In this document: piece by piece, positions 1-64,000 of the stretch
Position numbering within the stretch: the first letter of the stretch is position 1
Layout: the number at the start of each line of letters is the position of its first letter
From: Gluconobacter thailandicus F149-1 = NBRC 100600
Lineage (GTDB): Bacteria > Pseudomonadota > Alphaproteobacteria > Acetobacterales > Acetobacteraceae
Assembly: GCF_000964465.1 (NCBI RefSeq)
Contig: NZ_BANH01000015.1
Span: 1-64,000 of the forward strand
Reading direction: 5' to 3'
DNA: 64,000 bases
Notes under the pieces: model-generated
The model's database searches: none
Told to the model about the DNA's origin: nothing
What the model saw: the letters and a program-made list of their open reading frames with translations, nothing else
Translations under genes and position numbers: made by a program

Positions 1-3
1 AGC

Positions 4-510
4 TTGAATCACATCAGATCGATTTTCCAAACAGGCTCTAAGGTCATTGAGCACTTGAACACGCAGCTTACCAATGAGCTGACTGCAATTAACCAGTATT
101 TTCTGCATGCGCGGACCCTGCGTCATTGGGGTGTTACGCTGCTTGGTAAGAAGGAATATGAAGAGTCCATTGAAGAAATGCGTCATGCCGATTGGCTGAT
201 TGAACGTATTCTCTTCCTTGGAGGTCTGCCGAATGTTCAGCGTCTGAACCAGATTTTGATTGGCCAGAGCGTTGAAGAAATCCTGCAGTGCGATCTGAAG
301 CTTGAAGAGAAAGCCATTGAAGATCTGCGCGAAGGTATCGCGTATTGCGAGAGCGTGCGTGATTACGTTTCCCGTGATCTTCTGTTGAAGATTCTCGTGA
401 ATGAAGAAGAGCATGAAGACTTTATTGATCGGCAGTTTGATCTGATCAAGCAGGTTGGAATTGAGCGCTATATCCAGAAAAATTCTGCAGCTGCTCCTGA
501 TCAGGAATAA
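4..510 (+). CDS. bfr: Bacterioferritin (5' end uncertain at window edge)
   Basis: Heme-containing 24-mer ferritin that oxidises Fe(II) and stores iron as a mineral core. The four-helix ferritin body is complete. Ferroxidase ligands are visible as the Glu in NELTAINQY, Glu and His in EEMRHAD, Glu in KLEEKAI, and Glu and His in NEEEHEDF. The Met of EEMRHAD matches the heme-ligand Met52 of E. coli Bfr. The only start in the window is a TTG at position 4, which gives an N-terminus about ten residues longer than the family usually has. The true start may lie left of the window. It converges on the bfd gene. Confidence 0.93.
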   Translation: MNHIRSIFQTGSKVIEHLNTQLTNELTAINQYFLHARTLRHWGVTLLGKKEYEESIEEMRHADWLIERILFLGGLPNVQRLNQILIGQSVEEILQCDLKLEEKAIEDLREGIAYCESVRDYVSRDLLLKILVNEEEHEDFIDRQFDLIKQVGIERYIQKNSAAAPDQE

Positions 511-520
511 AGGTCTTTAA

Positions 521-548
521 AATACCCGGATTTTCCGGGTATTTTTTT
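521..548. terminator. Intrinsic terminator between bfr and bfd
   Basis: A perfect inverted repeat (ATACCCGG / CCGGGTAT, short TTTT-containing loop) followed by a run of T on the plus strand and preceded by A residues. It sits between two convergent genes and can serve both strands. Confidence 0.85.
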
Positions 549-552
549 GTAA

Positions 553-792
553 TCAGAGATAAATACTCTGCTCCACGGGCTTTGCAGCGATGGATGCTGT
601 GGCAATGGTTGCTTGGATTTTTTTTCGCTCCTGTATTGCCTGCTTGAGTAGGCACACCATCCCGGGGACGCAGTTACCGCACTGAGCACGACATTTTCGT
701 GCTGTGTAGATATCCGAGGGCTTGGAGGCTCCGGCATTAATCGCCGATTCGACATCTTTATGTGATAGAGCGTTACATGAACAAACGATCAT
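553..792 (-). CDS. bfd: Bacterioferritin-associated ferredoxin, BFD-like [2Fe-2S] protein
   Basis: 79-residue protein with the Bfd cysteine pattern: CSC near the N-terminus and CRAQCGNC about 30 residues later, which would bind a [2Fe-2S] cluster. In characterised systems Bfd docks on bacterioferritin and donates electrons to release stored iron. It faces bfr tail-to-tail across a shared terminator, which supports that pairing. About 20 residues after the Fer2_BFD domain are not conserved in the family. A promoter with an overlapping palindrome lies just upstream, consistent with iron-responsive control. Confidence 0.85.
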   Translation of the reverse strand: MIVCSCNALSHKDVESAINAGASKPSDIYTARKCRAQCGNCVPGMVCLLKQAIQERKKIQATIATASIAAKPVEQSIYL

Positions 793-831
793 CAGCTGCT
801 CGTGGTGTCCTGAAAAGGATGCGATAGATTT

Positions 832-860
832 TGTATATGTCAGTTGAGAGTAGTTCGCAA
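832..860 (-). promoter_or_regulatory. Candidate bfd promoter with overlapping Fur-like palindrome
   Basis: Read on the minus strand, TTGCGA (855-860) and TATACA (832-837) are separated by exactly 17 bases and lie 40-68 bases upstream of the bfd start. The imperfect palindrome TTGAGAGTAGTTCGCAA (844-860) covers the -35 element, where a repressor would block it. The form TTGnGA-N5-TCnCAA resembles iron-regulator boxes. Fur or Irr as the regulator is inference. Confidence 0.5.
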
Positions 861-910
861 ACGCATTTCGTATAAATTTTGGGCCCGTGACAGTTTATTC
901 AAATCTGGTT

Positions 911-1375
911 TCATGGTGAGAGGTTGCCGCTCCACCTCTGCACCACAGGCCTGATGGCAAAGTTGCTCTGAATACGGATTACACCAGGCAGCCGTGAGAG
1001 CTCCTCTTTGTGGATTCGCTCATAGTCTGCCAAATCACGTGCTGCGACATGCAGGAGGTAATCGGCTTCTCCTGTCATCAGGTAGCACTCGCGAATATCC
1101 GCGCATTCTTTGATACGAGCTTCAAAACGTCTTAAAGCTTCGTCTGTAAGGCGTTCCAAAGTTATCTGTACGATCACGGTTGTAAGATTATGAACCGAGC
1201 GATCATCAATGACAGCATGGTATCCGCGGATAATACCTTTTTCTTCCAGCATTTTGACGCGCCTCAGGCAGGCAGAGGGGGAGAGTCCTACGCGCTCGGC
1301 CAAATCTGCATTACTCATGCGACCATCATGCTGGAGGAGACGAAGAATTGATTCTGTGGTGCGGTCGAAGATCAT
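911..1375 (-). CDS. Lrp/AsnC-family transcriptional regulator
   Basis: 154 residues with an N-terminal winged HTH (residues about 6-55, including DGRMSNADLAERVGLSPSACLRRVKMLEEKGII) and a C-terminal RAM/AsnC ligand domain. Family members sense amino acids and act as octamers or higher multimers. It is divergent from alr across 111 bp. In other bacteria Lrp-type proteins control alanine catabolic genes, so control of the racemase and of itself is likely but inferred from position. Confidence 0.85.
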   Translation of the reverse strand: MIFDRTTESILRLLQHDGRMSNADLAERVGLSPSACLRRVKMLEEKGIIRGYHAVIDDRSVHNLTTVIVQITLERLTDEALRRFEARIKECADIRECYLMTGEADYLLHVAARDLADYERIHKEELSRLPGVIRIQSNFAIRPVVQRWSGNLSP

Positions 1376-1486
1376 GTCACAATTTTCCGTCTTTTTTGCG
1401 CATATAATGCATATATAGGATTTTTACCTGAAGAATATGCTGAGATTATGCAGGAAATTTTATTACGGTATGGGTAGGATAAATCT
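1376..1486. promoter_or_regulatory. Divergent lrp-alr control region
   Basis: AT-rich 111-bp region with TATAAT at 1403-1408 inside GCATATAATGCATATATA, a partly symmetric stretch usable as a -10 on either strand. Two loosely related CTG/CAG-flanked AT-rich stretches follow (about 1428-1460), of the kind Lrp proteins favour. No clear -35 was found, so exact promoters are not assigned. Confidence 0.35.
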
Positions 1487-2611
1487 ATGACGATCTTATC
1501 AGGCCCGCATCTCTGGCCCGCATCTCGTGCTGGAGCGACACTTACTGTTGATCTGGCTGCTATTGCCGACAACTATCGCCTTCTGTGCGGAAAGGTGAAT
1601 GCGGCAGTCTGTGCTGCTGTTGTGAAAGCCGATGCCTACGGTCTGGGAGCAGAGCAGGTCGCTCCTGTTCTGGAAAGGGCTGGCGCGCGCGAGTTTTTTG
1701 TCGCGCATGTTGATGAGGGAATTGCCCTTCGTAAGATTGTCTCAGCAGAAACCCGGATTACGGTTTTGCATGGTCCTCGGCCTGATGCTGCTGCTGAGTG
1801 TGTTTATTTTGACTTGCGGCCTGTGTTGAACAGCCTCGATCAGGTTGATCTCTGGAAGCGAGAGGCTTTGCGTCAACAGAGTCCTTTGGATGCCGTGCTT
1901 CAGGTGGACAGCGGGATGTCCCGGTTTGGACTGTCGCGTAAGGATGTTGGCGATCTGGCTGATGATCCGGAACGCTTGGGAGGTATCCGTACAAATCTCA
2001 TTATGAGTCATCTTGCGTGTGCAGACGATCCGGCAAATCCTGCCAATGAGATGCAGCGACAAAGATTTCTGGAGATGGCTGCCATGCTTCCGCCAGCTCC
2101 GTTAAGTCTGTCTGCGTCGTCGGGAATATTTCTTGGATCAGCGTATCATATGGGGCTGGTCCGTCCCGGGGCTGCGCTTTACGGCATCGCACCTAATACT
2201 GAAGCCGCCAACCCACTCAAACAGGTTGTTCGTCTTCAGGCGCGGGTTCTTCAGTTACGGAATGTCGATGTGGGAGAGGGCGTTGGGTATGGTTTGACAT
2301 ACCAGCCGGAAGGACCTCGTCGTATTGCAACTGTTGCTGTTGGATATGCGGATGGGTTTTCTCGCCAGAACGGCGGAACAGGATGCGCCTGGTTTGGGGA
2401 TATCAGGCTGCCGATTGTTGGTCGTGTTTCTATGGACTCTCTTGCGCTGGATGTGTCTGCCGTACCTGAAGCATTGTTACATGCAGACATGCATGTCGAT
2501 CTCATTGGGGCTCGTAGAAGTGTAGATGATGTAGCTGCCGCCGCAGGCACGATTGGTTACGAAATTCTAACCTCTCTTGGTGGGCGGTATTATCGTGAAT
2601 ATACAGAGTGA
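1487..2611 (+). CDS. alr: Alanine racemase (PLP-dependent)
   Basis: 374 residues, normal family length. Interconverts L- and D-alanine for peptidoglycan. The PLP lysine lies in VVKADAYGLGA near residue 48. The other conserved block, GYGLTYQPEGPRRIATVAVGYADG, is present, as is the C-terminal substrate and catalytic region containing SMD and YEILTSLG. The start is ATG preceded by an AGGAT ribosome-binding site. The divergent Lrp-type regulator suggests amino-acid-responsive expression. Confidence 0.94.
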   Translation: MTILSGPHLWPASRAGATLTVDLAAIADNYRLLCGKVNAAVCAAVVKADAYGLGAEQVAPVLERAGAREFFVAHVDEGIALRKIVSAETRITVLHGPRPDAAAECVYFDLRPVLNSLDQVDLWKREALRQQSPLDAVLQVDSGMSRFGLSRKDVGDLADDPERLGGIRTNLIMSHLACADDPANPANEMQRQRFLEMAAMLPPAPLSLSASSGIFLGSAYHMGLVRPGAALYGIAPNTEAANPLKQVVRLQARVLQLRNVDVGEGVGYGLTYQPEGPRRIATVAVGYADGFSRQNGGTGCAWFGDIRLPIVGRVSMDSLALDVSAVPEALLHADMHVDLIGARRSVDDVAAAAGTIGYEILTSLGGRYYREYTE

Positions 2612-2736
2612 AGGGCCGGATTGGGACTTTATCTGGTTCTCGTGATTGACAGGGCAGTCTGAAAGACCCAAATACACGAACGAGCATCGCGGGTTGTTCA
2701 AGAGCTCATTTCTTTCACGTTGAATTCGGAAAAATC

Positions 2737-3183
2737 ATGTATCTCCGTCGTGATCGTGCCCTGACAGCAGTTTCAATCATGCTGGATGTTGCTTTTCATG
2801 CGGGGCGTTCCGGTGTGGTCAGTGGTGCTGACATTGCCAAGCGGGGGAATATGCTTCGACGTGGAATCGAGCCAGTTCTACAGGCTCTTTCACGGGAAAA
2901 GCTTCTGGATAGCGTTAGAGGGCCGAAGGGAGGATACCGTCTTGGTCGTCCGCCCCGGACGATTACCCTGCATGAGATTGTTCAGGCTGTGACGGAAGAC
3001 CGCGTACCGGAAAATGAGGCGGCTAACCCTCTCGTGGAGAAGGTTCTGGAGCCTTTCTGGTCTGTGATGAATGCGGAGTTGGCCAAGAAAATGGAAGCTG
3101 TGACTCTGGAAGGGATGCTACGCCAGGCTGAGGAAGCGGGGATGCAGCGACCAAGTCGGGCACCCATCTCATTTTCTATATAA
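2737..3183 (+). CDS. Rrf2-family transcriptional regulator
   Basis: 148 residues with the Rrf2 winged HTH (MYLRRDRALTAVSIMLDVAFHAG...GPKGGYRLGRPPRTITLHEIVQAV). It contains no cysteine, so it is not an IscR/NsrR-type Fe-S sensor. It is more like the cysteine-less members, such as CymR, that act in sulfur metabolism. It lies 237 bp upstream of a sulfite-reductase operon on the same strand, with a long perfect inverted repeat between them. Control of that operon is inferred. Confidence 0.8.
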   Translation: MYLRRDRALTAVSIMLDVAFHAGRSGVVSGADIAKRGNMLRRGIEPVLQALSREKLLDSVRGPKGGYRLGRPPRTITLHEIVQAVTEDRVPENEAANPLVEKVLEPFWSVMNAELAKKMEAVTLEGMLRQAEEAGMQRPSRAPISFSI

Positions 3184-3236
3184 CAAAATAAAATAGTTAT
3201 AAAAAAAATATCACAAAAACTTTGCGATAGAGGTTG

Positions 3237-3285
3237 GATAATTCACCATAATAGATCATTATTTGGATTGTTATGGTGAATTATC
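3237..3285. promoter_or_regulatory. Perfect 15-bp inverted repeat upstream of sulfite-reductase operon
   Basis: GATAATTCACCATAA (3237-3251) and its exact reverse complement (3271-3285) are separated by 19 bases. No T-run follows, so it is a poor terminator. It lies between the Rrf2 regulator and the sulfite-reductase genes, which suggests a pair of operator half-sites or a large dyad operator. Confidence 0.5.
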
Positions 3286-3300
3286 TCTCGTTCTGTTGGA

Positions 3301-3420
3301 CGCTCTGTTTTTGCAATCCTCTGATGCGGTCTTCCTTATAATGGGAAGAACTCAGAGGCGCCTGCCTGCGCTCATTGTGGAGGCTCACCTGACGTCAGTT
3401 CTGTTTCAGCGGAGGGCATC
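3301..3420 (+). promoter_or_regulatory. Candidate promoter and leader of the sulfite-reductase operon
   Basis: A consensus -10 (TATAAT, 3337-3342) lies about 78 bases before the first gene, but no good -35 stands at 17 bases. The transcribed leader would be roughly 70 nt and contains short GC-rich complementary segments. I could not match it to a known riboswitch. Confidence 0.35.
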
Positions 3421-3738
3421 ATGAAACGACCAGTACGTGTTGGTGCGGGTGAAAAACTCGTGCTGACGGCCAATCGCCTTCTGGATGGAACGATTGTCTG
3501 GCGGGATCGGCTGGGGCGGTGGCGCCCTGTCATTGGCGCTGCCGAGAAGCTTGATGCTGAACGCGTGGGCGATGTGCTAGAGTTGGCTCAGATCCGGGCG
3601 CAGGAAGATGGCGTTGTGGGTGTGTATGAAGTGGCGGTGAGAGATGTTGATCCGCCCGAGCCGGTGACGGTGCGCGAGCGTATTCGGGCGCATGGCCCGA
3701 CCGTACATCCGGAATTTGCAGTGGAGACCGTGCAGTGA
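3421..3738 (+). CDS. DUF2849 protein of the sulfite-reductase operon
   Basis: 105-residue soluble protein with no transmembrane segment or cysteine cluster. The N-terminal motif LTANRLLDGTIVWRDRLGRW is typical of DUF2849, a family of unknown function nearly always found just before the nitrite/sulfite reductase gene in alphaproteobacteria. Its stop overlaps the GTG start of cysI by 4 bases, so translation is coupled. A role in siroheme-enzyme assembly or sulfur assimilation is only inferred from position. Confidence 0.8.
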   Translation: MKRPVRVGAGEKLVLTANRLLDGTIVWRDRLGRWRPVIGAAEKLDAERVGDVLELAQIRAQEDGVVGVYEVAVRDVDPPEPVTVRERIRAHGPTVHPEFAVETVQ

Positions 3739-5408
3739 GTGTTCCTGTCGGCCATTATCAGTACGATCAGATTGACCGCGATTTTCTGGAAGCCCGGATC
3801 GCTGAGTTCTCCGAGCAGGTGGCTCGTCGTATTGACGGTAGTCTGAGCGAAGATGAGTTCAAGCCGCTTCGGCTGATGAACGGTCTGTATCTGCAGCTTC
3901 ATGCCTACATGCTGCGCATTGCCATTCCTTATGGCACGATCGATAGCAAGCAGATGCGGATGTTTGCGCATATTGCTCGCCACTATGATCGCGACTATGG
4001 GCATTTTACGACCCGGCAGAATATTCAGTTCAACTGGATCAAGCTGGAAGAAACGCCAGATATTCTGCGCGATCTGGCTACGGTGGATATGCATGCCATT
4101 CAGACCAGCGGAAACTGCATTCGGAATGTGACGTCTGATGAGTTTGCTGGTGCGGCGGCAGATGAGCTTGTTGATCCTCGCGTCCATGCAGAAATTCTGA
4201 GGCAGTGGTCAACGCTGCATCCGGAATTCACGTTCTTGCCGCGCAAGTTCAAGATTGCTATTTCGGGGAGTCCGCACGATCGTGTGGCAGCGCGCTTCCA
4301 TGATATCGGTATTCTGGCGCGGCCGGGGGATGACGGTCGGACGGTTTTCCGCATTTTTGTTGGTGGTGGGCTGGGGCGTACTCCCATTATTGGGCAGGAA
4401 ATCTTTGATTCTGTGCCTGAGGAGCGCCTGCTTGCGACGCTTGAGGCGATTGTTCGCGTTTATAATGCTCATGGGCGTCGGGATAATATCTACAAGGCTC
4501 GCATCAAAATTCTTGTTCAGGCTTTGGGTATTGACGCTTATCGGGAGGCTGTTGAGGCTGAACTGGCTCAGATGGACTTGGAGCATTATCGCCTGACGCC
4601 CGAAATGGTGGATGCGATTCAGGCCCGTTTCGCGGTTCCCGAATTGTCTGCGCCGGAAAATGCTGCTCAGGAATTGGCGAACAGACAACGGGAAAACCCG
4701 GAGTTTGATTTGTGGGTTCGAAGCAATACGCATCCGCATCGTGAGGCCGGGCATATCATTGCGGTTGTTTCGCTCAAGCCCGCTGGCGGAATTCCGGGAG
4801 ATGCGACGTCTGCGCAGATGGATCGTCTGGCGGATCTGGCGGATGAGTATTCTTTTGGTGAACTGAGAATTACGCATCTTCAGAATATTGTTCTGGGGCA
4901 TGTGCGACAGGATCGTTTGTATGATCTGTGGAGCAGCTTGAAAGAGGTTGATCTTGCGTCTGCCAATATCGGGCTGATCGGGGATATCGTGGCTTGCCCG
5001 GGTCTGGATTATTGTGCGCTTGCGAATGCGAGGTCGATCCCGATTGCGCAGAAGCTTGGCGCTCGGTTTGGAGACGCATCCCTTCAGGCTGAGATTGGGG
5101 CGCTTCGGATCAATATTTCCGGCTGCATCAATGCCTGTGGACATCACCATGCGGGCCATATCGGTCTGCTGGGGGTGGACAAGCGCGGTGAGGAGTTCTT
5201 CCAGATCACGCTTGGCGGACGGGCGGAGAACGGTGCTTCTATTGGCACGATTCTTGGTCCGGCGTTACCGGAAGACGATACGGTTGATGCGATTGCAAGG
5301 CTTGTAGATCGGTATCTTGGAATCCGGAAGGACGGAGAGACTTTCCTCGATACGTTGGATCGGCTGGGGGATGCTCCCTTCAAGGAGGCGGCTTATGAGA
5401 CTGTTTGA
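3735..5408 (+). CDS. cysI: Sulfite reductase hemoprotein subunit (nitrite/sulfite reductase family)
   Basis: 557 residues with two ferredoxin-like half domains and two siroheme/[4Fe-4S] halves. The cluster cysteines are visible as ACPGLDYC (C-x5-C) and GCINAC (C-x3-C), followed by GHHHAGHIG. Reduces sulfite to sulfide for cysteine synthesis; single-chain nitrite reductases share the fold, but the operon favours sulfite. The GTG start overlaps the previous stop (GTGA). The 3' end overlaps the next gene by 14 bases. Confidence 0.88.
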   Translation: MSVPVGHYQYDQIDRDFLEARIAEFSEQVARRIDGSLSEDEFKPLRLMNGLYLQLHAYMLRIAIPYGTIDSKQMRMFAHIARHYDRDYGHFTTRQNIQFNWIKLEETPDILRDLATVDMHAIQTSGNCIRNVTSDEFAGAAADELVDPRVHAEILRQWSTLHPEFTFLPRKFKIAISGSPHDRVAARFHDIGILARPGDDGRTVFRIFVGGGLGRTPIIGQEIFDSVPEERLLATLEAIVRVYNAHGRRDNIYKARIKILVQALGIDAYREAVEAELAQMDLEHYRLTPEMVDAIQARFAVPELSAPENAAQELANRQRENPEFDLWVRSNTHPHREAGHIIAVVSLKPAGGIPGDATSAQMDRLADLADEYSFGELRITHLQNIVLGHVRQDRLYDLWSSLKEVDLASANIGLIGDIVACPGLDYCALANARSIPIAQKLGARFGDASLQAEIGALRINISGCINACGHHHAGHIGLLGVDKRGEEFFQITLGGRAENGASIGTILGPALPEDDTVDAIARLVDRYLGIRKDGETFLDTLDRLGDAPFKEAAYETV

Positions 5409-5835
5409 ACTGGGTGAGCGGACAGCAAAGGTTCACGAATCTCTGGTGACGCTTCCTGAGCTTGCCGAGAACACGGATGTGCGGGCGGTGCTGTTGGATA
5501 TTGCGGATGATCCGGCGGCTTTGAAGCCTTATCTGAACCGGCTGGAACTTGTTGTTCTCCGGTTCCCTATCTTTCGGGATGGGCGTGTTTTTACGCAGGC
5601 TCGGGAACTGAGGGAATATCTGCGGTTTTCCGGGGAAATTCGTGCTGAAGGGCACGTGCTGCCGGATCAGGCAGCGTTTCTGAAGCGCTGTGGTGTGGAT
5701 AGTGTTGTTCTACCGGAGGGCAGCGATCCGGAACTCTGGAAGCGGCAGCTGGACCGCTTCCCGGTGGCCTATCAGCGTTCCGTTCTGCCTTCTCGGCCAG
5801 TTGGTGCTGGTTTGCGGATTGAGGAAGAAACCTAG
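5395..5835 (+). CDS. DUF934 family protein of sulfur-assimilation operon
   Basis: 146 residues, soluble. The body VVLRFPIFRDGRVFTQARELREYLRFSGEIRAEGHVLPDQAAFLKRCGVDSV is characteristic of DUF934, which accompanies cysI and cysH in alpha- and betaproteobacteria; function unknown. The ATG at 5395 is chosen because AAGGAGG precedes it and because it overlaps the end of cysI. No cysH follows in this operon. Its TAG stop shares bases with the corA stop on the opposite strand. Confidence 0.8.
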   Translation: MRLFELGERTAKVHESLVTLPELAENTDVRAVLLDIADDPAALKPYLNRLELVVLRFPIFRDGRVFTQARELREYLRFSGEIRAEGHVLPDQAAFLKRCGVDSVVLPEGSDPELWKRQLDRFPVAYQRSVLPSRPVGAGLRIEEET

Positions 5836-6881
5836 CGGGTTCCGAACCAGCCCCGGCGCCAGAACCAGAGGAGAGGCAAGATTATGGACAGCACCATGAG
5901 CGCCAATCCGTAAGGGTAGCCGTATTTCCAGGACAGTTCTGGCATGTCCTTGAAATTCATGCCGTAGATGCCTGCGATCAGGGTCGGCATGATTCCGATC
6001 GCGCTTGTGACGGTAAGGACTTTCATGCCGTCGTTCTGTTCGATGCTGATGAAGCCCAGCGTTGCGTCCAGCAAGAACTGAACCTTGCTGACGATCTGGG
6101 CGTCGAAGTCGTTAAGGGAGGCGATGTCGCGTCCTGCGACCTTGAGGCGCGATTTGAATGTGTCAGCCGGGGTTGGGGATTTTCCCGCTGTATCTCTTGC
6201 CGGCAGGGGAGAGGTTCCCTGATCCTTCACCTTTTGCAGGCTCTGGCTGATGTAATCTTCGAGATAAATGCGGACACGGTCGATGCCGAGAAGACTATCG
6301 CGGACAGTTGAGGCCAGATCACCGGCGTAGCCGAGGCGGCGCAGGGTCTCCCGGAGCATGGCGCCAACGCGGGCGCGATCTCTGGGTTGTTCGGCGTTGA
6401 ACACACGACGGGAAATGGTGTCGAGGGTTCGGCCAAGGCCTTCAAGGATATCCGCGAGGCGATTGATAATTTCTTCGAGGAGTTCGACGAGGAGGTCCGT
6501 TGAAGATGGGGAAACTTTTCCGGCCGGGTACTCCGCCAGTCTTCTGCCGACGAGATCGAACGCAAAATAGTCCGTGTAGCGGACCGTGATGAGGCGTTTT
6601 TCCGTCAGGATGAAGCCAATGGGTTTGGAGAATGAGACGTCGTCGGCGCGGCGCACCAGGGGGCTTGAAAGGTAGAGACAGTTGTCCCGTTCGTAGTGGC
6701 GGGAGGAGCTTTCGATCTCTTCCAGTTCGTCCTGCTGGGGAATGTGAACTCCGAGGAGTGTCTCGGCTTTTGAGATTTCGTCATGGGTTGGATTGATAAG
6801 GTCAATCCAGTTGACGGCGTTGATATCGACGTCGGGGCCGATCTCGCGGGCCGGTGTGCCGGCAGGCCGGGCGAGAAGCAT
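5832..6881 (-). CDS. corA: CorA-family magnesium/divalent cation transporter
   Basis: 349 residues. A large cytoplasmic funnel domain is followed by two C-terminal transmembrane helices. The signature GMN ([13 protein letters not shown]) is present between the helices ([22 protein letters not shown] and [18 protein letters not shown]), and a basic C-terminal tail follows. Members form pentameric Mg2+ (sometimes Co2+/Zn2+) channels. An acidic/charged linker around residues 215-235 is variable. It converges on the sulfite-reductase operon with a 4-bp overlap of stop codons. Confidence 0.92.
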
Positions 6882-7058
6882 CAGGCAGGGATCCTTGGTC
6901 GGGAAATAGGAAAGCCTGAGTCATGTCGTGCGGTGACGTTCCGTGCAAGAGGGACGTCGGGATTCGGCAAACGGCGTTTTCCTGACGGATGTGTGGATGG
7001 ACGTTCCTGCGCTGCCTTGGTATCGCTGGTCAGCCTTTTAAGCGGAACAGAGCCCGGT

Positions 7059-8285
7059 ATGACGACCCCATCTTCTTCCTTGCCTAATTCCTTGCGTTCC
7101 GGACCGGACGAACGCGGCCGGTTCGGCGTCTTTGGTGGACGCTTTGTTGCGGAAACGCTGATGCCTCTGGTTCTTGAACTGGAGGAAGCGTATCGCGCGG
7201 CTCAGGCAGATCCGGCGTTTCGTGAAGAACTGGATTATTATTACCGGGATTATGTCGGTCGTCCGAGCCCGTTGTGGTTTGCGAAGCGCCTGACAGAAGA
7301 GCTGGGTGGTGCGAAGGTTTATCTCAAGCGTGAGGAACTGAACCACACGGGCTCGCACAAGCTCAATAACGTCATGGGGCAGATCCTGCTCGCGCGGCGA
7401 ATGGGCAAGACGCGGATTGTGGCTGAGACGGGTGCTGGCCAGCATGGTGTAGCAACGGCGACGGTTTGTGCGCTTTTTGGGCTGAAGTGCGTTATTTACA
7501 TGGGGGCGACGGATGTTGAGCGTCAAAAGCCCAATGTGTTCCGCATGCATCTGCTTGGGGCTGAGGTAAAGCCGGTAACGGCTGGGGCCGGAACGCTCAA
7601 GGATGCGATGAATGAAGCCATGCGCGACTGGGTTGCGAACGTGGCGGATACATATTTTCTGGTGGGCACGGTTGCTGGCCCGCATCCGTATCCTGAGATG
7701 GTTCGTGATTTCCAGTCCATCATTGGCACGGAAGTGAAGGAGCAGATTGTCCGGGCTGAGGGGCGTTTGCCGGATGTGATTGTTGCGGCCATTGGTGGCG
7801 GTTCCAATGCGATGGGGATTTTCCATCCATTCCTTGATGATGCGGATGTGCGTCTGATTGGTGTAGAGGCTGCCGGGCTGGGTCTGGATTCCGGCAAGAC
7901 GGCGGCATCCATCTCTCGTGGGCGTTCGGGTGTGCTGCATGGCAACCGGACGTATCTGCTTCAGGACAAGCATGGTCAGATCGAAGAGGCTCATTCGATC
8001 AGTGCAGGGCTGGATTATCCGGGGATTGGGCCGGAGCATTCTTGGCTGAATGATATTGGCCGTGCCGAGTATGTTGGTGTGACGGATCAGGAGGCGCTGG
8101 ATGCGTTCCAGCTTCTGACGCGGACGGAAGGTATCATCCCGGCGCTCGAATGCGCGCATGGACTGGCGCATGTGATGAAGATTGCTCCGGAGATGCCGAA
8201 GGACAAGATTATCGTGCTGAACGTCTCTGGCCGTGGAGACAAGGATATCTTCACTGTGGCGAGCCATCTGGGAGTGAATCTGTGA
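7059..8285 (+). CDS. trpB: Tryptophan synthase beta subunit
   Basis: 408 residues. Condenses indole with L-serine using PLP. The PLP lysine lies in [10 protein letters not shown], the GAGQHG loop follows, and the phosphate-binding GGGSNAMG is intact. The ATG at 7059 is chosen because the conserved protein begins soon after ([17 protein letters not shown]). The frame runs open about 90 codons further upstream, but that extension is not family-like. The 3' end overlaps trpA by 4 bases. trpF, often found immediately before trpB in relatives, is absent here. Confidence 0.96.
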
Positions 8286-9094
8286 GCCGTATCAAAGCCC
8301 GTTTTGAAGCCCTCAAGAAGGAGGGACGGGGCGCTCTGATTCCGTATCTTCAGGCGTTTGATCCGGATTATGAGACCTCGCTGGAACTGCTGAAGGCGAT
8401 GCCTGCTGCGGGGGCAGATCTGATCGAGATTGGCGTGCCGTTCTCCGATCCTTCCGCGGATGGTCCGACGATTCAGGCTGCGGCTCTTCGGGGGCTGAAG
8501 GCTGGGGCGACGCTGGGTGGCGTGCTGGAAATGGTGCGGTCTTTCCGGGAAACGGATACCGAAACGCCAATCATTCTGATGGGATACCTGAACCCGATTG
8601 ATAGCTATGGCCCGGCAGAATTCTGCTTTGATGCGGTTCAGGCAGGTGTGGATGGTATCATTGTTGTGGATATGCCGACGGAAGAGGCGGATCTGCTGGA
8701 TGCCCATGCGCGGGCGGCCGGGCTGGATATTATCTCGCTTGTGGCTCCGACAACGTCCCGGACGCGTCTGTTCCATGTGCTGAAAGATGCATCGGGCTTC
8801 GTATATTATGTGAGCATCACGGGAATTACGGGGACGGGGAGTGCCAGCCAGGCGCAGCTTGAAGAAGCTCTTCCGAAGATTCGGGAAGTGACGGATCTGC
8901 CGGTTGCGATCGGGTTCGGGATTTCGACGCCTGAGCAGGCGCGGACGGCGTCCCGGATCGGGGATGCGGCTGTTGTGGCTTCTGCTCTGATCAAGACGAT
9001 GGCGGGGACGCTGTCTGACGGGAAGGCGACGGGCAAGACGCTGCCGGCTGTGCTTGAACAGTTGATGGCGTTGTCGGCGGCGGTTCGGGTCTGA
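8282..9094 (+). CDS. trpA: Tryptophan synthase alpha subunit
   Basis: 270-residue TIM barrel that cleaves indole-3-glycerol phosphate to indole, which is channelled to TrpB. The catalytic Glu is in [12 protein letters not shown], the catalytic Asp in the NPI-loop neighbourhood (MGYLNPID), and the phosphate-binding GFGIS is present. The start is GTG at 8282, inside the trpB stop (GTGA), giving translational coupling. Confidence 0.95.
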
Positions 9095-9123
9095 TTCCCG
9101 GTTTTGGGGTTCAGGTTGGGGAG

Positions 9124-9154
9124 GCGCATCGGGAGTGATCCCGGTGCGCTTTTT
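9124..9154 (+). terminator. Intrinsic terminator after trpBA
   Basis: An 11-bp stem (GCGCATCGGGA with TCCCGGTGCGC, one G-U pair), a GTGA loop, then TTTTT. It lies between the trpA stop and the end of the opposing membrane-protein gene. Confidence 0.85.
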
Positions 9155-9162
9155 CGTTGTGA

Positions 9163-9729
9163 TCAGGCTTGGTTGCGCAGGGACATGCCGAACAGGATAG
9201 CAGAGACACCGGCCATCAGGAGCTCAATAGCAATCAGGGTTCCGATCAGCCAGAGACCGGACCAGGGGAGTGTCATATAGAGCAGGATCCCGATCAGGAG
9301 CGTGAGGACGCCGCTGACGGCGAGGAGGCTCCATCCGCCAGTGGCGCGGTGTCCAGCGGCCCAGAAGGCACGGCTGATTCCAGCGAAAATCAGGCATCCG
9401 GCGAGGATGGCGGTGATGAAGACGGAGCCGGTTGCGGGTTCTTCGATAAGAAGGAGGCCGCCGAGGATATAGAGGCCGCCGATGAGGCCAGAGAGCCACT
9501 GGTTGGGGAGAGGAAGGCCTCTGTGAGCGAAGCTCTGCACGACCTGGGCGATTCCGCCGATGATGAGCAGGACGCCGAGGAGAACCATGCTGGCTAGTGT
9601 TGGGGCGACCGCGTCGAAAGCGGCGAGCAGGCCCAGGAGGACAAGGACTGCTCCTACGCCGATGAACCAGCCCGGTTTCAGGCCTGATCTGTTGTTGGAA
9701 AATTGCAGGGTATTAAAGCTGTTGGACAT
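9163..9729 (-). CDS. HdeD-like DUF308 membrane protein
   Basis: 188 residues with about six hydrophobic helices in pairs, glycine-rich as in the DUF308/HdeD family. E. coli HdeD is linked to acid resistance at high cell density, which would suit an acid-producing host, but that role is inferred. The start at 9729 is chosen because GGAGAAG precedes it; an upstream in-frame start lacks a site. It is inserted against the direction of the trpBA and accD-folC genes, which are often contiguous in relatives. Confidence 0.75.
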   Translation of the reverse strand: MSNSFNTLQFSNNRSGLKPGWFIGVGAVLVLLGLLAAFDAVAPTLASMVLLGVLLIIGGIAQVVQSFAHRGLPLPNQWLSGLIGGLYILGGLLLIEEPATGSVFITAILAGCLIFAGISRAFWAAGHRATGGWSLLAVSGVLTLLIGILLYMTLPWSGLWLIGTLIAIELLMAGVSAILFGMSLRNQA

Positions 9730-10005
9730 GAAACTTCTCCATGGCGGGCGTTGCAAATGTCTGTTCGCATGCCGATCTTACCCGATGAAATGAGTGTAGG
9801 GCAGGAATGGTTGCCGAGCATCAGGGCGATGGCCAATGTGCTGGCATGGATGCCATGTTTCTGGGCGTCTGGGAGGGTTTTGGCTGGCAAGGCTGGCATA
9901 AATATGCTGGTGGCGCTAAAACGCGCCGGATATTGATGGTCTGAAACAGGCCTTTTCACCATTCTGGCCTTCGTCCCGAAGGCAGGCAGAGAGTAACGAG
10001 ACGAC

Positions 10006-10875
10006 ATGAGCTGGCTGACCGATTACGTTCGACCCAAGCTGCGTGGCCTGCTTCAGCGGGACGTGCCGGATAATCTTTGGACGAACTGCGAATCCTGTGG
10101 GCAGATGATGCTCGTCAAGGAAATGGAGCGGTCCCAGAAGGTTTGTCCGCATTGTGGGCATCATATGCGGGCGACAGCAAAGGAGCGTCTGGCCTGGACG
10201 TTTGATGAGGGTGAGTACACCACGATCGAGCTTCCGAAGATGCCGGTCGATCCGTTGGGGTTCAAGGATTCCAAGCGCTATGCGGATCGTCTGAAGGATG
10301 CACGGAACAAGTCTCACCTTGATGAGGGACTGGTTGTTGCTCACGGCCGCATTCAGGGTCAGAAGGCCGTGGTGGCTGTGATGGCGCCCGAGTTCCTGTT
10401 GGGGACGATGGGAGCTGGAGTAGGCGAGGCTTTTGTGGCGGCGTGCCGTTTGGCTGTGCTGCAGAAAGCGCCTCTTGTGATTTACACGGCGTCAGGCGGT
10501 GCGCGGATGCAGGAAGGGGCGGTCAGCCTCATGCAGATGCCGCGGACGACTATTGGCGTTCAGATGCTTCAGGAAGCTGGGCTGCCGTATGTTGTGGTCT
10601 TTACGAATCCGACGACGGGTGGTGTGTCGGCCTCCTTTGCGATGCTGGGCGATATTCACATTGCCGAGCCGAATGCGCTGATTGCTTTCGCCGGGCCGCG
10701 CGTGATTCAGGATACGGTTCGGGAGAAGCTGCCCGAGGGGTTCCAGCGTTCCGAATATCTTCGTGAACATGGCATGGTGGATATTGTTGCCAAGCGTTCT
10801 GAGTTGCCTGAGCTGCTGGGACGTATTCTCGGGATGCTGACGCGCCAGAAGACAGCACCGGACGTCGCGGCCTGA
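10006..10875 (+). CDS. accD: Acetyl-CoA carboxylase carboxyltransferase beta subunit
   Basis: 289 residues. Transfers the carboxyl group from carboxybiotin to acetyl-CoA, giving malonyl-CoA for fatty-acid synthesis. The N-terminal zinc ribbon is intact (CESCGQMM...CPHCGHH), followed by the crotonase-like carboxyltransferase fold with GGARMQEG and NPTTGGVSASFAMLGD. It runs directly into folC (TGATG overlap). The roughly 275 bp upstream after the HdeD-like gene contain no gene I can support and presumably hold its promoter. Confidence 0.95.
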   Translation: MSWLTDYVRPKLRGLLQRDVPDNLWTNCESCGQMMLVKEMERSQKVCPHCGHHMRATAKERLAWTFDEGEYTTIELPKMPVDPLGFKDSKRYADRLKDARNKSHLDEGLVVAHGRIQGQKAVVAVMAPEFLLGTMGAGVGEAFVAACRLAVLQKAPLVIYTASGGARMQEGAVSLMQMPRTTIGVQMLQEAGLPYVVVFTNPTTGGVSASFAMLGDIHIAEPNALIAFAGPRVIQDTVREKLPEGFQRSEYLREHGMVDIVAKRSELPELLGRILGMLTRQKTAPDVAA

Positions 10876-12209
10876 TGAACGCCCAGAAGGGGGGGGACAT
10901 GGGAGCACCTGTGCGTCTTCCGGGCGAGTATCAGGGGCGACCGGGTGAAGTTCTTGCCCGTTTGCATCGGCTCTATCCGAAGCTGATTGACCTTTCCCTT
11001 GGGCGGCTTGAAGTTCTTTTGGCCAAGCTGGGCAATCCGGAGCAGCATTTGCCCCCGGTGATCCATGTGGCGGGAACGAATGGCAAGGGGAGTACCTGTG
11101 CCAACCTGCGAGCCATTGCGGAGGCTGCGGGTCTTCGGGCGCATGTGATGACGAGCCCGCATCTTGTGAGCATCACCGAGCGGTTCCGTCTGGCGGGTAA
11201 GCTGGTTGATGAAGATACGCTGGTTGAGGCTTTCGAAGAGGTTGAGCGCATCAATGACGGGGCGCCGATCACAGTCTTCGAGGTTTTGACGGCAGCGGGT
11301 TTTCTTCTTTTCTCGCGGGTTCCTGCTGATCTTGTGATTCTGGAAGTTGGGTTGGGCGGACGGCTGGATGCCACGAATGTGGTTCCAAAGCCTGCGGCGT
11401 GTGCCATCACGACCATCAGTGTGGATCATCAGGCGTTTCTTGGAGAGACGCTGGATGTGATTGCTGGTGAGAAGGCCGGGATCATCAAGCCTGGCGTACC
11501 GGTAGTCGTGGCTCCTCAGGCTCCGGAAGCACTGGAGTCGATTCGAGTGCGGGCTGAGGCGCTGGGCGCGCCAATGTGGGTTTTGGGGCAGGATATTCAG
11601 GTAGTCGGGGAGGCCGATGGTCTTCACTACTCTGATCCTCAGGGAACTCTGCATCTGCCGTCACCGGGTTTGAAGGGACCGCATCAGGGAACGAATGCGG
11701 CTCTTGCGATTGCGGCATTGAGAGTATCCGGACTGGATATTCTCGTCAGTGCTTATGGCGGTATTGCCAGAACGGACTGGCCGGCAAGGCTTCAGAGGCT
11801 GCATGGTTCTCTTGCAGAAAGGCTTCCGGCTGGCTGGGAGCTTTATCTGGATGGTGGGCATAACCCCGGTGCTGGTGAAGTACTTGGCGCTGTGCTGGAT
11901 GGATGGAGCGACAGGCCTGTTCATGTCATTGCTGGCGTTAAGCAGAGCAAGGATGTGAGCGGTTTTCTTCAGCCGTTGATTGGACGTGCGGCCAGTCTTC
12001 AGGCTGTGGCTGAAGAGGGGCAGCATCTTGCAACGCCGGTGGAGGAGCTGATCGCTGCGTCTGGTGGTGTGGCGACTGCCGGTCCGACCATTATTGAAGC
12101 TCTGGATCGACTAGCGGCGCAGAATTCTACTCCTGCGCGCGTGCTGATCTGTGGCAGCCTTTATCTTGCTGGTGTGGCGCTTGCTCAGGATGGCTGGGTT
12201 CTGGTCTGA
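10875..12209 (+). CDS. folC: Folylpolyglutamate synthase / dihydrofolate synthase
   Basis: 444 residues. ATP-dependent ligase adding glutamate to dihydropteroate and folates. The Mur-ligase P-loop is visible as HVAGTNGKGST, the folate-site loop as TSPHLVSITERFR, and the central-domain motif as EVGLGGRLDATNVV. The start overlaps the accD stop by 1 base, giving an accD-folC operon. An internal ATG at 10899 is a possible alternative start. The 3' end runs 25 bases past the stop of the opposing small gene. Confidence 0.93.
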   Translation: MNAQKGGDMGAPVRLPGEYQGRPGEVLARLHRLYPKLIDLSLGRLEVLLAKLGNPEQHLPPVIHVAGTNGKGSTCANLRAIAEAAGLRAHVMTSPHLVSITERFRLAGKLVDEDTLVEAFEEVERINDGAPITVFEVLTAAGFLLFSRVPADLVILEVGLGGRLDATNVVPKPAACAITTISVDHQAFLGETLDVIAGEKAGIIKPGVPVVVAPQAPEALESIRVRAEALGAPMWVLGQDIQVVGEADGLHYSDPQGTLHLPSPGLKGPHQGTNAALAIAALRVSGLDILVSAYGGIARTDWPARLQRLHGSLAERLPAGWELYLDGGHNPGAGEVLGAVLDGWSDRPVHVIAGVKQSKDVSGFLQPLIGRAASLQAVAEEGQHLATPVEELIAASGGVATAGPTIIEALDRLAAQNSTPARVLICGSLYLAGVALAQDGWVLV

Positions 12210-12499
12210 GGGAAGGCCTGGCGGACCAGTTCTTCCCATTCCTGGATGATGGTCTGGTCAGGCATTCTGGCATCGGCTCGAGCGTACCAGTAACGGGCGT
12301 TGGCGAGATCGCCTTCCTGACGGTGAAGGAGGGCGTGGATGCGGTCGCATTCACGCGTGCCTTCGGCTGACTGCACCAGGCGATGTGCTTCTGCCCAGTT
12401 CTTTTTTCCGATCCACCAGAGGGCGGCCTGGGAGAGTGACAAAGTCGGAGGAGGGGCCTGGGTCTGAAGGCTGGCGTGAAACTGATCCCTCGATGTCAT
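12185..12499 (-). CDS. Small hypothetical protein with TPR-like helices
   Basis: 104 residues if started at the ATG at 12499; an in-frame extension to 12595 lacks a ribosome-binding site. The sequence ALWWIGKKNWAEAHRLVQSAEG...HALLHRQEGDLANARYWYARADARMP looks like two antiparallel helix pairs of a TPR/Sel1-like repeat, of the kind seen in short acetobacterial hypotheticals. No catalytic motif, signal peptide or membrane helix. It sits divergent from dnaB and overlaps the folC end. Confidence 0.6.
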   Translation of the reverse strand: MTSRDQFHASLQTQAPPPTLSLSQAALWWIGKKNWAEAHRLVQSAEGTRECDRIHALLHRQEGDLANARYWYARADARMPDQTIIQEWEELVRQAFPQTRTQPS

Positions 12500-12615
12500 G
12501 ATACTGGTTTCCGTTTTAGATGGTGCAAGCCTGTTTTCAGTGGAAACGTCTGATTGGCAGGATGGGTGCACATTCGGTCTCTGATTCGGAGGCATGCTGG
12601 TGGTAAAAGACTGGC

Positions 12616-14136
12616 GTGACTATGATCGAATCCTATCCTTCTTCAGCTGCGTCTGATGCTTCCTCCGATGATGGAGGGCTAAGCGCGCTTTTGCGCCGTT
12701 CTCCGCCAGCGAATATCGCGGCCGAACAGGCGCTTCTCGGTGCTATTCTCACCAATAACAAGGCCTACGAACGGGTTTCAGATTTTCTGGAGCCAGAGCA
12801 TTTTGCCGACTCGGTAAATGGTCGGATCTATGAGGCTGTGGCCCGTCGTATCGAGCGTGGGCAGTTGGCTGATCCTGTGACCATGAAAGCCGAGTTCGAG
12901 CATACTGGTGTGCTTGATGCGGCTGGTGGCCCTGCTTATCTGGCCAAGCTGCTGACGGCGATGGTGGGGATTGTGAATGCGGGCGACTATGGTCGTGTCA
13001 TTCATGATGCGTGGGTGCGGCGCCAGTTGATTGATATTGGCGAGAACGTCGTCAACAACGCTTTTGGTGCCCGACCAGATCTGGATGGCAGTGATCAGAT
13101 TGCTGCGTCCGAAGAAGCTCTGTTTAAGCTGGCGACGGAACGCGGTCAGGAAGGTGGCTTTGTTTCCTTCGGAAAGGCTCTCACAGGCGCCATTGATGTT
13201 GCGGAAAAGGCGTTTCTGCGAACTGGGGACGTTGTTGGTCTGACGTCTGGTTTGCGGGATCTGGATAAGCGAACGGGTGGTTTGCATCCTTCTGATCTTC
13301 TGATTCTTGCGGGTCGTCCTGCGATGGGTAAGACGGCGCTTGCGACAAAGATTGCGTTTTCTGCGGCTCGTTCGATCATGAGAGACGCAGAGGAACGAGG
13401 GGAGAAACCTCACGGATCGGTTGCAATCTTCTCACTTGAAATGTCGTCCGAGCAGTTGGCGACGCGTATTCTTTCGGGCGAAGCAGAAGTTTCGGGCGAA
13501 AAAATCCGGCGAGGTGATATCGGGCAAAAGGAATTTGATCGCTTTGTCCGCGTTTCGCGTGAGTTGCAGAAGCTGCCTCTTTACATCGATGATACGCCGG
13601 CGATTTCTCTTTCAGCCATGAGAACACGTTGCCGGCGACTTGCCCGGACACAGGGTCTGAGCCTGGTGGTGGTCGATTACTTGCAGTTGATGCGTCCTGC
13701 TATCGGCACAAAGCCTGATAGCCGTGTGCTGGAAATTTCGATGATTACCCAGGGTCTGAAGGCAATTGCCAAAGAACTCTCGGTTCCTGTGATTGCTCTC
13801 TCCCAGTTGTCCCGTCAGGTGGAGTCTCGCGAAGATAAGCGACCAATGCTCTCGGATCTGCGCGAATCGGGTTCCATTGAGCAGGATGCTGATGCGGTGA
13901 TGTTTGTTTATCGCGATGAGTATTATCTTCAGCAGCGAATGCCTAAGGACAGTGCTTACGATAGCAATGAGAAATTCCAGGCGGCGACTGAAGAATGGCA
14001 GCGAAAAATGGCCCTTGTGCATAACAAGGCAGAGCTGATTTTGGAAAAGCAGCGACATGGACCAACGGGAATGATCCAGTTGTATTTCGAGGGTGAATAC
14101 ACCCGGTTTGGTGATCTGGATATTATCCACGAATAA
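12616..14136 (+). CDS. dnaB: Replicative DNA helicase DnaB
   Basis: About 506 residues. Hexameric 5'-3' helicase at the replication fork. The N-terminal helical domain begins NIAAEQALLGAIL. Walker A is LAGRPAMGKTALA, Walker B SLVVVDYLQLM, and the DnaB C-terminal motif LSDLRESGSIEQDADAVMFVYR is intact. The start is GTG at 12616 or ATG at 12622. A strong terminator follows. This is the last host gene before the phage-like island. Confidence 0.95.
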   Translation: MTMIESYPSSAASDASSDDGGLSALLRRSPPANIAAEQALLGAILTNNKAYERVSDFLEPEHFADSVNGRIYEAVARRIERGQLADPVTMKAEFEHTGVLDAAGGPAYLAKLLTAMVGIVNAGDYGRVIHDAWVRRQLIDIGENVVNNAFGARPDLDGSDQIAASEEALFKLATERGQEGGFVSFGKALTGAIDVAEKAFLRTGDVVGLTSGLRDLDKRTGGLHPSDLLILAGRPAMGKTALATKIAFSAARSIMRDAEERGEKPHGSVAIFSLEMSSEQLATRILSGEAEVSGEKIRRGDIGQKEFDRFVRVSRELQKLPLYIDDTPAISLSAMRTRCRRLARTQGLSLVVVDYLQLMRPAIGTKPDSRVLEISMITQGLKAIAKELSVPVIALSQLSRQVESREDKRPMLSDLRESGSIEQDADAVMFVYRDEYYLQQRMPKDSAYDSNEKFQAATEEWQRKMALVHNKAELILEKQRHGPTGMIQLYFEGEYTRFGDLDIIHE

Positions 14137-14145
14137 CAATTAAAG

Positions 14146-14169
14146 GCGGCCTTCGGGCCGCTTTTTTTT
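14146..14169 (+). terminator. Intrinsic terminator after dnaB
   Basis: GCGGCC-TTCG-GGCCGC followed by eight T residues. A textbook UUCG tetraloop hairpin 9 bases after the dnaB stop. Confidence 0.92.
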
Positions 14170-14427
14170 GGTCTCGGTTCCAAGGGGGCGAGGTCTTGAA
14201 ATCCCTTATCGAGATCCAGAATCGGCAAATTCACGCCTATCGTTAATAATATAGAAATATTTTGTCTCAAAATAATTGGGAACACTTTTGTGTTTCAGAA
14301 AACGGTGTTGCGGCTTTTTGCTCAGGAATTACGGAAATCTGTAGTTTTTGGTTCATCGGGCATATGAAAAATGGAGGAGGTTCTAAGGGGCTGAGAAGAG
14401 AACTATGGCCCAGATAGGCGGAATCAA

Positions 14428-14472
14428 TGGCAAAGAGCCATATTTGCTCCTTGACCCAGTGGCATATTGCCA
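14428..14472. promoter_or_regulatory. Left operator pair O1/O2 of the phage-like island
   Basis: Two 13-bp dyads of the form TGGC-N5-GCCA: TGGCAAAGAGCCA (14428-14440) and TGGCATATTGCCA (14460-14472). They match the two sites in front of the repressor gene. The rest of 14170-14662 is AT-rich and holds no coding region I can support. These sites may control a promoter at the island's left edge, or act at a distance by looping with the right pair, as lambda OL does. Confidence 0.6.
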
Positions 14473-14662
14473 TTAATTTATCGTTAATCGGCGGTTGTCG
14501 TGGGGATGGTCGTTGAGGAAGGAAGGGGGCCGGTTGATGCGTAGTGTTTCGCTGAGATCTGGAAACGTTTCTGATTGGTTCATTCCATCGCTGGTGCAAG
14601 CGTATTGCACCATGACGAATGGGGGAGCGTTCGAATGCGCGTTGAAGTCAGCGAAGATACCA

Positions 14663-15055
14663 TCAATGCAGATCCTCGTCTGGTCTCTTGGGCTGATCAG
14701 GTATGCCAAAAGTCGTGTTTTTGTCCGTGTCTGGAGCCATGTCTTGCCGCTGGAGCACCAACTCTGGGTGCAGGGCAGCCAGTCGCAAGGCCAGTTCTTC
14801 GTCGGTTCGACCGTTCAGGACGCCTTTCAGGAGGAAGTCAGTCGAGACGCGCAACCGGTTCGAGAGAGCGGCAATGAGGAAGACGCTGGGTGCGCGATCT
14901 CCACGCTCAATCTTGTTGAGGGTGGAGGCATCTACCCCCAGAAGCCGGGCACACTCGCTCTGGTTGGGAATGACGAGTTCCCGGGCCCAGGCGATACGTG
15001 TTCCGATGGCTCGCTGGAGGATAGTCAGGGAGTCCGAGCGCTTGTGTTTGGCCAT
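14663..15055 (-). CDS. XRE-family phage repressor
   Basis: 130 residues with an HTH_XRE domain at about residues 9-70 (TRIAWARELVIPNQSECARLLGVDASTLNKIERGDRAPS) followed by a short tail, without a LexA-type S24 peptidase domain. It is therefore not RecA-cleavable in the lambda CI manner, and derepression would need another signal. It is divergent from the early genes. Matching operator dyads lie just upstream (O3 only 17 bp from its start) and again about 190 bp beyond its 3' end, consistent with autoregulation and control of the early promoter. Confidence 0.82.
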   Translation of the reverse strand: MAKHKRSDSLTILQRAIGTRIAWARELVIPNQSECARLLGVDASTLNKIERGDRAPSVFLIAALSNRLRVSTDFLLKGVLNGRTDEELALRLAALHPELVLQRQDMAPDTDKNTTFGIPDQPKRPDEDLH

Positions 15056-15071
15056 GTGGCCTTTTTAGCAA

Positions 15072-15130
15072 TGGCTTTATGCCAAATCCAGAAGAAGTTT
15101 TTTTTCTTACGATTTGTGGCATTTTGCCAC
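15072..15130. promoter_or_regulatory. Right operator pair O3/O4 between repressor and early genes
   Basis: TGGCTTTATGCCA (15072-15084) and TGGCATTTTGCCA (15117-15129, extended by G and C on either side) share the form TGGC-N5-GCCA with O1/O2. They occupy the 106-bp divergent region between repressor and early genes. Repressor binding is inferred. Clear -10/-35 elements for the early promoter were not identified. Confidence 0.65.
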
Positions 15131-15161
15131 GGAATGGTTTTTCTTCGTAAAGGAATTGATA

Positions 15162-15470
15162 ATGAGGCAAATTAAAGAAGGCCAGATCCCGCGTCGGATT
15201 TCTGCGAGTGCGATTGCTGCGATACTGGCGTCTGATGGCTGGCAGCCGATGCAGAAAACAGCGCGCAAGAAATCTGCTGGCAAGGGACGGAAGATCTCCA
15301 AAGTTTCAGGTGGTACGGAGAAGCGGCAGGTTGTCGATCGTGAGAGCGCAGAGGCGCTTCCTCCCGGTCATCCGGTCAGCTGGAAGGCTTTGTGGGGCTC
15401 GGATCTGGCGCCGGCGTTTCCTGCCTTGACCCCGATGGGTGTGTCTTCAGCCTGGGAAAATATCCACTGA
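15162..15470 (+). CDS. Early protein of unknown function, basic
   Basis: 102 residues, first gene rightward of the operators, preceded by AAAGGA. The N-terminus (RQIKEGQIPRRISASAIAAILASDGWQ) is followed by a Lys/Arg-rich segment (KTARKKSAGKGRKISK) suited to nucleic-acid contact. Family not recognised. It overlaps the next gene by one base (TGATG), so the two form an early unit. Possibly a Cro-like or accessory regulator; this is not supported by a motif. Confidence 0.55.
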   Translation: MRQIKEGQIPRRISASAIAAILASDGWQPMQKTARKKSAGKGRKISKVSGGTEKRQVVDRESAEALPPGHPVSWKALWGSDLAPAFPALTPMGVSSAWENIH

Positions 15471-15985
15471 TGCATACTTTGATTCGCGAGGTTTTGCCGC
15501 GTGAGGAGTCGGTGAATGTGCGGCCGACTTTAGAGCGCCTCCAACACCATGAGTTTCAGGACCGTAATGGTGTTGCTCGTGTCGTGAACACGGTTCAGTC
15601 CATGTATGATGCGGGCGATATTGGGGATGACGAAGTTTCTGTCGCTGATCGTTGGTATCGGGAATATCTGTTCGCAACTTTGGGAGTTGTGGAAGAGCGC
15701 CCCTCGGATGGACGTTTTCGGGAAAAAGGGGATGTTCATACCTGGATGATGGGGCGCGGGAAGTGTTCTGCTCGTATTTCCGAGATCAGGGAGATGTTGG
15801 GACTGTGCGGACATGTCCGTCTGGAGATGCTGTTAGCCCGTGAAATGTCTTTCTCGGCTATGGCGCGTCAGTTGTATCCGGGGATATCCGAAGGTCGGGG
15901 GAGAATGAAGGTATCAGCTCAGTGCGCCCTTCTTCTGGAGCAGCTTGTTCATGTATATAAAAATATAAAAAAGAATTATCGTTAA
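15470..15985 (+). CDS. Candidate Q-type late antiterminator / late regulator
   Basis: 171 residues. The C-terminal third (HVRLEMLLAREMSFSAMARQL followed by a basic GRGRMK segment and a final helix) reads as a sigma-region-4-like HTH, the fold found in phage Q antitermination proteins. The N-terminal half is rich in charged helices. Eight bases after its stop begins a strong promoter followed at once by an intrinsic terminator and then the late genes, which is the arrangement of lambda Q-pR'-tR'. The function rests mainly on that layout; a plain transcriptional activator is the alternative. Confidence 0.5.
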   Translation: MHTLIREVLPREESVNVRPTLERLQHHEFQDRNGVARVVNTVQSMYDAGDIGDDEVSVADRWYREYLFATLGVVEERPSDGRFREKGDVHTWMMGRGKCSARISEIREMLGLCGHVRLEMLLAREMSFSAMARQLYPGISEGRGRMKVSAQCALLLEQLVHVYKNIKKNYR

Positions 15986-15992
15986 AAAGTTG

Positions 15993-16021
15993 TTGAAATC
16001 TGCGGTCGATTATTTTATAAA
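15993..16021 (+). promoter_or_regulatory. Late promoter (pR'-like)
   Basis: TTGAAA (15993-15998), a 17-base spacer and TATAAA (16016-16021): near-consensus sigma-70 promoter. Start of transcription would be near 16028, only about 22 bases before a terminator stem. It would make a short aborted leader RNA unless polymerase is modified. Confidence 0.7.
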
Positions 16022-16049
16022 AAACGTACATTGAATTATTTTTATTTGT

Positions 16050-16085
16050 AAGGCCAATCCGATTTTTGGGTTGGCCTTTTTCTTT
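16050..16085 (+). terminator. Leader terminator in front of late operon (tR'-like)
   Basis: AAGGCCAA (16050-16057) pairs with TTGGCCTT (16071-16078), extended by CC/GG, then TTTTTCTTT. It lies between the late promoter and the first late gene, so late expression requires read-through. Confidence 0.8.
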
Positions 16086-16101
16086 GGAAGAATTTATTGG
16101 A

Positions 16102-16533
16102 ATGGAACGATTTAATATCGTTCCCGGAGCGGTTGTTCTTTCCGGGCGACAAACAATGATTGTTTTGTGGGATGAAGGGCCTGACGTAATTGCCTGTCCA
16201 TTGGTGTCTGCGGATGAGGCGCTTCATCGTGCAGACCATAGTCTCGAATGGCATGAACTTGTGGATGCTGGTTTGAGGCGGCTGGACGTTCGTTGCCGGG
16301 CTATTCCCTGTCAGCGTCAGGTCCTTTCTCTCAGGGCTATTGGGTGTGTTGATGAGGCTACGGTGAAACGTCTCAGGATGATGGCTCAGAGAGAGTGGAA
16401 ACATCGTTTTCAGGAGAGTGTGCCTTCATCCAAGGTCCGAGCGAAACCCCGTCATGTGGGGAAAACAACGGCGGTCTGGTTTGATGGATGTTCGATGAGC
16501 AGTCGGCGTGAGGAACGCCTGCACATGGGCTGA
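16102..16533 (+). CDS. Possible PemK/MazF-fold protein, first late gene
   Basis: 143 residues. The pattern FNIVPGAVVLS...MIVLWDEGPDVIACPLVS...VRCRAIPCQRQVLSLRAIGCVDEATVKRLRMMAQ resembles the SH3-like barrel order of PemK/MazF ribonucleases, with a basic C-terminal tail. No antitoxin gene is next to it. ATG at 16102 is chosen; the frame stays open further upstream, but that part lies inside the terminator. It may be a toxin-fold protein reused in the particle, or a host-takeover factor. Family assignment is uncertain. Confidence 0.4.
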   Translation: MERFNIVPGAVVLSGRQTMIVLWDEGPDVIACPLVSADEALHRADHSLEWHELVDAGLRRLDVRCRAIPCQRQVLSLRAIGCVDEATVKRLRMMAQREWKHRFQESVPSSKVRAKPRHVGKTTAVWFDGCSMSSRREERLHMG

Positions 16534-16568
16534 CGGTCAAATATGAGACCGTATGGGGATATGAGCAG

Positions 16569-17018
16569 ATGAACGAAACACAGACTGACGGACTGCGCGG
16601 ACGGAATGGGCGTGCACGTCGGCGTAAGGAGCGGTTTCTGGAGCATCTGGCGAAAAGTGGAAATGTTTCTGACTCTGGTCGTGTTGCCGGGGTTCAGAGA
16701 AGCACGCTGTATCATTGGAAAGAAACAGATGCGGCTTTTGCGTCTCAGTGGGAGGATGCGCTGGAGGATGCAGCCGATGTGTTGGAAGCTGAAGCGAGGC
16801 GTCGTGCTTTAGAGGGGTATGACGAACCGATTACTTATGCTGGCAAGGTTGTTTGCGATCCGGAGACGGGTCATCCGCTTGTCAGGAAAAAATACAGTGA
16901 TGGGTTGATGGCGTTTCTGTTGAAGGCACATCGTCCATCGCGTTTCAGGGCGGCGCATGATGAAGTTCCTGCCGCGCCTATTTCCATCAGTATCAGTTAT
17001 GACGACAGCGTCCTTTAG
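16569..17018 (+). CDS. Terminase small subunit
   Basis: 149 residues with an N-terminal HTH (RRKERFLEHLAKSGNVSDSGRVAGVQRSTLYHWKETDAAFASQWEDAL), typical of phage terminase small subunits that recognise the packaging site, followed by an oligomerisation helix (ADVLEAEARRRALEGYDEP). It overlaps the large subunit by 20 bases if that starts at 16999. A 6-bp dyad (ACGGTC/GACCGT, 16533-16552) lies just upstream and is of unknown meaning. Confidence 0.82.
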   Translation: MNETQTDGLRGRNGRARRRKERFLEHLAKSGNVSDSGRVAGVQRSTLYHWKETDAAFASQWEDALEDAADVLEAEARRRALEGYDEPITYAGKVVCDPETGHPLVRKKYSDGLMAFLLKAHRPSRFRAAHDEVPAAPISISISYDDSVL

Positions 17019-18315
17019 ATTGAATGATGCGCAGCGTGATGCTGTTCGACTTTTGGGAGGGCCAGCTCGTCATATTTTGCTGAGAGGGGGTTCGAGGTCC
17101 GGTAAGACATTTGTTCTGATCCGGGCGGTTGTCATTCGGGCTTTGAAAGCTTCCGGAAGTCGGCATGGGATTTTCCGTCATCGACTGACGGCTCTTAGAG
17201 CATCTGTTCTGCGGGACACGTTCCCAAAGGTCATGCGGCTCTGTTTTCCACAAGTTAGCTGGAAGCTGGCGCGACAGGAAAACATCGTCACCTTTCCGAA
17301 TGGATCGACAATTTTTTTTGGAGGTCTGGACGATGAGCAGAGGACTGAAAAAATCCTCGGTCTTGAATTTTCGACAGTTTATCTGAACGAAGCGAGCCAG
17401 ATCAGTTATGGCGCGCGGAATATGTTGCTGACGCGTCTGGCCCAGAAGTCCGGTCTTGTGAACCGAGAATATATTGATGCCAATCCTCCAAGTGTTGGGC
17501 ACTGGCTTTATGCGTTGTTCGAAATGGGAATTGAGCCGAAATCGGGTGAACCGATAGGGGATCGTTCTTTATACGATACGATGATTCTTAACCCTCATTC
17601 CAATAAGGATAATCTGGGAGAAGAATATATTGCGGCACTGGAAGCGTTGCCGGAACGTGAGAGGCGGCGTTTTCTTCACGGGGAATATCAGGCGGCGGTT
17701 GAAGGTGCGTTGTGGCGTATTGACTCGTTTCGACGGGAAGCCGCGATTACAGCAAGTAGCCGGATGGATATTGCGTGTCGGATGCGGCGGATCCTGGTGT
17801 CTGTCGATCCTTCGGGTGCGTCTGGGCCTGAAGATTATCGCTCTGATGAAATCGGAATTGTAGTTTGCGGGGTAGATGCTGACGGTGTCGGGCATGTGCT
17901 GGAAGACCTGTCGGCGCGGGATAGTCCGGCGGGGTGGGCAGCTCGTGCCTTGCATGCACTTGATGACTGGCGGGCCGAACGCATTGTAGCCGAGCGCAAC
18001 TTTGGTGGTGCTCTGGTGGAAAATACAATTCGAAGTGTGCGGGCTCATGCGCCGGTACGATTAGTGACGGCCGCGCGCGGGAAAGCGGCACGTGCCGAGC
18101 CGGTTGCGGCACTCTATGAAATTGGCAAGGTGGTTCATCATGGGCGTTTTGAAGCGCTTGAGGATCAGCTCTGTCATTTCTCGGTCAGTGGATATCGTGG
18201 TTCCAGGTCTCCGGATCGTGCGGACGCGATGGTCTGGGGGCTGAGTGAACTGATGCTGTCTGGCAGCAGCGGTGTGACGGGCTGGAGCCCGTCAGGATTT
18301 TCGTTGGCGCGCTGA
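16999..18315 (+). CDS. Terminase large subunit (ATPase/nuclease)
   Basis: 438 residues from the ATG at 16999; in-frame ATGs at 16957 and 16960 are alternatives that overlap more of the small subunit. DNA-packaging motor. Walker A is LLRGGSRSGKT, Walker B with catalytic Glu is STVYLNEASQ. The RNase-H-like nuclease acidic residues appear in LVSVDPSG, VAERNFGG and DRADAMVWGL. All key residues are present, so packaging activity is plausible. Terminase_3/6-type family. Confidence 0.9.
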   Translation: MTTASFRLNDAQRDAVRLLGGPARHILLRGGSRSGKTFVLIRAVVIRALKASGSRHGIFRHRLTALRASVLRDTFPKVMRLCFPQVSWKLARQENIVTFPNGSTIFFGGLDDEQRTEKILGLEFSTVYLNEASQISYGARNMLLTRLAQKSGLVNREYIDANPPSVGHWLYALFEMGIEPKSGEPIGDRSLYDTMILNPHSNKDNLGEEYIAALEALPERERRRFLHGEYQAAVEGALWRIDSFRREAAITASSRMDIACRMRRILVSVDPSGASGPEDYRSDEIGIVVCGVDADGVGHVLEDLSARDSPAGWAARALHALDDWRAERIVAERNFGGALVENTIRSVRAHAPVRLVTAARGKAARAEPVAALYEIGKVVHHGRFEALEDQLCHFSVSGYRGSRSPDRADAMVWGLSELMLSGSSGVTGWSPSGFSLAR

Positions 18316-18357
18316 AAAGCCTTCGGGCTTCAGGTGGGCTTTAGCACTGGAGAACTC

Positions 18358-19776
18358 ATGGACTGGTTGTCCCTGCAGCGGCGGTATGCCGTGCCGACGG
18401 GTGCGTCTGCGCGGACTGCGCGCCTGTTGGCGTTGAGACGTGTTCTGGATGGTACGCAGTATGATGCTTTGCCGCACCCGTTCTCGATGGAGCGATCGGG
18501 AGCGGGAGAGTACATCCCGCTTTCTAACAGACGTCCGTCCGTAAGAAGTAATCTCTGTCGAACTGTTGTTGATGAATCTGTTTCATTGCTGTTCGGAGAT
18601 ACGCATTGGCCTAGCCTGATTGCTGATGACACTCGGGTGTCAGATGCGATGGGGGTCTTTGCCTCTCAGACGCGGCTGGCATCTTTGATGTTAGAAGCTG
18701 CGACTGTTGGTTCGATTGGTTCGGTGGCGGTTCTTTTTGAGGTTTCAGCCGGTGTGCCGAAGCTCTCAGTTTTGGATACGGCGTATCTGACGCCGTTCTG
18801 GGACGATGTCAGTGGAGAATTGCTGCGGGTGGAAGAGCGTTTCCTGGTTAGGGGGCGTGATCTGGCCGTGCAGGGGTATTCGATTGGCGAAGACCTTCTG
18901 GGTGCTCAGTTCTGGTGGCAGCGGATCTGGACGCCAATGGATTGCGTTGTGTCCGTTCCCTGGCTTGTGGGGATGGAGGGAGGCGTGCGGGATGAGAGTC
19001 GGTCCGTTCGTCATGGGCTGGGGTTTGTTCCGATTGTCTGGATCCGGAATCTTGGCGGTCGTCAGGGGCAGGATCCGGAAGGCGAATGCACGTTTGAGCG
19101 AGCGATTGATACGGTTATCGAGGCAGATTATCTGCTGTCTCAGGCGGGCCGCGGACTAAAATATGGTTCCGATCCGACGCTGGTTCTGAAAACGGGTGGA
19201 TTTTCGGAAGGTGTGGCGCATCAGGGAGGAGCGTCTTCCGCTCTGACGTTGCCACCTGAAGGTGATGCCAAGCTGCTTGAGATCAATGGCAATGCGGCGG
19301 GGGCGGTGCTCGAGCATTACCGAGAGCTTCGGCAAATTGCGCTTGAGCAGCTTCATGGCAACCGGGCGCATGGCGACCGGATTTCGGGCGTGCAGTCTGG
19401 CAAGGCTATGGAGATGATGTGCCAGCCGTTGATCTGGCTGGTGGATCGGCTGCGCCATTCTTATGGCGAGAGTGGATTGCTGGCCATTTATCGGATGGCG
19501 TGTCGTTTCTCCTGTGTTCTGGAAAATGGTCTGCGTCTGGGCGGTGTTCTGGTGAAGGACTTGCCTTACTGCCGCATGACGTTGCGGTGGCCTGCCTGGT
19601 TCCCGGCGACGGACCCTGAGCTTCTGTCTCTGGCGCAGGGGCTTGTGACGGCAGTTTCGAATGGAATTCTGAGCCGGGAGACGGCCGTCAGGATGTATGC
19701 GACGGCGTCTGGGAATTCTGATCCCGGGACGGAATGGCGGCTTCTTGAAAACTGGGTTGCGTTGGATGGCGTATAA
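18358..19776 (+). CDS. Portal protein (SPP1 gp6-like)
   Basis: 472 residues. Dodecameric DNA gate at the capsid vertex. Recognised by the sequence NLCRTVVDESVSLLFGD, a clip/stem region with YLLSQAGRGLKYGSDPTLVLKTGG, and the C-terminal helical part with RISGVQSGKAMEMMCQPLIWLVDRLR, as in SPP1 gp6-like portals. ATG at 18358 follows GGAG. A small AAGCC-TTCG-GGCTT hairpin without a T-run lies between terL and this gene. Confidence 0.82.
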   Translation: MDWLSLQRRYAVPTGASARTARLLALRRVLDGTQYDALPHPFSMERSGAGEYIPLSNRRPSVRSNLCRTVVDESVSLLFGDTHWPSLIADDTRVSDAMGVFASQTRLASLMLEAATVGSIGSVAVLFEVSAGVPKLSVLDTAYLTPFWDDVSGELLRVEERFLVRGRDLAVQGYSIGEDLLGAQFWWQRIWTPMDCVVSVPWLVGMEGGVRDESRSVRHGLGFVPIVWIRNLGGRQGQDPEGECTFERAIDTVIEADYLLSQAGRGLKYGSDPTLVLKTGGFSEGVAHQGGASSALTLPPEGDAKLLEINGNAAGAVLEHYRELRQIALEQLHGNRAHGDRISGVQSGKAMEMMCQPLIWLVDRLRHSYGESGLLAIYRMACRFSCVLENGLRLGGVLVKDLPYCRMTLRWPAWFPATDPELLSLAQGLVTAVSNGILSRETAVRMYATASGNSDPGTEWRLLENWVALDGV

Positions 19777-19793
19777 GATTGAGCGGAGAGAAA

Positions 19794-20288
19794 ATGTCCG
19801 GGTCTGAAAATACTCTCGAAGATGTGGAAGGACTTCGTCAGGCGCTTGCTGAGGCGATGGACGAAGTGAAATCCGTTCGTCAGGCCATGGCGGATGCTGA
19901 GGCCAGACAGGAGGAGCTTCAGCGTACGCATGAAGAGGTCATTTCCCGTGTGAAGCGGGAAAGTGATCATGACGTCATGATCGCTGCATTGCGGTCTGAA
20001 GCCATTCGGATGGGCGCGCATAATCCTGATGATGTTGTGCGTCTGGTTAATATGGAAGGTGTTAGTCGCAATGACGACGGCACGGTTGTGGGGGTGACGG
20101 AAGTTCTGGAGCGAACCCGGAACGACCGTGCCTATCTGTTTGGTGATCTGGTGCGCCCTGGGTATTCCAGCGGAACGACGGTTGGTCACCCTGCGCCTAA
20201 GCCAGGTGAAGCTGAAGCATTTAATGCCCGGTCTGCGACAGATTCCGACTACGAAGCTCGCAAATGGCAGTTTCTAGCCGGAGCCTGA
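19794..20288 (+). CDS. Capsid scaffolding protein
   Basis: 164 residues, strongly helical and acidic in the first half (LRQALAEAMDEVKSVRQAMADAEARQEELQRTHEEVISRVK), typical of a coiled-coil scaffold. It then has ALRSEAIRMGAHNPDDVVRLVNMEGV, the GP20-type scaffold motif. It lies between portal and major capsid, the usual place. ATG at 19794 is preceded by GGAGAG. No capsid protease was seen, so the scaffold may exit without cleavage. Confidence 0.75.
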   Translation: MSGSENTLEDVEGLRQALAEAMDEVKSVRQAMADAEARQEELQRTHEEVISRVKRESDHDVMIAALRSEAIRMGAHNPDDVVRLVNMEGVSRNDDGTVVGVTEVLERTRNDRAYLFGDLVRPGYSSGTTVGHPAPKPGEAEAFNARSATDSDYEARKWQFLAGA

Positions 20289-20368
20289 TGGCTCTGGTGT
20301 GAAGTGATTGATTGTGGCCGGTGAAATTCTGCCGGAAATTTTCCATAAATATTTACGGAACGAAATTA

Positions 20369-21748
20369 ATGAGCATTGATAATTTCCCAGTTCAGCTTCA
20401 GGCCGCCATTCAGCAGGGCTTTCTGGCCCGTGAGTTTGAAAACGGTTTGAAATCCCGTCTTGGTTTCCGTCAGGTTGCAGATCGGGAGGTTTTTCCGAAC
20501 GCGATTGGTGAGACGCTGACCAAAACGCGCAAGAGCCTGAAGGCGCCCGTTACAACACCGCTCAACCCAACCGGAAATACCAATTTTGATAACGGGATGA
20601 GTCCTGCCGGCTGGTCTGTTGAGCAATACACGCTCTCGATCAATCAGTATGGTGACACGATTGATCTGAACATGGTCACGAGTGGCGTCGGAATTGCGTC
20701 CCAGTTCCTGGCCAATGCCAATACGAATGGTGTTCAGGCCATGCAGTCTCTGGATCGTCTGGCGCGTAATACGCTTTTTGGTGGTGCTCAGAACGGTGTT
20801 GGCGGTTATCTGGGTGGTAATACGCGTGTCAATATTGCGCTGGATGCAGAGGGGGATACCATTCAGGTTGATGATATCCGTGGGTTCCAGTCGGTTATTG
20901 TCAATGGTCAGGTGACGCTGATCGGATCCAGCAATGGCATGACTGTCACGGTTGGCTCTGATGTTTATACGCTTGTCCGGGTTGTGGCGGATGCGACCAA
21001 TATTTCTACGGCTCCGGGTGGCATTTCCGGGCAGATGACGTTCTCCGGCAGCGTTTCTGTTTCCGATGGTGCTCTGGGTCAGCCTGTGGTTGCGGCAACT
21101 GCGCCGAAAGTGATTCGCCCTAACGGTCGCCTGACGACGGCGGCGCTTCAGACGGCAAGCGCGAGCGGTCTGGCAGATACGCTTGGTATTCAACAGGTTC
21201 TTGCCGGTGTTGCGACACTGCGCCGGAATAACGTGCCGATGATCAATGGTGCGTATCACTGTTATCTGGATGATATTCAGCTTCTGTCGCTATTCCGCGA
21301 TGATGACTTCAAGCATCTTTACCGTGGTGCGTATGGCTCGGAAGAGTATCGCTCTGGACAGGTGATTGAACTTCTGGGCGTTCGTTTCATTCCGACGACT
21401 GAAGCGCCTCAGCAGCTTTCGCTGGGGGCAGGGCCGATCCATCGTGCGCTGCTTCTGGGTCAAGGGGCGCTGATTGAGGGCGATTGTGCGCTGACAGGTC
21501 ATTCCGATATTCCAGATGCTGATCGGGCCCTGATTGAGATGGTTGATGGTGTGGCGATGGTGACCCGTGAGCCGCTGGATCGTCTGCGGCAGATCATTGC
21601 GCAGTCCTGGTACTGGATTGGTGGTTTTGCGCTTCCGACGGATGTGACGGCGGATACGAATGTCATTCCGACAGCGACCAACAGCTATCTGAAGCGTGGT
21701 GTCGTGATTGAGAGTCTTGGCACGGATGCGCTGGGTATGACGTTCTGA
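20369..21748 (+). CDS. Major capsid protein
   Basis: 459 residues. Position after scaffold, the N-terminal arm (QLQAAIQQGFLAREFENGLKSRLGFRQVADREVFPN) and the P-domain-like region (VLAGVATLRRNNVPMINGAYHCYLDDIQLLSLFRDDDFKHLYRG) fit an HK97-fold capsid. A beta-rich insertion of about 90 residues (DIRGFQSVIVNGQVTLIGSSNG...) may be a surface domain. The start ATG has only a weak ribosome-binding site, preceded by an AT-rich 80-base gap. Confidence 0.78.
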   Translation: MSIDNFPVQLQAAIQQGFLAREFENGLKSRLGFRQVADREVFPNAIGETLTKTRKSLKAPVTTPLNPTGNTNFDNGMSPAGWSVEQYTLSINQYGDTIDLNMVTSGVGIASQFLANANTNGVQAMQSLDRLARNTLFGGAQNGVGGYLGGNTRVNIALDAEGDTIQVDDIRGFQSVIVNGQVTLIGSSNGMTVTVGSDVYTLVRVVADATNISTAPGGISGQMTFSGSVSVSDGALGQPVVAATAPKVIRPNGRLTTAALQTASASGLADTLGIQQVLAGVATLRRNNVPMINGAYHCYLDDIQLLSLFRDDDFKHLYRGAYGSEEYRSGQVIELLGVRFIPTTEAPQQLSLGAGPIHRALLLGQGALIEGDCALTGHSDIPDADRALIEMVDGVAMVTREPLDRLRQIIAQSWYWIGGFALPTDVTADTNVIPTATNSYLKRGVVIESLGTDALGMTF

Positions 21749-21793
21749 AAATGAACTGGGGCCTCATGGGGCCTTTCAGGTCAGGGGAAAATT

Positions 21794-22195
21794 ATGTCTG
21801 GAACGGCAAGTCTGTCTTCTGCTCCTTTGACGGAAGGAGAGAAAATGGATGTCCGGAGGTTTTGCGGGTATCCGGCGGTCGGATCTCGGGAGACAGGACA
21901 GGAATCCTGGCGCTTCTTTCAGGTTGAGGGAGCGCTTGAATGGCGTATGGGGAACCTGTCGGGCGCAGAGCTTCAGCAGATCCGGCTTTATCTGTTGCAG
22001 CTTTATCCTCTTGAAAAGGCTCTTCTTGGAGCTTCGGACAATCTGGATACGGCGCAGGCTGCGAGCTGGTATCACAATGGTCATGAATTGCGGGACCGGA
22101 TGACGCTTTTTACGCTCTGGAGGCGTCGTCTCTGTGCGTTTCTTGGCGTAACGGGTGGTCTGGAGCTGCAGGATGGTCGTGCCGTAGTGATTTGA
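21794..22195 (+). CDS. Head-tail connector candidate
   Basis: 133 residues, mostly helical (SGAELQQIRLYLLQLYPLEKALLGASDNLDTAQAASWYHNGHELRDRMTLFTLWRRRLCAFLGV). It lies directly after the capsid gene, where adaptor/connector proteins sit. Not matched to a named family. No membrane or signal segment. Confidence 0.6.
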   Translation: MSGTASLSSAPLTEGEKMDVRRFCGYPAVGSRETGQESWRFFQVEGALEWRMGNLSGAELQQIRLYLLQLYPLEKALLGASDNLDTAQAASWYHNGHELRDRMTLFTLWRRRLCAFLGVTGGLELQDGRAVVI

Positions 22196-22205
22196 AGGAG
22201 GCATG

Positions 22206-22805
22206 ATGCATCTGGAACTGATTGCATCAAGGATCTGTAAAGGACATGCAAAAGCAGCGGGTATTTTGGGACAGACAGGTGTGCAGTATCGGCCTGATAA
22301 CCCGTTAGAGCCGATGCAGGATGTTTATGCCCATCCAACGCTGGCTTTTGACGCGGATGTTTCTTTTTCATTTTCCCGCGTTCCTGGCTGGGGCAAGGTT
22401 ATGGAATATGTTCTGACGGATCGACGGGATGATACGTTGGTCGGGGACATTCTGACATGCGCTGGGAAAACGTTTTTTGTAGCGGTGGTTGAAGATTTGA
22501 GGCCGCCCTTGTGTGTTGCATGCAGTCGGGTTGTACAGGTCAGTGGCGTGATCGGAACAGAGGGAAATGTTGTTGAGGATTGTCCTGCTGCAATTGTTTT
22601 GAGGTCAAAAGGAGAGGGTTCGGGGAGTGGCGTTCCGGGCTCGGTGAAACCTGGTCAATTCGTCATGTATCTGCCACTTCTTTCTGGTGTCATGCTTCAG
22701 CCGTACATGACGGTCACGACAGATCTTGATGTAACCTACACGGTGAATACTGCTGAAATATCTGACTGGGGTTTACGTTGCACGATGTCTTTGCAGCAGA
22801 TCTGA
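22206..22805 (+). CDS. Neck / head completion protein candidate
   Basis: 199 residues. The body is beta-rich (MEYVLTDRRDDTLVGDILTCAGKTFFVAVVEDLRPPLCVACSRVVQVSG), as in stopper or tail-completion proteins. ATG at 22206 is preferred over 22203 because AAGGAGG then stands at a workable distance. Family not recognised; role inferred from position between connector and sheath genes. Confidence 0.5.
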   Translation: MHLELIASRICKGHAKAAGILGQTGVQYRPDNPLEPMQDVYAHPTLAFDADVSFSFSRVPGWGKVMEYVLTDRRDDTLVGDILTCAGKTFFVAVVEDLRPPLCVACSRVVQVSGVIGTEGNVVEDCPAAIVLRSKGEGSGSGVPGSVKPGQFVMYLPLLSGVMLQPYMTVTTDLDVTYTVNTAEISDWGLRCTMSLQQI

Positions 22806-22817
22806 GAGGAAATTGAT

Positions 22818-23792
22818 ATGGCGGATGCCTCTCAGATGAGCCAGGCGCTGGCGTATGTCTGTGCGGGAATATTGTATCCGGACGGTCTGGAAAAACCCTC
22901 CATTACCGGACGGCAGGCCGTTATTCGGCGAGGCTGGCTTTTGCCGAGTGATATTTTTACAGCTCAGAATATTCGAAATCATACTGATTTCGTAACCGTT
23001 ACGATGTCTGCCCGGAAGGGCGCGACCGTACCGGAACCTCTGGGACGTCCGTGGCAGGTTCAGGCGCGTATTCTGCCGACTGTTTCCGTTCTTCAGAAAG
23101 GGCGATCTGTCCAGATTGTTTTTCCGGAAAGTCTGGCTCCTTCAGGGGTTGTTGGCCTTTGGTATGAAGGCGCTCTTCAGACGACAGCTGCTTATGCGGT
23201 GACAGCACAGTATACAGCAGAAAGTGTGGCTGCTGCTTTGGCGGATCAGTTGCCGAATGGGACTGTAGAGGGGGCGCTCGTTAGCGTGCCGGGTGTTTCG
23301 GTTCTGGGAAACGTTGTCGGATATGGGGAGTCGGTTCGGGTTAGCCGCCGGCAGAGTCAATTGTATCGTGTTTCAGTCTGGACCGCGGATGCCAGTGTTC
23401 GGGATATAATTGGGCTAGTTCTTGATACGGCTCTTGCGGAGAAAAGCTGGATCTCGACATTGGATGGCCGACAGGCGCAGTTGAAGTTTGTGGGTGTTGA
23501 AGATGTGGATGCCATGCAGAATCAGGCAGTTTATCGCCGGGATTATCTCTATGAGCTGATTTTCGACACGCTCCAGACCCAGTGGGCGGCTGACATGATG
23601 TTTGGGGTAGGGACTATTGACGCCGGGGGGCAGGACGTTGGCTTTGGTGCCATCGCACCTGCATCGGAGGAAGACGTTGTGACGCGGGCGCTGGAGGCGA
23701 TGGCTGCTGCGGCGGTTTCTGTGTCTGCCCGTTCTGAATATCCAGGAATGGCGTTGAATCAGTTTGGTACGGTTGTCAGTTCGACAGACTGA
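22818..23792 (+). CDS. Structural protein of unknown function, neck region
   Basis: 324 residues preceded by GAGAGGA. An N-terminal helix is followed by a beta-rich central part with repeated Val/Gly-rich strands. Near the C-terminus, YRRDYLYELIFDTLQTQWAADMMFGVGTIDAG resembles tail-terminator-like proteins, which often end with such a segment. It is the last gene before an internal terminator and so closes the head module. Tail completion is the likeliest role but is unproven. Confidence 0.5.
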   Translation: MADASQMSQALAYVCAGILYPDGLEKPSITGRQAVIRRGWLLPSDIFTAQNIRNHTDFVTVTMSARKGATVPEPLGRPWQVQARILPTVSVLQKGRSVQIVFPESLAPSGVVGLWYEGALQTTAAYAVTAQYTAESVAAALADQLPNGTVEGALVSVPGVSVLGNVVGYGESVRVSRRQSQLYRVSVWTADASVRDIIGLVLDTALAEKSWISTLDGRQAQLKFVGVEDVDAMQNQAVYRRDYLYELIFDTLQTQWAADMMFGVGTIDAGGQDVGFGAIAPASEEDVVTRALEAMAAAAVSVSARSEYPGMALNQFGTVVSSTD

Positions 23793-23813
23793 AAAGCAAA
23801 AGAATTTAATTGG

Positions 23814-23854
23814 AAAAGCCTTCTGTTCCGGACCTGGAGCAGAAGGCTTTTTTT
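23814..23854 (+). terminator. Internal terminator between head and tail modules
   Basis: AAAAGCCTTCTG (23814-23825) and CAGAAGGCTTTT (23840-23851) form a perfect 12-bp stem with a 14-base loop, ending in a T-run. No promoter is evident before the sheath gene, so tail genes appear to need read-through. Confidence 0.85.
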
Positions 23855-23876
23855 ATTGTGGGAGAAATACCGGCGG

Positions 23877-25361
23877 ATGTCTCTGGTTTATCAGGCGGGT
23901 ACGCTGAATACGACGGCACTGACGGTGCCTAATCTGTATGTGCAGATTGCACAGCCACAGACACTTGGACTTACAGGCGCGTCTTCCTCCAAGCTTGGTA
24001 TTGTGGGAACTGCGGGGTGGGGCCCTGTGGGCTCACCTGTGCCTGTGGGGGGAATGAGTGATTACCTTGCGGCATTTGGCGCAAAACAGAATGCTGTGAC
24101 TGATGCAGGTCTGGCTGTGAATATTGCTGCCATGCAGGGGGCGTCTTCTTTCGTGGTGGTCCGTGTTACGGATGGGACGGATGTAGCGGCCTCTGGCAGT
24201 TTTGGTGATGTATCGCTTCAGGCTGTTCATACGGGCACGGCGGGCAATGGTATTATTGCGACTGTCAGTGCAACAGGGGCGGGATATGCGCTGGCGGTTT
24301 CCCATCCTGTGTTGGGGTTTGCCAGTTATGCCGGTAGTAACTGGTCAACACTTGCGGCGGCTGTTGAGCAGGACCTGTCAGCTCTGATTGTTGTGCATTT
24401 GCCAGAAACGGTTCCTGATATTGCGGTTGGTAGTGTGACTTTGTCGGGTGGTCTGGATGGTGGAGCACCTTCTGTTTCGTCTTTTCTGGGGAAAGATGAC
24501 ATCGTTCGAACGGGTATGTATGCCCTGAGAGGACAGGGATGTGCGATAGCGCTTCTACACGGTGTTACCGACAGCGCGTCTTATTCTTCCCAAGCCGCTT
24601 TTGGCCTTGGAGAAGGGACGTATATGATTGCTACGGGGCCTTCTTACGATAACGTGACGAATGCTGTGTCAGTCAAAGCTGCCAGTGGGCTGGATTCATC
24701 TGCCGTTAAGCTGATGTTTGGTGACTGGCTGTGGTGGAATGATGACGTTAATGGAATGATGCTTGTCAGCCCGCAGGCTTTTTCGGCAGGAATTTTGGCT
24801 GCGCTTTCGCCTGAGCAGTCAAGTCTCAATAAGGCACTGGCGGGGATTGTTGGTAGCCAGAAATCAGGCCTGAGCGGCAGTAGCGCAACATATTCTACGG
24901 CAGAGCTTTCCACGCTGTTTACTGCGGGGATTGATGTTATTTGCAACCCTGCGCCGGGCGGTTCCTACTGGGCTGTGCGTTGTGGGCATAATGCATCGAG
25001 CAAGGCGACTGTAAATGGCGATAACTACACGAGACTGACCAATTATATTGCATCCTCTCTGGCGGGTGGAATGGGGGCTTATGTTGGCCAGGTTGTGAAT
25101 GACACGCTGTTTTCGGATATTCGCTCGACGCTTCTCGGTTTTCTGTCGTCTTTGCTGTCTCAGGGAATTCTGGGTGTTCAGAACGGTGAACTGCCTTACA
25201 GTGTAGTTTGTGACAGTTCCAATAATCCTCAGACACGGACAGCACTTGGCTACGTGCAGGCGGACGTTGCTGTGCGTTATCAGGGGATCAACGAGAAATT
25301 TGTGGTGAACCTGCAGGGGGGCACATCCGTGACGGTGACGTCTGCAGGCGGGAGCATCTGA
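23877..25361 (+). CDS. Contractile tail sheath protein (Mu L-like)
   Basis: 494 residues. Recognised by the N-terminal LTVPNLYVQIAQPQ...KLGIVGTAGWGPVGSPVPV, the central QGCAIALLHGVTD region and the C-terminal sheath domain (DNYTRLTNYIASSLAGGMGAYVGQVVNDTLFSDIRSTLLGFLSSLLSQGIL...VAVRYQGINEKFVVNLQGG). It defines the particle as contractile. ATG at 23877 is used; the frame extends 7 codons upstream into the terminator tail. Confidence 0.88.
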   Translation: MSLVYQAGTLNTTALTVPNLYVQIAQPQTLGLTGASSSKLGIVGTAGWGPVGSPVPVGGMSDYLAAFGAKQNAVTDAGLAVNIAAMQGASSFVVVRVTDGTDVAASGSFGDVSLQAVHTGTAGNGIIATVSATGAGYALAVSHPVLGFASYAGSNWSTLAAAVEQDLSALIVVHLPETVPDIAVGSVTLSGGLDGGAPSVSSFLGKDDIVRTGMYALRGQGCAIALLHGVTDSASYSSQAAFGLGEGTYMIATGPSYDNVTNAVSVKAASGLDSSAVKLMFGDWLWWNDDVNGMMLVSPQAFSAGILAALSPEQSSLNKALAGIVGSQKSGLSGSSATYSTAELSTLFTAGIDVICNPAPGGSYWAVRCGHNASSKATVNGDNYTRLTNYIASSLAGGMGAYVGQVVNDTLFSDIRSTLLGFLSSLLSQGILGVQNGELPYSVVCDSSNNPQTRTALGYVQADVAVRYQGINEKFVVNLQGGTSVTVTSAGGSI

Positions 25362-25363
25362 GC

Positions 25364-25789
25364 ATGGCAAATCCATACAGCATTGGCCGGGATTGCCGGA
25401 TTACGGTTCTGTGGAACGGGCAGCGCGTTGATCTTCGGGATGTGACGTCTTTCGGGGCGTCGCAGGAGACACATGCTCTGCGTGCCAGTCCGCTTAACGG
25501 AATGCCCGTGGAATTTAATGTTCCAAATGGCTGGAGAGGCTCCTTTCAGATTGCCCGGGCAAGTGCTGCGCTCGATAATCTGGTGGCTGCGATTGAGGCT
25601 GCTTACTGGAATGCGGGTACGGTCGGCAGTGGTACGATTTATCAGTACGTGACGGAACCGGACGGAACGACCAGCACCTGGGAATACACGAATATTTCCA
25701 TCAAGCTGAAAAATGATGCGTGGCAATCTGACCAGATGGTTCACCAGACGGTTCAGTTCTTTGCTTCTACAAGGACGAAAATTTCGTGA
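25364..25789 (+). CDS. Tail tube protein (Mu M-like)
   Basis: 141 residues, beta-rich, directly after the sheath. Typical tube elements are SIGRDCRITVLWNGQRVDLRDVTSFGASQET, VPNGWRGSFQIARASAALDNLVAAIEAAYWN and the C-terminal strands. It forms the inner tube driven through the envelope. Its stop overlaps the GTG start of the chaperone gene (GTGA). Confidence 0.82.
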   Translation: MANPYSIGRDCRITVLWNGQRVDLRDVTSFGASQETHALRASPLNGMPVEFNVPNGWRGSFQIARASAALDNLVAAIEAAYWNAGTVGSGTIYQYVTEPDGTTSTWEYTNISIKLKNDAWQSDQMVHQTVQFFASTRTKIS

Positions 25790-26270
25790 GTGCACTTCCC
25801 GAAACCGTATCTCTCTCGGATGGGCGTTGTCTGGCTCTGAAAGAAATTGATCCGGCAGATATGCTGGATCTGATTGAAGCCGCAGGTTCGGCGGTAAATG
25901 GTCCTGCCGCGGCCACGTGGCTTGGATATGCAGAAATGATTTGCTCTGTCACGGCGATTGACGGGGTTCCTGTGCAAATGCCAGGGACCAAGGGAGAAAT
26001 TCGTGAACTGGCGCGTCGGTTGGGCAAAATTGGAGTAGCGGCTCTTCACCCTCTTTTCCAGCAGGAACAGGACGAAGAGGCTGTGGTGGCTACAGCAAAA
26101 AACTGAGTGGGCACTCTGTGTTTCAGGAGATGCTTTATCTTCTGGATCATGGAGTGCCTTGGAATATCCTGAAATCGTGGTCGCGGGCTCGGCGTATGGC
26201 AGCTTGCATTATTACCGCGGAGCGCGATGGGCATGTGTTTGACTGGAGCCGAAGGCAGTATCGGGAATAG
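25786..26270 (+). CDS. Tail assembly chaperone, with -1 frameshifted long form
   Basis: The short form ends at 26106 (106 residues: IDPADMLDLIEAAGSAVNGPAAATWLGYAEMICSVTAIDG...). At 26097-26103 the codons read GCA AAA AAC TGA, so the heptamer A AAA AAC is in the correct register immediately before the stop. A -1 slip gives a 161-residue form with 55 extra residues (beginning LSGHSVFQEM, containing DHGVPWNILKSWSRARRMAACII and ending at the TAG at 26268-26270). Phage tail chaperones commonly use such a slip (lambda G/GT). Start is GTG at 25786. Confidence 0.78.
26097..26103 (+). promoter_or_regulatory. Programmed -1 ribosomal frameshift site A AAA AAC
   Basis: A canonical X XXY YYZ slippery heptamer in the zero frame, followed directly by TGA. 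The downstream -1 frame stays open for 55 codons and encodes a protein-like sequence. Confidence 0.75.
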
Positions 26271-26272
26271 AG

Positions 26273-27169
26273 ATGCGCACAGACAAATTACGGATTGGGG
26301 CATTTCAGTTTGATCTACCAGTGACCCGGCATGTTTTCAGGGCGCGCTCAGCAGGTTCAGTAGCCTCGTTTGTGCCGCTACGTAGGCGATTTGGGACATC
26401 CTTCCGTATCAATGAAAAATCTCCTCCGAGCATCTCTTCAGAAATGGCACGTGTAAGAAAAATGTTGACGGCCGGGGATCGGGATAAGAGTTTTCTAAAA
26501 AATAATAATATTTATGCTTTTCTTGGAGGGGGGAAGAAGGACGCGCGGAGTAGGGCGACCTACAGGAGAGCAGGCGTTAAGGCGGAGCGGTCATTATTAG
26601 AAAAGCTTTTCAAAAATCCTGTATCGCCAGAGGCACGGCGGCCAGTAAAGCCGACTGCAGGTTCGGTTTCTTCGGTTGTTAATGGTAGAAATACTCCGAT
26701 TTTTCGGAAGACATTTAAGCATCTTTCTGACGTATGGCGACCTAGGAAACATGAAGCAAAGGGGGCTGCGCGTGCTTCTGCGATAGGAGTTGTCAGAAAT
26801 ACAATTTCCCATCAGCATGGGAAAATAATTTCTGGGTTCAAGGAAAACAATCTTATTCGTTTGAAGACGCCGGGAAGTAACTCTGTTCGGAATGTTAACG
26901 GCAAGCTGCCGAACAGTGTGGTGCCTTCTGGTGGGAAAAGAAAAAAGATCTCAGAAAATCTGATGCAGGATCAGAATGGTCAGCATCAAATGGTAAAAGA
27001 AGATTCTTTTTTTGACGCTGTGGGGCGTGCCTCCTCGAAATCACGTGGTGGAATATTCGAGCGACACGATCCAGAGCGAAGTTTGAGACTTGCGACGCGT
27101 CAGGGACACGGAGGCGTAGATGAGCTCAGATTCCCGCAATATCCCGGTCAAAGTATCGGAATGAGTTGA
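26273..27169 (+). CDS. Short basic protein in the tape-measure position
   Basis: 298 residues, very rich in Arg, Lys, Ser and Asn, with no hydrophobic helix and no long coiled coil. Gene order (chaperone, this gene, Mu N-like hub) is the place of the tape measure, but most tape measures are longer and contain hydrophobic segments. At about 0.15 nm per residue it would set a tail near 45 nm. Codons include many AGA/AGG and AT-rich choices unlike its neighbours. It could be a degenerate or replaced tape measure, or an inserted cargo gene. Confidence 0.5.
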   Translation: MRTDKLRIGAFQFDLPVTRHVFRARSAGSVASFVPLRRRFGTSFRINEKSPPSISSEMARVRKMLTAGDRDKSFLKNNNIYAFLGGGKKDARSRATYRRAGVKAERSLLEKLFKNPVSPEARRPVKPTAGSVSSVVNGRNTPIFRKTFKHLSDVWRPRKHEAKGAARASAIGVVRNTISHQHGKIISGFKENNLIRLKTPGSNSVRNVNGKLPNSVVPSGGKRKKISENLMQDQNGQHQMVKEDSFFDAVGRASSKSRGGIFERHDPERSLRLATRQGHGGVDELRFPQYPGQSIGMS

Positions 27170-27186
27170 AATAAAGGAGAGCATGG

Positions 27187-28104
27187 ATGGGCTTGACGCT
27201 CTCTGCACTTGAAAATGCCATTGGCTCTGCCGGGCGGTTAGGAGCAACGGCACCTGTCATGCTTGGGGAACTGGTGCTCACAGGTATTGAAGTGCCGGAC
27301 CGTCTGCAGGTCGGTGGTCGACAGATGATGGTAGTTCATCGGCTGCCTGGTGGGGGGCGTGTTGTTGATACGCTGGGCAATGATCCGGGGCGTTTGGAAC
27401 TCACAGGTAAATTTCTTGGACCGAATGCACAGGCGCGGGCTCAGGCAATTGAGAAAATGCGTGTTCGTGGCACGCCTGTTGCGTTTTCTGCGGCTGGCAT
27501 TGCACTGCAGGTCTGGATTGTACGCTTCGTTTATTCTTATGAAGCGAAAGGTGCGCTTTGCTCATATGAGCTGACTCTTGAGAGACCAGCGGAAAGTGTT
27601 AGTTCTGCAAATGCTGGAAATACGCTTGCGAATGTTTTGGGAAGCGATGTTGGCAGTGGTTTGGCTCAATTGAGTGGCGTTATTTCTGACGTATCTGACG
27701 GTTTGTTCGTCGAAAGTGGACAGCTTGCCTCGATTGTCGGTCAGGTCATGCCTTTGGGCACGCTGGTGGGTGCCGGTGGCTCTCTTGCCAAAGTCAGTGA
27801 TGCACTTACCACAACAAGTGCTCTAAGTCAGGGCGTTACGAATCTGGCGGGAGCGTCAACAGTTCTGGATAATTTGTCGCGGCAACTCAGTATTTCTGGG
27901 CAAGGGTTGATGTCGGCACTCCAAGTCTCTGGTCAAAATATTGAAAATATCCAGGTCGAGAGTGCCTCTTCTCTCTCCGCTGTTGTTGGAAATGCCGCTG
28001 TACAGAGTGTGGGGGCAGACGTCGGCGGGCTGATCAATCGGTCGAATGCGTCTGTCGGACAGGCCCTGGGGCTTACTGCACAAACGCCGGCAGTTCATTC
28101 GTGA
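27187..28104 (+). CDS. Baseplate protein, Mu N-like / DNA circularisation N-terminal domain
   Basis: 305 residues. The N-terminal domain (APVMLGELVLTGIEVPDRLQVGGRQMMVVHRLPGGGRVVDTLGNDPGRLELTGKFLG) matches the 'DNA circularisation protein N-terminus' family, now understood as a distal tail/baseplate ring protein. The remaining half is low-complexity Ser/Ala/Gly/Val helices. It is followed immediately by the tail protein X gene. Confidence 0.8.
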   Translation: MGLTLSALENAIGSAGRLGATAPVMLGELVLTGIEVPDRLQVGGRQMMVVHRLPGGGRVVDTLGNDPGRLELTGKFLGPNAQARAQAIEKMRVRGTPVAFSAAGIALQVWIVRFVYSYEAKGALCSYELTLERPAESVSSANAGNTLANVLGSDVGSGLAQLSGVISDVSDGLFVESGQLASIVGQVMPLGTLVGAGGSLAKVSDALTTTSALSQGVTNLAGASTVLDNLSRQLSISGQGLMSALQVSGQNIENIQVESASSLSAVVGNAAVQSVGADVGGLINRSNASVGQALGLTAQTPAVHS

Positions 28105-28110
28105 GGATTC

Positions 28111-28320
28111 ATGAAAGATATTATCGTAACTTCGGCGGATATTTCCCTGTTTGATGTTGCTGCGCGAGAACTGGGTGACGCCTGCCAATGGTGGCGGATC
28201 GCGGATTTCAATGGACTGAGTGATCCTGATCTGGGGTGGGTTGAAACAGTTCTCACTCTGAAAATTCCAGGAATTGTATCGGAGAGTTCGTCAGGTCTTC
28301 CTGATGACGTGGGGCAATGA
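28111..28320 (+). CDS. Tail protein X, LysM-like
   Basis: 69 residues. The body SLFDVAARELGDACQWWRIADFNGLSDPDLGWVETVLTLKIPGI is LysM-like, typical of P2 gpX-type proteins that join tube and baseplate. It overlaps the hub gene by 4 bases (ATGA). Confidence 0.78.
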   Translation: MKDIIVTSADISLFDVAARELGDACQWWRIADFNGLSDPDLGWVETVLTLKIPGIVSESSSGLPDDVGQ

Positions 28321-29378
28321 CAGATCGTCAGCTAGAGGTTCGTATCCTGTGGGACGGAATAGAAAATTCTGTATTGTATTTAAAGAAATTTGAAATTGAT
28401 TCTCACCGATATGAAGCGTGTGACACTGCTATTCTGACTTTTGTTCGCGGTGAAATTGCCGAAAGTGGCTCTGCCTTCTGGTTTGAAAGTGGCAATACGG
28501 CAAGTCCATGGGTGTCTGTGGAAATTCGGGATCTGAAAGCATCCAATACGAAGTGGACCCCGATTTTTCAGGGACGCGTAGATCATGTGCGCATTCTTTC
28601 GCAATCCTCCATTGTTGAGATGGAATGCAGAGATGCTCTGGCGCGATTGGTTGATCTGCGTGTGCAGGATGCATGGTTGAATCATACTGGATCTGATCTT
28701 CTGTCCGTATTGGCTGAGGCTGCCGGCCTAGATACCCGAGTGTCATTTCCTGCAGATATGCCTGATCGTATGTTGGGTCAGTTCTGGCAGATCGAGCATA
28801 AGCGTGGCTCTTTTCTTTCTCAGCACCGCTTCCAGACGGCGGCCGATCTGGCGTTTTCTGTTGCACGGGAAGCGCTTTGTGATTTGTACGTGGATGGGAC
28901 GACACTTGTGTGTCAGCCGATGCAGAATTCGGGCTACAAACAAAACGTCATCGACGCATGTGGAATTGTTTTCGAAACAGATATTGCTCGAGATTTGCAA
29001 TTGTCCTCCGGGATCATAGTGCATCTTGCCTCCTGGGATTCAAGGCAGCGTAACAGCACTCATTTATATTACGATGGAAAAACATTTTCTGAGAATACAC
29101 CTGTAACAACGAAAACGCTTCATAGCTTTAGGGTTCCGGGCCGTAGGGTGGAAGATCTGCGGCGTTTGGCCCGTGGAAAATACGAACGAATAGCTGCTCA
29201 CGCCGTGTCTGCACGTGTTTCGATGCCTGGCCTGATCGGGCTTGAACCGCGTCAATTCATGCGGATTGCATCAGGACAGGCGGAAATTCTTGGAGTTGAT
29301 CAGGTCGTGTCACGATTTTCGCTGGAAGAGGGTTTTGTGCAGCATGTCGTGTTACGCAGACGGGGGAGTGAGGCATGA
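28317..29378 (+). CDS. Baseplate hub protein (P2 gpD / Mu gpP-like)
   Basis: 353 residues. N-terminal RQLEVRILWDGIENSVLYLKKFEIDSHRYEACDTAILTF and FQGRVDHVRILSQSSIVEMECRDALARLVD are typical of phage late-control-D/hub proteins that form the trimeric hub above the spike. It is placed between X and spike genes with 4-base overlaps on both sides, so expression is coupled. Confidence 0.8.
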   Translation: MTDRQLEVRILWDGIENSVLYLKKFEIDSHRYEACDTAILTFVRGEIAESGSAFWFESGNTASPWVSVEIRDLKASNTKWTPIFQGRVDHVRILSQSSIVEMECRDALARLVDLRVQDAWLNHTGSDLLSVLAEAAGLDTRVSFPADMPDRMLGQFWQIEHKRGSFLSQHRFQTAADLAFSVAREALCDLYVDGTTLVCQPMQNSGYKQNVIDACGIVFETDIARDLQLSSGIIVHLASWDSRQRNSTHLYYDGKTFSENTPVTTKTLHSFRVPGRRVEDLRRLARGKYERIAAHAVSARVSMPGLIGLEPRQFMRIASGQAEILGVDQVVSRFSLEEGFVQHVVLRRRGSEA

Positions 29379-30001
29379 CTCACGGGCAAATGGCTACTGC
29401 GGCACTGGTTAATAGAAGCGCACATGCTGTTTTTGGGGTGGTGTCTGCTGTTGACCCTGTCAACCACGCGATCAAGGTTAAAATTCAACCTGACGATATT
29501 GAAACTGGCTGGATTGCGGATGTCGGAGGGGTGCAAGCTGGAGATCTCAGGATCGCCTGTCCCTCTGAACCTGGCACGCATGTTGTTTTACTTCCGATTG
29601 AAGGCGATGCAGAGCATCTGGTTGCTATTGGATCGGTCTTCGACACTGTTGTGGCAGCGCCTGTGTCGCCTTTGGACGGAAGTATTATCCAACCGGGAGA
29701 AATGCTGATCCGTGCCGGGTGTGGCAAACCGCCTGCTGGCAACGCTTTATCGTCTTCCATGGAGGAAAATGCACAGGCAGGTTGGTGCCAGATCGGGCGG
29801 CAAGCTGTGACCCTTGGAGCTGGAAATTCAAATCTCGTTATCTCTCAGGATCAGATTATTTTGACGGTTGGGGGCGTGAAAGCCGTATTGTCTGCAGATG
29901 GCCTGAAGGTCTCTTCTGGTGACGTCCAAACAGCTGAGCATTCACTGAATAATCATATTCATTTTGTGGGAACGCAGTCCACGGGAGGGCCGAGAGGATG
30001 A
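29375..30001 (+). CDS. Baseplate spike / puncturing tip (gpV / Mu gp45-like)
   Basis: 208 residues. An OB-fold (HAVFGVVSAVDPVNHAIKVKIQPDDIETGWIADV...) is followed by a beta-helical spike. The tip carries NNHIHFVGTQSTGGPRG, the His-x-His motif that binds iron at the apex in P2/phi92-type spikes. It overlaps the next gene by 4 bases. Confidence 0.83.
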   Translation: MTHGQMATAALVNRSAHAVFGVVSAVDPVNHAIKVKIQPDDIETGWIADVGGVQAGDLRIACPSEPGTHVVLLPIEGDAEHLVAIGSVFDTVVAAPVSPLDGSIIQPGEMLIRAGCGKPPAGNALSSSMEENAQAGWCQIGRQAVTLGAGNSNLVISQDQIILTVGGVKAVLSADGLKVSSGDVQTAEHSLNNHIHFVGTQSTGGPRG

Positions 30002-30357
30002 GTTCCATCGGGCATTTCTATGGTGGTGACCTGCTTCTGGAAAGTGGTGGACTTTCTGTCGTTTCTGGTTCGGAAGAGATTCGGCAACGTCTTTTGCGAC
30101 GGTTATTGACCAATTCTGGTGATTATATCTGGCAGCTTGATTATGGCGTTGGTTTGCAGGGCATGATTGGGGATGTCGTCGTTCCTTCTGTGATGCAGGC
30201 TGAAATCCGGGCTCAGGTTCAGAAAGATGCAGGTGTGGATCCCTATTCCCCTGTTGAGGTCGATGCAAGGGCGGACGCTAATGGTGTGTGTCTGTGCAGG
30301 ATTTCCTATGTCGATGCGGACACCGGGCAACAGCAAACCCTGGATTTTTCTTCGTAA
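29998..30357 (+). CDS. Baseplate wedge protein gp25/gpW-like
   Basis: 119 residues. SGSEEIRQRLLRRLLTNSGDYIWQLDYGVGLQGMIGD is the gp25-like lysozyme-fold wedge signature. The C-terminus has short strands (GVCLCRISYVDADTGQQQTL). Order spike-gp25-J matches P2 and Mu baseplate modules. Confidence 0.85.
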   Translation: MSSIGHFYGGDLLLESGGLSVVSGSEEIRQRLLRRLLTNSGDYIWQLDYGVGLQGMIGDVVVPSVMQAEIRAQVQKDAGVDPYSPVEVDARADANGVCLCRISYVDADTGQQQTLDFSS

Positions 30358-30399
30358 AAAAGATGTGCCTGTTTCAGTCAGGTGCCTCTGGAGGATGTA

Positions 30400-31539
30400 A
30401 TGTCTCTTTCTCTTCGCTCGTTTGCCACAACGGTTTCTACCGCGGTGGTAACGGCGCAATCTTCCTGTACGCAGCTGCTGGATGTTTCTGTTGGTTCGCC
30501 AGTTCGCGCATTGATGGAAAGCGTAGGCGGCATCGGGTTGTGGTTACAGTATCTGGTGTTGCAGACTTTGCTTCGGACCCGTTTGGCGACGTGTACCGCA
30601 GAGGATTGTGACAGTTTCGTCCAGGATTTCGGGATGTCACGTCTTCCGGGCACATTTTCTACCGGGATGGTCACCATGTCGTCGTTTTCGCCATCCCAAC
30701 AGTCGGCTGTCGTGGTCCCTGGTACGATTGTCCGCACGGTTTCTGGCCTGTCTTTTAGTGTTGTGAAGGATAGTACGCTTGCAGTCTGGTCTGAAACGGC
30801 TGGGGGTTATGTTCGCGCGGCAGGCGTGCAGAATATTTCGGTTCCGGTTCGGTGCCAGACTGCTGGCGCGATCGGCAATGTTCCGATTGGGGCGATCTGT
30901 CTGATGGGTACTGCCATTTCAGGTATTGATACGGTTACAAACCCTGCGGCGTTTCTGAATGGCTCGGATCAGGAAACGGATGCAGAGCTTCGGGCTCGCT
31001 TTCCTCTGTGGTTGGCCGCGAAAGCGTCGGCCAGTAGAGCCGCTGTGGGAAACGCTGTCTTGGGTGTTCAGACAGGTCTGTCATATTCCCTGCGTGACGG
31101 GCTGGCAGTGGATGATACTGCACGTTCTGGATATTTTACTGTTGTTTTGAATGATGGCAGCGGTGTTCCTTCCGACCAGTTACTGACGCAGGTGTATGAC
31201 ACTGTAGATGAGGTTAGGGCGCTTGGTGTTGCATTTGGTGTGCGAGCGCCTTCTCTTCTGGTCCTGAATGTTTCCATGACAGTTGTTGTACCGGCATCGG
31301 TGGGAACACAGCAGGCTATTACAGCAATCCAGGATGCAATTACGCAGGATATTGCAGGAAGGACTGTGGGCAGTGGGTATGCCTATAGCAGGCTATCCTA
31401 TCTGGCCTATGTGGGAGCAGGCGTGACGGTTACGTCCGTTCTTGATGTGCGCCTTAACGGCAGTCAGTTGGATATTCCGGCAAACGGCGATCAGGCTCTG
31501 ACAGTTGGCAGTATTCAGATCAGCGTCATTCAAAACTGA
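30400..31539 (+). CDS. Baseplate assembly protein J-like
   Basis: 379 residues from the ATG at 30400 (GGAGG upstream). Features of the J/gp47 family include VGSPVRALMESVGGIGLWLQYLVLQTL near the start, the central GAIGNVPIGAICLM strand region, and the NGSDQETDAELRARFPLWLAAKASASRAAVGNAVLGV motif. It forms the baseplate wedge that links hub to fibres. Confidence 0.85.
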   Translation: MSLSLRSFATTVSTAVVTAQSSCTQLLDVSVGSPVRALMESVGGIGLWLQYLVLQTLLRTRLATCTAEDCDSFVQDFGMSRLPGTFSTGMVTMSSFSPSQQSAVVVPGTIVRTVSGLSFSVVKDSTLAVWSETAGGYVRAAGVQNISVPVRCQTAGAIGNVPIGAICLMGTAISGIDTVTNPAAFLNGSDQETDAELRARFPLWLAAKASASRAAVGNAVLGVQTGLSYSLRDGLAVDDTARSGYFTVVLNDGSGVPSDQLLTQVYDTVDEVRALGVAFGVRAPSLLVLNVSMTVVVPASVGTQQAITAIQDAITQDIAGRTVGSGYAYSRLSYLAYVGAGVTVTSVLDVRLNGSQLDIPANGDQALTVGSIQISVIQN

Positions 31540-31584
31540 CAGACGGGCCTCCGGCATGAATATTTGCGGAGGATAGGGAAGACT

Positions 31585-32823
31585 ATGCCTGTTTTTAATA
31601 GATATCCAAAACTTGAAACGTTGACCGGAAACGAGGTTCTCGTCCTGGCAGATTCTAGTGGTCAGCACACTGTTACGGCAACGGCATCCCAGATTGCTGG
31701 CGCCCCTGCGGTTTCTAAGCCGACTGGAGAATTTTACCAAGACAAAGGCGCGAAAATCAGCCGGTTTTCAGACCGTGTGCTGATTGGGGACGCCGCCGCC
31801 AATCCTGGACTGAGTGACCGTGAAGCGGCTTCAAAGAATGACTGGCTGTCTCGGACAATGGGTGAAACGTCTATTGGGCCGTGGGCGCTACAGGATGCGC
31901 AGTGTGCGTCTGTTGCGCAGTATGGGAATAGTGCTTTTGTCGCGGCATCCCGCACGTCAGATGCAAAAACGGCGCCGGAAATGCTTGGTTTTCAGCCAAG
32001 TTCGATCGGTGTGGCTGCATGGGGTGTCGCTGACGATACCTCTACGCCGACCACCACGACTGCATATGCCTATTACGGAGAGGCATGGCGTCTGGCTGGT
32101 GTAAATTATCAGCCAACATTCGTGATGGAACTGGAAGCCGTCAACTTTGGTGGGCTGGCCATAGGTCAATCCAACCCTTACGCGCCGAATGTAGGCGGAG
32201 GCGTTTATGGGATTCAGCTCGGTGCGGGTGGAGGTCAGACCACCGGTACGTCAGATGCTGCGGCGGGCATGGTTTTTGTTTCGAACCCGAATGCATGGCA
32301 GACGGGAATTGTCTTCGGCGCAACATCTCTTCGTGGGACTGACGGAACAGATGAGGGCTATGCGTCAGCGCTTTCTCTGGCTCGTAATCATGCCATGGAG
32401 TGGCACACTCCTGAAGTCGTTTCCGGGGTGGCGGGCAATAATGTTGGCGCTTTTGTACGGTCCACGGTCACGGAGCGCGCAAAGGGTGTCCGTCAGGATT
32501 TCATCGATAACGAAATTCTTTTCAGTAATATTGAAGGTCAGACGCTCTTTTCAGTCGGGAGTATGGCCGCTCCTAATAACGCTCTTCAGGTTCAGGCTGG
32601 TGCAGGAAGCCAGGCGGCCGGCCTGTATGTTCAGCGGGGAGAGAACGGATCGGCCAATCTGGGACTTTTTCCGGCAGATGGTGGCGAATTGCAAATGTCG
32701 TCTCCCGTCAGTGGGGCGGGTGCGACCCTGCCGACAACGGTTGACGGTGGATTTCTCCATATCAACATCAATGGATCCGATTATCGTATTCCGCTGATGA
32801 GTCCGGCGCAGGCTGGAAGCTGA
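31585..32823 (+). CDS. Tail fibre or appendage protein, placed between J and I
   Basis: 412 residues. The short N-terminal segment (FNRYPKLETLTGNEVLVLADSSGQHTVTATASQI) resembles a virion-attachment domain, and a long Gly/Ala/Thr-rich beta body follows. No catalytic motif. In P2 and Mu, J is followed by I, so this gene interrupts the usual order. It may be an additional receptor-binding protein. Confidence 0.55.
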   Translation: MPVFNRYPKLETLTGNEVLVLADSSGQHTVTATASQIAGAPAVSKPTGEFYQDKGAKISRFSDRVLIGDAAANPGLSDREAASKNDWLSRTMGETSIGPWALQDAQCASVAQYGNSAFVAASRTSDAKTAPEMLGFQPSSIGVAAWGVADDTSTPTTTTAYAYYGEAWRLAGVNYQPTFVMELEAVNFGGLAIGQSNPYAPNVGGGVYGIQLGAGGGQTTGTSDAAAGMVFVSNPNAWQTGIVFGATSLRGTDGTDEGYASALSLARNHAMEWHTPEVVSGVAGNNVGAFVRSTVTERAKGVRQDFIDNEILFSNIEGQTLFSVGSMAAPNNALQVQAGAGSQAAGLYVQRGENGSANLGLFPADGGELQMSSPVSGAGATLPTTVDGGFLHININGSDYRIPLMSPAQAGS

Positions 32824-32825
32824 TT

Positions 32826-33512
32826 ATGGCCAGACTCTATGACGAGGAAGGCCTTGTTCTTCAGGCTACGGATGGAAAAGCTCTTCTGGATACCGGGCCT
32901 GTGCCGGGGTCTGTTGAAGATTTTGCTGCTCGGTTGCGTTCGCTTCTTCCCGCCGGCTGGTTTCCAGCTCCTCCTCAGGGGCTGGAAGAGGAAAAAGCCC
33001 CTGTCCTTGTGGCGATTCTGACAGGTTTTTCGACCGTATTCGCCAGTATCTGGACACTGATGGAGAAGTGTCGGCGTCAGATGCGGCTGGCGACTATGAG
33101 CGATGCTTTTCTGGATATGCTTGCCGCAGACTATTTCGGCGTGGACGGGTTGCCGCGACGGGCTTCTGAAAGCGACGATGACTATCGCGCACGTATTGTG
33201 GGCTCCTTGGTGGCCCCGCGTAACACCCGGCAGGCTGTCAGGGACGCTTTGTTTGCTGTTACGGGTGTCGAACCTGTCATTATCGAGCCTCTGAACGCGG
33301 CAGATTGTCATGCGCAGGCTTCTCTTGCATCGCCGTCCTGTGGTGGCGGTGTTGGATATGGCTGCGCCGGCTTCCGGTATGGAAGTCAGTCGGGCGGGCA
33401 GTTTTTTCTGGAGACTGCCTTGGGGCAGGCTTCTGACATACAGGTTATTTATCAAGTGATTGAACGGACTGCAGCCAGTGGCATAACGGGCTGGGTTCGG
33501 GTGGAGCAATAA
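32826..33512 (+). CDS. Tail protein I-like (DUF2313 / Mu gp48)
   Basis: 228 residues. The DUF2313 core is visible (VEDFAARLRSLLPAGWFP... LMEKCRRQMRLATMSDAFLDMLAADYFGVDGLPRRASESDDDYRARIVGSLVAPRNTRQAVRDAL). A Cys/Gly-rich loop (SPSCGGGVGYGCAGFRYG) and C-terminal strands follow. It connects baseplate to fibre. The stop overlaps the next start (TAATG). Confidence 0.8.
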   Translation: MARLYDEEGLVLQATDGKALLDTGPVPGSVEDFAARLRSLLPAGWFPAPPQGLEEEKAPVLVAILTGFSTVFASIWTLMEKCRRQMRLATMSDAFLDMLAADYFGVDGLPRRASESDDDYRARIVGSLVAPRNTRQAVRDALFAVTGVEPVIIEPLNAADCHAQASLASPSCGGGVGYGCAGFRYGSQSGGQFFLETALGQASDIQVIYQVIERTAASGITGWVRVEQ

Positions 33513-34768
33513 TGGATCGGGCGATTGTATATGCGGGGTCTATCCCCCTGGATACGGACCTTCTGCGCGTAGGAAAGTATGGCAAGGCCGCAATCGGTCA
33601 TATGTCTGACATGCTGTATGGTCGGGGTATTGTTGCAGCATCCGGACTTGCCTGTACGCCTTCCTCTTCCTCGTTGGCTGTAACGATTGGTGCCGGCTCC
33701 ATTACGGCTCCGGGAGTTATGGATGCCGCTCCTCTGGGGGGGGGCGGTGGCGGCTATCGTGCTGACCCGACGCAAACCACGTGTCAGTATTCCAGCGATA
33801 CGGCGGTGACGGTTACTGTGCCCGGAACGGGTGCAAGCTACACGGTTTTCGCGATCTGTTCCGAGCAGGATATTGATCAGACGGTTCTTGCATTTTTCAA
33901 CGCGGCTAATCCTTCCCAGACGCAGGCAGGACTAAACAACAGTGGCGACGTGCTTCCTACCCGTCGCTGGGCTGGAATGTCTTTCGTTATAGCAACGGAT
34001 GCGCCTGCGGCCCCAATGGGCGGCACAGTGGTTCCGCTTTATACGCTGACGGTTCCACAAGGGGTCACGTCGCTTGCCGGTGTACAGCCACAGCCGGGGC
34101 AGGCATTCTGGCCAACCATTCCCGAACTGGCGACGCAGACATTGCTGCGTGCAATCGCAGAACCAATGCAGCTTGTGGCGAATGATACGTCTCTTTCCAT
34201 ACCAACCTGGGCGACGCGTGTTGAGCTCCGTGTGATTGGAGGAGGTGGTGGTGGCGCATCGTCCAGCTCTACGCTGCTGACCGGATCTTTTTCCGGTGCC
34301 GGCGGCGGTGGCGGCGGTGACGCTTGGGGTATCTATGGCGTTAGCCCTACCAGCGGTGGGGCTTTGGGAATCACGATCGGGCGTGGAGGGGCTTCAGAGC
34401 AGACTGGAGGAACATCCTTGGTCAGCTACAACGGCCAGACCCTTCTGCAAGCCAGTGGAGGTCATGGCGGGTTTTTCTATGACACCACAGGCTCAGCTGG
34501 TGGTGACGGTGGCACTGCATCCGGAGGGACGATCTGGAATCAGACCGGGAGCTGGGGAGGAGACGGGCAGAGTAATGCCTCTACCTTTGCAGGTTATGGC
34601 GGGGACGGCCCATGGGGTGGCGGTGGTCGTTGCGGTAATCAGGTTGGCCGCGACGGAACCCGTTTTGGTGCGGGCGGTGGCGGCTCGTATTCTGCGGCTG
34701 TGGAGGGAACCCCGACTGCAGGCGGCTCAGGCTTCTCGGGTTGCGTGATGTATCGTTTTTTGCCGTAA
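33512..34768 (+). CDS. Tail fibre with C-terminal polyglycine adhesin region
   Basis: 418 residues. The N-terminal part is Mu-fibre-like (GRGIVAASGLACTPSSSSLAVTIGAGSITAPGVMDAAPLGG...TGASYTVFAICSEQDIDQTVLAFFNAANPSQT). From about residue 240 it contains repeated glycine runs (IGGGGGGASSSS, GAGGGGGGDAWG, GYGGDGPWGGGGRCG, GAGGGGSYSA). These recall polyglycine-sandwich adhesins of T-even-type gp38 proteins, so this is the likely host-range determinant. No fibre chaperone follows. Confidence 0.7.
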   Translation: MDRAIVYAGSIPLDTDLLRVGKYGKAAIGHMSDMLYGRGIVAASGLACTPSSSSLAVTIGAGSITAPGVMDAAPLGGGGGGYRADPTQTTCQYSSDTAVTVTVPGTGASYTVFAICSEQDIDQTVLAFFNAANPSQTQAGLNNSGDVLPTRRWAGMSFVIATDAPAAPMGGTVVPLYTLTVPQGVTSLAGVQPQPGQAFWPTIPELATQTLLRAIAEPMQLVANDTSLSIPTWATRVELRVIGGGGGGASSSSTLLTGSFSGAGGGGGGDAWGIYGVSPTSGGALGITIGRGGASEQTGGTSLVSYNGQTLLQASGGHGGFFYDTTGSAGGDGGTASGGTIWNQTGSWGGDGQSNASTFAGYGGDGPWGGGGRCGNQVGRDGTRFGAGGGGSYSAAVEGTPTAGGSGFSGCVMYRFLP

Positions 34769-34771
34769 TAT

Positions 34772-34811
34772 ATAGCCTATGGGGGGCGTTTTTTATCCGT
34801 CCCCCGGCTAT
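34772..34811. terminator. Hairpin at right end of the island
   Basis: ATAGCC (34772-34777) pairs with GGCTAT (34806-34811) and GGGGG (34781-34785) with CCCCC (34801-34805), leaving a 3-base bulge. It lies between the convergent fibre and cytochrome genes. The T-run is in the loop rather than after the stem, so efficiency is uncertain. Confidence 0.5.
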
Positions 34812-34813
34812 TG

Positions 34814-36133
34814 TTAGTTTATGGAAATTTCGCCGTCCGCCATATTCCGCGGTGGCATATCTTTCCGAAGTTTCGCAACGTCTTCCGCGTTCACTGCGGA
34901 AGCGTTGTTGCCCCAGGCGTGACGGATGAACGTCACAACATCAGCAACCTGCTGATCATTCAGACGATGCATAAAATCGGGCATCGTAAAGGCAGATGGG
35001 GCTGCCTCTGTCTTTGGTAACGTTGCTCCAGTCTGGACAACATGAACCAGAGACGCCGGATCTTTCCCCATTACGACAGGATTTCCCGCCAAAGGCGGGA
35101 GAACAGCTGGATAACCTTTGCCATCTGTGCGGTGGCAGGCGGCGCAGTTATCTACGTACAGTTTTGCACCGCGTGCAGAAACATCGGCTTTGCGAAGCGC
35201 AATGGTTGCAGTCGGGTCATAGACCCAGTTGGTTTGATTCCGGTCAAATGGCTGAAGTGCTTGCAGATATTTTGCCATGGCATGCAGGTCAGACTCCGTC
35301 AGGTGCTGTGTGCCGTGCACAATGGCGGACGTCATCGCGCCGAAACTCTCGCCTTGCATATTACGACCGGTCTTCAGGAAATCGACAATGTCCTGTTCGC
35401 TCCATCGCCCCAGACCTGTCCGATTTTCCTGACGAAGAGATGTTGGGATCCACCCGTCGATCATGGCTCCGCCGGCAAGGTAAGACGTGCCGTCTGACGC
35501 GGTCAGAGCTTTTTCCTGCATGGCAAGACCGCGAGGAGAATGACAGGCTCCGCAATGGGCAGGACCTTCTACAAGATAGGCTCCTCTTGCCATTTGGGCA
35601 TCTGCAAATTCATGCAGGGTCTTTTCCTGCGCTTTTGCCGGGGCAGGAGAAAATGCCCATCGCCAGAACATGAGCGGCCAGCGCATCGAGAAAGGCCAGC
35701 GGACACCATTTTCCGGAGTGGGAATGGCTGCTGCGGAAACACCCTCATGAAAATATGTGTAGAGAGCGTGAACGTCATGGTCCGTCAGACGCGCGTAAGA
35801 CGGATAGGGCATTGCGGGATAGAGTGTAGAGCCATCCCGGCGGATTCCTTCACGTAACGCACGACCAAATTCAGCTTCGGTATACTTGCCGATGCCGTGT
35901 TCCATGTCTGGCGTGATGTTTGTGGAATGAATGGTACCAACAGGAAGTGTAAAAGATACACCTCCAGAATATTCCGGTTTATTTTTGATTGAATGGCACG
36001 CTGCACAATCAGACGCTGCTGCCAGATACCGGCCTTCTTCTATAAGGGCCGTTTTGTCATCATTGGCAGACGCTGTGTGATGGCTCAGAGCAAATATGCC
36101 ACCGGCAAAGGCCAGGAATGGGAAGATCTTCAT
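34814..36133 (-). CDS. Cytochrome c subunit of membrane-bound gluconate 2-dehydrogenase-type complex
   Basis: 439 residues with an N-terminal signal sequence (MKIFPFLAFAGGIFALSHHTASA) and three heme-binding motifs: CAACHS, CGACHS and CAACHR. It passes electrons from the FAD subunit to ubiquinone at the periplasmic face. The C-terminal segment (VADVVTFIRHAWGNNAS) is typical of the acetic-acid-bacterial alcohol/gluconate/sorbitol dehydrogenase cytochromes. It overlaps the GMC gene by 4 bases. Substrate (gluconate, 2-ketogluconate, sorbitol or fructose) cannot be fixed from this subunit. Confidence 0.9.
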   Translation of the reverse strand: MKIFPFLAFAGGIFALSHHTASANDDKTALIEEGRYLAAASDCAACHSIKNKPEYSGGVSFTLPVGTIHSTNITPDMEHGIGKYTEAEFGRALREGIRRDGSTLYPAMPYPSYARLTDHDVHALYTYFHEGVSAAAIPTPENGVRWPFSMRWPLMFWRWAFSPAPAKAQEKTLHEFADAQMARGAYLVEGPAHCGACHSPRGLAMQEKALTASDGTSYLAGGAMIDGWIPTSLRQENRTGLGRWSEQDIVDFLKTGRNMQGESFGAMTSAIVHGTQHLTESDLHAMAKYLQALQPFDRNQTNWVYDPTATIALRKADVSARGAKLYVDNCAACHRTDGKGYPAVLPPLAGNPVVMGKDPASLVHVVQTGATLPKTEAAPSAFTMPDFMHRLNDQQVADVVTFIRHAWGNNASAVNAEDVAKLRKDMPPRNMADGEISIN

Positions 36134-37908
36134 GCCTGTACCAGTGGTCCCGGGGATTTCAGGTAGGTTGTACGAATGTGGTAGGCCGCCCAGTACGCAA
36201 GGGCTGCGACCATGCCTGTCGGATTATAGCCCATTCCCTGTGGGAAGGCATTTGATCCGATAACAAAGACGTTCGAAACATCCCAGCTTTGCAGATAGCG
36301 ATTGAGGGCGCTGGTTTTAGGATCAGTCCCCATGACGGCACCGCCACCAAGATGCGTTGTCTGGTAGTGGCGGGTATCAAACGGCTGGCCCGCGTTCAGA
36401 TGAACAAGATTGGCCTTTGTTGCTCCCATTGCTTTTGCAATGGGTTCAATCTTGCTGACAACATATTGGTTCATCCGGATATCATTGTCTTTCCAGGTGA
36501 AGGTCATTCGCAGGAGAGGCTGCCCATAGGCATCTTTCCAGGTCGGGTCCAGATCCAGGTAGACGTCCCGATAGGCCATGTTGCTACCATGAGCATCAAT
36601 ACCAATCGAGTGTTTGTATGTGTCAATCAGGGCGCCTTTATAGGCTGAGCCCCAGCGTGGCGTGCCACCACCACCTGTGCCGATGGCTGCGGCAATGGGT
36701 TTAACCCCCGCCTGATTGACCCAGACTGGCGAGCCACCAACAAATCCCAGCGGCCCATGATCGAAATTCATGCTGTTGAAGTCATCAATAGCAACGCCAA
36801 CGCCGCCAGCACCGATAAACTGATTGGTATATTTGGAAGGCGGCAGCCAGACGCGGGAAGACGTGATGGTTTGGTAAACGAAATTACGCCCCGTTGTGCC
36901 CGTATTGCTGATGGGATCATACGGTTTTCCAATTCCCGAAAGCAGCATCAGATGAACGTTATGAAACTGGAATGCACTCAGGATAACGAGATCCGCAGAC
37001 AGGGACACTTCTTTCTGCGTTTTGGTTTCCAGATACGTCACCCCCGTTGCTTTGGAGCGTGTATCATCCAGATCAACACGCAGAACATGTGCATCTGAAA
37101 TCAGCGTAAAACCCGGATCCTGTCGTAGCGCGGGCAGAATATTCACATTGGGAGAAGCTTTGGAATACAGGTAGCAGTCGTATCCGCTGCAATACCCACA
37201 AAAATTGCACGGCCCCATCTGGCAGCCATACGGGTTTGTATACTGACTGGATGCGTTCGCAGCTGGCAGGGAATACGGATGGTATCCGGCCTCGGTTGCG
37301 GCAGCTCGAAACGTTGATGCGGTGAACGTATCTTTCATGACCGGCAGCGGGAAATTGTCAGACCGGTCTCCGTCAAAGATGTTGCCGTTTCCGACGATCT
37401 TTCCGTTTACGCGATACGCCTCACCGGACGTGCCGAATACCTTTTCCGCCTTATCAAAAAACGGTTCCAGTTCCGCATAGGTGACGCCATAATCCTGAAG
37501 GTTCATGCCCTCCGGAATGAATTTCTCACCGTAGCGTTCCACCACTGAACTGCGCAGGCGCAGATCTTCCGGTGAAACCCGGAAATGAACCCCTGACCAG
37601 TGAAGACCGGCACCACCAACTCCTTCTCCGGGCAGGAAGGCCGCCAGTTGCCGGTAGGGCAGGGCTGTCTGCTCAATCGTATTGCGAACAGTCACGGTCG
37701 TCTGGGAAAGATTCTGGAAGAGCCGTTTGCGAATGGCCCCACGAAGTTCGTCAATGGAGTCCGGATAAGCGCCTTCAACGGCAGTGGTGCGTTCCGAACC
37801 GCGTTCCAGCATGATGACTGAAAGGCCAGCCTCCGTCAGTTCTTTCGCGAGAATGGAGCCAGCCCAGCCTGCGCCAACAACAATGGCATCTGCATGTTTT
37901 TTGGTCAT
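36130..37908 (-). CDS. FAD-dependent GMC oxidoreductase, catalytic subunit of gluconate 2-dehydrogenase-type complex
   Basis: 592 residues. The N-terminal FAD fold has VVGAGWAGS. A cysteine-rich stretch near residues 225-245 (CQMGPCNFCGYCSGYDC) matches the Fe-S-binding region of the FDH/GADH family. The catalytic His and Asn lie in THLGGGAVMG and GYNPTG near the C-terminus. It oxidises a sugar or sugar acid in the periplasm, using the partner small and cytochrome subunits. It lacks its own signal peptide, so it would be co-exported with the Tat-bearing small subunit. Confidence 0.9.
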   Translation of the reverse strand: MTKKHADAIVVGAGWAGSILAKELTEAGLSVIMLERGSERTTAVEGAYPDSIDELRGAIRKRLFQNLSQTTVTVRNTIEQTALPYRQLAAFLPGEGVGGAGLHWSGVHFRVSPEDLRLRSSVVERYGEKFIPEGMNLQDYGVTYAELEPFFDKAEKVFGTSGEAYRVNGKIVGNGNIFDGDRSDNFPLPVMKDTFTASTFRAAATEAGYHPYSLPAANASSQYTNPYGCQMGPCNFCGYCSGYDCYLYSKASPNVNILPALRQDPGFTLISDAHVLRVDLDDTRSKATGVTYLETKTQKEVSLSADLVILSAFQFHNVHLMLLSGIGKPYDPISNTGTTGRNFVYQTITSSRVWLPPSKYTNQFIGAGGVGVAIDDFNSMNFDHGPLGFVGGSPVWVNQAGVKPIAAAIGTGGGGTPRWGSAYKGALIDTYKHSIGIDAHGSNMAYRDVYLDLDPTWKDAYGQPLLRMTFTWKDNDIRMNQYVVSKIEPIAKAMGATKANLVHLNAGQPFDTRHYQTTHLGGGAVMGTDPKTSALNRYLQSWDVSNVFVIGSNAFPQGMGYNPTGMVAALAYWAAYHIRTTYLKSPGPLVQA

Positions 37909-37920
37909 GATCTGTGCTCC

Positions 37921-38706
37921 TCAGGCCGTCTCACCCGAGAGCGAAATCGGGCCAAAGGGATACGCCTCTCCGTCCTGATTGACCCAGTCCATAAAGTCGG
38001 CGCGGGCACCTGGGAAGCCGAGCATCAGCCATCCTCCAAGCCTTTTGTTCCCGCCATAGAGAGGATCGGCAAAAGCACCTTCCAGCGTGTTGGTGCGCAG
38101 TTGCTCAAAGAAAACACGTCCAGGAACATCTCCAAGCGAAACAGATCCGCCTTCGAGCGCCGTCAGTATCTGCTCCTGTGCAGCCGACGGAAGATCGGCA
38201 AAGACTTTTCCATGCTGCTGGCGAGTATAGGTCTCAAGGCCCGCGATTCCTTTTCGGTACAGATCGCGCGGGACAAAGGGGAGCTGGTACCCAAGATTGG
38301 CCGGTCCCTGCACAAAAGGTGCGGACATGTACCAGTTGTCTCCATGCCCGTATGGAGATTCCATCTGTCGATCAATGAATTCGGCAACCCCCAGGGTCTG
38401 CGCTCCTGGTCCATGCTGATCCTGCGGGAAAAGACGCTCTGCTGCGGCTTCCACGAAACGGTATTCATCAGGGGTGAAGAAGGTGGGCTGATAGGGCTTC
38501 TGCGCTTCCTGAGCCAGCGCTTCAGCCCAGTGCGAATGCCCGCTGACCATCCAGAATGACGTGGAGCCCAAAAGGCCTTTGACGAAACTACGGCGAAGGG
38601 GGCGTGTCAGTGTCGGTTCCTTCGGGGGCACAGTGGTCTCCAGAACGAGGGTGGGGCCATGTTCGGGAAAAGAACATATCCGAAATGAGGCAGCAGAAGA
38701 CCCCAT
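37921..38706 (-). CDS. Small (gamma) subunit of gluconate 2-dehydrogenase-type complex, Tat-exported
   Basis: About 261 residues from the ATG at 38706. The conserved part begins with a twin-arginine signal (RRSFVKGLLGSTSFWMVSG), followed by the gluconate dehydrogenase subunit-3 domain (FTPDEYRFVEAAAERLFPQDQHGPGAQTLGVAEFIDRQMESPYG). The roughly 38 residues before the twin arginines are longer than usual, so a later start is possible. It carries the GMC subunit through the Tat system. Twelve bases separate it from the GMC gene. Confidence 0.88.
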   Translation of the reverse strand: MGSSAASFRICSFPEHGPTLVLETTVPPKEPTLTRPLRRSFVKGLLGSTSFWMVSGHSHWAEALAQEAQKPYQPTFFTPDEYRFVEAAAERLFPQDQHGPGAQTLGVAEFIDRQMESPYGHGDNWYMSAPFVQGPANLGYQLPFVPRDLYRKGIAGLETYTRQQHGKVFADLPSAAQEQILTALEGGSVSLGDVPGRVFFEQLRTNTLEGAFADPLYGGNKRLGGWLMLGFPGARADFMDWVNQDGEAYPFGPISLSGETA

Positions 38707-38768
38707 AGATTAAGCGTCAGGTCCGAAGCCAGCCCCTGAGCGATTACAACCCCACGAGGATAATGATT

Positions 38769-39599
38769 TTAGCCGCCTGAACTCGTGCTTTGCGAGGTGG
38801 ATGGCAGTTGCAGGGTCCCCATGGGAGGAGACTTCTGTTTTGGTGCAGAAACCGCAGGAACACTGTCATCGCCCGATCCGGTCGGGAAAATGGCGTCTGG
38901 CACGCTGGGCTGAACCGCTGTTGCAGCGGGAGGCTGCTGCACGCTGGGGGCGACGGCGGGAGGGAGTGTAGCAGCAGGCGTTGAAACCGCAGGTGCCGGA
39001 ACGGTGCCCGGTGCGGTCAGGGACTGCTGCTGTACTCCGCCGCCAACGAGCGGATTACCGATGGCGTCTGTCATCCAGCTCATCAGCTTTTTACGGATCT
39101 GGAATTCCAGCTCAACATTCATGTCCTGCATCATCTGGTTCGTCAGTTCATACAGGGATGCACGAGACGTGGCGCTTTTGGAGCCAGTGTCCAGTTTGCG
39201 GCTGATCCGGGCATGAATGTACCCTGTATGCAGGTTGCCCGTATCCGCGACATTCAACTGTACGTCCATGGCGCCGGAAATTGTGTTCTCTCCTGCGGCA
39301 GAAATGTAAGCCTGTTTGATGATGAAATCTGCCTGCCCCGTCTGACCGCTAGCCACAAGACGCTGGCCAGCCATCTGTTTAAGCGCCTGATCTGGAGGCG
39401 TAGGGGCTTTGGCGCTCAGGGAATCCGGGGAAGGGAAAGCCTCATCCTGAATATTGATTGTAGCGACATTCAGATGAAGCTGGGACAGATAGCTATAATC
39501 AGCGGGTGGAAAGGTCTGTGTCGGCTCATTGTCTGCGCACCCTCCGAGACCAAGGGAAAACGCCAGAACACTTGCTCCGATCCAGTATCGCATACCCAT
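38769..39599 (-). CDS. Putative lipoprotein with Pro/Ala-rich tail
   Basis: 276 residues. Lipobox LGLGGC near residue 20, then a mixed alpha/beta domain (ADYSYLSQLHLNVATINIQDEAF...GQADFIIKQAYISAAGENTISGAMDVQLNVADTG...), then a Pro/Gln/Ser-rich disordered tail. No catalytic motif was recognised. ATG at 39599 is chosen because AGGAGA precedes it at 8 bases; the GTG three bases upstream is an alternative. It is 62 bases upstream of the dehydrogenase small subunit, so co-transcription is possible. Confidence 0.65.
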   Translation of the reverse strand: MGMRYWIGASVLAFSLGLGGCADNEPTQTFPPADYSYLSQLHLNVATINIQDEAFPSPDSLSAKAPTPPDQALKQMAGQRLVASGQTGQADFIIKQAYISAAGENTISGAMDVQLNVADTGNLHTGYIHARISRKLDTGSKSATSRASLYELTNQMMQDMNVELEFQIRKKLMSWMTDAIGNPLVGGGVQQQSLTAPGTVPAPAVSTPAATLPPAVAPSVQQPPAATAVQPSVPDAIFPTGSGDDSVPAVSAPKQKSPPMGTLQLPSTSQSTSSGG

Positions 39600-39616
39600 C
39601 ACCCAGTCTCCTGATC

Positions 39617-40690
39617 TTATCTGTCGTGTCGGCCCAAGAGTGTTTTCAGCCGTCCGAACAGCCCCTTTTTTGGGGGCGACTGTAATACCGGAGCGGGGTC
39701 CAGTGGAAGCTCCGGCAAAAAGGATCTCTGCGGCGCTTTCACAGGCTCTGGTACTTCCTGAAGCGCTTCCGGTTTGGTGTCGAGGGGAGTCCCGGCGGAT
39801 TGCTCGTGCTGTGCCGCCGCGACAGAGGCTGGAGGAGAGACAGCAGGCTCATCCTGTGTGGTTTTGGGGGCTCGAAGCGAGGAGGCCTGACCCACACCAA
39901 AGTCTTCTGGAAGAAACGGTCGTGCAGAGCGGATGGCGTCTGCATGATCTGAATGTCGTGCGTACCATTCCAGGATCCAGCCTGGAAAAAGAGGTCCAGC
40001 GGGGGAATCGCTGATCAGCAGAGGCCCTTTGGGATAATAGAAAGATGGTCGACGGTCTGGCGCCGACTCATCCCACACAAGATAAAAAACAGCGTTTTCC
40101 GTTTCGTCATGGAAGCGGTAGGCGGTGGCAGAAGAGCCCAACTTCATTTCAATCTGGGCGCGGACGGGCAGGGCCGAAAATGGTGAAGATACAATCAGAG
40201 TGCCACCGCTGCGCTTTGCAGAAAGCAGGGCTTTCATCCGGCCTTCTGCAACAGGCTTTCCGTCAGGACAGGTCAGTGCCTCACCACTATCTGCATGACC
40301 CGCTGCAATGAAGACGGCATGAGGCGCATGACGTCCCAGCCAGGACCCGGCCAGTTCACGAAAAGCCGTTTCCGGGAGGTCTGTTCTGAAGGTGCGGGCA
40401 TCATCCCGGATGTCTCCCCCCAGAACACCCTCTGCCAAGGGCCAGAACAGAGGGTCCATGGCTGTCAGAAGATCATTCTGGACCGTCGGTGGCAGGGCCA
40501 GAACATGACTGCCCTTGTAGAGCCCTTCCTGCACCCACCAGCAGGCCTGTCTTCGACTTGCCGCGTCCTGAAAGACCACAACTTCAAACTGCCCGATGAC
40601 CGGCTGACGATCTATTGCCGTCCATCCGGGATAAAGTGCCCCGGCGGGCGAATCATCAATCTCGATACCGTCAAGCAGCGAAGCCGTCAT
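39617..40690 (-). CDS. Hypothetical protein with duplicated SPAG-L-PGW motif
   Basis: 357 residues, soluble, family not recognised. Two copies of a motif, DDSPAGALYPGW (near residue 12) and SDSPAGPLFPGW (near residue 230), bracket a domain with FIAAGHADSGEALTCPDGKPVAEGRMKALL. A Pro-rich linker follows, and a basic amphipathic C-terminus (KKGLFGRLKTLLGRHDR) could touch membrane or nucleic acid. The start overlaps the hslO stop by 4 bases, placing it in the arg-hslO operon. Confidence 0.6.
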   Translation of the reverse strand: MTASLLDGIEIDDSPAGALYPGWTAIDRQPVIGQFEVVVFQDAASRRQACWWVQEGLYKGSHVLALPPTVQNDLLTAMDPLFWPLAEGVLGGDIRDDARTFRTDLPETAFRELAGSWLGRHAPHAVFIAAGHADSGEALTCPDGKPVAEGRMKALLSAKRSGGTLIVSSPFSALPVRAQIEMKLGSSATAYRFHDETENAVFYLVWDESAPDRRPSFYYPKGPLLISDSPAGPLFPGWILEWYARHSDHADAIRSARPFLPEDFGVGQASSLRAPKTTQDEPAVSPPASVAAAQHEQSAGTPLDTKPEALQEVPEPVKAPQRSFLPELPLDPAPVLQSPPKKGLFGRLKTLLGRHDR

Positions 40691-41619
40691 TCAGGTTTAT
40701 CTCCCAGTTCATCGCGGGTGAAGCGGAAGCCGACATTACAGAACTCACAGTTCATCGTAATGGCTCCGTCTTCAACCATATGATCCAGATCGTCAGTGCT
40801 GAACCTGTCGAGCACGGAGGCAAGACGGGCACGAGAACAGCGGCAGCCATAAGCCAGAGCCCGCGGAGTGGCGATCTGAACATCCAACGTTCCGAACAGA
40901 CGATAGATCAGGTCACCACTGCCCAGATCTTCATCAAAGATCTCACCGGGCTGGAACGTCTCGGCAAACGTGCAGGCCGTTTCCCACGCATCGTCATCCT
41001 GGGCGACCGTTTCAATACCACCTTCGGCCGCAATGCGTTCCAGAACCAGCGCACCGGCCCGCCACCCATCCAGCGTTTTTGTGCAGAACAGGCGGATCAG
41101 GCACTCATGCTGCTCACTGGTTTTGAAGTAATGCATGGCCATGTCGGAGAGTGTCTCTCCCGTTAGTTCCACAATGCCCTGATGGCGGTCCATCTCCGCC
41201 CCCTGGTCAATGGTGAAGGCCATGTAGCCATTGCCCAGTAGCTCGGGAGCTGTCTCTGGCAGGTTTGCCGGATCAGCGTCTTCTGAAAGACGCGCCGTAA
41301 AACGGAGATCCCCCGTATCCGTCGCATCCGCCAGCAGCATTGTGACCGGACCATCCCCCTTGATCTGAAGGGAGAAGGAGCCCTTGAACTTCAGGGCAGA
41401 CGCCATGGCCGCGACGAGGGCAAGAGCCTGACCGCCCAGTTCCAGAACGACATCGGGCAGATCATGGCGGGACAGGATGGCATCGGCCAGCTTTCCCAGT
41501 CTGACAAGGCGCCCACGAACAGGCGAACGTTCCAGATAAAACGGAACAATACCGCCAGAAACAACCATGTTCGGGACGTTGGGACGAGCCCTGTCAAGAA
41601 ATGGAGGTGTATCGATCAC
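40687..41619 (-). CDS. hslO: Redox-regulated chaperone Hsp33
   Basis: 310 residues. Holdase activated by oxidation. The zinc-binding cysteines are present as YGCRCSRARL (C-x-C) and MNCEFCNVGF (C-x2-C). It overlaps argF by 4 bases upstream and an unknown gene downstream. Coupling with arginine genes is conserved in related bacteria. In an organism that makes strong oxidising fluxes in its periplasm, a thiol-switch chaperone is a natural companion, but that link is inferred. Confidence 0.92.
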   Translation of the reverse strand: MIDTPPFLDRARPNVPNMVVSGGIVPFYLERSPVRGRLVRLGKLADAILSRHDLPDVVLELGGQALALVAAMASALKFKGSFSLQIKGDGPVTMLLADATDTGDLRFTARLSEDADPANLPETAPELLGNGYMAFTIDQGAEMDRHQGIVELTGETLSDMAMHYFKTSEQHECLIRLFCTKTLDGWRAGALVLERIAAEGGIETVAQDDDAWETACTFAETFQPGEIFDEDLGSGDLIYRLFGTLDVQIATPRALAYGCRCSRARLASVLDRFSTDDLDHMVEDGAITMNCEFCNVGFRFTRDELGDKPE

Positions 41620-42590
41620 CCGTTCTCTCTCCCAAGGGCCCAGAGAAGCAGGCCCTTCTGTGTATGAAGCCGGTTTTCGGCTTCATCAAAAACAACAGAC
41701 GCCGGGCTTTCGAAAACATCCGCCGTCACTTCTTCCCCGATATGGGCAGGGAGGCAGTGAAGGAACAGGGCATCAGGCGCAGCTTGTGCCATAAGGGCTG
41801 TATCCACCTGATAAGGGCGGAACGCCGCAAGACGCTGCTCGCGGTCTTTGTCGCCCATGCTGACCCAGGTATCGGTCAGGACAGCATCTGCACCGGACAC
41901 AGCCTCGGTCGGGTCACGGAAGATCTCGATGGAAGCACCGTTCTCACGCGCCCACGACACTGCACGCTCGCTGGGCGCAAAACCGGCAGGCGTTGCCAGA
42001 CGGACATTGAATTTCAGAAGGGCGGCAGCTTCCATCAGAGAGGTCGCAACATTGTTGCCATCACCGATCCACGCCAGCGTCTTGCCCGCAATCGGGCCGC
42101 GATGTTCTTCAAACGTCAGGACATCCGCCAGAATCTGGATCGGATGGGACACTGGGGTCAGCCCGTTGATGACTGGAACCGTGCTCCACTTCGCCAGTTC
42201 ACGCAGGTTCTCGTCCTTGCCGGTCCGCAGAACAATCACATCCAGAAAGCGCGACAGAACCCGTGCGGTATCCGCGATCGTCTCACCGCGCCCAAGCTGC
42301 ATGTCCCCCGGTGACAGCACCGAAACCTGACCGCCAAGCTGACCCATTCCGACTTCGAACGACACACGCGTCCGGGTGGAAGGCTGTGCCAGCATCAGCC
42401 CAAGGGTCCGTCCTTCAAGCGGGCGCTCCGGATGCAGGGGGCGTGCACGATTATTCTGCAGAGCTTTGACGCGGGCCGACAGATCAATGATCTGTCGGAT
42501 GACGTCTCCGCTGAAATCGCGAATATCAAGAAAATGCCGTGGCATCTGCTGTTCCGTTCCAACCGTCCGGGGGGCGATAGCCAGACTCAC
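41616..42590 (-). CDS. argF: Ornithine carbamoyltransferase
   Basis: 324 residues. Makes citrulline from ornithine and carbamoyl phosphate. The carbamoyl-phosphate loop is QPSTRTRVSF, with the family motif FLHCLPAHIGEEV near the C-terminus. It is coupled to argD upstream (4-base overlap) and hslO downstream (4-base overlap). Confidence 0.95.
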   Translation of the reverse strand: MSLAIAPRTVGTEQQMPRHFLDIRDFSGDVIRQIIDLSARVKALQNNRARPLHPERPLEGRTLGLMLAQPSTRTRVSFEVGMGQLGGQVSVLSPGDMQLGRGETIADTARVLSRFLDVIVLRTGKDENLRELAKWSTVPVINGLTPVSHPIQILADVLTFEEHRGPIAGKTLAWIGDGNNVATSLMEAAALLKFNVRLATPAGFAPSERAVSWARENGASIEIFRDPTEAVSGADAVLTDTWVSMGDKDREQRLAAFRPYQVDTALMAQAAPDALFLHCLPAHIGEEVTADVFESPASVVFDEAENRLHTQKGLLLWALGRENG

Positions 42591-43789
42591 GACACTGTCT
42601 CCTGTTCCAGTTTTCCGGCAGTCACAAAGGCTTCGGCTGCCTCAATCAGTTTGTTACATGCGATTTTGCAGTCTTCTTCCGTCACGATCAGTGGCGGCAC
42701 GAGACGCAGAACATTGTCCCCTGCGCCAACCGTCAGAAGACCGGCACCCGTTACGAACGGCATGACCTCACCGACCGGTGGTACACAGTGCAGACCGCGC
42801 ATCAGGCCCATGCCGCGCACATCGTCAAACACGCCGGAAGAGCGCTTCACAACGCCTTGGAGCATCGTGCCGAACGCGTCTCCAACGGCACAGACGTGTT
42901 CCAGAAAGCCGGGGCTGAGCACTTCCTCGAGAACGGTCGTTCCGGCGGCACAAGCCAGCGGGTTGCCGCCAAATGTCGTCCCGTGAGAGCCGGGGGTCAG
43001 ATGTTTGGCCAGCTCTTCCGTCGCCAGAACAGCGCCGAGCGGGAAGCCGCCGCCAATACCCTTGGCAATGGAAATGACGTCCGGCTTGACGCCGTACCAT
43101 TCATGCGCAAACAGTTTGCCCGTCCGGCCGACACCCGTCTGAACTTCGTCGAAGCCAAGATAGATGCCGTGCTCGTCACAAACCGCACGAAGGGCCTTCA
43201 TGAAGACTTCCGTTGCAGGCTTGATGCCGCTTTCGCCCTGAATGGGCTCCACAATGATGCCAGCCGTTTCCGGCGTGATGGCCGCCCGCAGCGTGTTCGT
43301 GTTGTTGAACGGCGCGTGGTCGAAACCTTCGACAACGGGGCCGAAACCCTTCTGATAGGCCGGGTTGCCGGTTGCGGAAATCATGGCCAGCGTCCGGCCA
43401 TGGAAGGCCCCGTCAAAGCACAGAACGCGCGTCCGTTCCGGATGGCCGTTCTCGAACTGGGCGCGGCGAATCATCTTCACCATGCCTTCATTCGCTTCAG
43501 CACCCGAGTTGCAGAACAGCACGGAGTCCGCGAATGAGTTCTTCACCAGCAGGTCCGCCAGCTTTTCAGCCTGCGGAATGCGATAGAGATTCGAGACGTG
43601 CATGACCTTCGCAGCCTGATCCGCAATGGTCTTCACCAGCTTCGAATGCCCATGGCCAAGCGAAGAGACGGCAATGCCGGCCCCGAAATCCAGATATCGT
43701 CGCCCGTCCGATGCCGTCAGCCAGACGCCTTCGCCCTGCTCGAAAGCAAGGTCGGCACGTTTGTAATTGGGCATGAGGGCGGAGATCAT
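42587..43789 (-). CDS. argD: Acetylornithine aminotransferase
   Basis: 400 residues. PLP-dependent class-III aminotransferase in arginine synthesis. The PLP lysine lies in VISIAKGIGGGFPLGA, preceded by the Asp motif FDEVQTGVGRTG. ATG at 43789 is chosen because the conserved sequence starts at once (ISALMPNYKRADLAFEQGEG); the frame stays open to 43888 without family similarity. First gene of the argD-argF-hslO operon. Confidence 0.95.
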   Translation of the reverse strand: MISALMPNYKRADLAFEQGEGVWLTASDGRRYLDFGAGIAVSSLGHGHSKLVKTIADQAAKVMHVSNLYRIPQAEKLADLLVKNSFADSVLFCNSGAEANEGMVKMIRRAQFENGHPERTRVLCFDGAFHGRTLAMISATGNPAYQKGFGPVVEGFDHAPFNNTNTLRAAITPETAGIIVEPIQGESGIKPATEVFMKALRAVCDEHGIYLGFDEVQTGVGRTGKLFAHEWYGVKPDVISIAKGIGGGFPLGAVLATEELAKHLTPGSHGTTFGGNPLACAAGTTVLEEVLSPGFLEHVCAVGDAFGTMLQGVVKRSSGVFDDVRGMGLMRGLHCVPPVGEVMPFVTGAGLLTVGAGDNVLRLVPPLIVTEEDCKIACNKLIEAAEAFVTAGKLEQETVS

Positions 43790-43833
43790 GATGATCGACG
43801 ATCCTGAATCGGGGTGAATGAAAAGCTGCAGAA

Positions 43834-43867
43834 TCGGAAAACCCTGCCCCGGTCGCCCGGGGCAGGG
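43834..43867 (-). terminator. Terminator after the D-aminopeptidase gene
   Basis: A perfect 11-bp stem (CCCTGCCCCGG / CCGGGGCAGGG, 4-base loop), followed on the minus strand by TTTTCC. It separates the hydrolase gene from argD. Confidence 0.78.
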
Positions 43868-43940
43868 CCAAAGATTCCGCAGACACATACTGCGCGGCAG
43901 AAATGCGATCCGTCAAACCCCTTGCGGGGAAAGAACGGCT

Positions 43941-45506
43941 TCAGGCGCGTCTGTAAACGAGATCCCGGGCCAGCCAGCACCCGACCCGGACCGCATTCAC
44001 ACCTATTGCATCCCGCTCGAAAGCCAGCGTCCAGTCTCCCGGTGCGGTATGATCCAGAGCACGCGGGCAGGGCAGAACCCAGACGTCTTTCGCCAGTCGC
44101 TGAAGTGGCTCCATGCGGCCATTTCCGAGAATGCCTGAAAAACCGCCGTAAACCACGCCGTTGGTCAGTTCGATCGTGACTTCGGCCTCGTCCAGCTCTT
44201 CACAGCGATAGATCCCTTCAAGGGCATCAATGTCTTCACCCGGCGTCTCATCACAGGCCTTCAAAATACCGACCCGGTTTTCCCCTGGTCGCTCCATCCG
44301 AACTTCATCGCCCTGACGAACAAGCCGGACATTGGGTGTCTCCGCGCGTGATGGCGAAACACCTTCCAGCATCTCCGGAATCATCAGATAGCGAAGCTGT
44401 GCCCCCCCGGGAGTAGGTTCGATTCGGGCAGACAGTCCCGTCTCCTGCTCCAGATATGTGCCGTACAACTCAAGCGGCTGCTGGGTCGTGCGATCGGGTT
44501 CGTAAGGCACACCAAGGGCGGTGGCCAAAATCTGCGCAGCGGCTACCTGAGCGGGGGCCATGTGATTGAACATCACCACCACGGACAGTCGCTCGGAGGC
44601 TACATGCAGCCGGTGAGAGCGCCAGCCACGCAGGGCGCCTCCATGCATTGTCACGTCCTGCCCGAACATCGAGGTCCGTTGCAGCCCAAAGCCGTAGGGC
44701 GCAGACGTTCCGTCCAGAAAGGTCACAGGGGCCGTCAGGCGATTGTAAAGCGCGTCTGGATCATCGCGTGTCGCGTCAATGAAGCGCTCCCAGGCAATCA
44801 TGTCATCCAGCGAGGCGCCAAGTCCGGCATCGCCCGTCCACAGAACATTGTTGATTGCCGGTCGGAAGCCGCTCTCAACAGTGCCTTCATATCCAACCGT
44901 CCCGTCGGGCATGGCGCGGGTTTCGGCTGCCAGAATGGCGCGTTCCATCCCGGCTGGATTGAACACGGACGTCTGAAGAAGCTCTGCAAAGCTTCGACCC
45001 GTCCGGTCTTCCAGAATGTCGGACAAAAGGCGGAAATTCTGGTTCACATAGGAATAGGATGTGCCCGGCTGGAACTGGAGCGTGCGTGTTCCATCAATCA
45101 CACGCCGTGCTTCCCGGTCTCCGAACTCCCCTTCGATCGGCGCACCATGCAGCATCGCCACCGCCCAGTAATCCCGCAGGCCGGACTGGTTATGCGCCAG
45201 ATGCAGCGCTCCGGGAGCAGGCTCATCAAGCTGGGGCAGACGGTCATCGACGTCCCCATCCAGCTCTGTCGGATCCTGAAAAAGATCCAGCATCACCCCG
45301 CAGGTGAACTGCTTGGTGATGGAGCACATACGGAACAACGTAGATGGCGTGAACGGAAGCCGCCGCTCCGCATTGGCGTACCCCCATGTATGGCGGACGA
45401 GAACCTCGCCGTCCTTTACAACGGCAACAGCCCCGCCGGGACCGGGATAGCGGGCAGGAATGGCGGAGACGGCCGCCTCGAGACGGGCTGAAAAAGAGTC
45501 GCTCAT
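43941..45506 (-). CDS. dap: Beta-lactamase-family serine hydrolase, D-aminopeptidase type
   Basis: 521 residues, same length as the Ochrobactrum D-aminopeptidase. The penicillin-recognising enzyme triad is visible: nucleophile motif SITK, Tyr motif YVN, and third motif HGG. Two C-terminal antiparallel barrels follow (LEQETGLSARIEPTPGGAQLRYL... and EGIYRCEELDEAEVTIEL), as in DAP. Releases N-terminal D-residues such as D-Ala. No signal peptide, so cytoplasmic. Divergent from recX. Confidence 0.83.
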   Translation of the reverse strand: MSDSFSARLEAAVSAIPARYPGPGGAVAVVKDGEVLVRHTWGYANAERRLPFTPSTLFRMCSITKQFTCGVMLDLFQDPTELDGDVDDRLPQLDEPAPGALHLAHNQSGLRDYWAVAMLHGAPIEGEFGDREARRVIDGTRTLQFQPGTSYSYVNQNFRLLSDILEDRTGRSFAELLQTSVFNPAGMERAILAAETRAMPDGTVGYEGTVESGFRPAINNVLWTGDAGLGASLDDMIAWERFIDATRDDPDALYNRLTAPVTFLDGTSAPYGFGLQRTSMFGQDVTMHGGALRGWRSHRLHVASERLSVVVMFNHMAPAQVAAAQILATALGVPYEPDRTTQQPLELYGTYLEQETGLSARIEPTPGGAQLRYLMIPEMLEGVSPSRAETPNVRLVRQGDEVRMERPGENRVGILKACDETPGEDIDALEGIYRCEELDEAEVTIELTNGVVYGGFSGILGNGRMEPLQRLAKDVWVLPCPRALDHTAPGDWTLAFERDAIGVNAVRVGCWLARDLVYRRA

Positions 45507-45569
45507 GAGGCGATGATGGCCTCATCCGATCTTGCCGTAAATGCTTACTTGGCAGCATACTCCTTCTCT

Positions 45570-46178
45570 ATGGAGGACATACCAACCGCTCCCGATTTCA
45601 AGGCGTTGCGTGAAACGGCTCTGGCTCATCTGGCCCGTTTCGCCACAACCGAGCACGGCCTGCGACAGATGCTGGACCGCCGCCTGCGTCGGTGGGGCAC
45701 CCGTGCGGTGCGTGCCGGGATGCCGGAAGAAGATGTGGAAGCAACGATAGCGTCTTTGCGTCCCGCCGTGGATGACGTCGTCTCTGCCATGACGGAACTG
45801 GGTGCGGTTGATGATGCCGGGTTTGCCCGCTCCCGCGCCCTGAACCTGACGCGGACAGGCCGCTCCCGTCGCGCCGTCGCCGCCCATCTGGCAACAAAGG
45901 GCGTTGACCAGAGTGTCACGCAGGATGCCCTCAACGAATCGCTGGGCGAGAGGTCAGACGATACCGCCCGTGAGGCCGAACTGGCCGCAGCGCTCGTACT
46001 GGCCCGGAAGCGACGTGTAGGGCCTTTCTGCCGTCCTGATCGCCCTCAGGAAGACCCCATCCGTGTCATGGGTATCTTTGCCCGCAACGGGTTTTCCCGG
46101 GATGTTGTGGAAACTGCGCTCGACATGGACCCTGAAGAAGCTGAAGACCGCATCATCGCATTCAGGAGCCGCGCATGA
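45570..46178 (+). CDS. recX: Regulatory protein RecX
   Basis: 202 residues from the ATG at 45570; an in-frame ATG at 45513/45516 with a GAGG site is an alternative that almost touches the divergent gene. The three-helix RecX repeats are visible (TEHGLRQMLDRRLRRWG; MTELGAVDDAGFARSRALNLTRTGRSRRAVAAHLATKGVD; VMGIFARNGFSRDVVETALD). RecX modulates RecA filaments. recA is not adjacent. It overlaps the next gene by 4 bases. Confidence 0.82.
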   Translation: MEDIPTAPDFKALRETALAHLARFATTEHGLRQMLDRRLRRWGTRAVRAGMPEEDVEATIASLRPAVDDVVSAMTELGAVDDAGFARSRALNLTRTGRSRRAVAAHLATKGVDQSVTQDALNESLGERSDDTAREAELAAALVLARKRRVGPFCRPDRPQEDPIRVMGIFARNGFSRDVVETALDMDPEEAEDRIIAFRSRA

Positions 46179-46645
46179 AGAAACTGGCTCTCTGTCTCCT
46201 CCTGTCTCTTTCAGCCTGTGGGGGCAGCCGTGAGTTCAGTCGTGCCAGCTTCAATGGCCCGCTTCAGTGCGCGCCTTACGCACGGTCCCGGACTGGCCTT
46301 CAGCTGAGTGGTGCAGCTGCATCATGGTGGCGTCAGTCCGCCGGGCATTATGCCCGGAGTCATAGTCCCACGCCGGGCTCTGTTCTGGTGTTCCGCGCGA
46401 CCTCCCGGGTGCCAAGCGGGCACGTGTCTATTGTTCGGAAACAGATTTCTTCACGCACGATCCTTGTAGATCATGCTAACTGGGAGCCGGGGCGCATTGA
46501 TCGCAATGTCCCCGTCACGGATGTCTCACCCGGTCATGACTGGACTCTCGTCCGCGTCTGGTGGGCACCCATCCACGGCCTGGGACGCAGGGCCTATCCA
46601 GCCTACGGCTTCGTTTCGGCCTCCGGTCCGGATGATGCGTCCTGA
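46175..46645 (+). CDS. CHAP-domain lipoprotein, putative peptidoglycan amidase/endopeptidase
   Basis: 156 residues. Lipoprotein signal MKKLALCLLLSLSACGG, then a compact CHAP domain: nucleophile Cys in GPLQCAPYARSRTG, tryptophan pair GAAASWW, and the His in SGHVSIVRK, with a final strand VDHANWEPG. It would cleave peptide bonds in the cell wall at the outer-membrane face. The start overlaps the recX stop (ATGA), an unusual coupling. Confidence 0.75.
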   Translation: MKKLALCLLLSLSACGGSREFSRASFNGPLQCAPYARSRTGLQLSGAAASWWRQSAGHYARSHSPTPGSVLVFRATSRVPSGHVSIVRKQISSRTILVDHANWEPGRIDRNVPVTDVSPGHDWTLVRVWWAPIHGLGRRAYPAYGFVSASGPDDAS

Positions 46646-46716
46646 GCGAACGCTTGCACAAACGCCCAAGCCTTGCCACATGAAGGTGTAGCCTTGGCTT
46701 TTCGGAGTAATACATT

Positions 46717-46974
46717 ATGGGCAGCATGAGCCCCGTTCACTGGCTGATCCTGGCGGTCGTCCTGCTCGTCGTGTTTGGCGGCGGTGGGAAGATCAGCGGC
46801 CTGATGGGAGACTTCGCGAAGGGAATCAAATCCTTCAAGAAGAACATGGGCGAAGACGAGAACATGACGCCGCCTGAAAACACTCAGGCACCTGGTCATA
46901 TTTCGCCCCCCAACCAGTCGCCCGGCTACAGTCAGACGACCACCAACAGCGATACGCACCGTACGCAGGTCTGA
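46717..46974 (+). CDS. tatA: Sec-independent translocase protein TatA
   Basis: 85 residues. One N-terminal transmembrane helix ([14 protein letters not shown]), the [23 protein letters not shown] hinge and amphipathic helix, and a Pro/Asn-rich tail. It forms the Tat pore that exports folded proteins such as the twin-arginine small subunit at 37.9-38.7 kb. tatB and tatC are not here. Its stop overlaps mtnB by 1 base. Confidence 0.9.
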
Positions 46975-47600
46975 TGTTGAACACGACGTCTGATACGGCA
47001 TGGACCGAGGCCTCCCGGCAGATAGTCCGGGCAGGCCAGCGGATGGATCAGCGTGGCTGGGTTCCGGCCACGGCTGGCAACCTGTCCGTGCGTCTGGATG
47101 ATGGCCGCATCGCCATCACGCGGTCAGGTGGCCACAAGGGCTTCCTGACGGAGCAGGATGTGATCCAGATCACCCCTGAGGGCGTGCCGCTCGATCCAGC
47201 CAATCGCGCCAGCGCCGAGACCCTGCTGCACACCCAGCTTTACGCGCATGATCCATCGATCGGGGCGGTGCTGCATGGTCATTCCGTGGCGGCGACCATC
47301 CTCTCCATGGATGAGCCAACAGACGCTATCAATTTGGCAGGCTATGAGGTTCTGAAGGTCTTCGAAGGCCAGACGACCCACGAGACCAGTCTTGATCTGC
47401 CCCTGTTTCACAACGATCAGGATATTGCCCGGCTTGCGACAGTTGTTGCTCCGAAGCTGCCGGATATGCGTCTGGGCTACCTGATCCGCGGGCACGGTGT
47501 TTACGTCTGGGGCAAGGATATGTTCACGGCTCTGGCCCGTCTTGAAGGCCTGGAGTTCCTGCTCGCCTGTCATCTCGCCCGTCTTCAGAAGGCACGCTGA
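46974..47600 (+). CDS. mtnB: Methylthioribulose-1-phosphate dehydratase
   Basis: 208 residues, class-II aldolase fold. The zinc ligands appear in VLHGHSV and LIRGHGVYVWG, with catalytic Glu in ASAETLLHTQLY. Dehydrates methylthioribulose-1-phosphate in the methionine salvage pathway. First of three adjacent salvage genes (mtnB-mtnD-mtnC). The start overlaps the tatA stop. Confidence 0.9.
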   Translation: MLNTTSDTAWTEASRQIVRAGQRMDQRGWVPATAGNLSVRLDDGRIAITRSGGHKGFLTEQDVIQITPEGVPLDPANRASAETLLHTQLYAHDPSIGAVLHGHSVAATILSMDEPTDAINLAGYEVLKVFEGQTTHETSLDLPLFHNDQDIARLATVVAPKLPDMRLGYLIRGHGVYVWGKDMFTALARLEGLEFLLACHLARLQKAR

Positions 47601-47603
47601 ACC

Positions 47604-48158
47604 ATGAGTAGACTGACTGTTTATCGGGACGACAGCCCCGACACGATTCTTCTCGATGTCACGTCCCCAGGGGAAATCGCGGAAACACTGCGCCCGCACA
47701 ACATCCGTTTCGAGCGCTGGTCAGCGCCCGTTACACCCGCAAAGGATGCGACGACGGATGAAGTGCTGGCCGCCTATCGCCCGTATCTTGATACTCTGAT
47801 GGGCGAGACGGGGGCAGGCAGCGCAGATGTGGTGCGTATCAACGCCTCCACACCCAATCTGCCGGAACTGCGCAAGAAGTTCCTCTCCGAACATACGCAT
47901 AGCGAAGATGAAGTCCGGTTCTTCGTGCATGGTCAGGGCGCGTTTGTCCTGCATATCCATGGCCGGATCTATTCTGTTCTGTGCACCGCCGGAGATCTGA
48001 TCTCCGTGCCAGAAGGTATTCCACACTGGTTCGATGCGGGCCCGTCGCCAGATGTGGTCGCCCTGCGTGTCTTCACCGACACGACCGGCTGGATTGCAAA
48101 ATATAGCGGGGACGATATCGCCGAACGTTTCCCCGCAAACGTTCCCACTGCCTCCTGA
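47604..48158 (+). CDS. mtnD: Acireductone dioxygenase
   Basis: 184-residue cupin. Metal ligands are the two His and the Glu in EHTHSEDEVRFF and the His in VPEGIPHWFDAG. With Fe2+ it gives the methionine precursor ketomethylthiobutyrate and formate; with Ni2+ the off-pathway reaction. It lies three bases after mtnB. Confidence 0.93.
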   Translation: MSRLTVYRDDSPDTILLDVTSPGEIAETLRPHNIRFERWSAPVTPAKDATTDEVLAAYRPYLDTLMGETGAGSADVVRINASTPNLPELRKKFLSEHTHSEDEVRFFVHGQGAFVLHIHGRIYSVLCTAGDLISVPEGIPHWFDAGPSPDVVALRVFTDTTGWIAKYSGDDIAERFPANVPTAS

Positions 48159-48167
48159 AAGCCCAAC

Positions 48168-48848
48168 ATGATTCGTCTTGTCCTGCTTGATATCGAAGGC
48201 ACAACCCTGCCGATCTCTTTCGTGCGGGACGTCATGTTCCCTTATGCCGCCAAGGCACTTCCGGCCCTGATCGAAGACCATACGAACCCACAGGTCGTTG
48301 GCGCACGGGCTGATATTGCGGTCTCCCATCCCGGCGAAGACCCCTTGAAGGTCTGTCAGGACTGGATGGCAAAGGACGAAAAGGCGGCTCCGCTCAAGAC
48401 CTTACAGGGCATCACATGGCGTCAGGGCTTTGAAGACGGCACGCTTCGGGCTGATCTTTACCAGGATGTCCCACCGGCCCTGAAGGCATGGTCCAAAGGT
48501 GGCCTGCGTTTGGCAGTCTATTCCTCAGGCTCCGTTCCGTCCCAGAAGCTTTTGTATGGCTATACCGAGCAGGGTGACCTGACGCCTCTGTTCGAGGGTT
48601 TTTTCGATCTGTCCACAGGAGGAAAGAAAGAGGCAGCGTCCTATACGAAAATCGCCAAGGCCTGCGCTCTGAAGCCGGAAGAAATTCTTTTCCTGTCCGA
48701 TATCGGTGCAGAGCTGGATGCCGCGAAAGAGGCCGGTCTCCACATCTGCCAGCTCGTGCGCCCGCAGGACAAGACAGTCCCGCATGAGGGTGTACCGCAG
48801 GCAGTTGACCTGAACGACGTCACCCAGAAGTTCAGCCTCCCCGCATGA
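48168..48848 (+). CDS. mtnC: Enolase-phosphatase E1 of methionine salvage
   Basis: 226 residues, HAD family. The nucleophile motif reads LLDIEGTTLPISFV (D-x-E-G-T-T), followed by VYSSGSVPSQKLL and the acidic motif FLSDIGAELDAAKEAG. Converts diketomethylthiopentyl-1-phosphate to the acireductone used by mtnD. It overlaps ribF by 4 bases. Confidence 0.92.
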   Translation: MIRLVLLDIEGTTLPISFVRDVMFPYAAKALPALIEDHTNPQVVGARADIAVSHPGEDPLKVCQDWMAKDEKAAPLKTLQGITWRQGFEDGTLRADLYQDVPPALKAWSKGGLRLAVYSSGSVPSQKLLYGYTEQGDLTPLFEGFFDLSTGGKKEAASYTKIAKACALKPEEILFLSDIGAELDAAKEAGLHICQLVRPQDKTVPHEGVPQAVDLNDVTQKFSLPA

Positions 48849-49768
48849 CTCTGCATACGGACTGGCGATCCATCCCAGAAAATGCACGTGGAACCGTCGC
48901 AGCCCTTGGGAACTTCGACGGTGTCCATCGTGGGCATGTGCATCTGCTGCATGCTCTCCGGGCAGCGCGACCGGATCATCCACTATCGGTGGTGACCTTT
49001 GATCCGCACCCAAGAGAACTGTTCCGCCCGCAGGACCCTCCCTGTCGCCTGATGCTCCCGGCTGTCCGGGCACAGGCTCTGGAGGAGCAGGGGGTTTCGC
49101 AGGTCTTCCAGATCCCGTTTGACGAAGACTTCTCGCATCTGAGTGCGGAAGCATTTGTCGAGGATGTTCTTATTCGGAGCTTCGGAGTGGTGCATGTTGC
49201 ATGCGGCGCAGACTTTGCCTTCGGTCATCGGCGTACGGGGAATACGGCAAGGCTTGAGACTCTACTTTCCCCTCACGGGGTGGGTCTGACAGTCGTGTCC
49301 CAATTGTCTGATGAAGGCGGACCAATTTCTTCCAGTCGAATCCGTCGTCTGCTGAAAGAAGGGTATCCAGAACGCGCTGCCGAGGAACTGGGCCGTCCAT
49401 GGTCTATTGTCGGCCCGGTGGTTCAGGGAGACCAGCGAGGGCGTCTTCTTGGCTTTCCGACAGCCAATATCCCGCTCGGTCAGCACCTTGAACCAGCGCG
49501 TGGCGTTTATGCTGTTCGTGTGACGCTTCCTGATGGACGCGTATTTCCAGGAGTGGCCAATCTGGGCCGTCGCCCAACAATCAATGACGGGCAGGAAAGC
49601 CGGCTCGAAGCCCATCTGTTTGATTTTTCAGAGAACCTTTACGGCAAGATTCTCAGCGTCGCTTTGATCGCTCTTCTTCGGGAAGAGAAGCGCTTCTCGG
49701 GCCTTGATGAACTTAAAGCCCAGATTGCGCAGGATGCTCAGCAGGCCCGGGATTTACTTGGAGCCTGA
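48845..49768 (+). CDS. ribF: Bifunctional riboflavin kinase / FAD synthetase
   Basis: 307 residues. The N-terminal nucleotidyltransferase has GNFDGVHRGH and VHVACGADFAFGHRRTGN with SSSRIR. The C-terminal kinase has GRLLGFPTANIPL and GVYAVRVTLPDG. Makes FMN and FAD, needed by the flavoproteins in this window (GMC subunit, Dld). In many relatives ribF stands just before ileS; here 2.5 kb of other genes intervene. Confidence 0.94.
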   Translation: MTLHTDWRSIPENARGTVAALGNFDGVHRGHVHLLHALRAARPDHPLSVVTFDPHPRELFRPQDPPCRLMLPAVRAQALEEQGVSQVFQIPFDEDFSHLSAEAFVEDVLIRSFGVVHVACGADFAFGHRRTGNTARLETLLSPHGVGLTVVSQLSDEGGPISSSRIRRLLKEGYPERAAEELGRPWSIVGPVVQGDQRGRLLGFPTANIPLGQHLEPARGVYAVRVTLPDGRVFPGVANLGRRPTINDGQESRLEAHLFDFSENLYGKILSVALIALLREEKRFSGLDELKAQIAQDAQQARDLLGA

Positions 49769-49786
49769 AGACGCTCTTGATCTTCG

Positions 49787-50230
49787 ATGTTCTTTAAAAG
49801 GCTGTCTCTCGGCAGAGACGCGGCCTTTTCCGCTCCTGCAAATCTCGTCAATCTTTCTGATGTGGGACACGCTCTGTACAAAAAAGGTGACGCAACAACC
49901 TTGAGTTCCCTGACGGCTGCAGATGTTGGCAAGCGTACCCAGAATGCCCCGAAGAACTCGGCAACCATCTGGTCGACTGACACAATTGCGCCTAACAAGC
50001 CCTGAATTGTCACATTTGGTGGCGGTCTGACATGGCGTGACGGTGTGTGGTTGAACGCTGCTAATACGGTCCGGGTGCTTGCAACGACGGGATGGGACGC
50101 TGTCATTTCCCGTAATTTCCGTAAGCACTGGCGTATCGCGATGAATGGCTACAATCTCGACAATCGCCTGAACTGCAGCAACCTGTTCTCGGACCGCGCC
50201 ACACAGTTATTGGCCGCTCGTTCCTTGTAA
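49787..50230 (+). pseudogene. Fragment of a TonB-dependent receptor with an in-frame stop
   Basis: One continuous frame of about 148 codons broken by TGA at 50003-50005. The part before the stop contains KRTQNAPKNSATIWSTD. The part after contains FGGGLTWRDGVWLNAANTVRV, WDAVISRNFRKHWRIAMNGYNL and ends QLLAARSL. These are the last beta-strands of a siderophore-type outer-membrane receptor. The plug and most of the barrel (several hundred residues) are missing, as is the aromatic C-terminal residue. A non-functional remnant. Confidence 0.75.
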
Positions 50231-50268
50231 ATATCTCAGCAAACTACCGAAGCGTCAGTCAGGCTGGC

Positions 50269-51045
50269 TCACATCGGCCTGACATTCACATTTTCAGGGA
50301 TCGAAATGCCCAGGTCCCTGAGCCGTATCTGAACATGCTCTTCCAGAGCCTGATCGCGCTTTTTACCCAATAGAGCGAGCTTCTGGCTCATTGCCAGCAG
50401 GATGTCAGACGTCGCATCCACGACGGCCTTGCGCCACCAGCCCAAAGCATCCTCGACTTGACCGGCATCTGCCAATGCCGTCGCAAAGTTATGCTGCCCG
50501 CGATAATCGCCGCCTTCGGCAGATTGACGATACCAGTCCAGAGCCGCTGCCCGATCCTGCGGCACCACCCACCCTTCCTCTAGAAATCGCGCATACAGAT
50601 TCATGGATTTTGCATGGCCGTTCTGTGCGGCGGTTCGGAACAGAGTGAGTGCTTTGGGTAAATTCTGAGGCTGGCCGATCCCGCGCATGGTCAGAATCCC
50701 CAGATTGTATCGCCCCCATTCATCCCCGGCTTTCGCTGCTTCCTCATAACAGCGTGCGGCTTCCGTCAGGTCCTTATCGCATCCCCATCCGAACTGGAAG
50801 CACCGGCCCCGCATGTTATGGCCCGGCCCAAAACCCGCTCTCGCCGCAATGGTGAACCATTCCAGCGCGGACACCGGGTCTTTTGGAACATAAATGCTGT
50901 TCAGCAGCACCTGTCCCCACTGAACGATTTCCAGATGATGCCCCTTCAGGGCTTTCTGCCGAATTTCTTCAATATTCTGTGGTAGGGATGAGGGGTCAGA
51001 AGGTGTTTTCCGGGATGAAAAGACTTTTCTGAAAACACGCTTCAT
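50269..51045 (-). CDS. Sel1-repeat protein
   Basis: 258 residues with about four to five Sel1-like repeats (DPVSALEWFTIAARAGFGPGHNMRGRCFQFGWG; DLTEAARCYEEAAKAGDEWGRYNLGILTMRG; NLPKALTLFRTAAQNGHAKSMNLYARFLEEG; DRAAALDWYRQSAEGGDYRGQHNFATALADAG). No signal peptide; a cytoplasmic protein-interaction scaffold is likely. In other proteobacteria Sel1 proteins accompany siderophore receptors of the Piu type, and a receptor remnant lies next door, but the two converge here. Confidence 0.8.
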   Translation of the reverse strand: MKRVFRKVFSSRKTPSDPSSLPQNIEEIRQKALKGHHLEIVQWGQVLLNSIYVPKDPVSALEWFTIAARAGFGPGHNMRGRCFQFGWGCDKDLTEAARCYEEAAKAGDEWGRYNLGILTMRGIGQPQNLPKALTLFRTAAQNGHAKSMNLYARFLEEGWVVPQDRAAALDWYRQSAEGGDYRGQHNFATALADAGQVEDALGWWRKAVVDATSDILLAMSQKLALLGKKRDQALEEHVQIRLRDLGISIPENVNVRPM

Positions 51046-51132
51046 TTCAAACTCATTCCTACCATCTGGGGCAGAAGATACTGCGCTTTCAGTGTATCTC
51101 CTGCGCCCTGTCTGGCAAAGTCGGCAGCGCGT

Positions 51133-52098
51133 TCAAAGGGCGCTGGAACTGGTTGCGGCTGGAACGATCTGCTGGATGTCGAAACCATCCTGTTTCAGCA
51201 GAGCCGGAAGCCCTTTGGGGCCGGCCATATGCAAAGAGCCCACCGCAACGAACAGGGACTTCCCGGACTCGTGCAGGGAGAGGATTTTCTGTGCCATCTC
51301 GACATTGCGGTCATCCAGAAGGCGCTTGGTCTGCTGGCGTTCCTTTGCGGTGCGAAGGCATTTGCACCATGCGTCATAATGCTGAAGCTGGGACACATCA
51401 CTGCGACCCCACATCTCGACAAGCCGCTTTTCATCCGTTCTGGCCTCGCCGGAAGAGACGTCCTTGATGACCCCGTCAATGAATGTGTCTTCATCCCCCT
51501 GATCGGTGGAGATGATCAGATCACGCTGGGTCTGAGCATCCTCAAGCGGGATCAGCTCCTTTTTCATACCAGCTGCGATGCCCTGAATGACCAGATCAGC
51601 GGCGTAATCCGGATAATACCCGTCAACACGCCCGACTGCCGTACTCAAGCCCGCAGCTTCCAGCCCGACCGCCGTTTTTGAAAAATTGTTGACCGGCAGA
51701 CAGAGCCCTGCCGCAAGGTCATCCAGTTTTCTTTTGCGTCCAGACTGGACCAGATGCTGCATGCGGTCCGGGTCTTCAGGCTTGCGAAGCGTGGCGAGTG
51801 TTGCGGGGTCCTGAAGGTTCAGTTCCAGCGCGACGAGATCGCTTTTCATCATGGCTGTGCGGATATGGGGGCCAGGCAGCATCCATTCCTGCCGGGAAGC
51901 GTGAATGGTTCCATACAGCCAAGAGGAATGCCCGTCTTTCGTAATTTTCCAGAGAAAACCCCGGTCCTGTGCTGCCATGAGCAGGTGAAACAGTTCGGAT
52001 TTCGGTGGAACGGAAGCTGGAGGCGGGCAACGAGGCGTCTGCGCCACTGCCAGTGCGGGAGCCATACTCAGAAACGCGGCCAGCCAAAGTCTTTTCAT
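51133..52098 (-). CDS. TraB/GumN-family protein
   Basis: 321 residues from the ATG at 52098, beginning with a signal peptide (MKRLWLAAFLSMAPALAVAQ). TraB/PrgY/GumN motifs are visible: SSWLYGTIHASRQEW, the central DGYYPDYAADLV, RNVEMAQKILS and VGSLHMAGPKGLPALL. The conserved Gly-x-x-His pairs suggest a metal site, and members may be peptidases. Exported to the periplasm. Confidence 0.8.
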   Translation of the reverse strand: MKRLWLAAFLSMAPALAVAQTPRCPPPASVPPKSELFHLLMAAQDRGFLWKITKDGHSSWLYGTIHASRQEWMLPGPHIRTAMMKSDLVALELNLQDPATLATLRKPEDPDRMQHLVQSGRKRKLDDLAAGLCLPVNNFSKTAVGLEAAGLSTAVGRVDGYYPDYAADLVIQGIAAGMKKELIPLEDAQTQRDLIISTDQGDEDTFIDGVIKDVSSGEARTDEKRLVEMWGRSDVSQLQHYDAWCKCLRTAKERQQTKRLLDDRNVEMAQKILSLHESGKSLFVAVGSLHMAGPKGLPALLKQDGFDIQQIVPAATSSSAL

Positions 52099-52294
52099 TA
52101 CTATGCGTCCGGATAAAATCATGTCCCGTCAGCACATCATGTCTGCGGTGGAGAGACAATCCACAAGGGCGTCTTTCCTATCAAAGACATGGTTTTCCCT
52201 CAGGAGACTTGCCTGAGAAGACTTGACCGCATCCCCGCCCAATCTCCATATGGTCCCCCTTATTTTGTGTGAATGACCAAAGTTGGCCCGTCCC

Positions 52295-55141
52295 ATGTCC
52301 GACAAGTCCGATACGACCTTCAAAGAACAGCAGGATCGCTACCGCGATACTGTGTTCCTGCCTCGCACCAGCTTCCCCATGCGGGGCGGGCTGCCGACGC
52401 GCGAGCCTGACACGCTGGCCCGCTGGGCCGCCATGGACCTGGACGGCAAGATCCGTGAGGAAGGGAAGGGACGCCCGGTCTTCACGCTGCATGACGGACC
52501 GCCCTACGCCAACGGGCACATTCACATTGGTCACGCGCTCAACAAGGTGATGAAAGACGTCATCAACCGCGCGCATCGCATGTCGGGCTTCGAAGTCCGC
52601 TATCAGCCAGGCTGGGACTGCCATGGTCTGCCGATCGAATGGCGGATCGAGGAACAGTACCGCAAGGCCGGTAAGGACAAGGATCAGGTTCCGCTGCTCC
52701 AGTTCCGTGCGGAATGTCGCCAGTATGCCGCCGAATGGGTGAGTAAACAGGCAGAAGACTTCAAGCGCATCGGTGTTCAGGCAGAGTGGGCCAACCGTTA
52801 CGTCACGATGGACTTCAGTTCTGAAGCCAAGATCGTGGCGGAAATCGGCAAGTTCCTGCTGAATGGCGGTCTGTATCGTGGTCTGCGCCCGGTCATGTGG
52901 AGCCCGGTTGAAAAGACCGCCCTTGCCGAAGCCGAGATCGAATACCACGACGTCGATTCCACCACGATCTTTGTCGCGTTCCCGATCCTGAAAGATCCGA
53001 CCCCGGGCGATGCGCTCGAAGGCGTTTCAGCCGTTATCTGGACCACAACGCCGTGGACCATCCCCGCCAACCGCGCGCTCGCCTATGGCCCGGACATCAC
53101 ATACGTGGTTCTGCGTGCTGATGAGACAACGGAAGCCAGTGTCGTTCCGCAGGGTGCGCGCCTGCTGATTGCTGAAGATCGGGTTGAAGCTTTCTGCACG
53201 GAAACGGGCATCAGCGCCCATCATATCCTGTACACCCTACCCGGCAACGCGCTGGAAGGTGCTATTGCCGCTCATCCGCTACGTGGTCGTGGCTACGAAT
53301 ATGATGTGCCGATGCTTCCGGGCAATTTCGTCACGACAGACGCGGGTACGGGCCTTGTTCACATGGCGCCGTCTCATGGTCAGGATGACTTTATCGTCTG
53401 CCGCCAGTTCGGCATCGAAGTCCCTGAACTGGTGCAGGATGACGGTCGGTACGCTTCATGGGTGCCGCATCTCGAAGGCATCCATGTCTTCAAGGCTGCT
53501 GACCCGGTCTGTGATCTGCTGACCGAAGCGCGGCAGTCTGCTGAGCATGATGATGCTCCTGCGACCGGTCTCATGGCCCGCAGCAAGATCCGTCATTCCT
53601 ACCCGCATTCCTGGCGCTCCAAGGCTCCGATCATCTTTCGCGCCACCCCACAGTGGTTCATTGCGATGGATGGGGAGACCAGGCTGCGTGAGAAGGCCCT
53701 CAAGGCGCTCGATCCCGTCACTTTTGTCCCTGAAGCCGCCCGTCGCCGCCTGACCTCCATGGTCGAGCAGCGTCCTGACTGGTGCATCTCCCGTCAGCGT
53801 GCGTGGGGCGTGCCGATTGCTGTCTTCGTCGAAAAGCGGAGTGGTGAAGTCCTGCGTGATGCAGATGTCATGGATCGGATCGTCAAGGCCTTCAACGAAA
53901 AGGGCGCTGACGTCTGGTACGATACAGACCCGGCCGTTTTCCTTGGTAACAACCGCAATCCGGACGATTACGAACAGGTCTTCGATATCGTGGACGTCTG
54001 GTTCGAATCCGGTTCCACGCATCAGTTCGTGCTGGGGCAGGAAGGTCTGAACTTCCCGGCAGACCTGTATCTGGAAGGCTCCGATCAGCATCGCGGATGG
54101 TTTCAGTCTTCCCTGCTGGAAAGCGTCGGGACGCGCGGTGTCGCCCCTTACAAGGCTCTTGTGACGAATGGCTTCGTGCTGGACGAGCAGGGCCGCAAGA
54201 TGTCCAAGTCCCTCGGTAATGTCATTGCCCCTGCGGACGTGACGGACTCGCTGGGCGCTGACATCCTGCGTCTGTGGGTTCTGAACTCCGACACCAACGA
54301 AGATCTGCGGATCGGCAACGAGATCCTCAAGCAGCAGGGCGAACTGTATCGCCGCCTGCGTAACACGCTGCGCTGGCTATTGGGCGCGCTGGATGGCTTC
54401 ACGGAAGAAGAAGCTGTTCCTTACGCCGAGATGCCGCCGCTTGAGCAGTATATCCTGCATCGCCTGTCGGAACTGCGCGGCCTGATCAGCAAGGCTGTCG
54501 AGACGCATCAGTGGGTTGGTGTCTACCCGGCGCTGCACGGTTTCTGCACAACGGATTTGTCCGCGTTCTATTTCGACATCCGCAAGGACGCGATCTACTG
54601 CGACGCGCCTTCTGACCCAACGCGCCGTGCTGCCCGTACGGTTCTGGATATCCTGCACCGTGCGCTCTGCACGTGGCTCGCTCCCGTGCTGGTCTTCACG
54701 GCGGAAGAAGCCTGGAATGCCCGTTTTGGCGAAGAAAGCAGCATCCATCTGGAGCAGTTCTTTGAGCCGGACGCTGAATGGAACAATCCGGAGCTCGGTG
54801 CCAACTGGGACGAAATCCGTGCCTATCGCCGCCTCATCACGACCGAGCTGGAAACAGCGCGCCGTGATGGTACGATCGGTGCCTCCCTCGAAGCCAGTGT
54901 CACCCTGCCAATCTCGCAGGAAGAAGCCGCGTCTCTCACGGGTATCGACTGGGCCGAACTGCTCATCACGTCGCATGCCGAGATCGAGCTTCTGCCCGGC
55001 GAAACCGCTCACGGTGGCCCGCAGGTCGAGCGTGCACCGGGTCACAAATGTGCCCGTTGCTGGAAGGTGCTTCCGGAGGTCGGTGAGAATGCCGAGCATT
55101 CGGCGCTGTGCCGCCGCTGTATCAGTGTGGTGAGTGCCTGA
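52295..55141 (+). CDS. ileS: Isoleucyl-tRNA synthetase
   Basis: 948 residues. The class-I signatures are PYANGHIHIGH and KMSKSLGN. The editing domain contains TTPWTIPANRA. The C-terminal zinc site has CARCWKVLPEVG...LCRRC. ATG at 52295 is chosen over the TTG four codons upstream. ileS-lspA coupling (TGATG) is the usual arrangement. A CTCAGG/CCTGAG hairpin lies about 90 bases upstream. Confidence 0.97.
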   Translation: MSDKSDTTFKEQQDRYRDTVFLPRTSFPMRGGLPTREPDTLARWAAMDLDGKIREEGKGRPVFTLHDGPPYANGHIHIGHALNKVMKDVINRAHRMSGFEVRYQPGWDCHGLPIEWRIEEQYRKAGKDKDQVPLLQFRAECRQYAAEWVSKQAEDFKRIGVQAEWANRYVTMDFSSEAKIVAEIGKFLLNGGLYRGLRPVMWSPVEKTALAEAEIEYHDVDSTTIFVAFPILKDPTPGDALEGVSAVIWTTTPWTIPANRALAYGPDITYVVLRADETTEASVVPQGARLLIAEDRVEAFCTETGISAHHILYTLPGNALEGAIAAHPLRGRGYEYDVPMLPGNFVTTDAGTGLVHMAPSHGQDDFIVCRQFGIEVPELVQDDGRYASWVPHLEGIHVFKAADPVCDLLTEARQSAEHDDAPATGLMARSKIRHSYPHSWRSKAPIIFRATPQWFIAMDGETRLREKALKALDPVTFVPEAARRRLTSMVEQRPDWCISRQRAWGVPIAVFVEKRSGEVLRDADVMDRIVKAFNEKGADVWYDTDPAVFLGNNRNPDDYEQVFDIVDVWFESGSTHQFVLGQEGLNFPADLYLEGSDQHRGWFQSSLLESVGTRGVAPYKALVTNGFVLDEQGRKMSKSLGNVIAPADVTDSLGADILRLWVLNSDTNEDLRIGNEILKQQGELYRRLRNTLRWLLGALDGFTEEEAVPYAEMPPLEQYILHRLSELRGLISKAVETHQWVGVYPALHGFCTTDLSAFYFDIRKDAIYCDAPSDPTRRAARTVLDILHRALCTWLAPVLVFTAEEAWNARFGEESSIHLEQFFEPDAEWNNPELGANWDEIRAYRRLITTELETARRDGTIGASLEASVTLPISQEEAASLTGIDWAELLITSHAEIELLPGETAHGGPQVERAPGHKCARCWKVLPEVGENAEHSALCRRCISVVSA

Positions 55142-55653
55142 TGTCCCTTTGGCAGGAAGGCATGAGCCGCATGGGCCGGCTGGTTCTGGGGCTCGCTTTG
55201 CTGGTTCTGGTCCTTGTTCTGGATCAGGCCAGCAAGGACTGGATTCTCTACGGTTATGACCTGCCGCAGAAAGGGTCTGTCCAGATTTTGCCCTTCCTGA
55301 ACTTCACGATGGTCTGGAACCATGCTGTGACGTTCGGGATGTTCGGTGGTCTGGGAAGCAAAGGCCCGCTGGTGTTCTGTACGGTCTCGCTTCTGGCCGT
55401 TGGTTTTCTGATCTGGACCATGACGAAAACCCGTCGCACGCTTGTCGCCGGAGCCTGTGGCGCCATTGCTGGCGGTGCCATAGGCAACGTCATTGACCGC
55501 CTGCGCTATGGGGCGGTCGTAGATTTTCTGCACGCCCATGCGTTCGGCTGGTCCTGGTATGTGTTCAATGTGGCAGATGCCGGCATTGTCTGCGGTGTTG
55601 CCGTCTGGCTGATCGAATCCCTTCTCGCCGAACGTAACAGCCAGCCGCAGTGA
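55141..55653 (+). CDS. lspA: Lipoprotein signal peptidase (signal peptidase II)
   Basis: 170 residues, four transmembrane helices. The catalytic aspartates lie in GNVIDRLRYGAVVDFL and FNVADAGI. It processes prolipoproteins; at least three lipoproteins in this window (38.8, 46.2 and 55.7 kb) would be substrates. The start overlaps the ileS stop. Confidence 0.95.
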   Translation: MSLWQEGMSRMGRLVLGLALLVLVLVLDQASKDWILYGYDLPQKGSVQILPFLNFTMVWNHAVTFGMFGGLGSKGPLVFCTVSLLAVGFLIWTMTKTRRTLVAGACGAIAGGAIGNVIDRLRYGAVVDFLHAHAFGWSWYVFNVADAGIVCGVAVWLIESLLAERNSQPQ

Positions 55654-55727
55654 GCAAGCGGAGCTTGCCCCCGCGCGGCGCGGACTGTAGGACTATTCCA
55701 ATCATGATCGCGTCCCAGGGTCCCTCA

Positions 55728-56279
55728 ATGCGCCGTAACCGTCTTCCAGTTGCCCGTCTCAGCGTACAGATGGGTGCAATCGCTTCATTCGGCCTGATGC
55801 TGTCCGGCTGCTCAGGCAGCGATGTGGAACGTGCCTTCGGCATGGAGCGCTACATGCCCGACGAATACACCGTAACGACGCGTGCCCCCCTCTCTATGCC
55901 GCCTTCAGAGAAGATGCAGCTTCCGGGCGCCGCAGATGCGCACCGTCCGGACGAGAGCCCACGCATGCAGGCGCTTGAAACCCTGTCACCAGACACGGCG
56001 CTGCACCCGATCACGGGTGAGAACAGCAGCGGCCAGTCCACACTGGTGGGTGAGGTAGACAAGGCTGCGAATGCTCCCAACAACGCCGAGCTCGGAACCG
56101 CCGATGCTGGCTTTGTCGACAATCTGATGTTCTGGAAGGGCGGCCAGGCAGGCTCTGTCGTGGATGGAGATGCCGAAAACCGCCGTATCCGTGAGAACTC
56201 GGCTCTGGGTCGTAATCCGGCTACAGGCGCGACGCCGACGGTCAAGAAAAAGGCCACTCACTTTCTGGGCGTGCTGTAA
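55728..56279 (+). CDS. DUF3035 lipoprotein
   Basis: 183 residues from the ATG at 55728 (AGGG upstream); in-frame starts at 55650 (GTG overlapping lspA) and 55704 are alternatives. Signal with lipobox LMLSGC, then GSDVERAFGMERYMPDEYTVTTRAPLSMPP, the DUF3035 core found after lspA in alphaproteobacteria. A partly disordered tail follows. Related BamF-type proteins attach to the outer-membrane assembly machinery, so a similar role is possible. Confidence 0.8.
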   Translation: MRRNRLPVARLSVQMGAIASFGLMLSGCSGSDVERAFGMERYMPDEYTVTTRAPLSMPPSEKMQLPGAADAHRPDESPRMQALETLSPDTALHPITGENSSGQSTLVGEVDKAANAPNNAELGTADAGFVDNLMFWKGGQAGSVVDGDAENRRIRENSALGRNPATGATPTVKKKATHFLGVL

Positions 56280-56288
56280 AACAGCACG
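56270..56288 (+). terminator. Hairpin overlapping the DUF3035 stop codon
   Basis: CGTGCTGT-AAA-ACAGCACG, an 8-bp perfect stem that contains the TAA stop. No clear T-run follows, so it may be a weak terminator or an mRNA-stabilising element. Confidence 0.4.
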
Positions 56289-56319
56289 TTCCACTCCCTC
56301 AGGATCGTGAGACACTGTC

Positions 56320-58191
56320 CTGTCTGAACTGACACCTCCTTTTCGTCCAGTTATCCGCCGCCTCTCAGGTCATGTCGTTGATCTGATAGCGGCCGGTGAA
56401 GTTATCGAACGGCCTGCGGCAGCCCTTAAGGAGCTTGTCGAAAACGCGATTGATGCCGGGGCCACACGTCTTGTCGTCGCGTTGCGCGCAGGTGGCACAG
56501 ACCGCATCGACGTGACGGATAATGGCTGCGGCATGACGCCCGAAGAGCTGGACATGGCTGTTCAGCGTCACTGTACCTCCAAATTGCAGGACGAACGCCT
56601 CGTCCAGATCCGCACACTCGGGTTCCGCGGAGAGGCGCTTCCTTCCATCGGGGCCAGTGCGCGTCTCTCCATCACGTCTCGCACCCCCGATTCGGACACG
56701 GCCTGGTGTATCCGTGTGGACGGCGGTGTCATTACGCCACCACAGCCCTCATCTGGCCCCGTAGGCACACGCATTGTCGTGACGGATCTCTTTTTTGCGA
56801 CCCCCGCGCGTCGCAAATTCCTGAAAAGCCCGCGTGTTGAGAACAGCCACGCTGAATCAGTCATGCGGCGCCTGGCCCTGAGCGCTCCCCATTGTGCAAT
56901 ACGGGTCACGCTGGATGATAAGCTCCTGTTTGACCTTCCAGAACAAAGCCCGATTGCCCGTGCCGCAACGGTTCTGGATACAACGCCTGACACTTTGATC
57001 CCGCTGGATGAAGAGCGCGGGCACATCCGCCTGTCCGGGTTCGCCTGCGGCCCGGCAAAGACCCGCGCGACCGGTTCCGGGCAGTTCATTCTCGTCAATC
57101 ACCGTCCGGTGACGGACCCGATGCTCCGGACGGCCATTCGTGTCGCCTATCGTCCGGTTATCGAGCGCGGACGTTTCCCCGTGATGGCCTTGCATCTCAA
57201 GGTCCCGCTGGAACGGCTGGACGTGAACGTCCATCCTGCCAAGACGGAACTGCGTTTTGCGGATGAGGCCGAAGTGCGGGCGCTGGTCATTGGCGGACTG
57301 GGGCGTGCGCTCGGGCATGGCTCAAGCGGGGGAGGCGGCATCCATGCCAGCTTTGGCATTCGCCCTTCGCGCCCCTCCATTTCCTACCCGCCACGACCGG
57401 ATGTGCCGGTCGACGCGCCTGTGCATGTCGGTACCCCGGCCACATTGCCTTTCGCTGCTCCGCCTGTTGCGTCCCGTGTAGCGGTTCAGCCGCTCACGGC
57501 CATCGAACACTCGGGCTTCGCGGAGCAGGACGTTGGCTTCACGCCTGCTGCGCGTCCTCCCCAGCCTGTCCCGGAACAGATGGACCCCTCGTTTCCTCTG
57601 GGGGCATCCGTCGCGCAGGTCTTCGATACCTACATCATCGCAGTCGCCCCTGATGGGGATCTTGTTCTCGTAGACCAGCATGCCGCGCATGAACGCCTGA
57701 CCCATGAGCGCCTGCGGGAGCAATACGCCAGCGGTGCGCTTCGGTCTCAGGCTCTTCTTTTGCCCGAAGTCATTGACCTTCCCCGTCGTGAGGCCGAGGC
57801 TTTGCTGGCCCGCTCTGAAGATCTATCCCGGCTGGGGATGGATATTGAGTCTTTCGGGTCGGGGAGCGTTCTGCTTCGCTCGGTGCCAGCCCTTCTGGGG
57901 ACAAAGGACGTTCAGGGCCTACTGCGGGATGTGGCCGATGAACTGGCGAATGATCCGGACCTGGACGCTGGCAATACGGACAGTTTTTCGCACAGACTGG
58001 ATGCCATTCTGGCTCGGATGGCCTGCCATGGCAGTATCCGTGCAGGGCGTCGCCTGAAACCCGAAGAAATGGATGCCCTCTTGAGAGATATGGAGCGCAC
58101 ACCGCGCGCCAATACCTGCTCGCATGGTCGCCCGACCTGGCTGAAACTGACCCGAAGTGAAATCGAGCGGCTCTTTGGACGGATTAAATAG
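56320..58191 (+). CDS. mutL: DNA mismatch repair protein MutL, probable CTG start
   Basis: 623 residues if started at CTG 56320. The frame between the upstream stop (56308-56310) and the conserved N-terminus has no ATG, GTG or TTG, yet it encodes the essential GHKL part: LSGHVVDLIAAGEVIERPAAALKELVENAIDAG, DNGCGM and GFRGEALPSIG. The first usual start (TTG 56482) would delete the ATP-binding Glu. The C-terminal dimerisation domain has VDQHAAHERLTHERLR and ACHGSIRAGRRL. It recruits repair nucleases to mismatches. Confidence 0.88.
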   Translation: MSELTPPFRPVIRRLSGHVVDLIAAGEVIERPAAALKELVENAIDAGATRLVVALRAGGTDRIDVTDNGCGMTPEELDMAVQRHCTSKLQDERLVQIRTLGFRGEALPSIGASARLSITSRTPDSDTAWCIRVDGGVITPPQPSSGPVGTRIVVTDLFFATPARRKFLKSPRVENSHAESVMRRLALSAPHCAIRVTLDDKLLFDLPEQSPIARAATVLDTTPDTLIPLDEERGHIRLSGFACGPAKTRATGSGQFILVNHRPVTDPMLRTAIRVAYRPVIERGRFPVMALHLKVPLERLDVNVHPAKTELRFADEAEVRALVIGGLGRALGHGSSGGGGIHASFGIRPSRPSISYPPRPDVPVDAPVHVGTPATLPFAAPPVASRVAVQPLTAIEHSGFAEQDVGFTPAARPPQPVPEQMDPSFPLGASVAQVFDTYIIAVAPDGDLVLVDQHAAHERLTHERLREQYASGALRSQALLLPEVIDLPRREAEALLARSEDLSRLGMDIESFGSGSVLLRSVPALLGTKDVQGLLRDVADELANDPDLDAGNTDSFSHRLDAILARMACHGSIRAGRRLKPEEMDALLRDMERTPRANTCSHGRPTWLKLTRSEIERLFGRIK

Positions 58192-58371
58192 CTGCCACAT
58201 CCTCTCCCAATCGTGACATCCGTCTTTGACCTGAGGCATGGACGATGCGCGTTTCAGGGTCTTTTTTCGTAACCCTGTCTTTTGACAGACGTTTATTTCT
58301 GAACTCAACACACCCTGACGGACCCGTGGCCATTCCTGCGGACCCGTATGCGGGAAAGGAAGACTACAGAC

Positions 58372-60087
58372 ATGTCGGCCACCACCAGCGGTAACGCGGC
58401 TTTCCTCGATACGCTTCGCTCCATCGTCGGCCGACGACATGTTCTGACCAAGCCCAACGCGACCTATCGATTTCGCAAGGGATACCGGTTCGGTCTCGGA
58501 GATGTTCTGGCCGTTCTGCAACCCGGAAGTCTTGTCGAACTCTGGAAAGCCACGAAGCTCTGTGCGGAAAGCGGCAAGATCATCATCATGCAGGCTGCCA
58601 ATACAGGCCTGACGGGCGGCTCAACGCCAGATGGTAATGATTATGACCGTGAGATCGTCATCATTAGCACAAACCGGCTGGATGGCATTCATCTGATCGG
58701 TGAGGGCAAGCAGGTCGTCTGTCTGCCTGGTTCTACCCTGCATGATCTGGAAGAAAAACTCGCTAAAATTGGTCGCGAGCCGCATTCCGTTATTGGTTCG
58801 TCCTGCATTGGCGCCTCTGTTCTGGGGGGCGTCAGCAACAATTCCGGCGGTGCGCTCGTTCAGCGCGGACCAGCCTTCACGGAAATGGCTCTGTTCGGCC
58901 AGATGGGCACGGATGGAACGCTGCATCTCGTCAATCATCTTGGTATCCGGTTAGAAGGTGATCCGGAGCAGATCCTGTCCGCCGTGCAGAATGGGCAGTT
59001 TCAGGAAAATGCCATCGACTGGAACGCAGGCCGTGGCCATGACGCGGGTTATGCCCAACACGTCCGGGACGTAGATGCCGAAACTCCCGCGCGCTTCAAT
59101 GCGGACCCGAACCGCTGGCACGAAGCAGCAGGCTGTGCGGGCAAGCTGGTTGTGTTTGCGGTGCGTCTCGACACGTTCAAGGCGAACAAGAACCCGGCTG
59201 TGTTCTACATCGGGACCAGCAGCACGCATGATCTGGAAGACCTGCGGCGCTATATCCTGACCAGCTTCGACGAATTGCCGATCGCCGGGGAATATATCCA
59301 TCGTGATGCGTTCAATATCGCCGAGGTGTACGGCAAGGATACGACGGCCATTATCCGCTATATGGGCACGCGGTTCCTGCCGACGTTCTTTGGTCTGAAA
59401 TCCCGGTTCGACATTGCCATGCAGCGCATTCCCGGAATTTCCAGCCATCTGAGCGATCTGCTCCTTCAGGCGTTCAGCAAGATCATTCCCAAGCAGCTCC
59501 CCGCGCGCATGTGCGATTTCAGGGACCGTTTCGAGCACCATCTCATGCTCAAGGTCTCTGCAGAACTGGCCGGCCCGGTGAAAGCCTATCTGGAAGACTG
59601 GCGTTCAAAGACGGCAGGGGATTTCTTCGCCTGTACTCCGGAAGAGGGGAAGCTTGCCTTCCTGCACCGTTTTGCCGCAGCGGGGGCAGCCATCCGCTAC
59701 CGGGCCGTGCATTCCAAAACGGCAGAAGACATTGTGGCGCTTGACGTTGCCCTTCGTCGGAATGACCGCGAGTGGTTCGAAACCCTTCCCAAAGACATTG
59801 AAGATAAGCTGATCGTCAAACTCTATTACGGTCACTTTTTCTGCCATGTGATGCATCAGGATTACGTGGTGAAAAAGGGCTGCAACGCCATGGCCGTGGA
59901 GCACTCCATGCTGCCAGGGTTGGAAGCGCGTGGCGCCCGGTATCCGGCTGAGCACAACGTTGGTCATCTCTACGATGCACCCGAGAACATGCTTGAGCAT
60001 TATCGCAGCCTTGACCCGTGCAACTGCTTCAATCCGGGGATTGGCAAAGCGACCAAAAAGCGGAACTGGGTTGCCGAAAGCGTGTGA
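58372..60087 (+). CDS. dld: Quinone-dependent D-lactate dehydrogenase
   Basis: 571 residues, the same length as E. coli Dld. FAD-binding PCMH domain with IIIMQAANTGLTGGSTPDGNDYDREIVIISTNRLDGIHLIG and GSSCIGASVLGGVSNNSGGALVQRGPAFTEMALFG. The membrane-binding and C-terminal parts follow, with EHSMLPGLEARGARYPAEHNVGHLY and DPCNCFNPGIGK. Peripheral membrane enzyme feeding the respiratory chain. ATG at 58372 follows AAGGAAG. Confidence 0.95.
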   Translation: MSATTSGNAAFLDTLRSIVGRRHVLTKPNATYRFRKGYRFGLGDVLAVLQPGSLVELWKATKLCAESGKIIIMQAANTGLTGGSTPDGNDYDREIVIISTNRLDGIHLIGEGKQVVCLPGSTLHDLEEKLAKIGREPHSVIGSSCIGASVLGGVSNNSGGALVQRGPAFTEMALFGQMGTDGTLHLVNHLGIRLEGDPEQILSAVQNGQFQENAIDWNAGRGHDAGYAQHVRDVDAETPARFNADPNRWHEAAGCAGKLVVFAVRLDTFKANKNPAVFYIGTSSTHDLEDLRRYILTSFDELPIAGEYIHRDAFNIAEVYGKDTTAIIRYMGTRFLPTFFGLKSRFDIAMQRIPGISSHLSDLLLQAFSKIIPKQLPARMCDFRDRFEHHLMLKVSAELAGPVKAYLEDWRSKTAGDFFACTPEEGKLAFLHRFAAAGAAIRYRAVHSKTAEDIVALDVALRRNDREWFETLPKDIEDKLIVKLYYGHFFCHVMHQDYVVKKGCNAMAVEHSMLPGLEARGARYPAEHNVGHLYDAPENMLEHYRSLDPCNCFNPGIGKATKKRNWVAESV

Positions 60088-60099
60088 TGGATCGTGTTC

Positions 60100-60173
60100 C
60101 GCTGCGGGTCTTTGCGTCAGGCCCGCAGCGCTGATCCTGAAATGGGCTGATAGGGGATCAGACAGATCAGCCC
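60100..60173 (+). terminator. Two hairpins after dld
   Basis: CGCTGCGGG (60100-60108) pairs with CCCGCAGCG (60122-60130); GGGCTGAT (60144-60151) pairs with ATCAGCCC (60166-60173), followed by TCTCATTTTCC. The second is the better terminator candidate. Confidence 0.65.
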
Positions 60174-60532
60174 TCTCATTTTCCTGAATATTGTCTGGAC
60201 CTGTAATTGCACGAGTCTAAAGACGGCGTGTCCGTCGAGGCATGCACTGCTCATGCCCCGCTTCCTCATATTTATGTGATTTTTAACATGAAAAATTTCG
60301 ATCTGAGACGGGCAAAATTCCCCATGTCATAGACGGATTTTATAAAATTACATGATATAAAACAGATATTTAATTGATATTCTTGATGGGAATAATTTCC
60401 AATCCGGAATTATAGAACAGAAAATAGTATCAATCACGAGGAAAAAATAAACTATTCAATGTTATATATAACATATAATCCGTACTTCTGATCACATCTG
60501 ATGATAAAACGTGCGACAGGAGACGGTTGGGT
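60174..60532 (+). promoter_or_regulatory. AT-rich control region of the polyol cluster, with 16-bp palindrome
   Basis: 360 bases, strongly AT-rich compared with neighbours, no coding frame. ATGTTATATATAACAT (60459-60474) is a perfect 16-bp palindrome about 58 bases before the first gene. It is a candidate operator, possibly for the AraC regulator of the cluster, although AraC sites are usually direct repeats. A TATAAT at 60474-60479 overlaps its right edge and could be the -10. Confidence 0.45.
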
Positions 60533-61027
60533 ATGGCTCAGGCACTGGTGTTTGAAAGGAGAGGTGAACTCTCTCTACGGGAGATCGCCCTTCCGTCGGA
60601 GCTTGGACCGGATGATGTCCGTATCGCCATCCATATGGTGGGTATCTGCGGCAGCGACGTGCATTACTACACGCATGGTGCCATTGGGCCCTTCGTTGTT
60701 TGTGAGCCCATGGTGCTGGGACACGAAGCCTCTGGAACAATCACTGAAGTCGGAAGCCATGTCCGGTCTCTGAAGGTCGGGGACTGGGTGTGCAGGGAGC
60801 CGGGTATCCCAGACCCACAATCCCGTGCAACGCTGATGGTTCGGTACACCGTTGATCCTGCTGTTCGCTTCTGGGCGACCCCGCCAATCCACGGCTGTAT
60901 CAGTGCAGGGAAAATCGATCTCAAGCCGCTTGTGTCGGAAACATTCCCTTTTGATCAGGGTATTGCCGCTTTTGAACGGGCTGCCGAGGCTCAGCCGAGC
61001 GACGTCAAACTCCAGATCGTTCTCTGA
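60533..61027 (+). pseudogene. Internally deleted zinc-type polyol (xylitol/sorbitol) dehydrogenase
   Basis: 164 residues, about half the family's usual length near 345. The N-terminal part is intact to [12 protein letters not shown], including the zinc ligands in [10 protein letters not shown] and GHEASG. It then jumps directly to the C-terminal segment [32 protein letters not shown]. The whole NAD-binding Rossmann domain is missing but the frame is kept. It retains a ribosome-binding site (AGGAGA). Probably inactive as a dehydrogenase. Confidence 0.82.
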
Positions 61028-61041
61028 GAGGCGGTGCCATC

Positions 61042-62055
61042 ATGTCCGTAACGCAGAAATCGCCCAAGCAGGGTCCGTTCTCCCCGATTGCCAGTCGGGC
61101 TTCAGCTCTTGGAATGGTCAGTTCCCTGAAAGCAAAAGCGCCTGTCAGTGAAGGAAACACGCGTCCTGTTTACGAGACGATCCATGCGGAGCCGAACACC
61201 AGTTTCCGCTGGCATCAGCATGACTATCCCGACCCTCTGGCACGCTGGAACCATCATCCGGAATACGAACTGCACCTGATCACACAGAGCGAAGGTCGTG
61301 CGATCATCGGGGACTATATCGGGAGTTTCGGGCCACGCCAGCTTGTTCTGGTTGGACCTGACCTACCACATGGCTGGTTCAGCCCGCTCAAGCCGGGTGA
61401 AGTGCTCACAGGACGAGATGTTGTTCTTCAGTTTAGCGCTAAATGGATTGAAGGCCTGATGGCGCTCTGTCCTGAGTTGGGCGGACTGAGAAACCTGCTT
61501 CAGGGGTCTACTCTTGGTGTTGAATTCACCGGCCCTGAAGCACTTGCCCTCGGGGAGAAACTCGAAGCAATCGGGACTTTTCAGGGAGCCAGGAAGCTGG
61601 CCGCCTGTCTGGATCTTCTTGCCACACTGACATCTGCTCCGTTCAGGACGCTGTCCCTCAAAGGGGAGACCAAGGCTCTCAACAGCCCGGAAATGCAGCG
61701 GATGAGCGGTGTCATCACATCCCTGATGGCCATGGACCCATCCGAAATCCGGCACGACCATCTGGCGCAGGATCTGGGCCTTTGCGCCTCAACCTTCTCT
61801 CGCCAGTTCCGGTCTGCGACGGGCGACACCTTCATGTCTTTCCTGCATCGGCTGCGGGTGTGTCACGCGTGCCATCTGCTGGCCAGTTCCACACTCTCAA
61901 TCACGGAAATCGGGGCTGCTTCCGGCTTCAACAACCTGTCCAATTTTAACCGCATCTTCCTGCGCCTGCGTGGTTGCACGCCACGGGAATACCGCCGCCA
62001 TGCCCGTGAAATGACGGCCCTTCCGCAGGCAGATGCCGCAGATTTCCTGAACTGA
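61042..62055 (+). CDS. AraC-family transcriptional regulator
   Basis: 337 residues. The N-terminal cupin-type sensor (FRWHQHDYPDPLARWNHHPEYELHLITQSEGRAIIGDYIGSFGPRQLVLVGPDLPHGW) is followed by two C-terminal HTH units (DLGLCASTFSRQFRSATGDTFMSFLHRLRV and SITEIGAASGFNNLSNFNRIFLRLRGCTPREYRR). It likely responds to a sugar or polyol and controls this cluster. It starts 14 bases after the truncated dehydrogenase. Confidence 0.9.
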   Translation: MSVTQKSPKQGPFSPIASRASALGMVSSLKAKAPVSEGNTRPVYETIHAEPNTSFRWHQHDYPDPLARWNHHPEYELHLITQSEGRAIIGDYIGSFGPRQLVLVGPDLPHGWFSPLKPGEVLTGRDVVLQFSAKWIEGLMALCPELGGLRNLLQGSTLGVEFTGPEALALGEKLEAIGTFQGARKLAACLDLLATLTSAPFRTLSLKGETKALNSPEMQRMSGVITSLMAMDPSEIRHDHLAQDLGLCASTFSRQFRSATGDTFMSFLHRLRVCHACHLLASSTLSITEIGAASGFNNLSNFNRIFLRLRGCTPREYRRHAREMTALPQADAADFLN

Positions 62056-62075
62056 CCGACAAGGGAAAACAGATC

Positions 62076-62846
62076 ATGCCAACACTTCCACAACGTTTTT
62101 CCCTCGATGGTCGCAAAGCTCTTGTCACGGGTGCATCCCGCGGGCTTGGTGTTACGATCTGCGACGTTCTGAGTGCTGCGGGGGCCGATATTGTCGCTGT
62201 TGCGCGTTCTGAAACCGACATGGCCGAAACATGCCGGATCGTGGAAGGCCATGGTCGTCAATGCCTCACGGTTGTTGCCGATCTCAGTGATCCGATGGCT
62301 CCGGACGCTGTCGCGCAGACAGTGAACGCAGCGTGGGGTGGGGTGGATATTGTCGTCAACAATGCTGGCGTCAGTTTCCCTCGCCCTCTGGTGGAACAGA
62401 CCGTCGAAGAGTGGGACACTGTGCAGGCCATTAACCTGCGTGCGCCATGGCTTCTCGCCCGTGCCTTTGCGCCGGGCATGATTGAACGCAAGCGTGGGAA
62501 AATCATCAACATCAGTTCCCAGGCCAGCTCTGTCGCGCTGATTGACCATGGTGCTTACGTTGCCTCCAAAGCTGGTCTGAACGGTCTCACCAAGGTCATG
62601 ACGGCGGAATGGGCGGCTCATAACATCCAGGCCAATGCCATCTGCCCCACAGTCGTCTGGACGCCCATGGGTGAACGCGTCTGGAGCGTTGGGAACAAGC
62701 TGGAAAAGCTACTGGAAAAGATCCCCGCTGGCCGTGTCGCAACACCGGAAGATGTCGCGGATACAGTTCTGTATCTCGCCTCCGACGCGTCGAGCATGGT
62801 CAACGGGCAGGAAATATTTGTCGATGGCGGATACACAGCCCTTTAG
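62076..62846 (+). CDS. Short-chain dehydrogenase/reductase, probable sugar/polyol oxidoreductase
   Basis: 256 residues, classical SDR. The cofactor motif is TGASRGLG, the structural NNAG is present, catalytic Ser lies in INISSQASS and YxxxK in YVASK; the C-terminus reads FVDGGYTAL. Closest in style to gluconate 5-dehydrogenase and xylulose-reductase-type enzymes. Position between AraC and a sugar ABC transporter suggests it oxidises the imported polyol, perhaps making up for the deleted neighbour. Substrate not determinable. Confidence 0.87.
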   Translation: MPTLPQRFSLDGRKALVTGASRGLGVTICDVLSAAGADIVAVARSETDMAETCRIVEGHGRQCLTVVADLSDPMAPDAVAQTVNAAWGGVDIVVNNAGVSFPRPLVEQTVEEWDTVQAINLRAPWLLARAFAPGMIERKRGKIINISSQASSVALIDHGAYVASKAGLNGLTKVMTAEWAAHNIQANAICPTVVWTPMGERVWSVGNKLEKLLEKIPAGRVATPEDVADTVLYLASDASSMVNGQEIFVDGGYTAL

Positions 62847-62945
62847 GCCGCCACATCTTCAAATAAAGACATGTGATTTTACGGTTTTAACAAGGCCATG
62901 TGCAGGGAATGGCCTGCGCATTTCATGCAGATCAACAGGTGTAAC

Positions 62946-63866
62946 ATGAAGACCAAGACGCTTCCGCTGGCCCTTCTGTCTCTCGCTCTTGGCGGGACGG
63001 CCCTGTCAGACCCGGCTGCCGCAGCTGGAACCCCGCTGAAAATTGGCGTTTCCTTTCAGGAAATGAACAATCCGTACTTCGTCACCATGAAGGACGCATT
63101 GCAGGAAGCCGCTGGCACGATCGGTGCGAATGTCATCATCAGTGATGCGCATCATGATGTTTCCAAGCAGGTGAGTGACATTGAGGACATGATCCAGCAG
63201 GGCGCGCAGATCATCATCATCAACCCGACCGATACAGTAGGCGTCACGTCCGTCGTAAAGAGCGTTCATGACAAGAACATCCCGATCGTCTCGGTGGATG
63301 CTCAGGCTGGCGGTCCGCTCGATGCGTTTGTGGGGTCCAAGAACTATGATGCCGGCTTCAAGGCCTGCGAGTATCTCGCCACGACGATCAAGAGCGGCAA
63401 TATCGGAATCATCGACGGTATCCCGGTCGTTCCCATTCTTGAGCGTGTCAAAGGCTGCAAAGACGCTATCGCCAAGCATTCAGATATCAAGATTGTCAGC
63501 GTTCAGAACGGCAAGCAGGAGCGCGATCAGGCTCTGACGGTGGCTGAGAACATGCTCCAGGCCAACCCGGATCTGAAAGGTATCTTCAGCGTCAATGACA
63601 ACGGATCGCTCGGTGTGCTGTCCGCTATCGAATCCAGTGGTTCAGACGTGAAGCTGGTCAGCGTTGATGGCAACCCGGAAGCCGTGAAGGCCATCAGCAA
63701 GCCAGGCTCTCATTTCATCGCTACGGCTGCGCAGTTCCCCCGGCAGGAAATCCGTCTGGCACTGGCGCTCGCCCTTGCCAGGAAATGGGGCGCAGGCGTG
63801 CCGAAGGTCCTGCCTGTTGATGTCGAGCTGATCGACGCGACGAAAGCCAAGACGTTCAGCTGGTAA
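62946..63866 (+). CDS. Sugar ABC transporter substrate-binding protein (RbsB-like)
   Basis: 306 residues with a signal peptide (MKTKTLPLALLSLALGG...AAAAG) and a periplasmic-binding-protein type I fold: KIGVSFQEMNNPYFVTMKDALQEAA, IIINPTDTVGVTSVVKSVHDKNIPIVSVDA, and a hinge/ligand region with FSVNDNGSLGVLSAIESSG. Related proteins bind ribose, xylose or polyols. ATG at 62946 is chosen because the signal peptide starts there. It precedes the ABC ATPase. Confidence 0.92.
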   Translation: MKTKTLPLALLSLALGGTALSDPAAAAGTPLKIGVSFQEMNNPYFVTMKDALQEAAGTIGANVIISDAHHDVSKQVSDIEDMIQQGAQIIIINPTDTVGVTSVVKSVHDKNIPIVSVDAQAGGPLDAFVGSKNYDAGFKACEYLATTIKSGNIGIIDGIPVVPILERVKGCKDAIAKHSDIKIVSVQNGKQERDQALTVAENMLQANPDLKGIFSVNDNGSLGVLSAIESSGSDVKLVSVDGNPEAVKAISKPGSHFIATAAQFPRQEIRLALALALARKWGAGVPKVLPVDVELIDATKAKTFSW

Positions 63867-63902
63867 ATTCCGAAGGCGGCCCCGAATTCCGGAGGGAACA
63901 TT

Positions 63903-64000
63903 ATGACAGAATCCAGTCAGACATCTCCAGAACTTCTTCTGGCGCTTGAGGGAATCTCCAAGAGTTTTCCGGGAGTCCGGGCGTTGCGGAATGTCAGCCT
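63903..64000 (+). CDS. Sugar ABC transporter ATP-binding protein (5' part only)
   Basis: Start and first 32 codons only; cut by the window edge. LLLALEGISKSFPGVRALRNVS is the usual N-terminal strand of RbsA-type sugar ABC ATPases, just ahead of Walker A. GGAGG precedes the ATG. It pairs with the binding protein immediately upstream. Confidence 0.85.
   Translation, partial: MTESSQTSPELLLALEGISKSFPGVRALRNVS

Follow-up and report, generated by a model that had tools for sequence, protein, structure and literature searches.

Q proteins require both a -10-like box and a binding element that lies between the -35 and -10 elements (PMC6606751). For AlpA of Pseudomonas aeruginosa, a -10-like box is described at -1 to +5, where a change of A(+1) or T(+5) impaired antitermination (PMC9371919). 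GafZ of Caulobacter crescentus, the antiterminator of the gene transfer agent (GTA) known as CcGTA, is described as having a sigma-like helix-turn-helix (HTH) and a palindrome, the ZBE, between -35 and -10; its authors report that the AlphaFold model resembles known antiterminators neither in sequence nor in structure (PMC11150451). The annotation of GafA is DUF6456 (PMC9638019, PMC9765227). We analysed a 64,000-nucleotide stretch of Gluconobacter DNA (the window) for which a first-pass annotation had proposed a lambda-like late switch with a Q-like antiterminator. The analysis supports this reading of the locus, from which we infer antitermination. The best reading of the 171-residue protein concerned, ORF171, is a putative Q-like antiterminator outside the known Q sequence families, and we put the probability that it acts as a promoter-loaded processive antiterminator of the late operon at roughly 0.78.

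The phage-derived element

The phage-derived cluster occupies about 14.4-34.8 kb of the window, between dnaB and a gluconate dehydrogenase-like operon, and this ~20-kb element is apparently old, domesticated and derived from a contractile phage. Its gene order (Table 1) runs from a divergent HTH_3 repressor-like gene through a 102-aa protein, ORF171, the promoter/terminator leader and P0003 to the terminase subunits (TerS, TerL) and the portal, followed in Pfam and PHROG scans by scaffold, sheath, base-plate genes and fibre; the PHROG assignments of TerS, TerL and portal bear out the earlier proposal that late genes come after the terminator. The structural module points to a contractile particle, with the matches for the sheath (PF22671, E 8.4e-5) and base-plate V (E 0.0018) both below the Pfam cut-offs. 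Pfam and PHROG searches with the 102-aa protein gave no match, and neither library recognised integrase, replication or lysis genes among the genes scanned against it, several of which stay without an assignment. Rfam (at gathering scores) and tRNA scans of the window returned nothing, the plasmid comparison gave no match, and the phage comparison gave one weak match, to Acetobacter phage phiAP1. The G+C content is 30% in the leader (15986-16100) and 54% in the element.

Table 1. Features of the element and their positions in the window
Feature	Position	Strand	Basis or remark
HTH_3 repressor-like gene, divergent	14663..15055	-	PF01381 E 2.9e-10
102-aa protein upstream of ORF171, same direction	15162..15470	+	median dN/dS 0.134
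ORF171, candidate Q/GafZ-like antiterminator, 171 aa, C-terminal sigma-region-4-like HTH	15470..15985	+	phrog_16492 E 1.4e-43
-35 element TTGAAA	15993..15998	+	TTG with 17-base spacing in 25/25 loci
17-base spacer	15999..16015	+	holds candidate antiterminator-binding element TGCGGTCG
TGCGGTCG, candidate antiterminator-binding element	16001-16008, about -27 to -20	+	CGC/GCG block conservation
-10 element TATAAA	16016..16021	+	sequence and 25-locus alignment
-10-like box TACATT, candidate sigma-dependent pause element	16027..16032, about -1 to +5	+	
tR'-like intrinsic terminator (predicted), 13-bp stem, then T-run	16050..16083	+	-19.0 kcal/mol; compensatory changes
P0003, 143 aa, first gene past the terminator	16102..16533	+	phrog_27245 E 4.5e-8
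Terminase small subunit (TerS)	16569..17018	+	phrog_4044 E 1.3e-40
Terminase large subunit (TerL)	16957..18315	+	phrog_979 E 2.3e-79
Portal protein	18334..19776	+	phrog_145 E 9.1e-16
Remaining structural module: scaffold, sheath, base plate (gp25-like, base-plate V-like, J), fibre	19779..34768	+	

Among six element genes compared, conservation is highest in the repressor-like gene, whose mean identity of 94% over 20 Gluconobacter loci exceeds that of TerL; it is 76-88% identical in the other genera where it was found; none was found in L123, and the Ameyamaea element is without it. Palindromes of the form TGGCATNNTGCCA flank the gene at 14460-14472, 15072-15084 (one mismatch) and 15117-15129, and they are possible repressor operators. 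The genome listing shows four exact copies of TGGCATNNTGCCA, two of them at this locus and the others on contig C190 (L232:3705-3886), where the cluster lies between genes that read as peptide-transporter-like and porin-like and has no clear link to the element.

Promoter, start-site box and leader hairpin across loci

The first-pass annotation placed the 171-residue protein 8 bases before TTGAAA-N17-TATAAA; protein and promoter are both there, and the gap from the end of ORF171 to TTGAAA is 7 bases. This promoter matches 10 of the 12 consensus bases and was missed by the standard promoter scan because the scan demands T at the sixth -10 position. It is the only one of nine promoter-like sites in the window (both strands, TTG start, at least 9/12) with an xAxxxT box 5 bases past the -10 element. 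The predicted +1 is A16028, and the stem (16050-16078, 13 pairs, with a T-run to 16083) starts 22 bases further on, as had been proposed; the predicted short RNA from +1 to the T-run would measure ~55 nt. Between 8000 and 20000 there are 14 terminator-like sites, of which this one has the longest stem. Since these 14 are no more than the shuffle mean of 12.4 would lead one to expect, a single window proves little.

The same arrangement recurs across loci. Of 147 regions reduced to 86 distinct ones, with loci whose alignment ends before residue 155 left out, a stricter scan found promoter plus hairpin in 29 (0.1 expected). A relaxed scan for promoter plus hairpin and T-run, with loose criteria written after the alignments had been inspected and expectations taken from 20 shuffles per region, found the combination in 32/40 of the distinct regions whose proteins are at least 60% identical (0.55 expected), 1/2 at 50-60% (expected 0), 4/33 at 35-50% (expected 0.25) and 5/11 below 35% (expected 0.1). 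The lambda-like geometry proposed at first pass is real and conserved, beyond what chance would give. For L031 the relaxed scan picked a wrong downstream hairpin, and the stricter scan has the right one. The relaxed-scan misses comprise L004, L005 and L066, where the terminator is present and the -10 element reads CATAAG; L122, where the promoter is present and the terminator absent; and L027, L028, L034 and L153, which are paralogues without element neighbours.

These last four are close ORF171 paralogues (64-73%), without element neighbours nearby and without a leader terminator. A distant paralogue (25%) lies elsewhere in the same genome as the window (L062, G000:C149), and a promoter-like site and a hairpin with T-run also follow the far paralogues L058 and L065 of other genomes. 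In clade B, a paralogue stands upstream of a TerL-like gene in L132, L134, L164, L167 and L168, the last three of which are viral contigs of 42-53 kb; clade B loci have a short GC hairpin only, without a proper T-run.

A closer alignment comprised 25 loci with protein identities of 66-100%, of which 24 belong to the window's GTDB genus (its own locus included) and one is a viral contig (L001-L011, L013-L025 and L070; L012, near L009, was omitted). TTG-N20-[TC]A[TC]A[AT] occurs in 25/25 with constant 17-base spacing, and the invariant columns include TTG, three spacer bases, two -10 bases and A.A.TGA at the start site. RNAalifold on this alignment gave 11 pairs, 8 of them with two-sided compensation in at least one sequence. 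The position of the hairpin is constant and its sequence varies: 34 hairpins, including one wrong pick, have 33 different stems between them; the native pairing of 256/256 holds by construction and includes the wrong hairpin for L031. A strong leader hairpin was found in 0/9 loci of the Asaia/Swaminathania group, which have weaker candidates only (-7 to -14 kcal/mol), in the leader or further downstream.

The box and spacer motifs were defined only once the sequences had been inspected, and were counted in 34 element, 9 Asaia-group and 18 clade B loci chosen by hand; these counts are not independent because the sequences are related. The xAxxxT box at about -1 to +5 is present in 32/34 element, 9/9 Asaia-group and 15/18 clade B loci, against 3.4, 0.8 and 0.8 expected by chance from the composition of the regions themselves. 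A CGC/GCG block in spacer positions 3-12, a putative binding site at the position of a Q-binding element, is found in 30/34 element loci (2.3 expected), 15/18 clade B loci (4.4 expected) and 0/9 Asaia-group loci (0.9 expected). Clade B rows L045, L163 and L164 seem out of register and were scored as misses. Q-type loading needs two features that the first-pass annotation did not name, and the sequence offers a candidate for each, in the box at the start site and the conserved block in the spacer. The layout and its conservation, the covarying stem and the place of the box can all be read directly from the sequences. The first ~11 transcribed bases (ACTGAAGAATT type; 16028-16040 and equivalents) are common to many Gluconobacter element loci and to clade B loci, whose protein is only about 45% identical.

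ORF171 and the proposed switch

ORF171 has no Pfam match at E<=1 and is therefore outside the Q families in Pfam; its PHROG match, phrog_16492, is a family of unknown function, and it thus belongs to no known Q sequence family by these searches. The earlier view of a protein unmatched to Q families stands to this extent, and relatives do exist, in DUF6456, by remote profile and by fold. PDB sequence searches returned nothing relevant and an NCBIfam search nothing convincing. Among the 32 rows of a hand-chosen alignment (A1), two members match Pfam DUF6456 (best E 0.0046) and one matches a PHROG sigma factor family (E 0.026). A larger alignment (A3) held ORF171 and 55 of 62 distinct proteins. 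In hhalign comparisons with DUF6456 proteins, the far paralogues gave 57-91%, the whole family 24-74%, all but four far paralogues 7-49% and the element orthologues on their own 1.3-2.3%. As a control, one DUF6456 alignment was column-shuffled 40 times and compared with the all-but-far set; no shuffle exceeded 0.5%, where the real value was 7.3%. Another comparison came to 16%. PF20057 has no match in the window's own genome. A profile of the ORF171 family matched 73 of the 150 genomes sampled from the order, with all matches listed in the window's own bacterial family, and 2 of 190 sampled from the class, the window's genome being one of the two. All 25 same-genus genomes listed, plus the window's own, contain an ORF171 match. 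The closest copy among the named loci is that of G. frateurii (93% identity).

The AlphaFold2 model of ORF171 has a mean pLDDT of 79, high at about 41-71 and 89-170. A predicted-fold comparison with Q21 had been suggested at first pass; Q21 does top the Foldseek list over 350,542 PDB chains, at non-significant values (E 0.45, prob 0.82, TM 0.42, rmsd 9.2). Sigma-28 chains stand at ranks 4, 6, 7 and 10 among unrelated helical proteins, and no PDB match reached E<=0.001. A viral structure library gave an unnamed protein at rank 1 (28% identity, E 5.9e-7) and DUF6456 proteins at rank 2 (prob 1.00, E 3.4e-3) and rank 14 (E 0.26), the latter from Roseobacter phage RDJL Phi 1; sigma-like and DUF1492 proteins are also matched, with weak E values. 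Profiles and predicted fold together suggest that the ORF171 family is likely related to DUF6456, remotely, and we do not file ORF171 as a member.

In the mechanism that we propose, sigma-70 polymerase would start at the pR'-like promoter just past the ORF171 gene and would pause while sigma region 2 grips the -10-like box at -1 to +5. Without ORF171, polymerase would stop at the hairpin and leave the ~55 nt RNA. Once the repressor is lifted, ORF171 would be made, and its sigma-region-4-like HTH would bind the block between -35 and -10, load onto the paused polymerase and take it past the terminator and on along the long late operon, from terminase to tail fibre. Promoter activity, pausing, binding, read-through and repressor control are predicted steps of this scheme. 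Two main points count against it: the Asaia group has neither the spacer block nor a strong leader terminator, and direct homology is weak. After loss of its leader terminator, the Asaia group could rely on terminators further downstream, as CcGTA does, or the switch itself could have been lost.

The Asaia group, which retains the promoter without a strong terminator, would also suit an ORF171 that is a late activator or sigma-like factor switching the promoter on, with the hairpin as an accessory terminator or attenuator. Xpf of PBSX and ArpU are examples of such factors. The sigma-like fold matches in the PDB, the weak sigma-like and DUF1492 matches in the viral library and the single family member with a PHROG sigma factor match agree with this explanation. 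However, no activator should be needed because the promoter is near consensus, and a covarying terminator 22 bases past the start and a box at -1 to +5 would be without a role in simple activation, so that we consider it unlikely.

The number of terminator-like sites in these 12 kb, close to that obtained by shuffling, would be expected if the hairpin merely ended the ORF171 operon and the promoter were a weak independent late promoter, with no switch at all; that the promoter of most element loci stands after the gene and before the terminator, its spacing constant and the box at one offset, makes this very improbable. The least probable of the explanations considered is that the ~55 nt RNA is itself regulatory and ORF171 unrelated to it, for although the ACTGAAGAATT-type 5' stretch is shared by many Gluconobacter and clade B loci, the rest of the RNA diverges in sequence with the hairpin retained, and the window has no Rfam match at gathering scores. 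The promoter-loaded antiterminator remains our preferred reading, and with it phrog_16492, a family of unknown function, gains a testable mechanism.

Inheritance of the element and comparison with known systems

Judged by their neighbours, 32 of 46 named loci carry the element. dnaB (92-100% identity) lies within 3 kb upstream in 19 of these 32. Nine stretches extend to the fibre gene from the far side, and in 7 of them the cytochrome c/GMC (gluconate dehydrogenase-like) operon stands beside it. Stretches with this flank are taken to include G. frateurii, G. wancherniae, Tanticharoenia and Swaminathania, and it is absent at the fibre gene in L173 and L186 (taken as Acidomonas). Over 20 Gluconobacter loci, the protein distances of six element genes track those of DnaB (r 0.89-0.94), and the median dN/dS of element genes is 0.065-0.18, compared with 0.02 for DnaB. 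The median is 0.075 for ORF171 (152 of 190 pairs with usable dS) and, for the structural genes tested, 0.079 for TerL and 0.075 for TerS; dS is high in many cases, pairs that gave no usable value were excluded (38/190 for ORF171) and P0002 is represented by 19 loci. The conserved flanks, the DnaB-tracking distances and the low dN/dS indicate that the element is vertically inherited and under purifying selection.

The element is therefore of interest as a candidate gene transfer agent. Mitomycin C-induced contractile-tailed particles have been reported by microscopy from strains of G. frateurii, G. cerinus, Acidomonas methanolica and Ameyamaea chiangmaiensis (PMC8566455). The element is present in other or unspecified strains of these four particle-producing species; the available part of that report draws no link between particles and element. 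In literature searches on gene transfer agents in Gluconobacter, acetic acid bacteria and Acetobacteraceae, such an element was unreported in the titles and abstracts listed, though prophage papers may mention it, and no paper was found on antiterminators in Acetobacter late genes. We hold it tentatively, at somewhat less than even odds, that acetic acid bacteria carry an ancient domesticated contractile phage that is a new type of GTA, gated by a lambda-like switch and an adjoining GafZ-type antiterminator. Such an agent, contractile and present in bacteria of industrial use, would, if real, reveal how the control of GTAs developed from the Q-like control of phages. Because related proteins are placed in the same way in apparent full-size phages and in an inherited remnant, the family offers a route to how GTA regulators arose from phage late-gene control.

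Like RcGTA, BaGTA and BhGTA, the element is a vertically inherited, selected, phage-derived structural cluster, and the tails described for BaGTA and BhGTA are non-contractile, unlike what the contractile-tail genes here would predict (PMC9662315). RcGTA is also alphaproteobacterial and has a DUF6456 regulator, GafA, to which ORF171 is perhaps kin. From its published description, we infer that GafZ is the nearest studied analogue of ORF171. Both have a sigma-like HTH. The element used by GafZ, a palindrome with GCGC ends, lies between the -35 and -10 of the promoter that it controls, and the position of the putative spacer element of ORF171 agrees with that of the ZBE (PMC11150451); phage-derived structural genes, the target of GafZ, would be that of ORF171 too. 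The ORF171 family resembles DUF6456 by fold and remote profile, and GafZ presumably carries DUF6456, Caulobacter vibrioides being the one of 14 control genomes that matches PF20057. Among the differences, ORF171 has no Pfam match, and its gene adjoins its own promoter with the terminator 22 bases past the start, whereas the CcGTA terminator is described after the first gene. That the GafZ authors report no similarity to known antiterminators is hard to square with a common fold for Q21, ORF171 and GafZ.

With the Q proteins of lambda and 21, the locus shares the order of gene, promoter, -10-like box, terminator and late operon (PMC6606751). The late promoter beside the gene, the early terminator and the late genes of the lambdoid Q layout are all found, with the terminator missing in the Asaia group. 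The Q protein of phage 21 is described as having a sigma-R4-like fold, and Q21 is the top PDB fold match of ORF171; on the other side, that match is non-significant, ORF171 is without a Pfam match, and the TGAGCA subsites of phage 21 are absent, by eye, from the window's spacer. AlpA, likened here by description, resembles the locus in its spacer element at about -25 to -20, its box at -1 to +5 and its downstream intrinsic terminator, and differs in governing lysis genes (PMC9371919); it is not among the best 50 PDB fold matches of ORF171. The spacer block of most element loci sits where the QBE, ABE and ZBE are described. The locus suggests a loading logic common to Q21, AlpA and perhaps GafZ, built on a spacer element, a -10-like box at the start site and a terminator.
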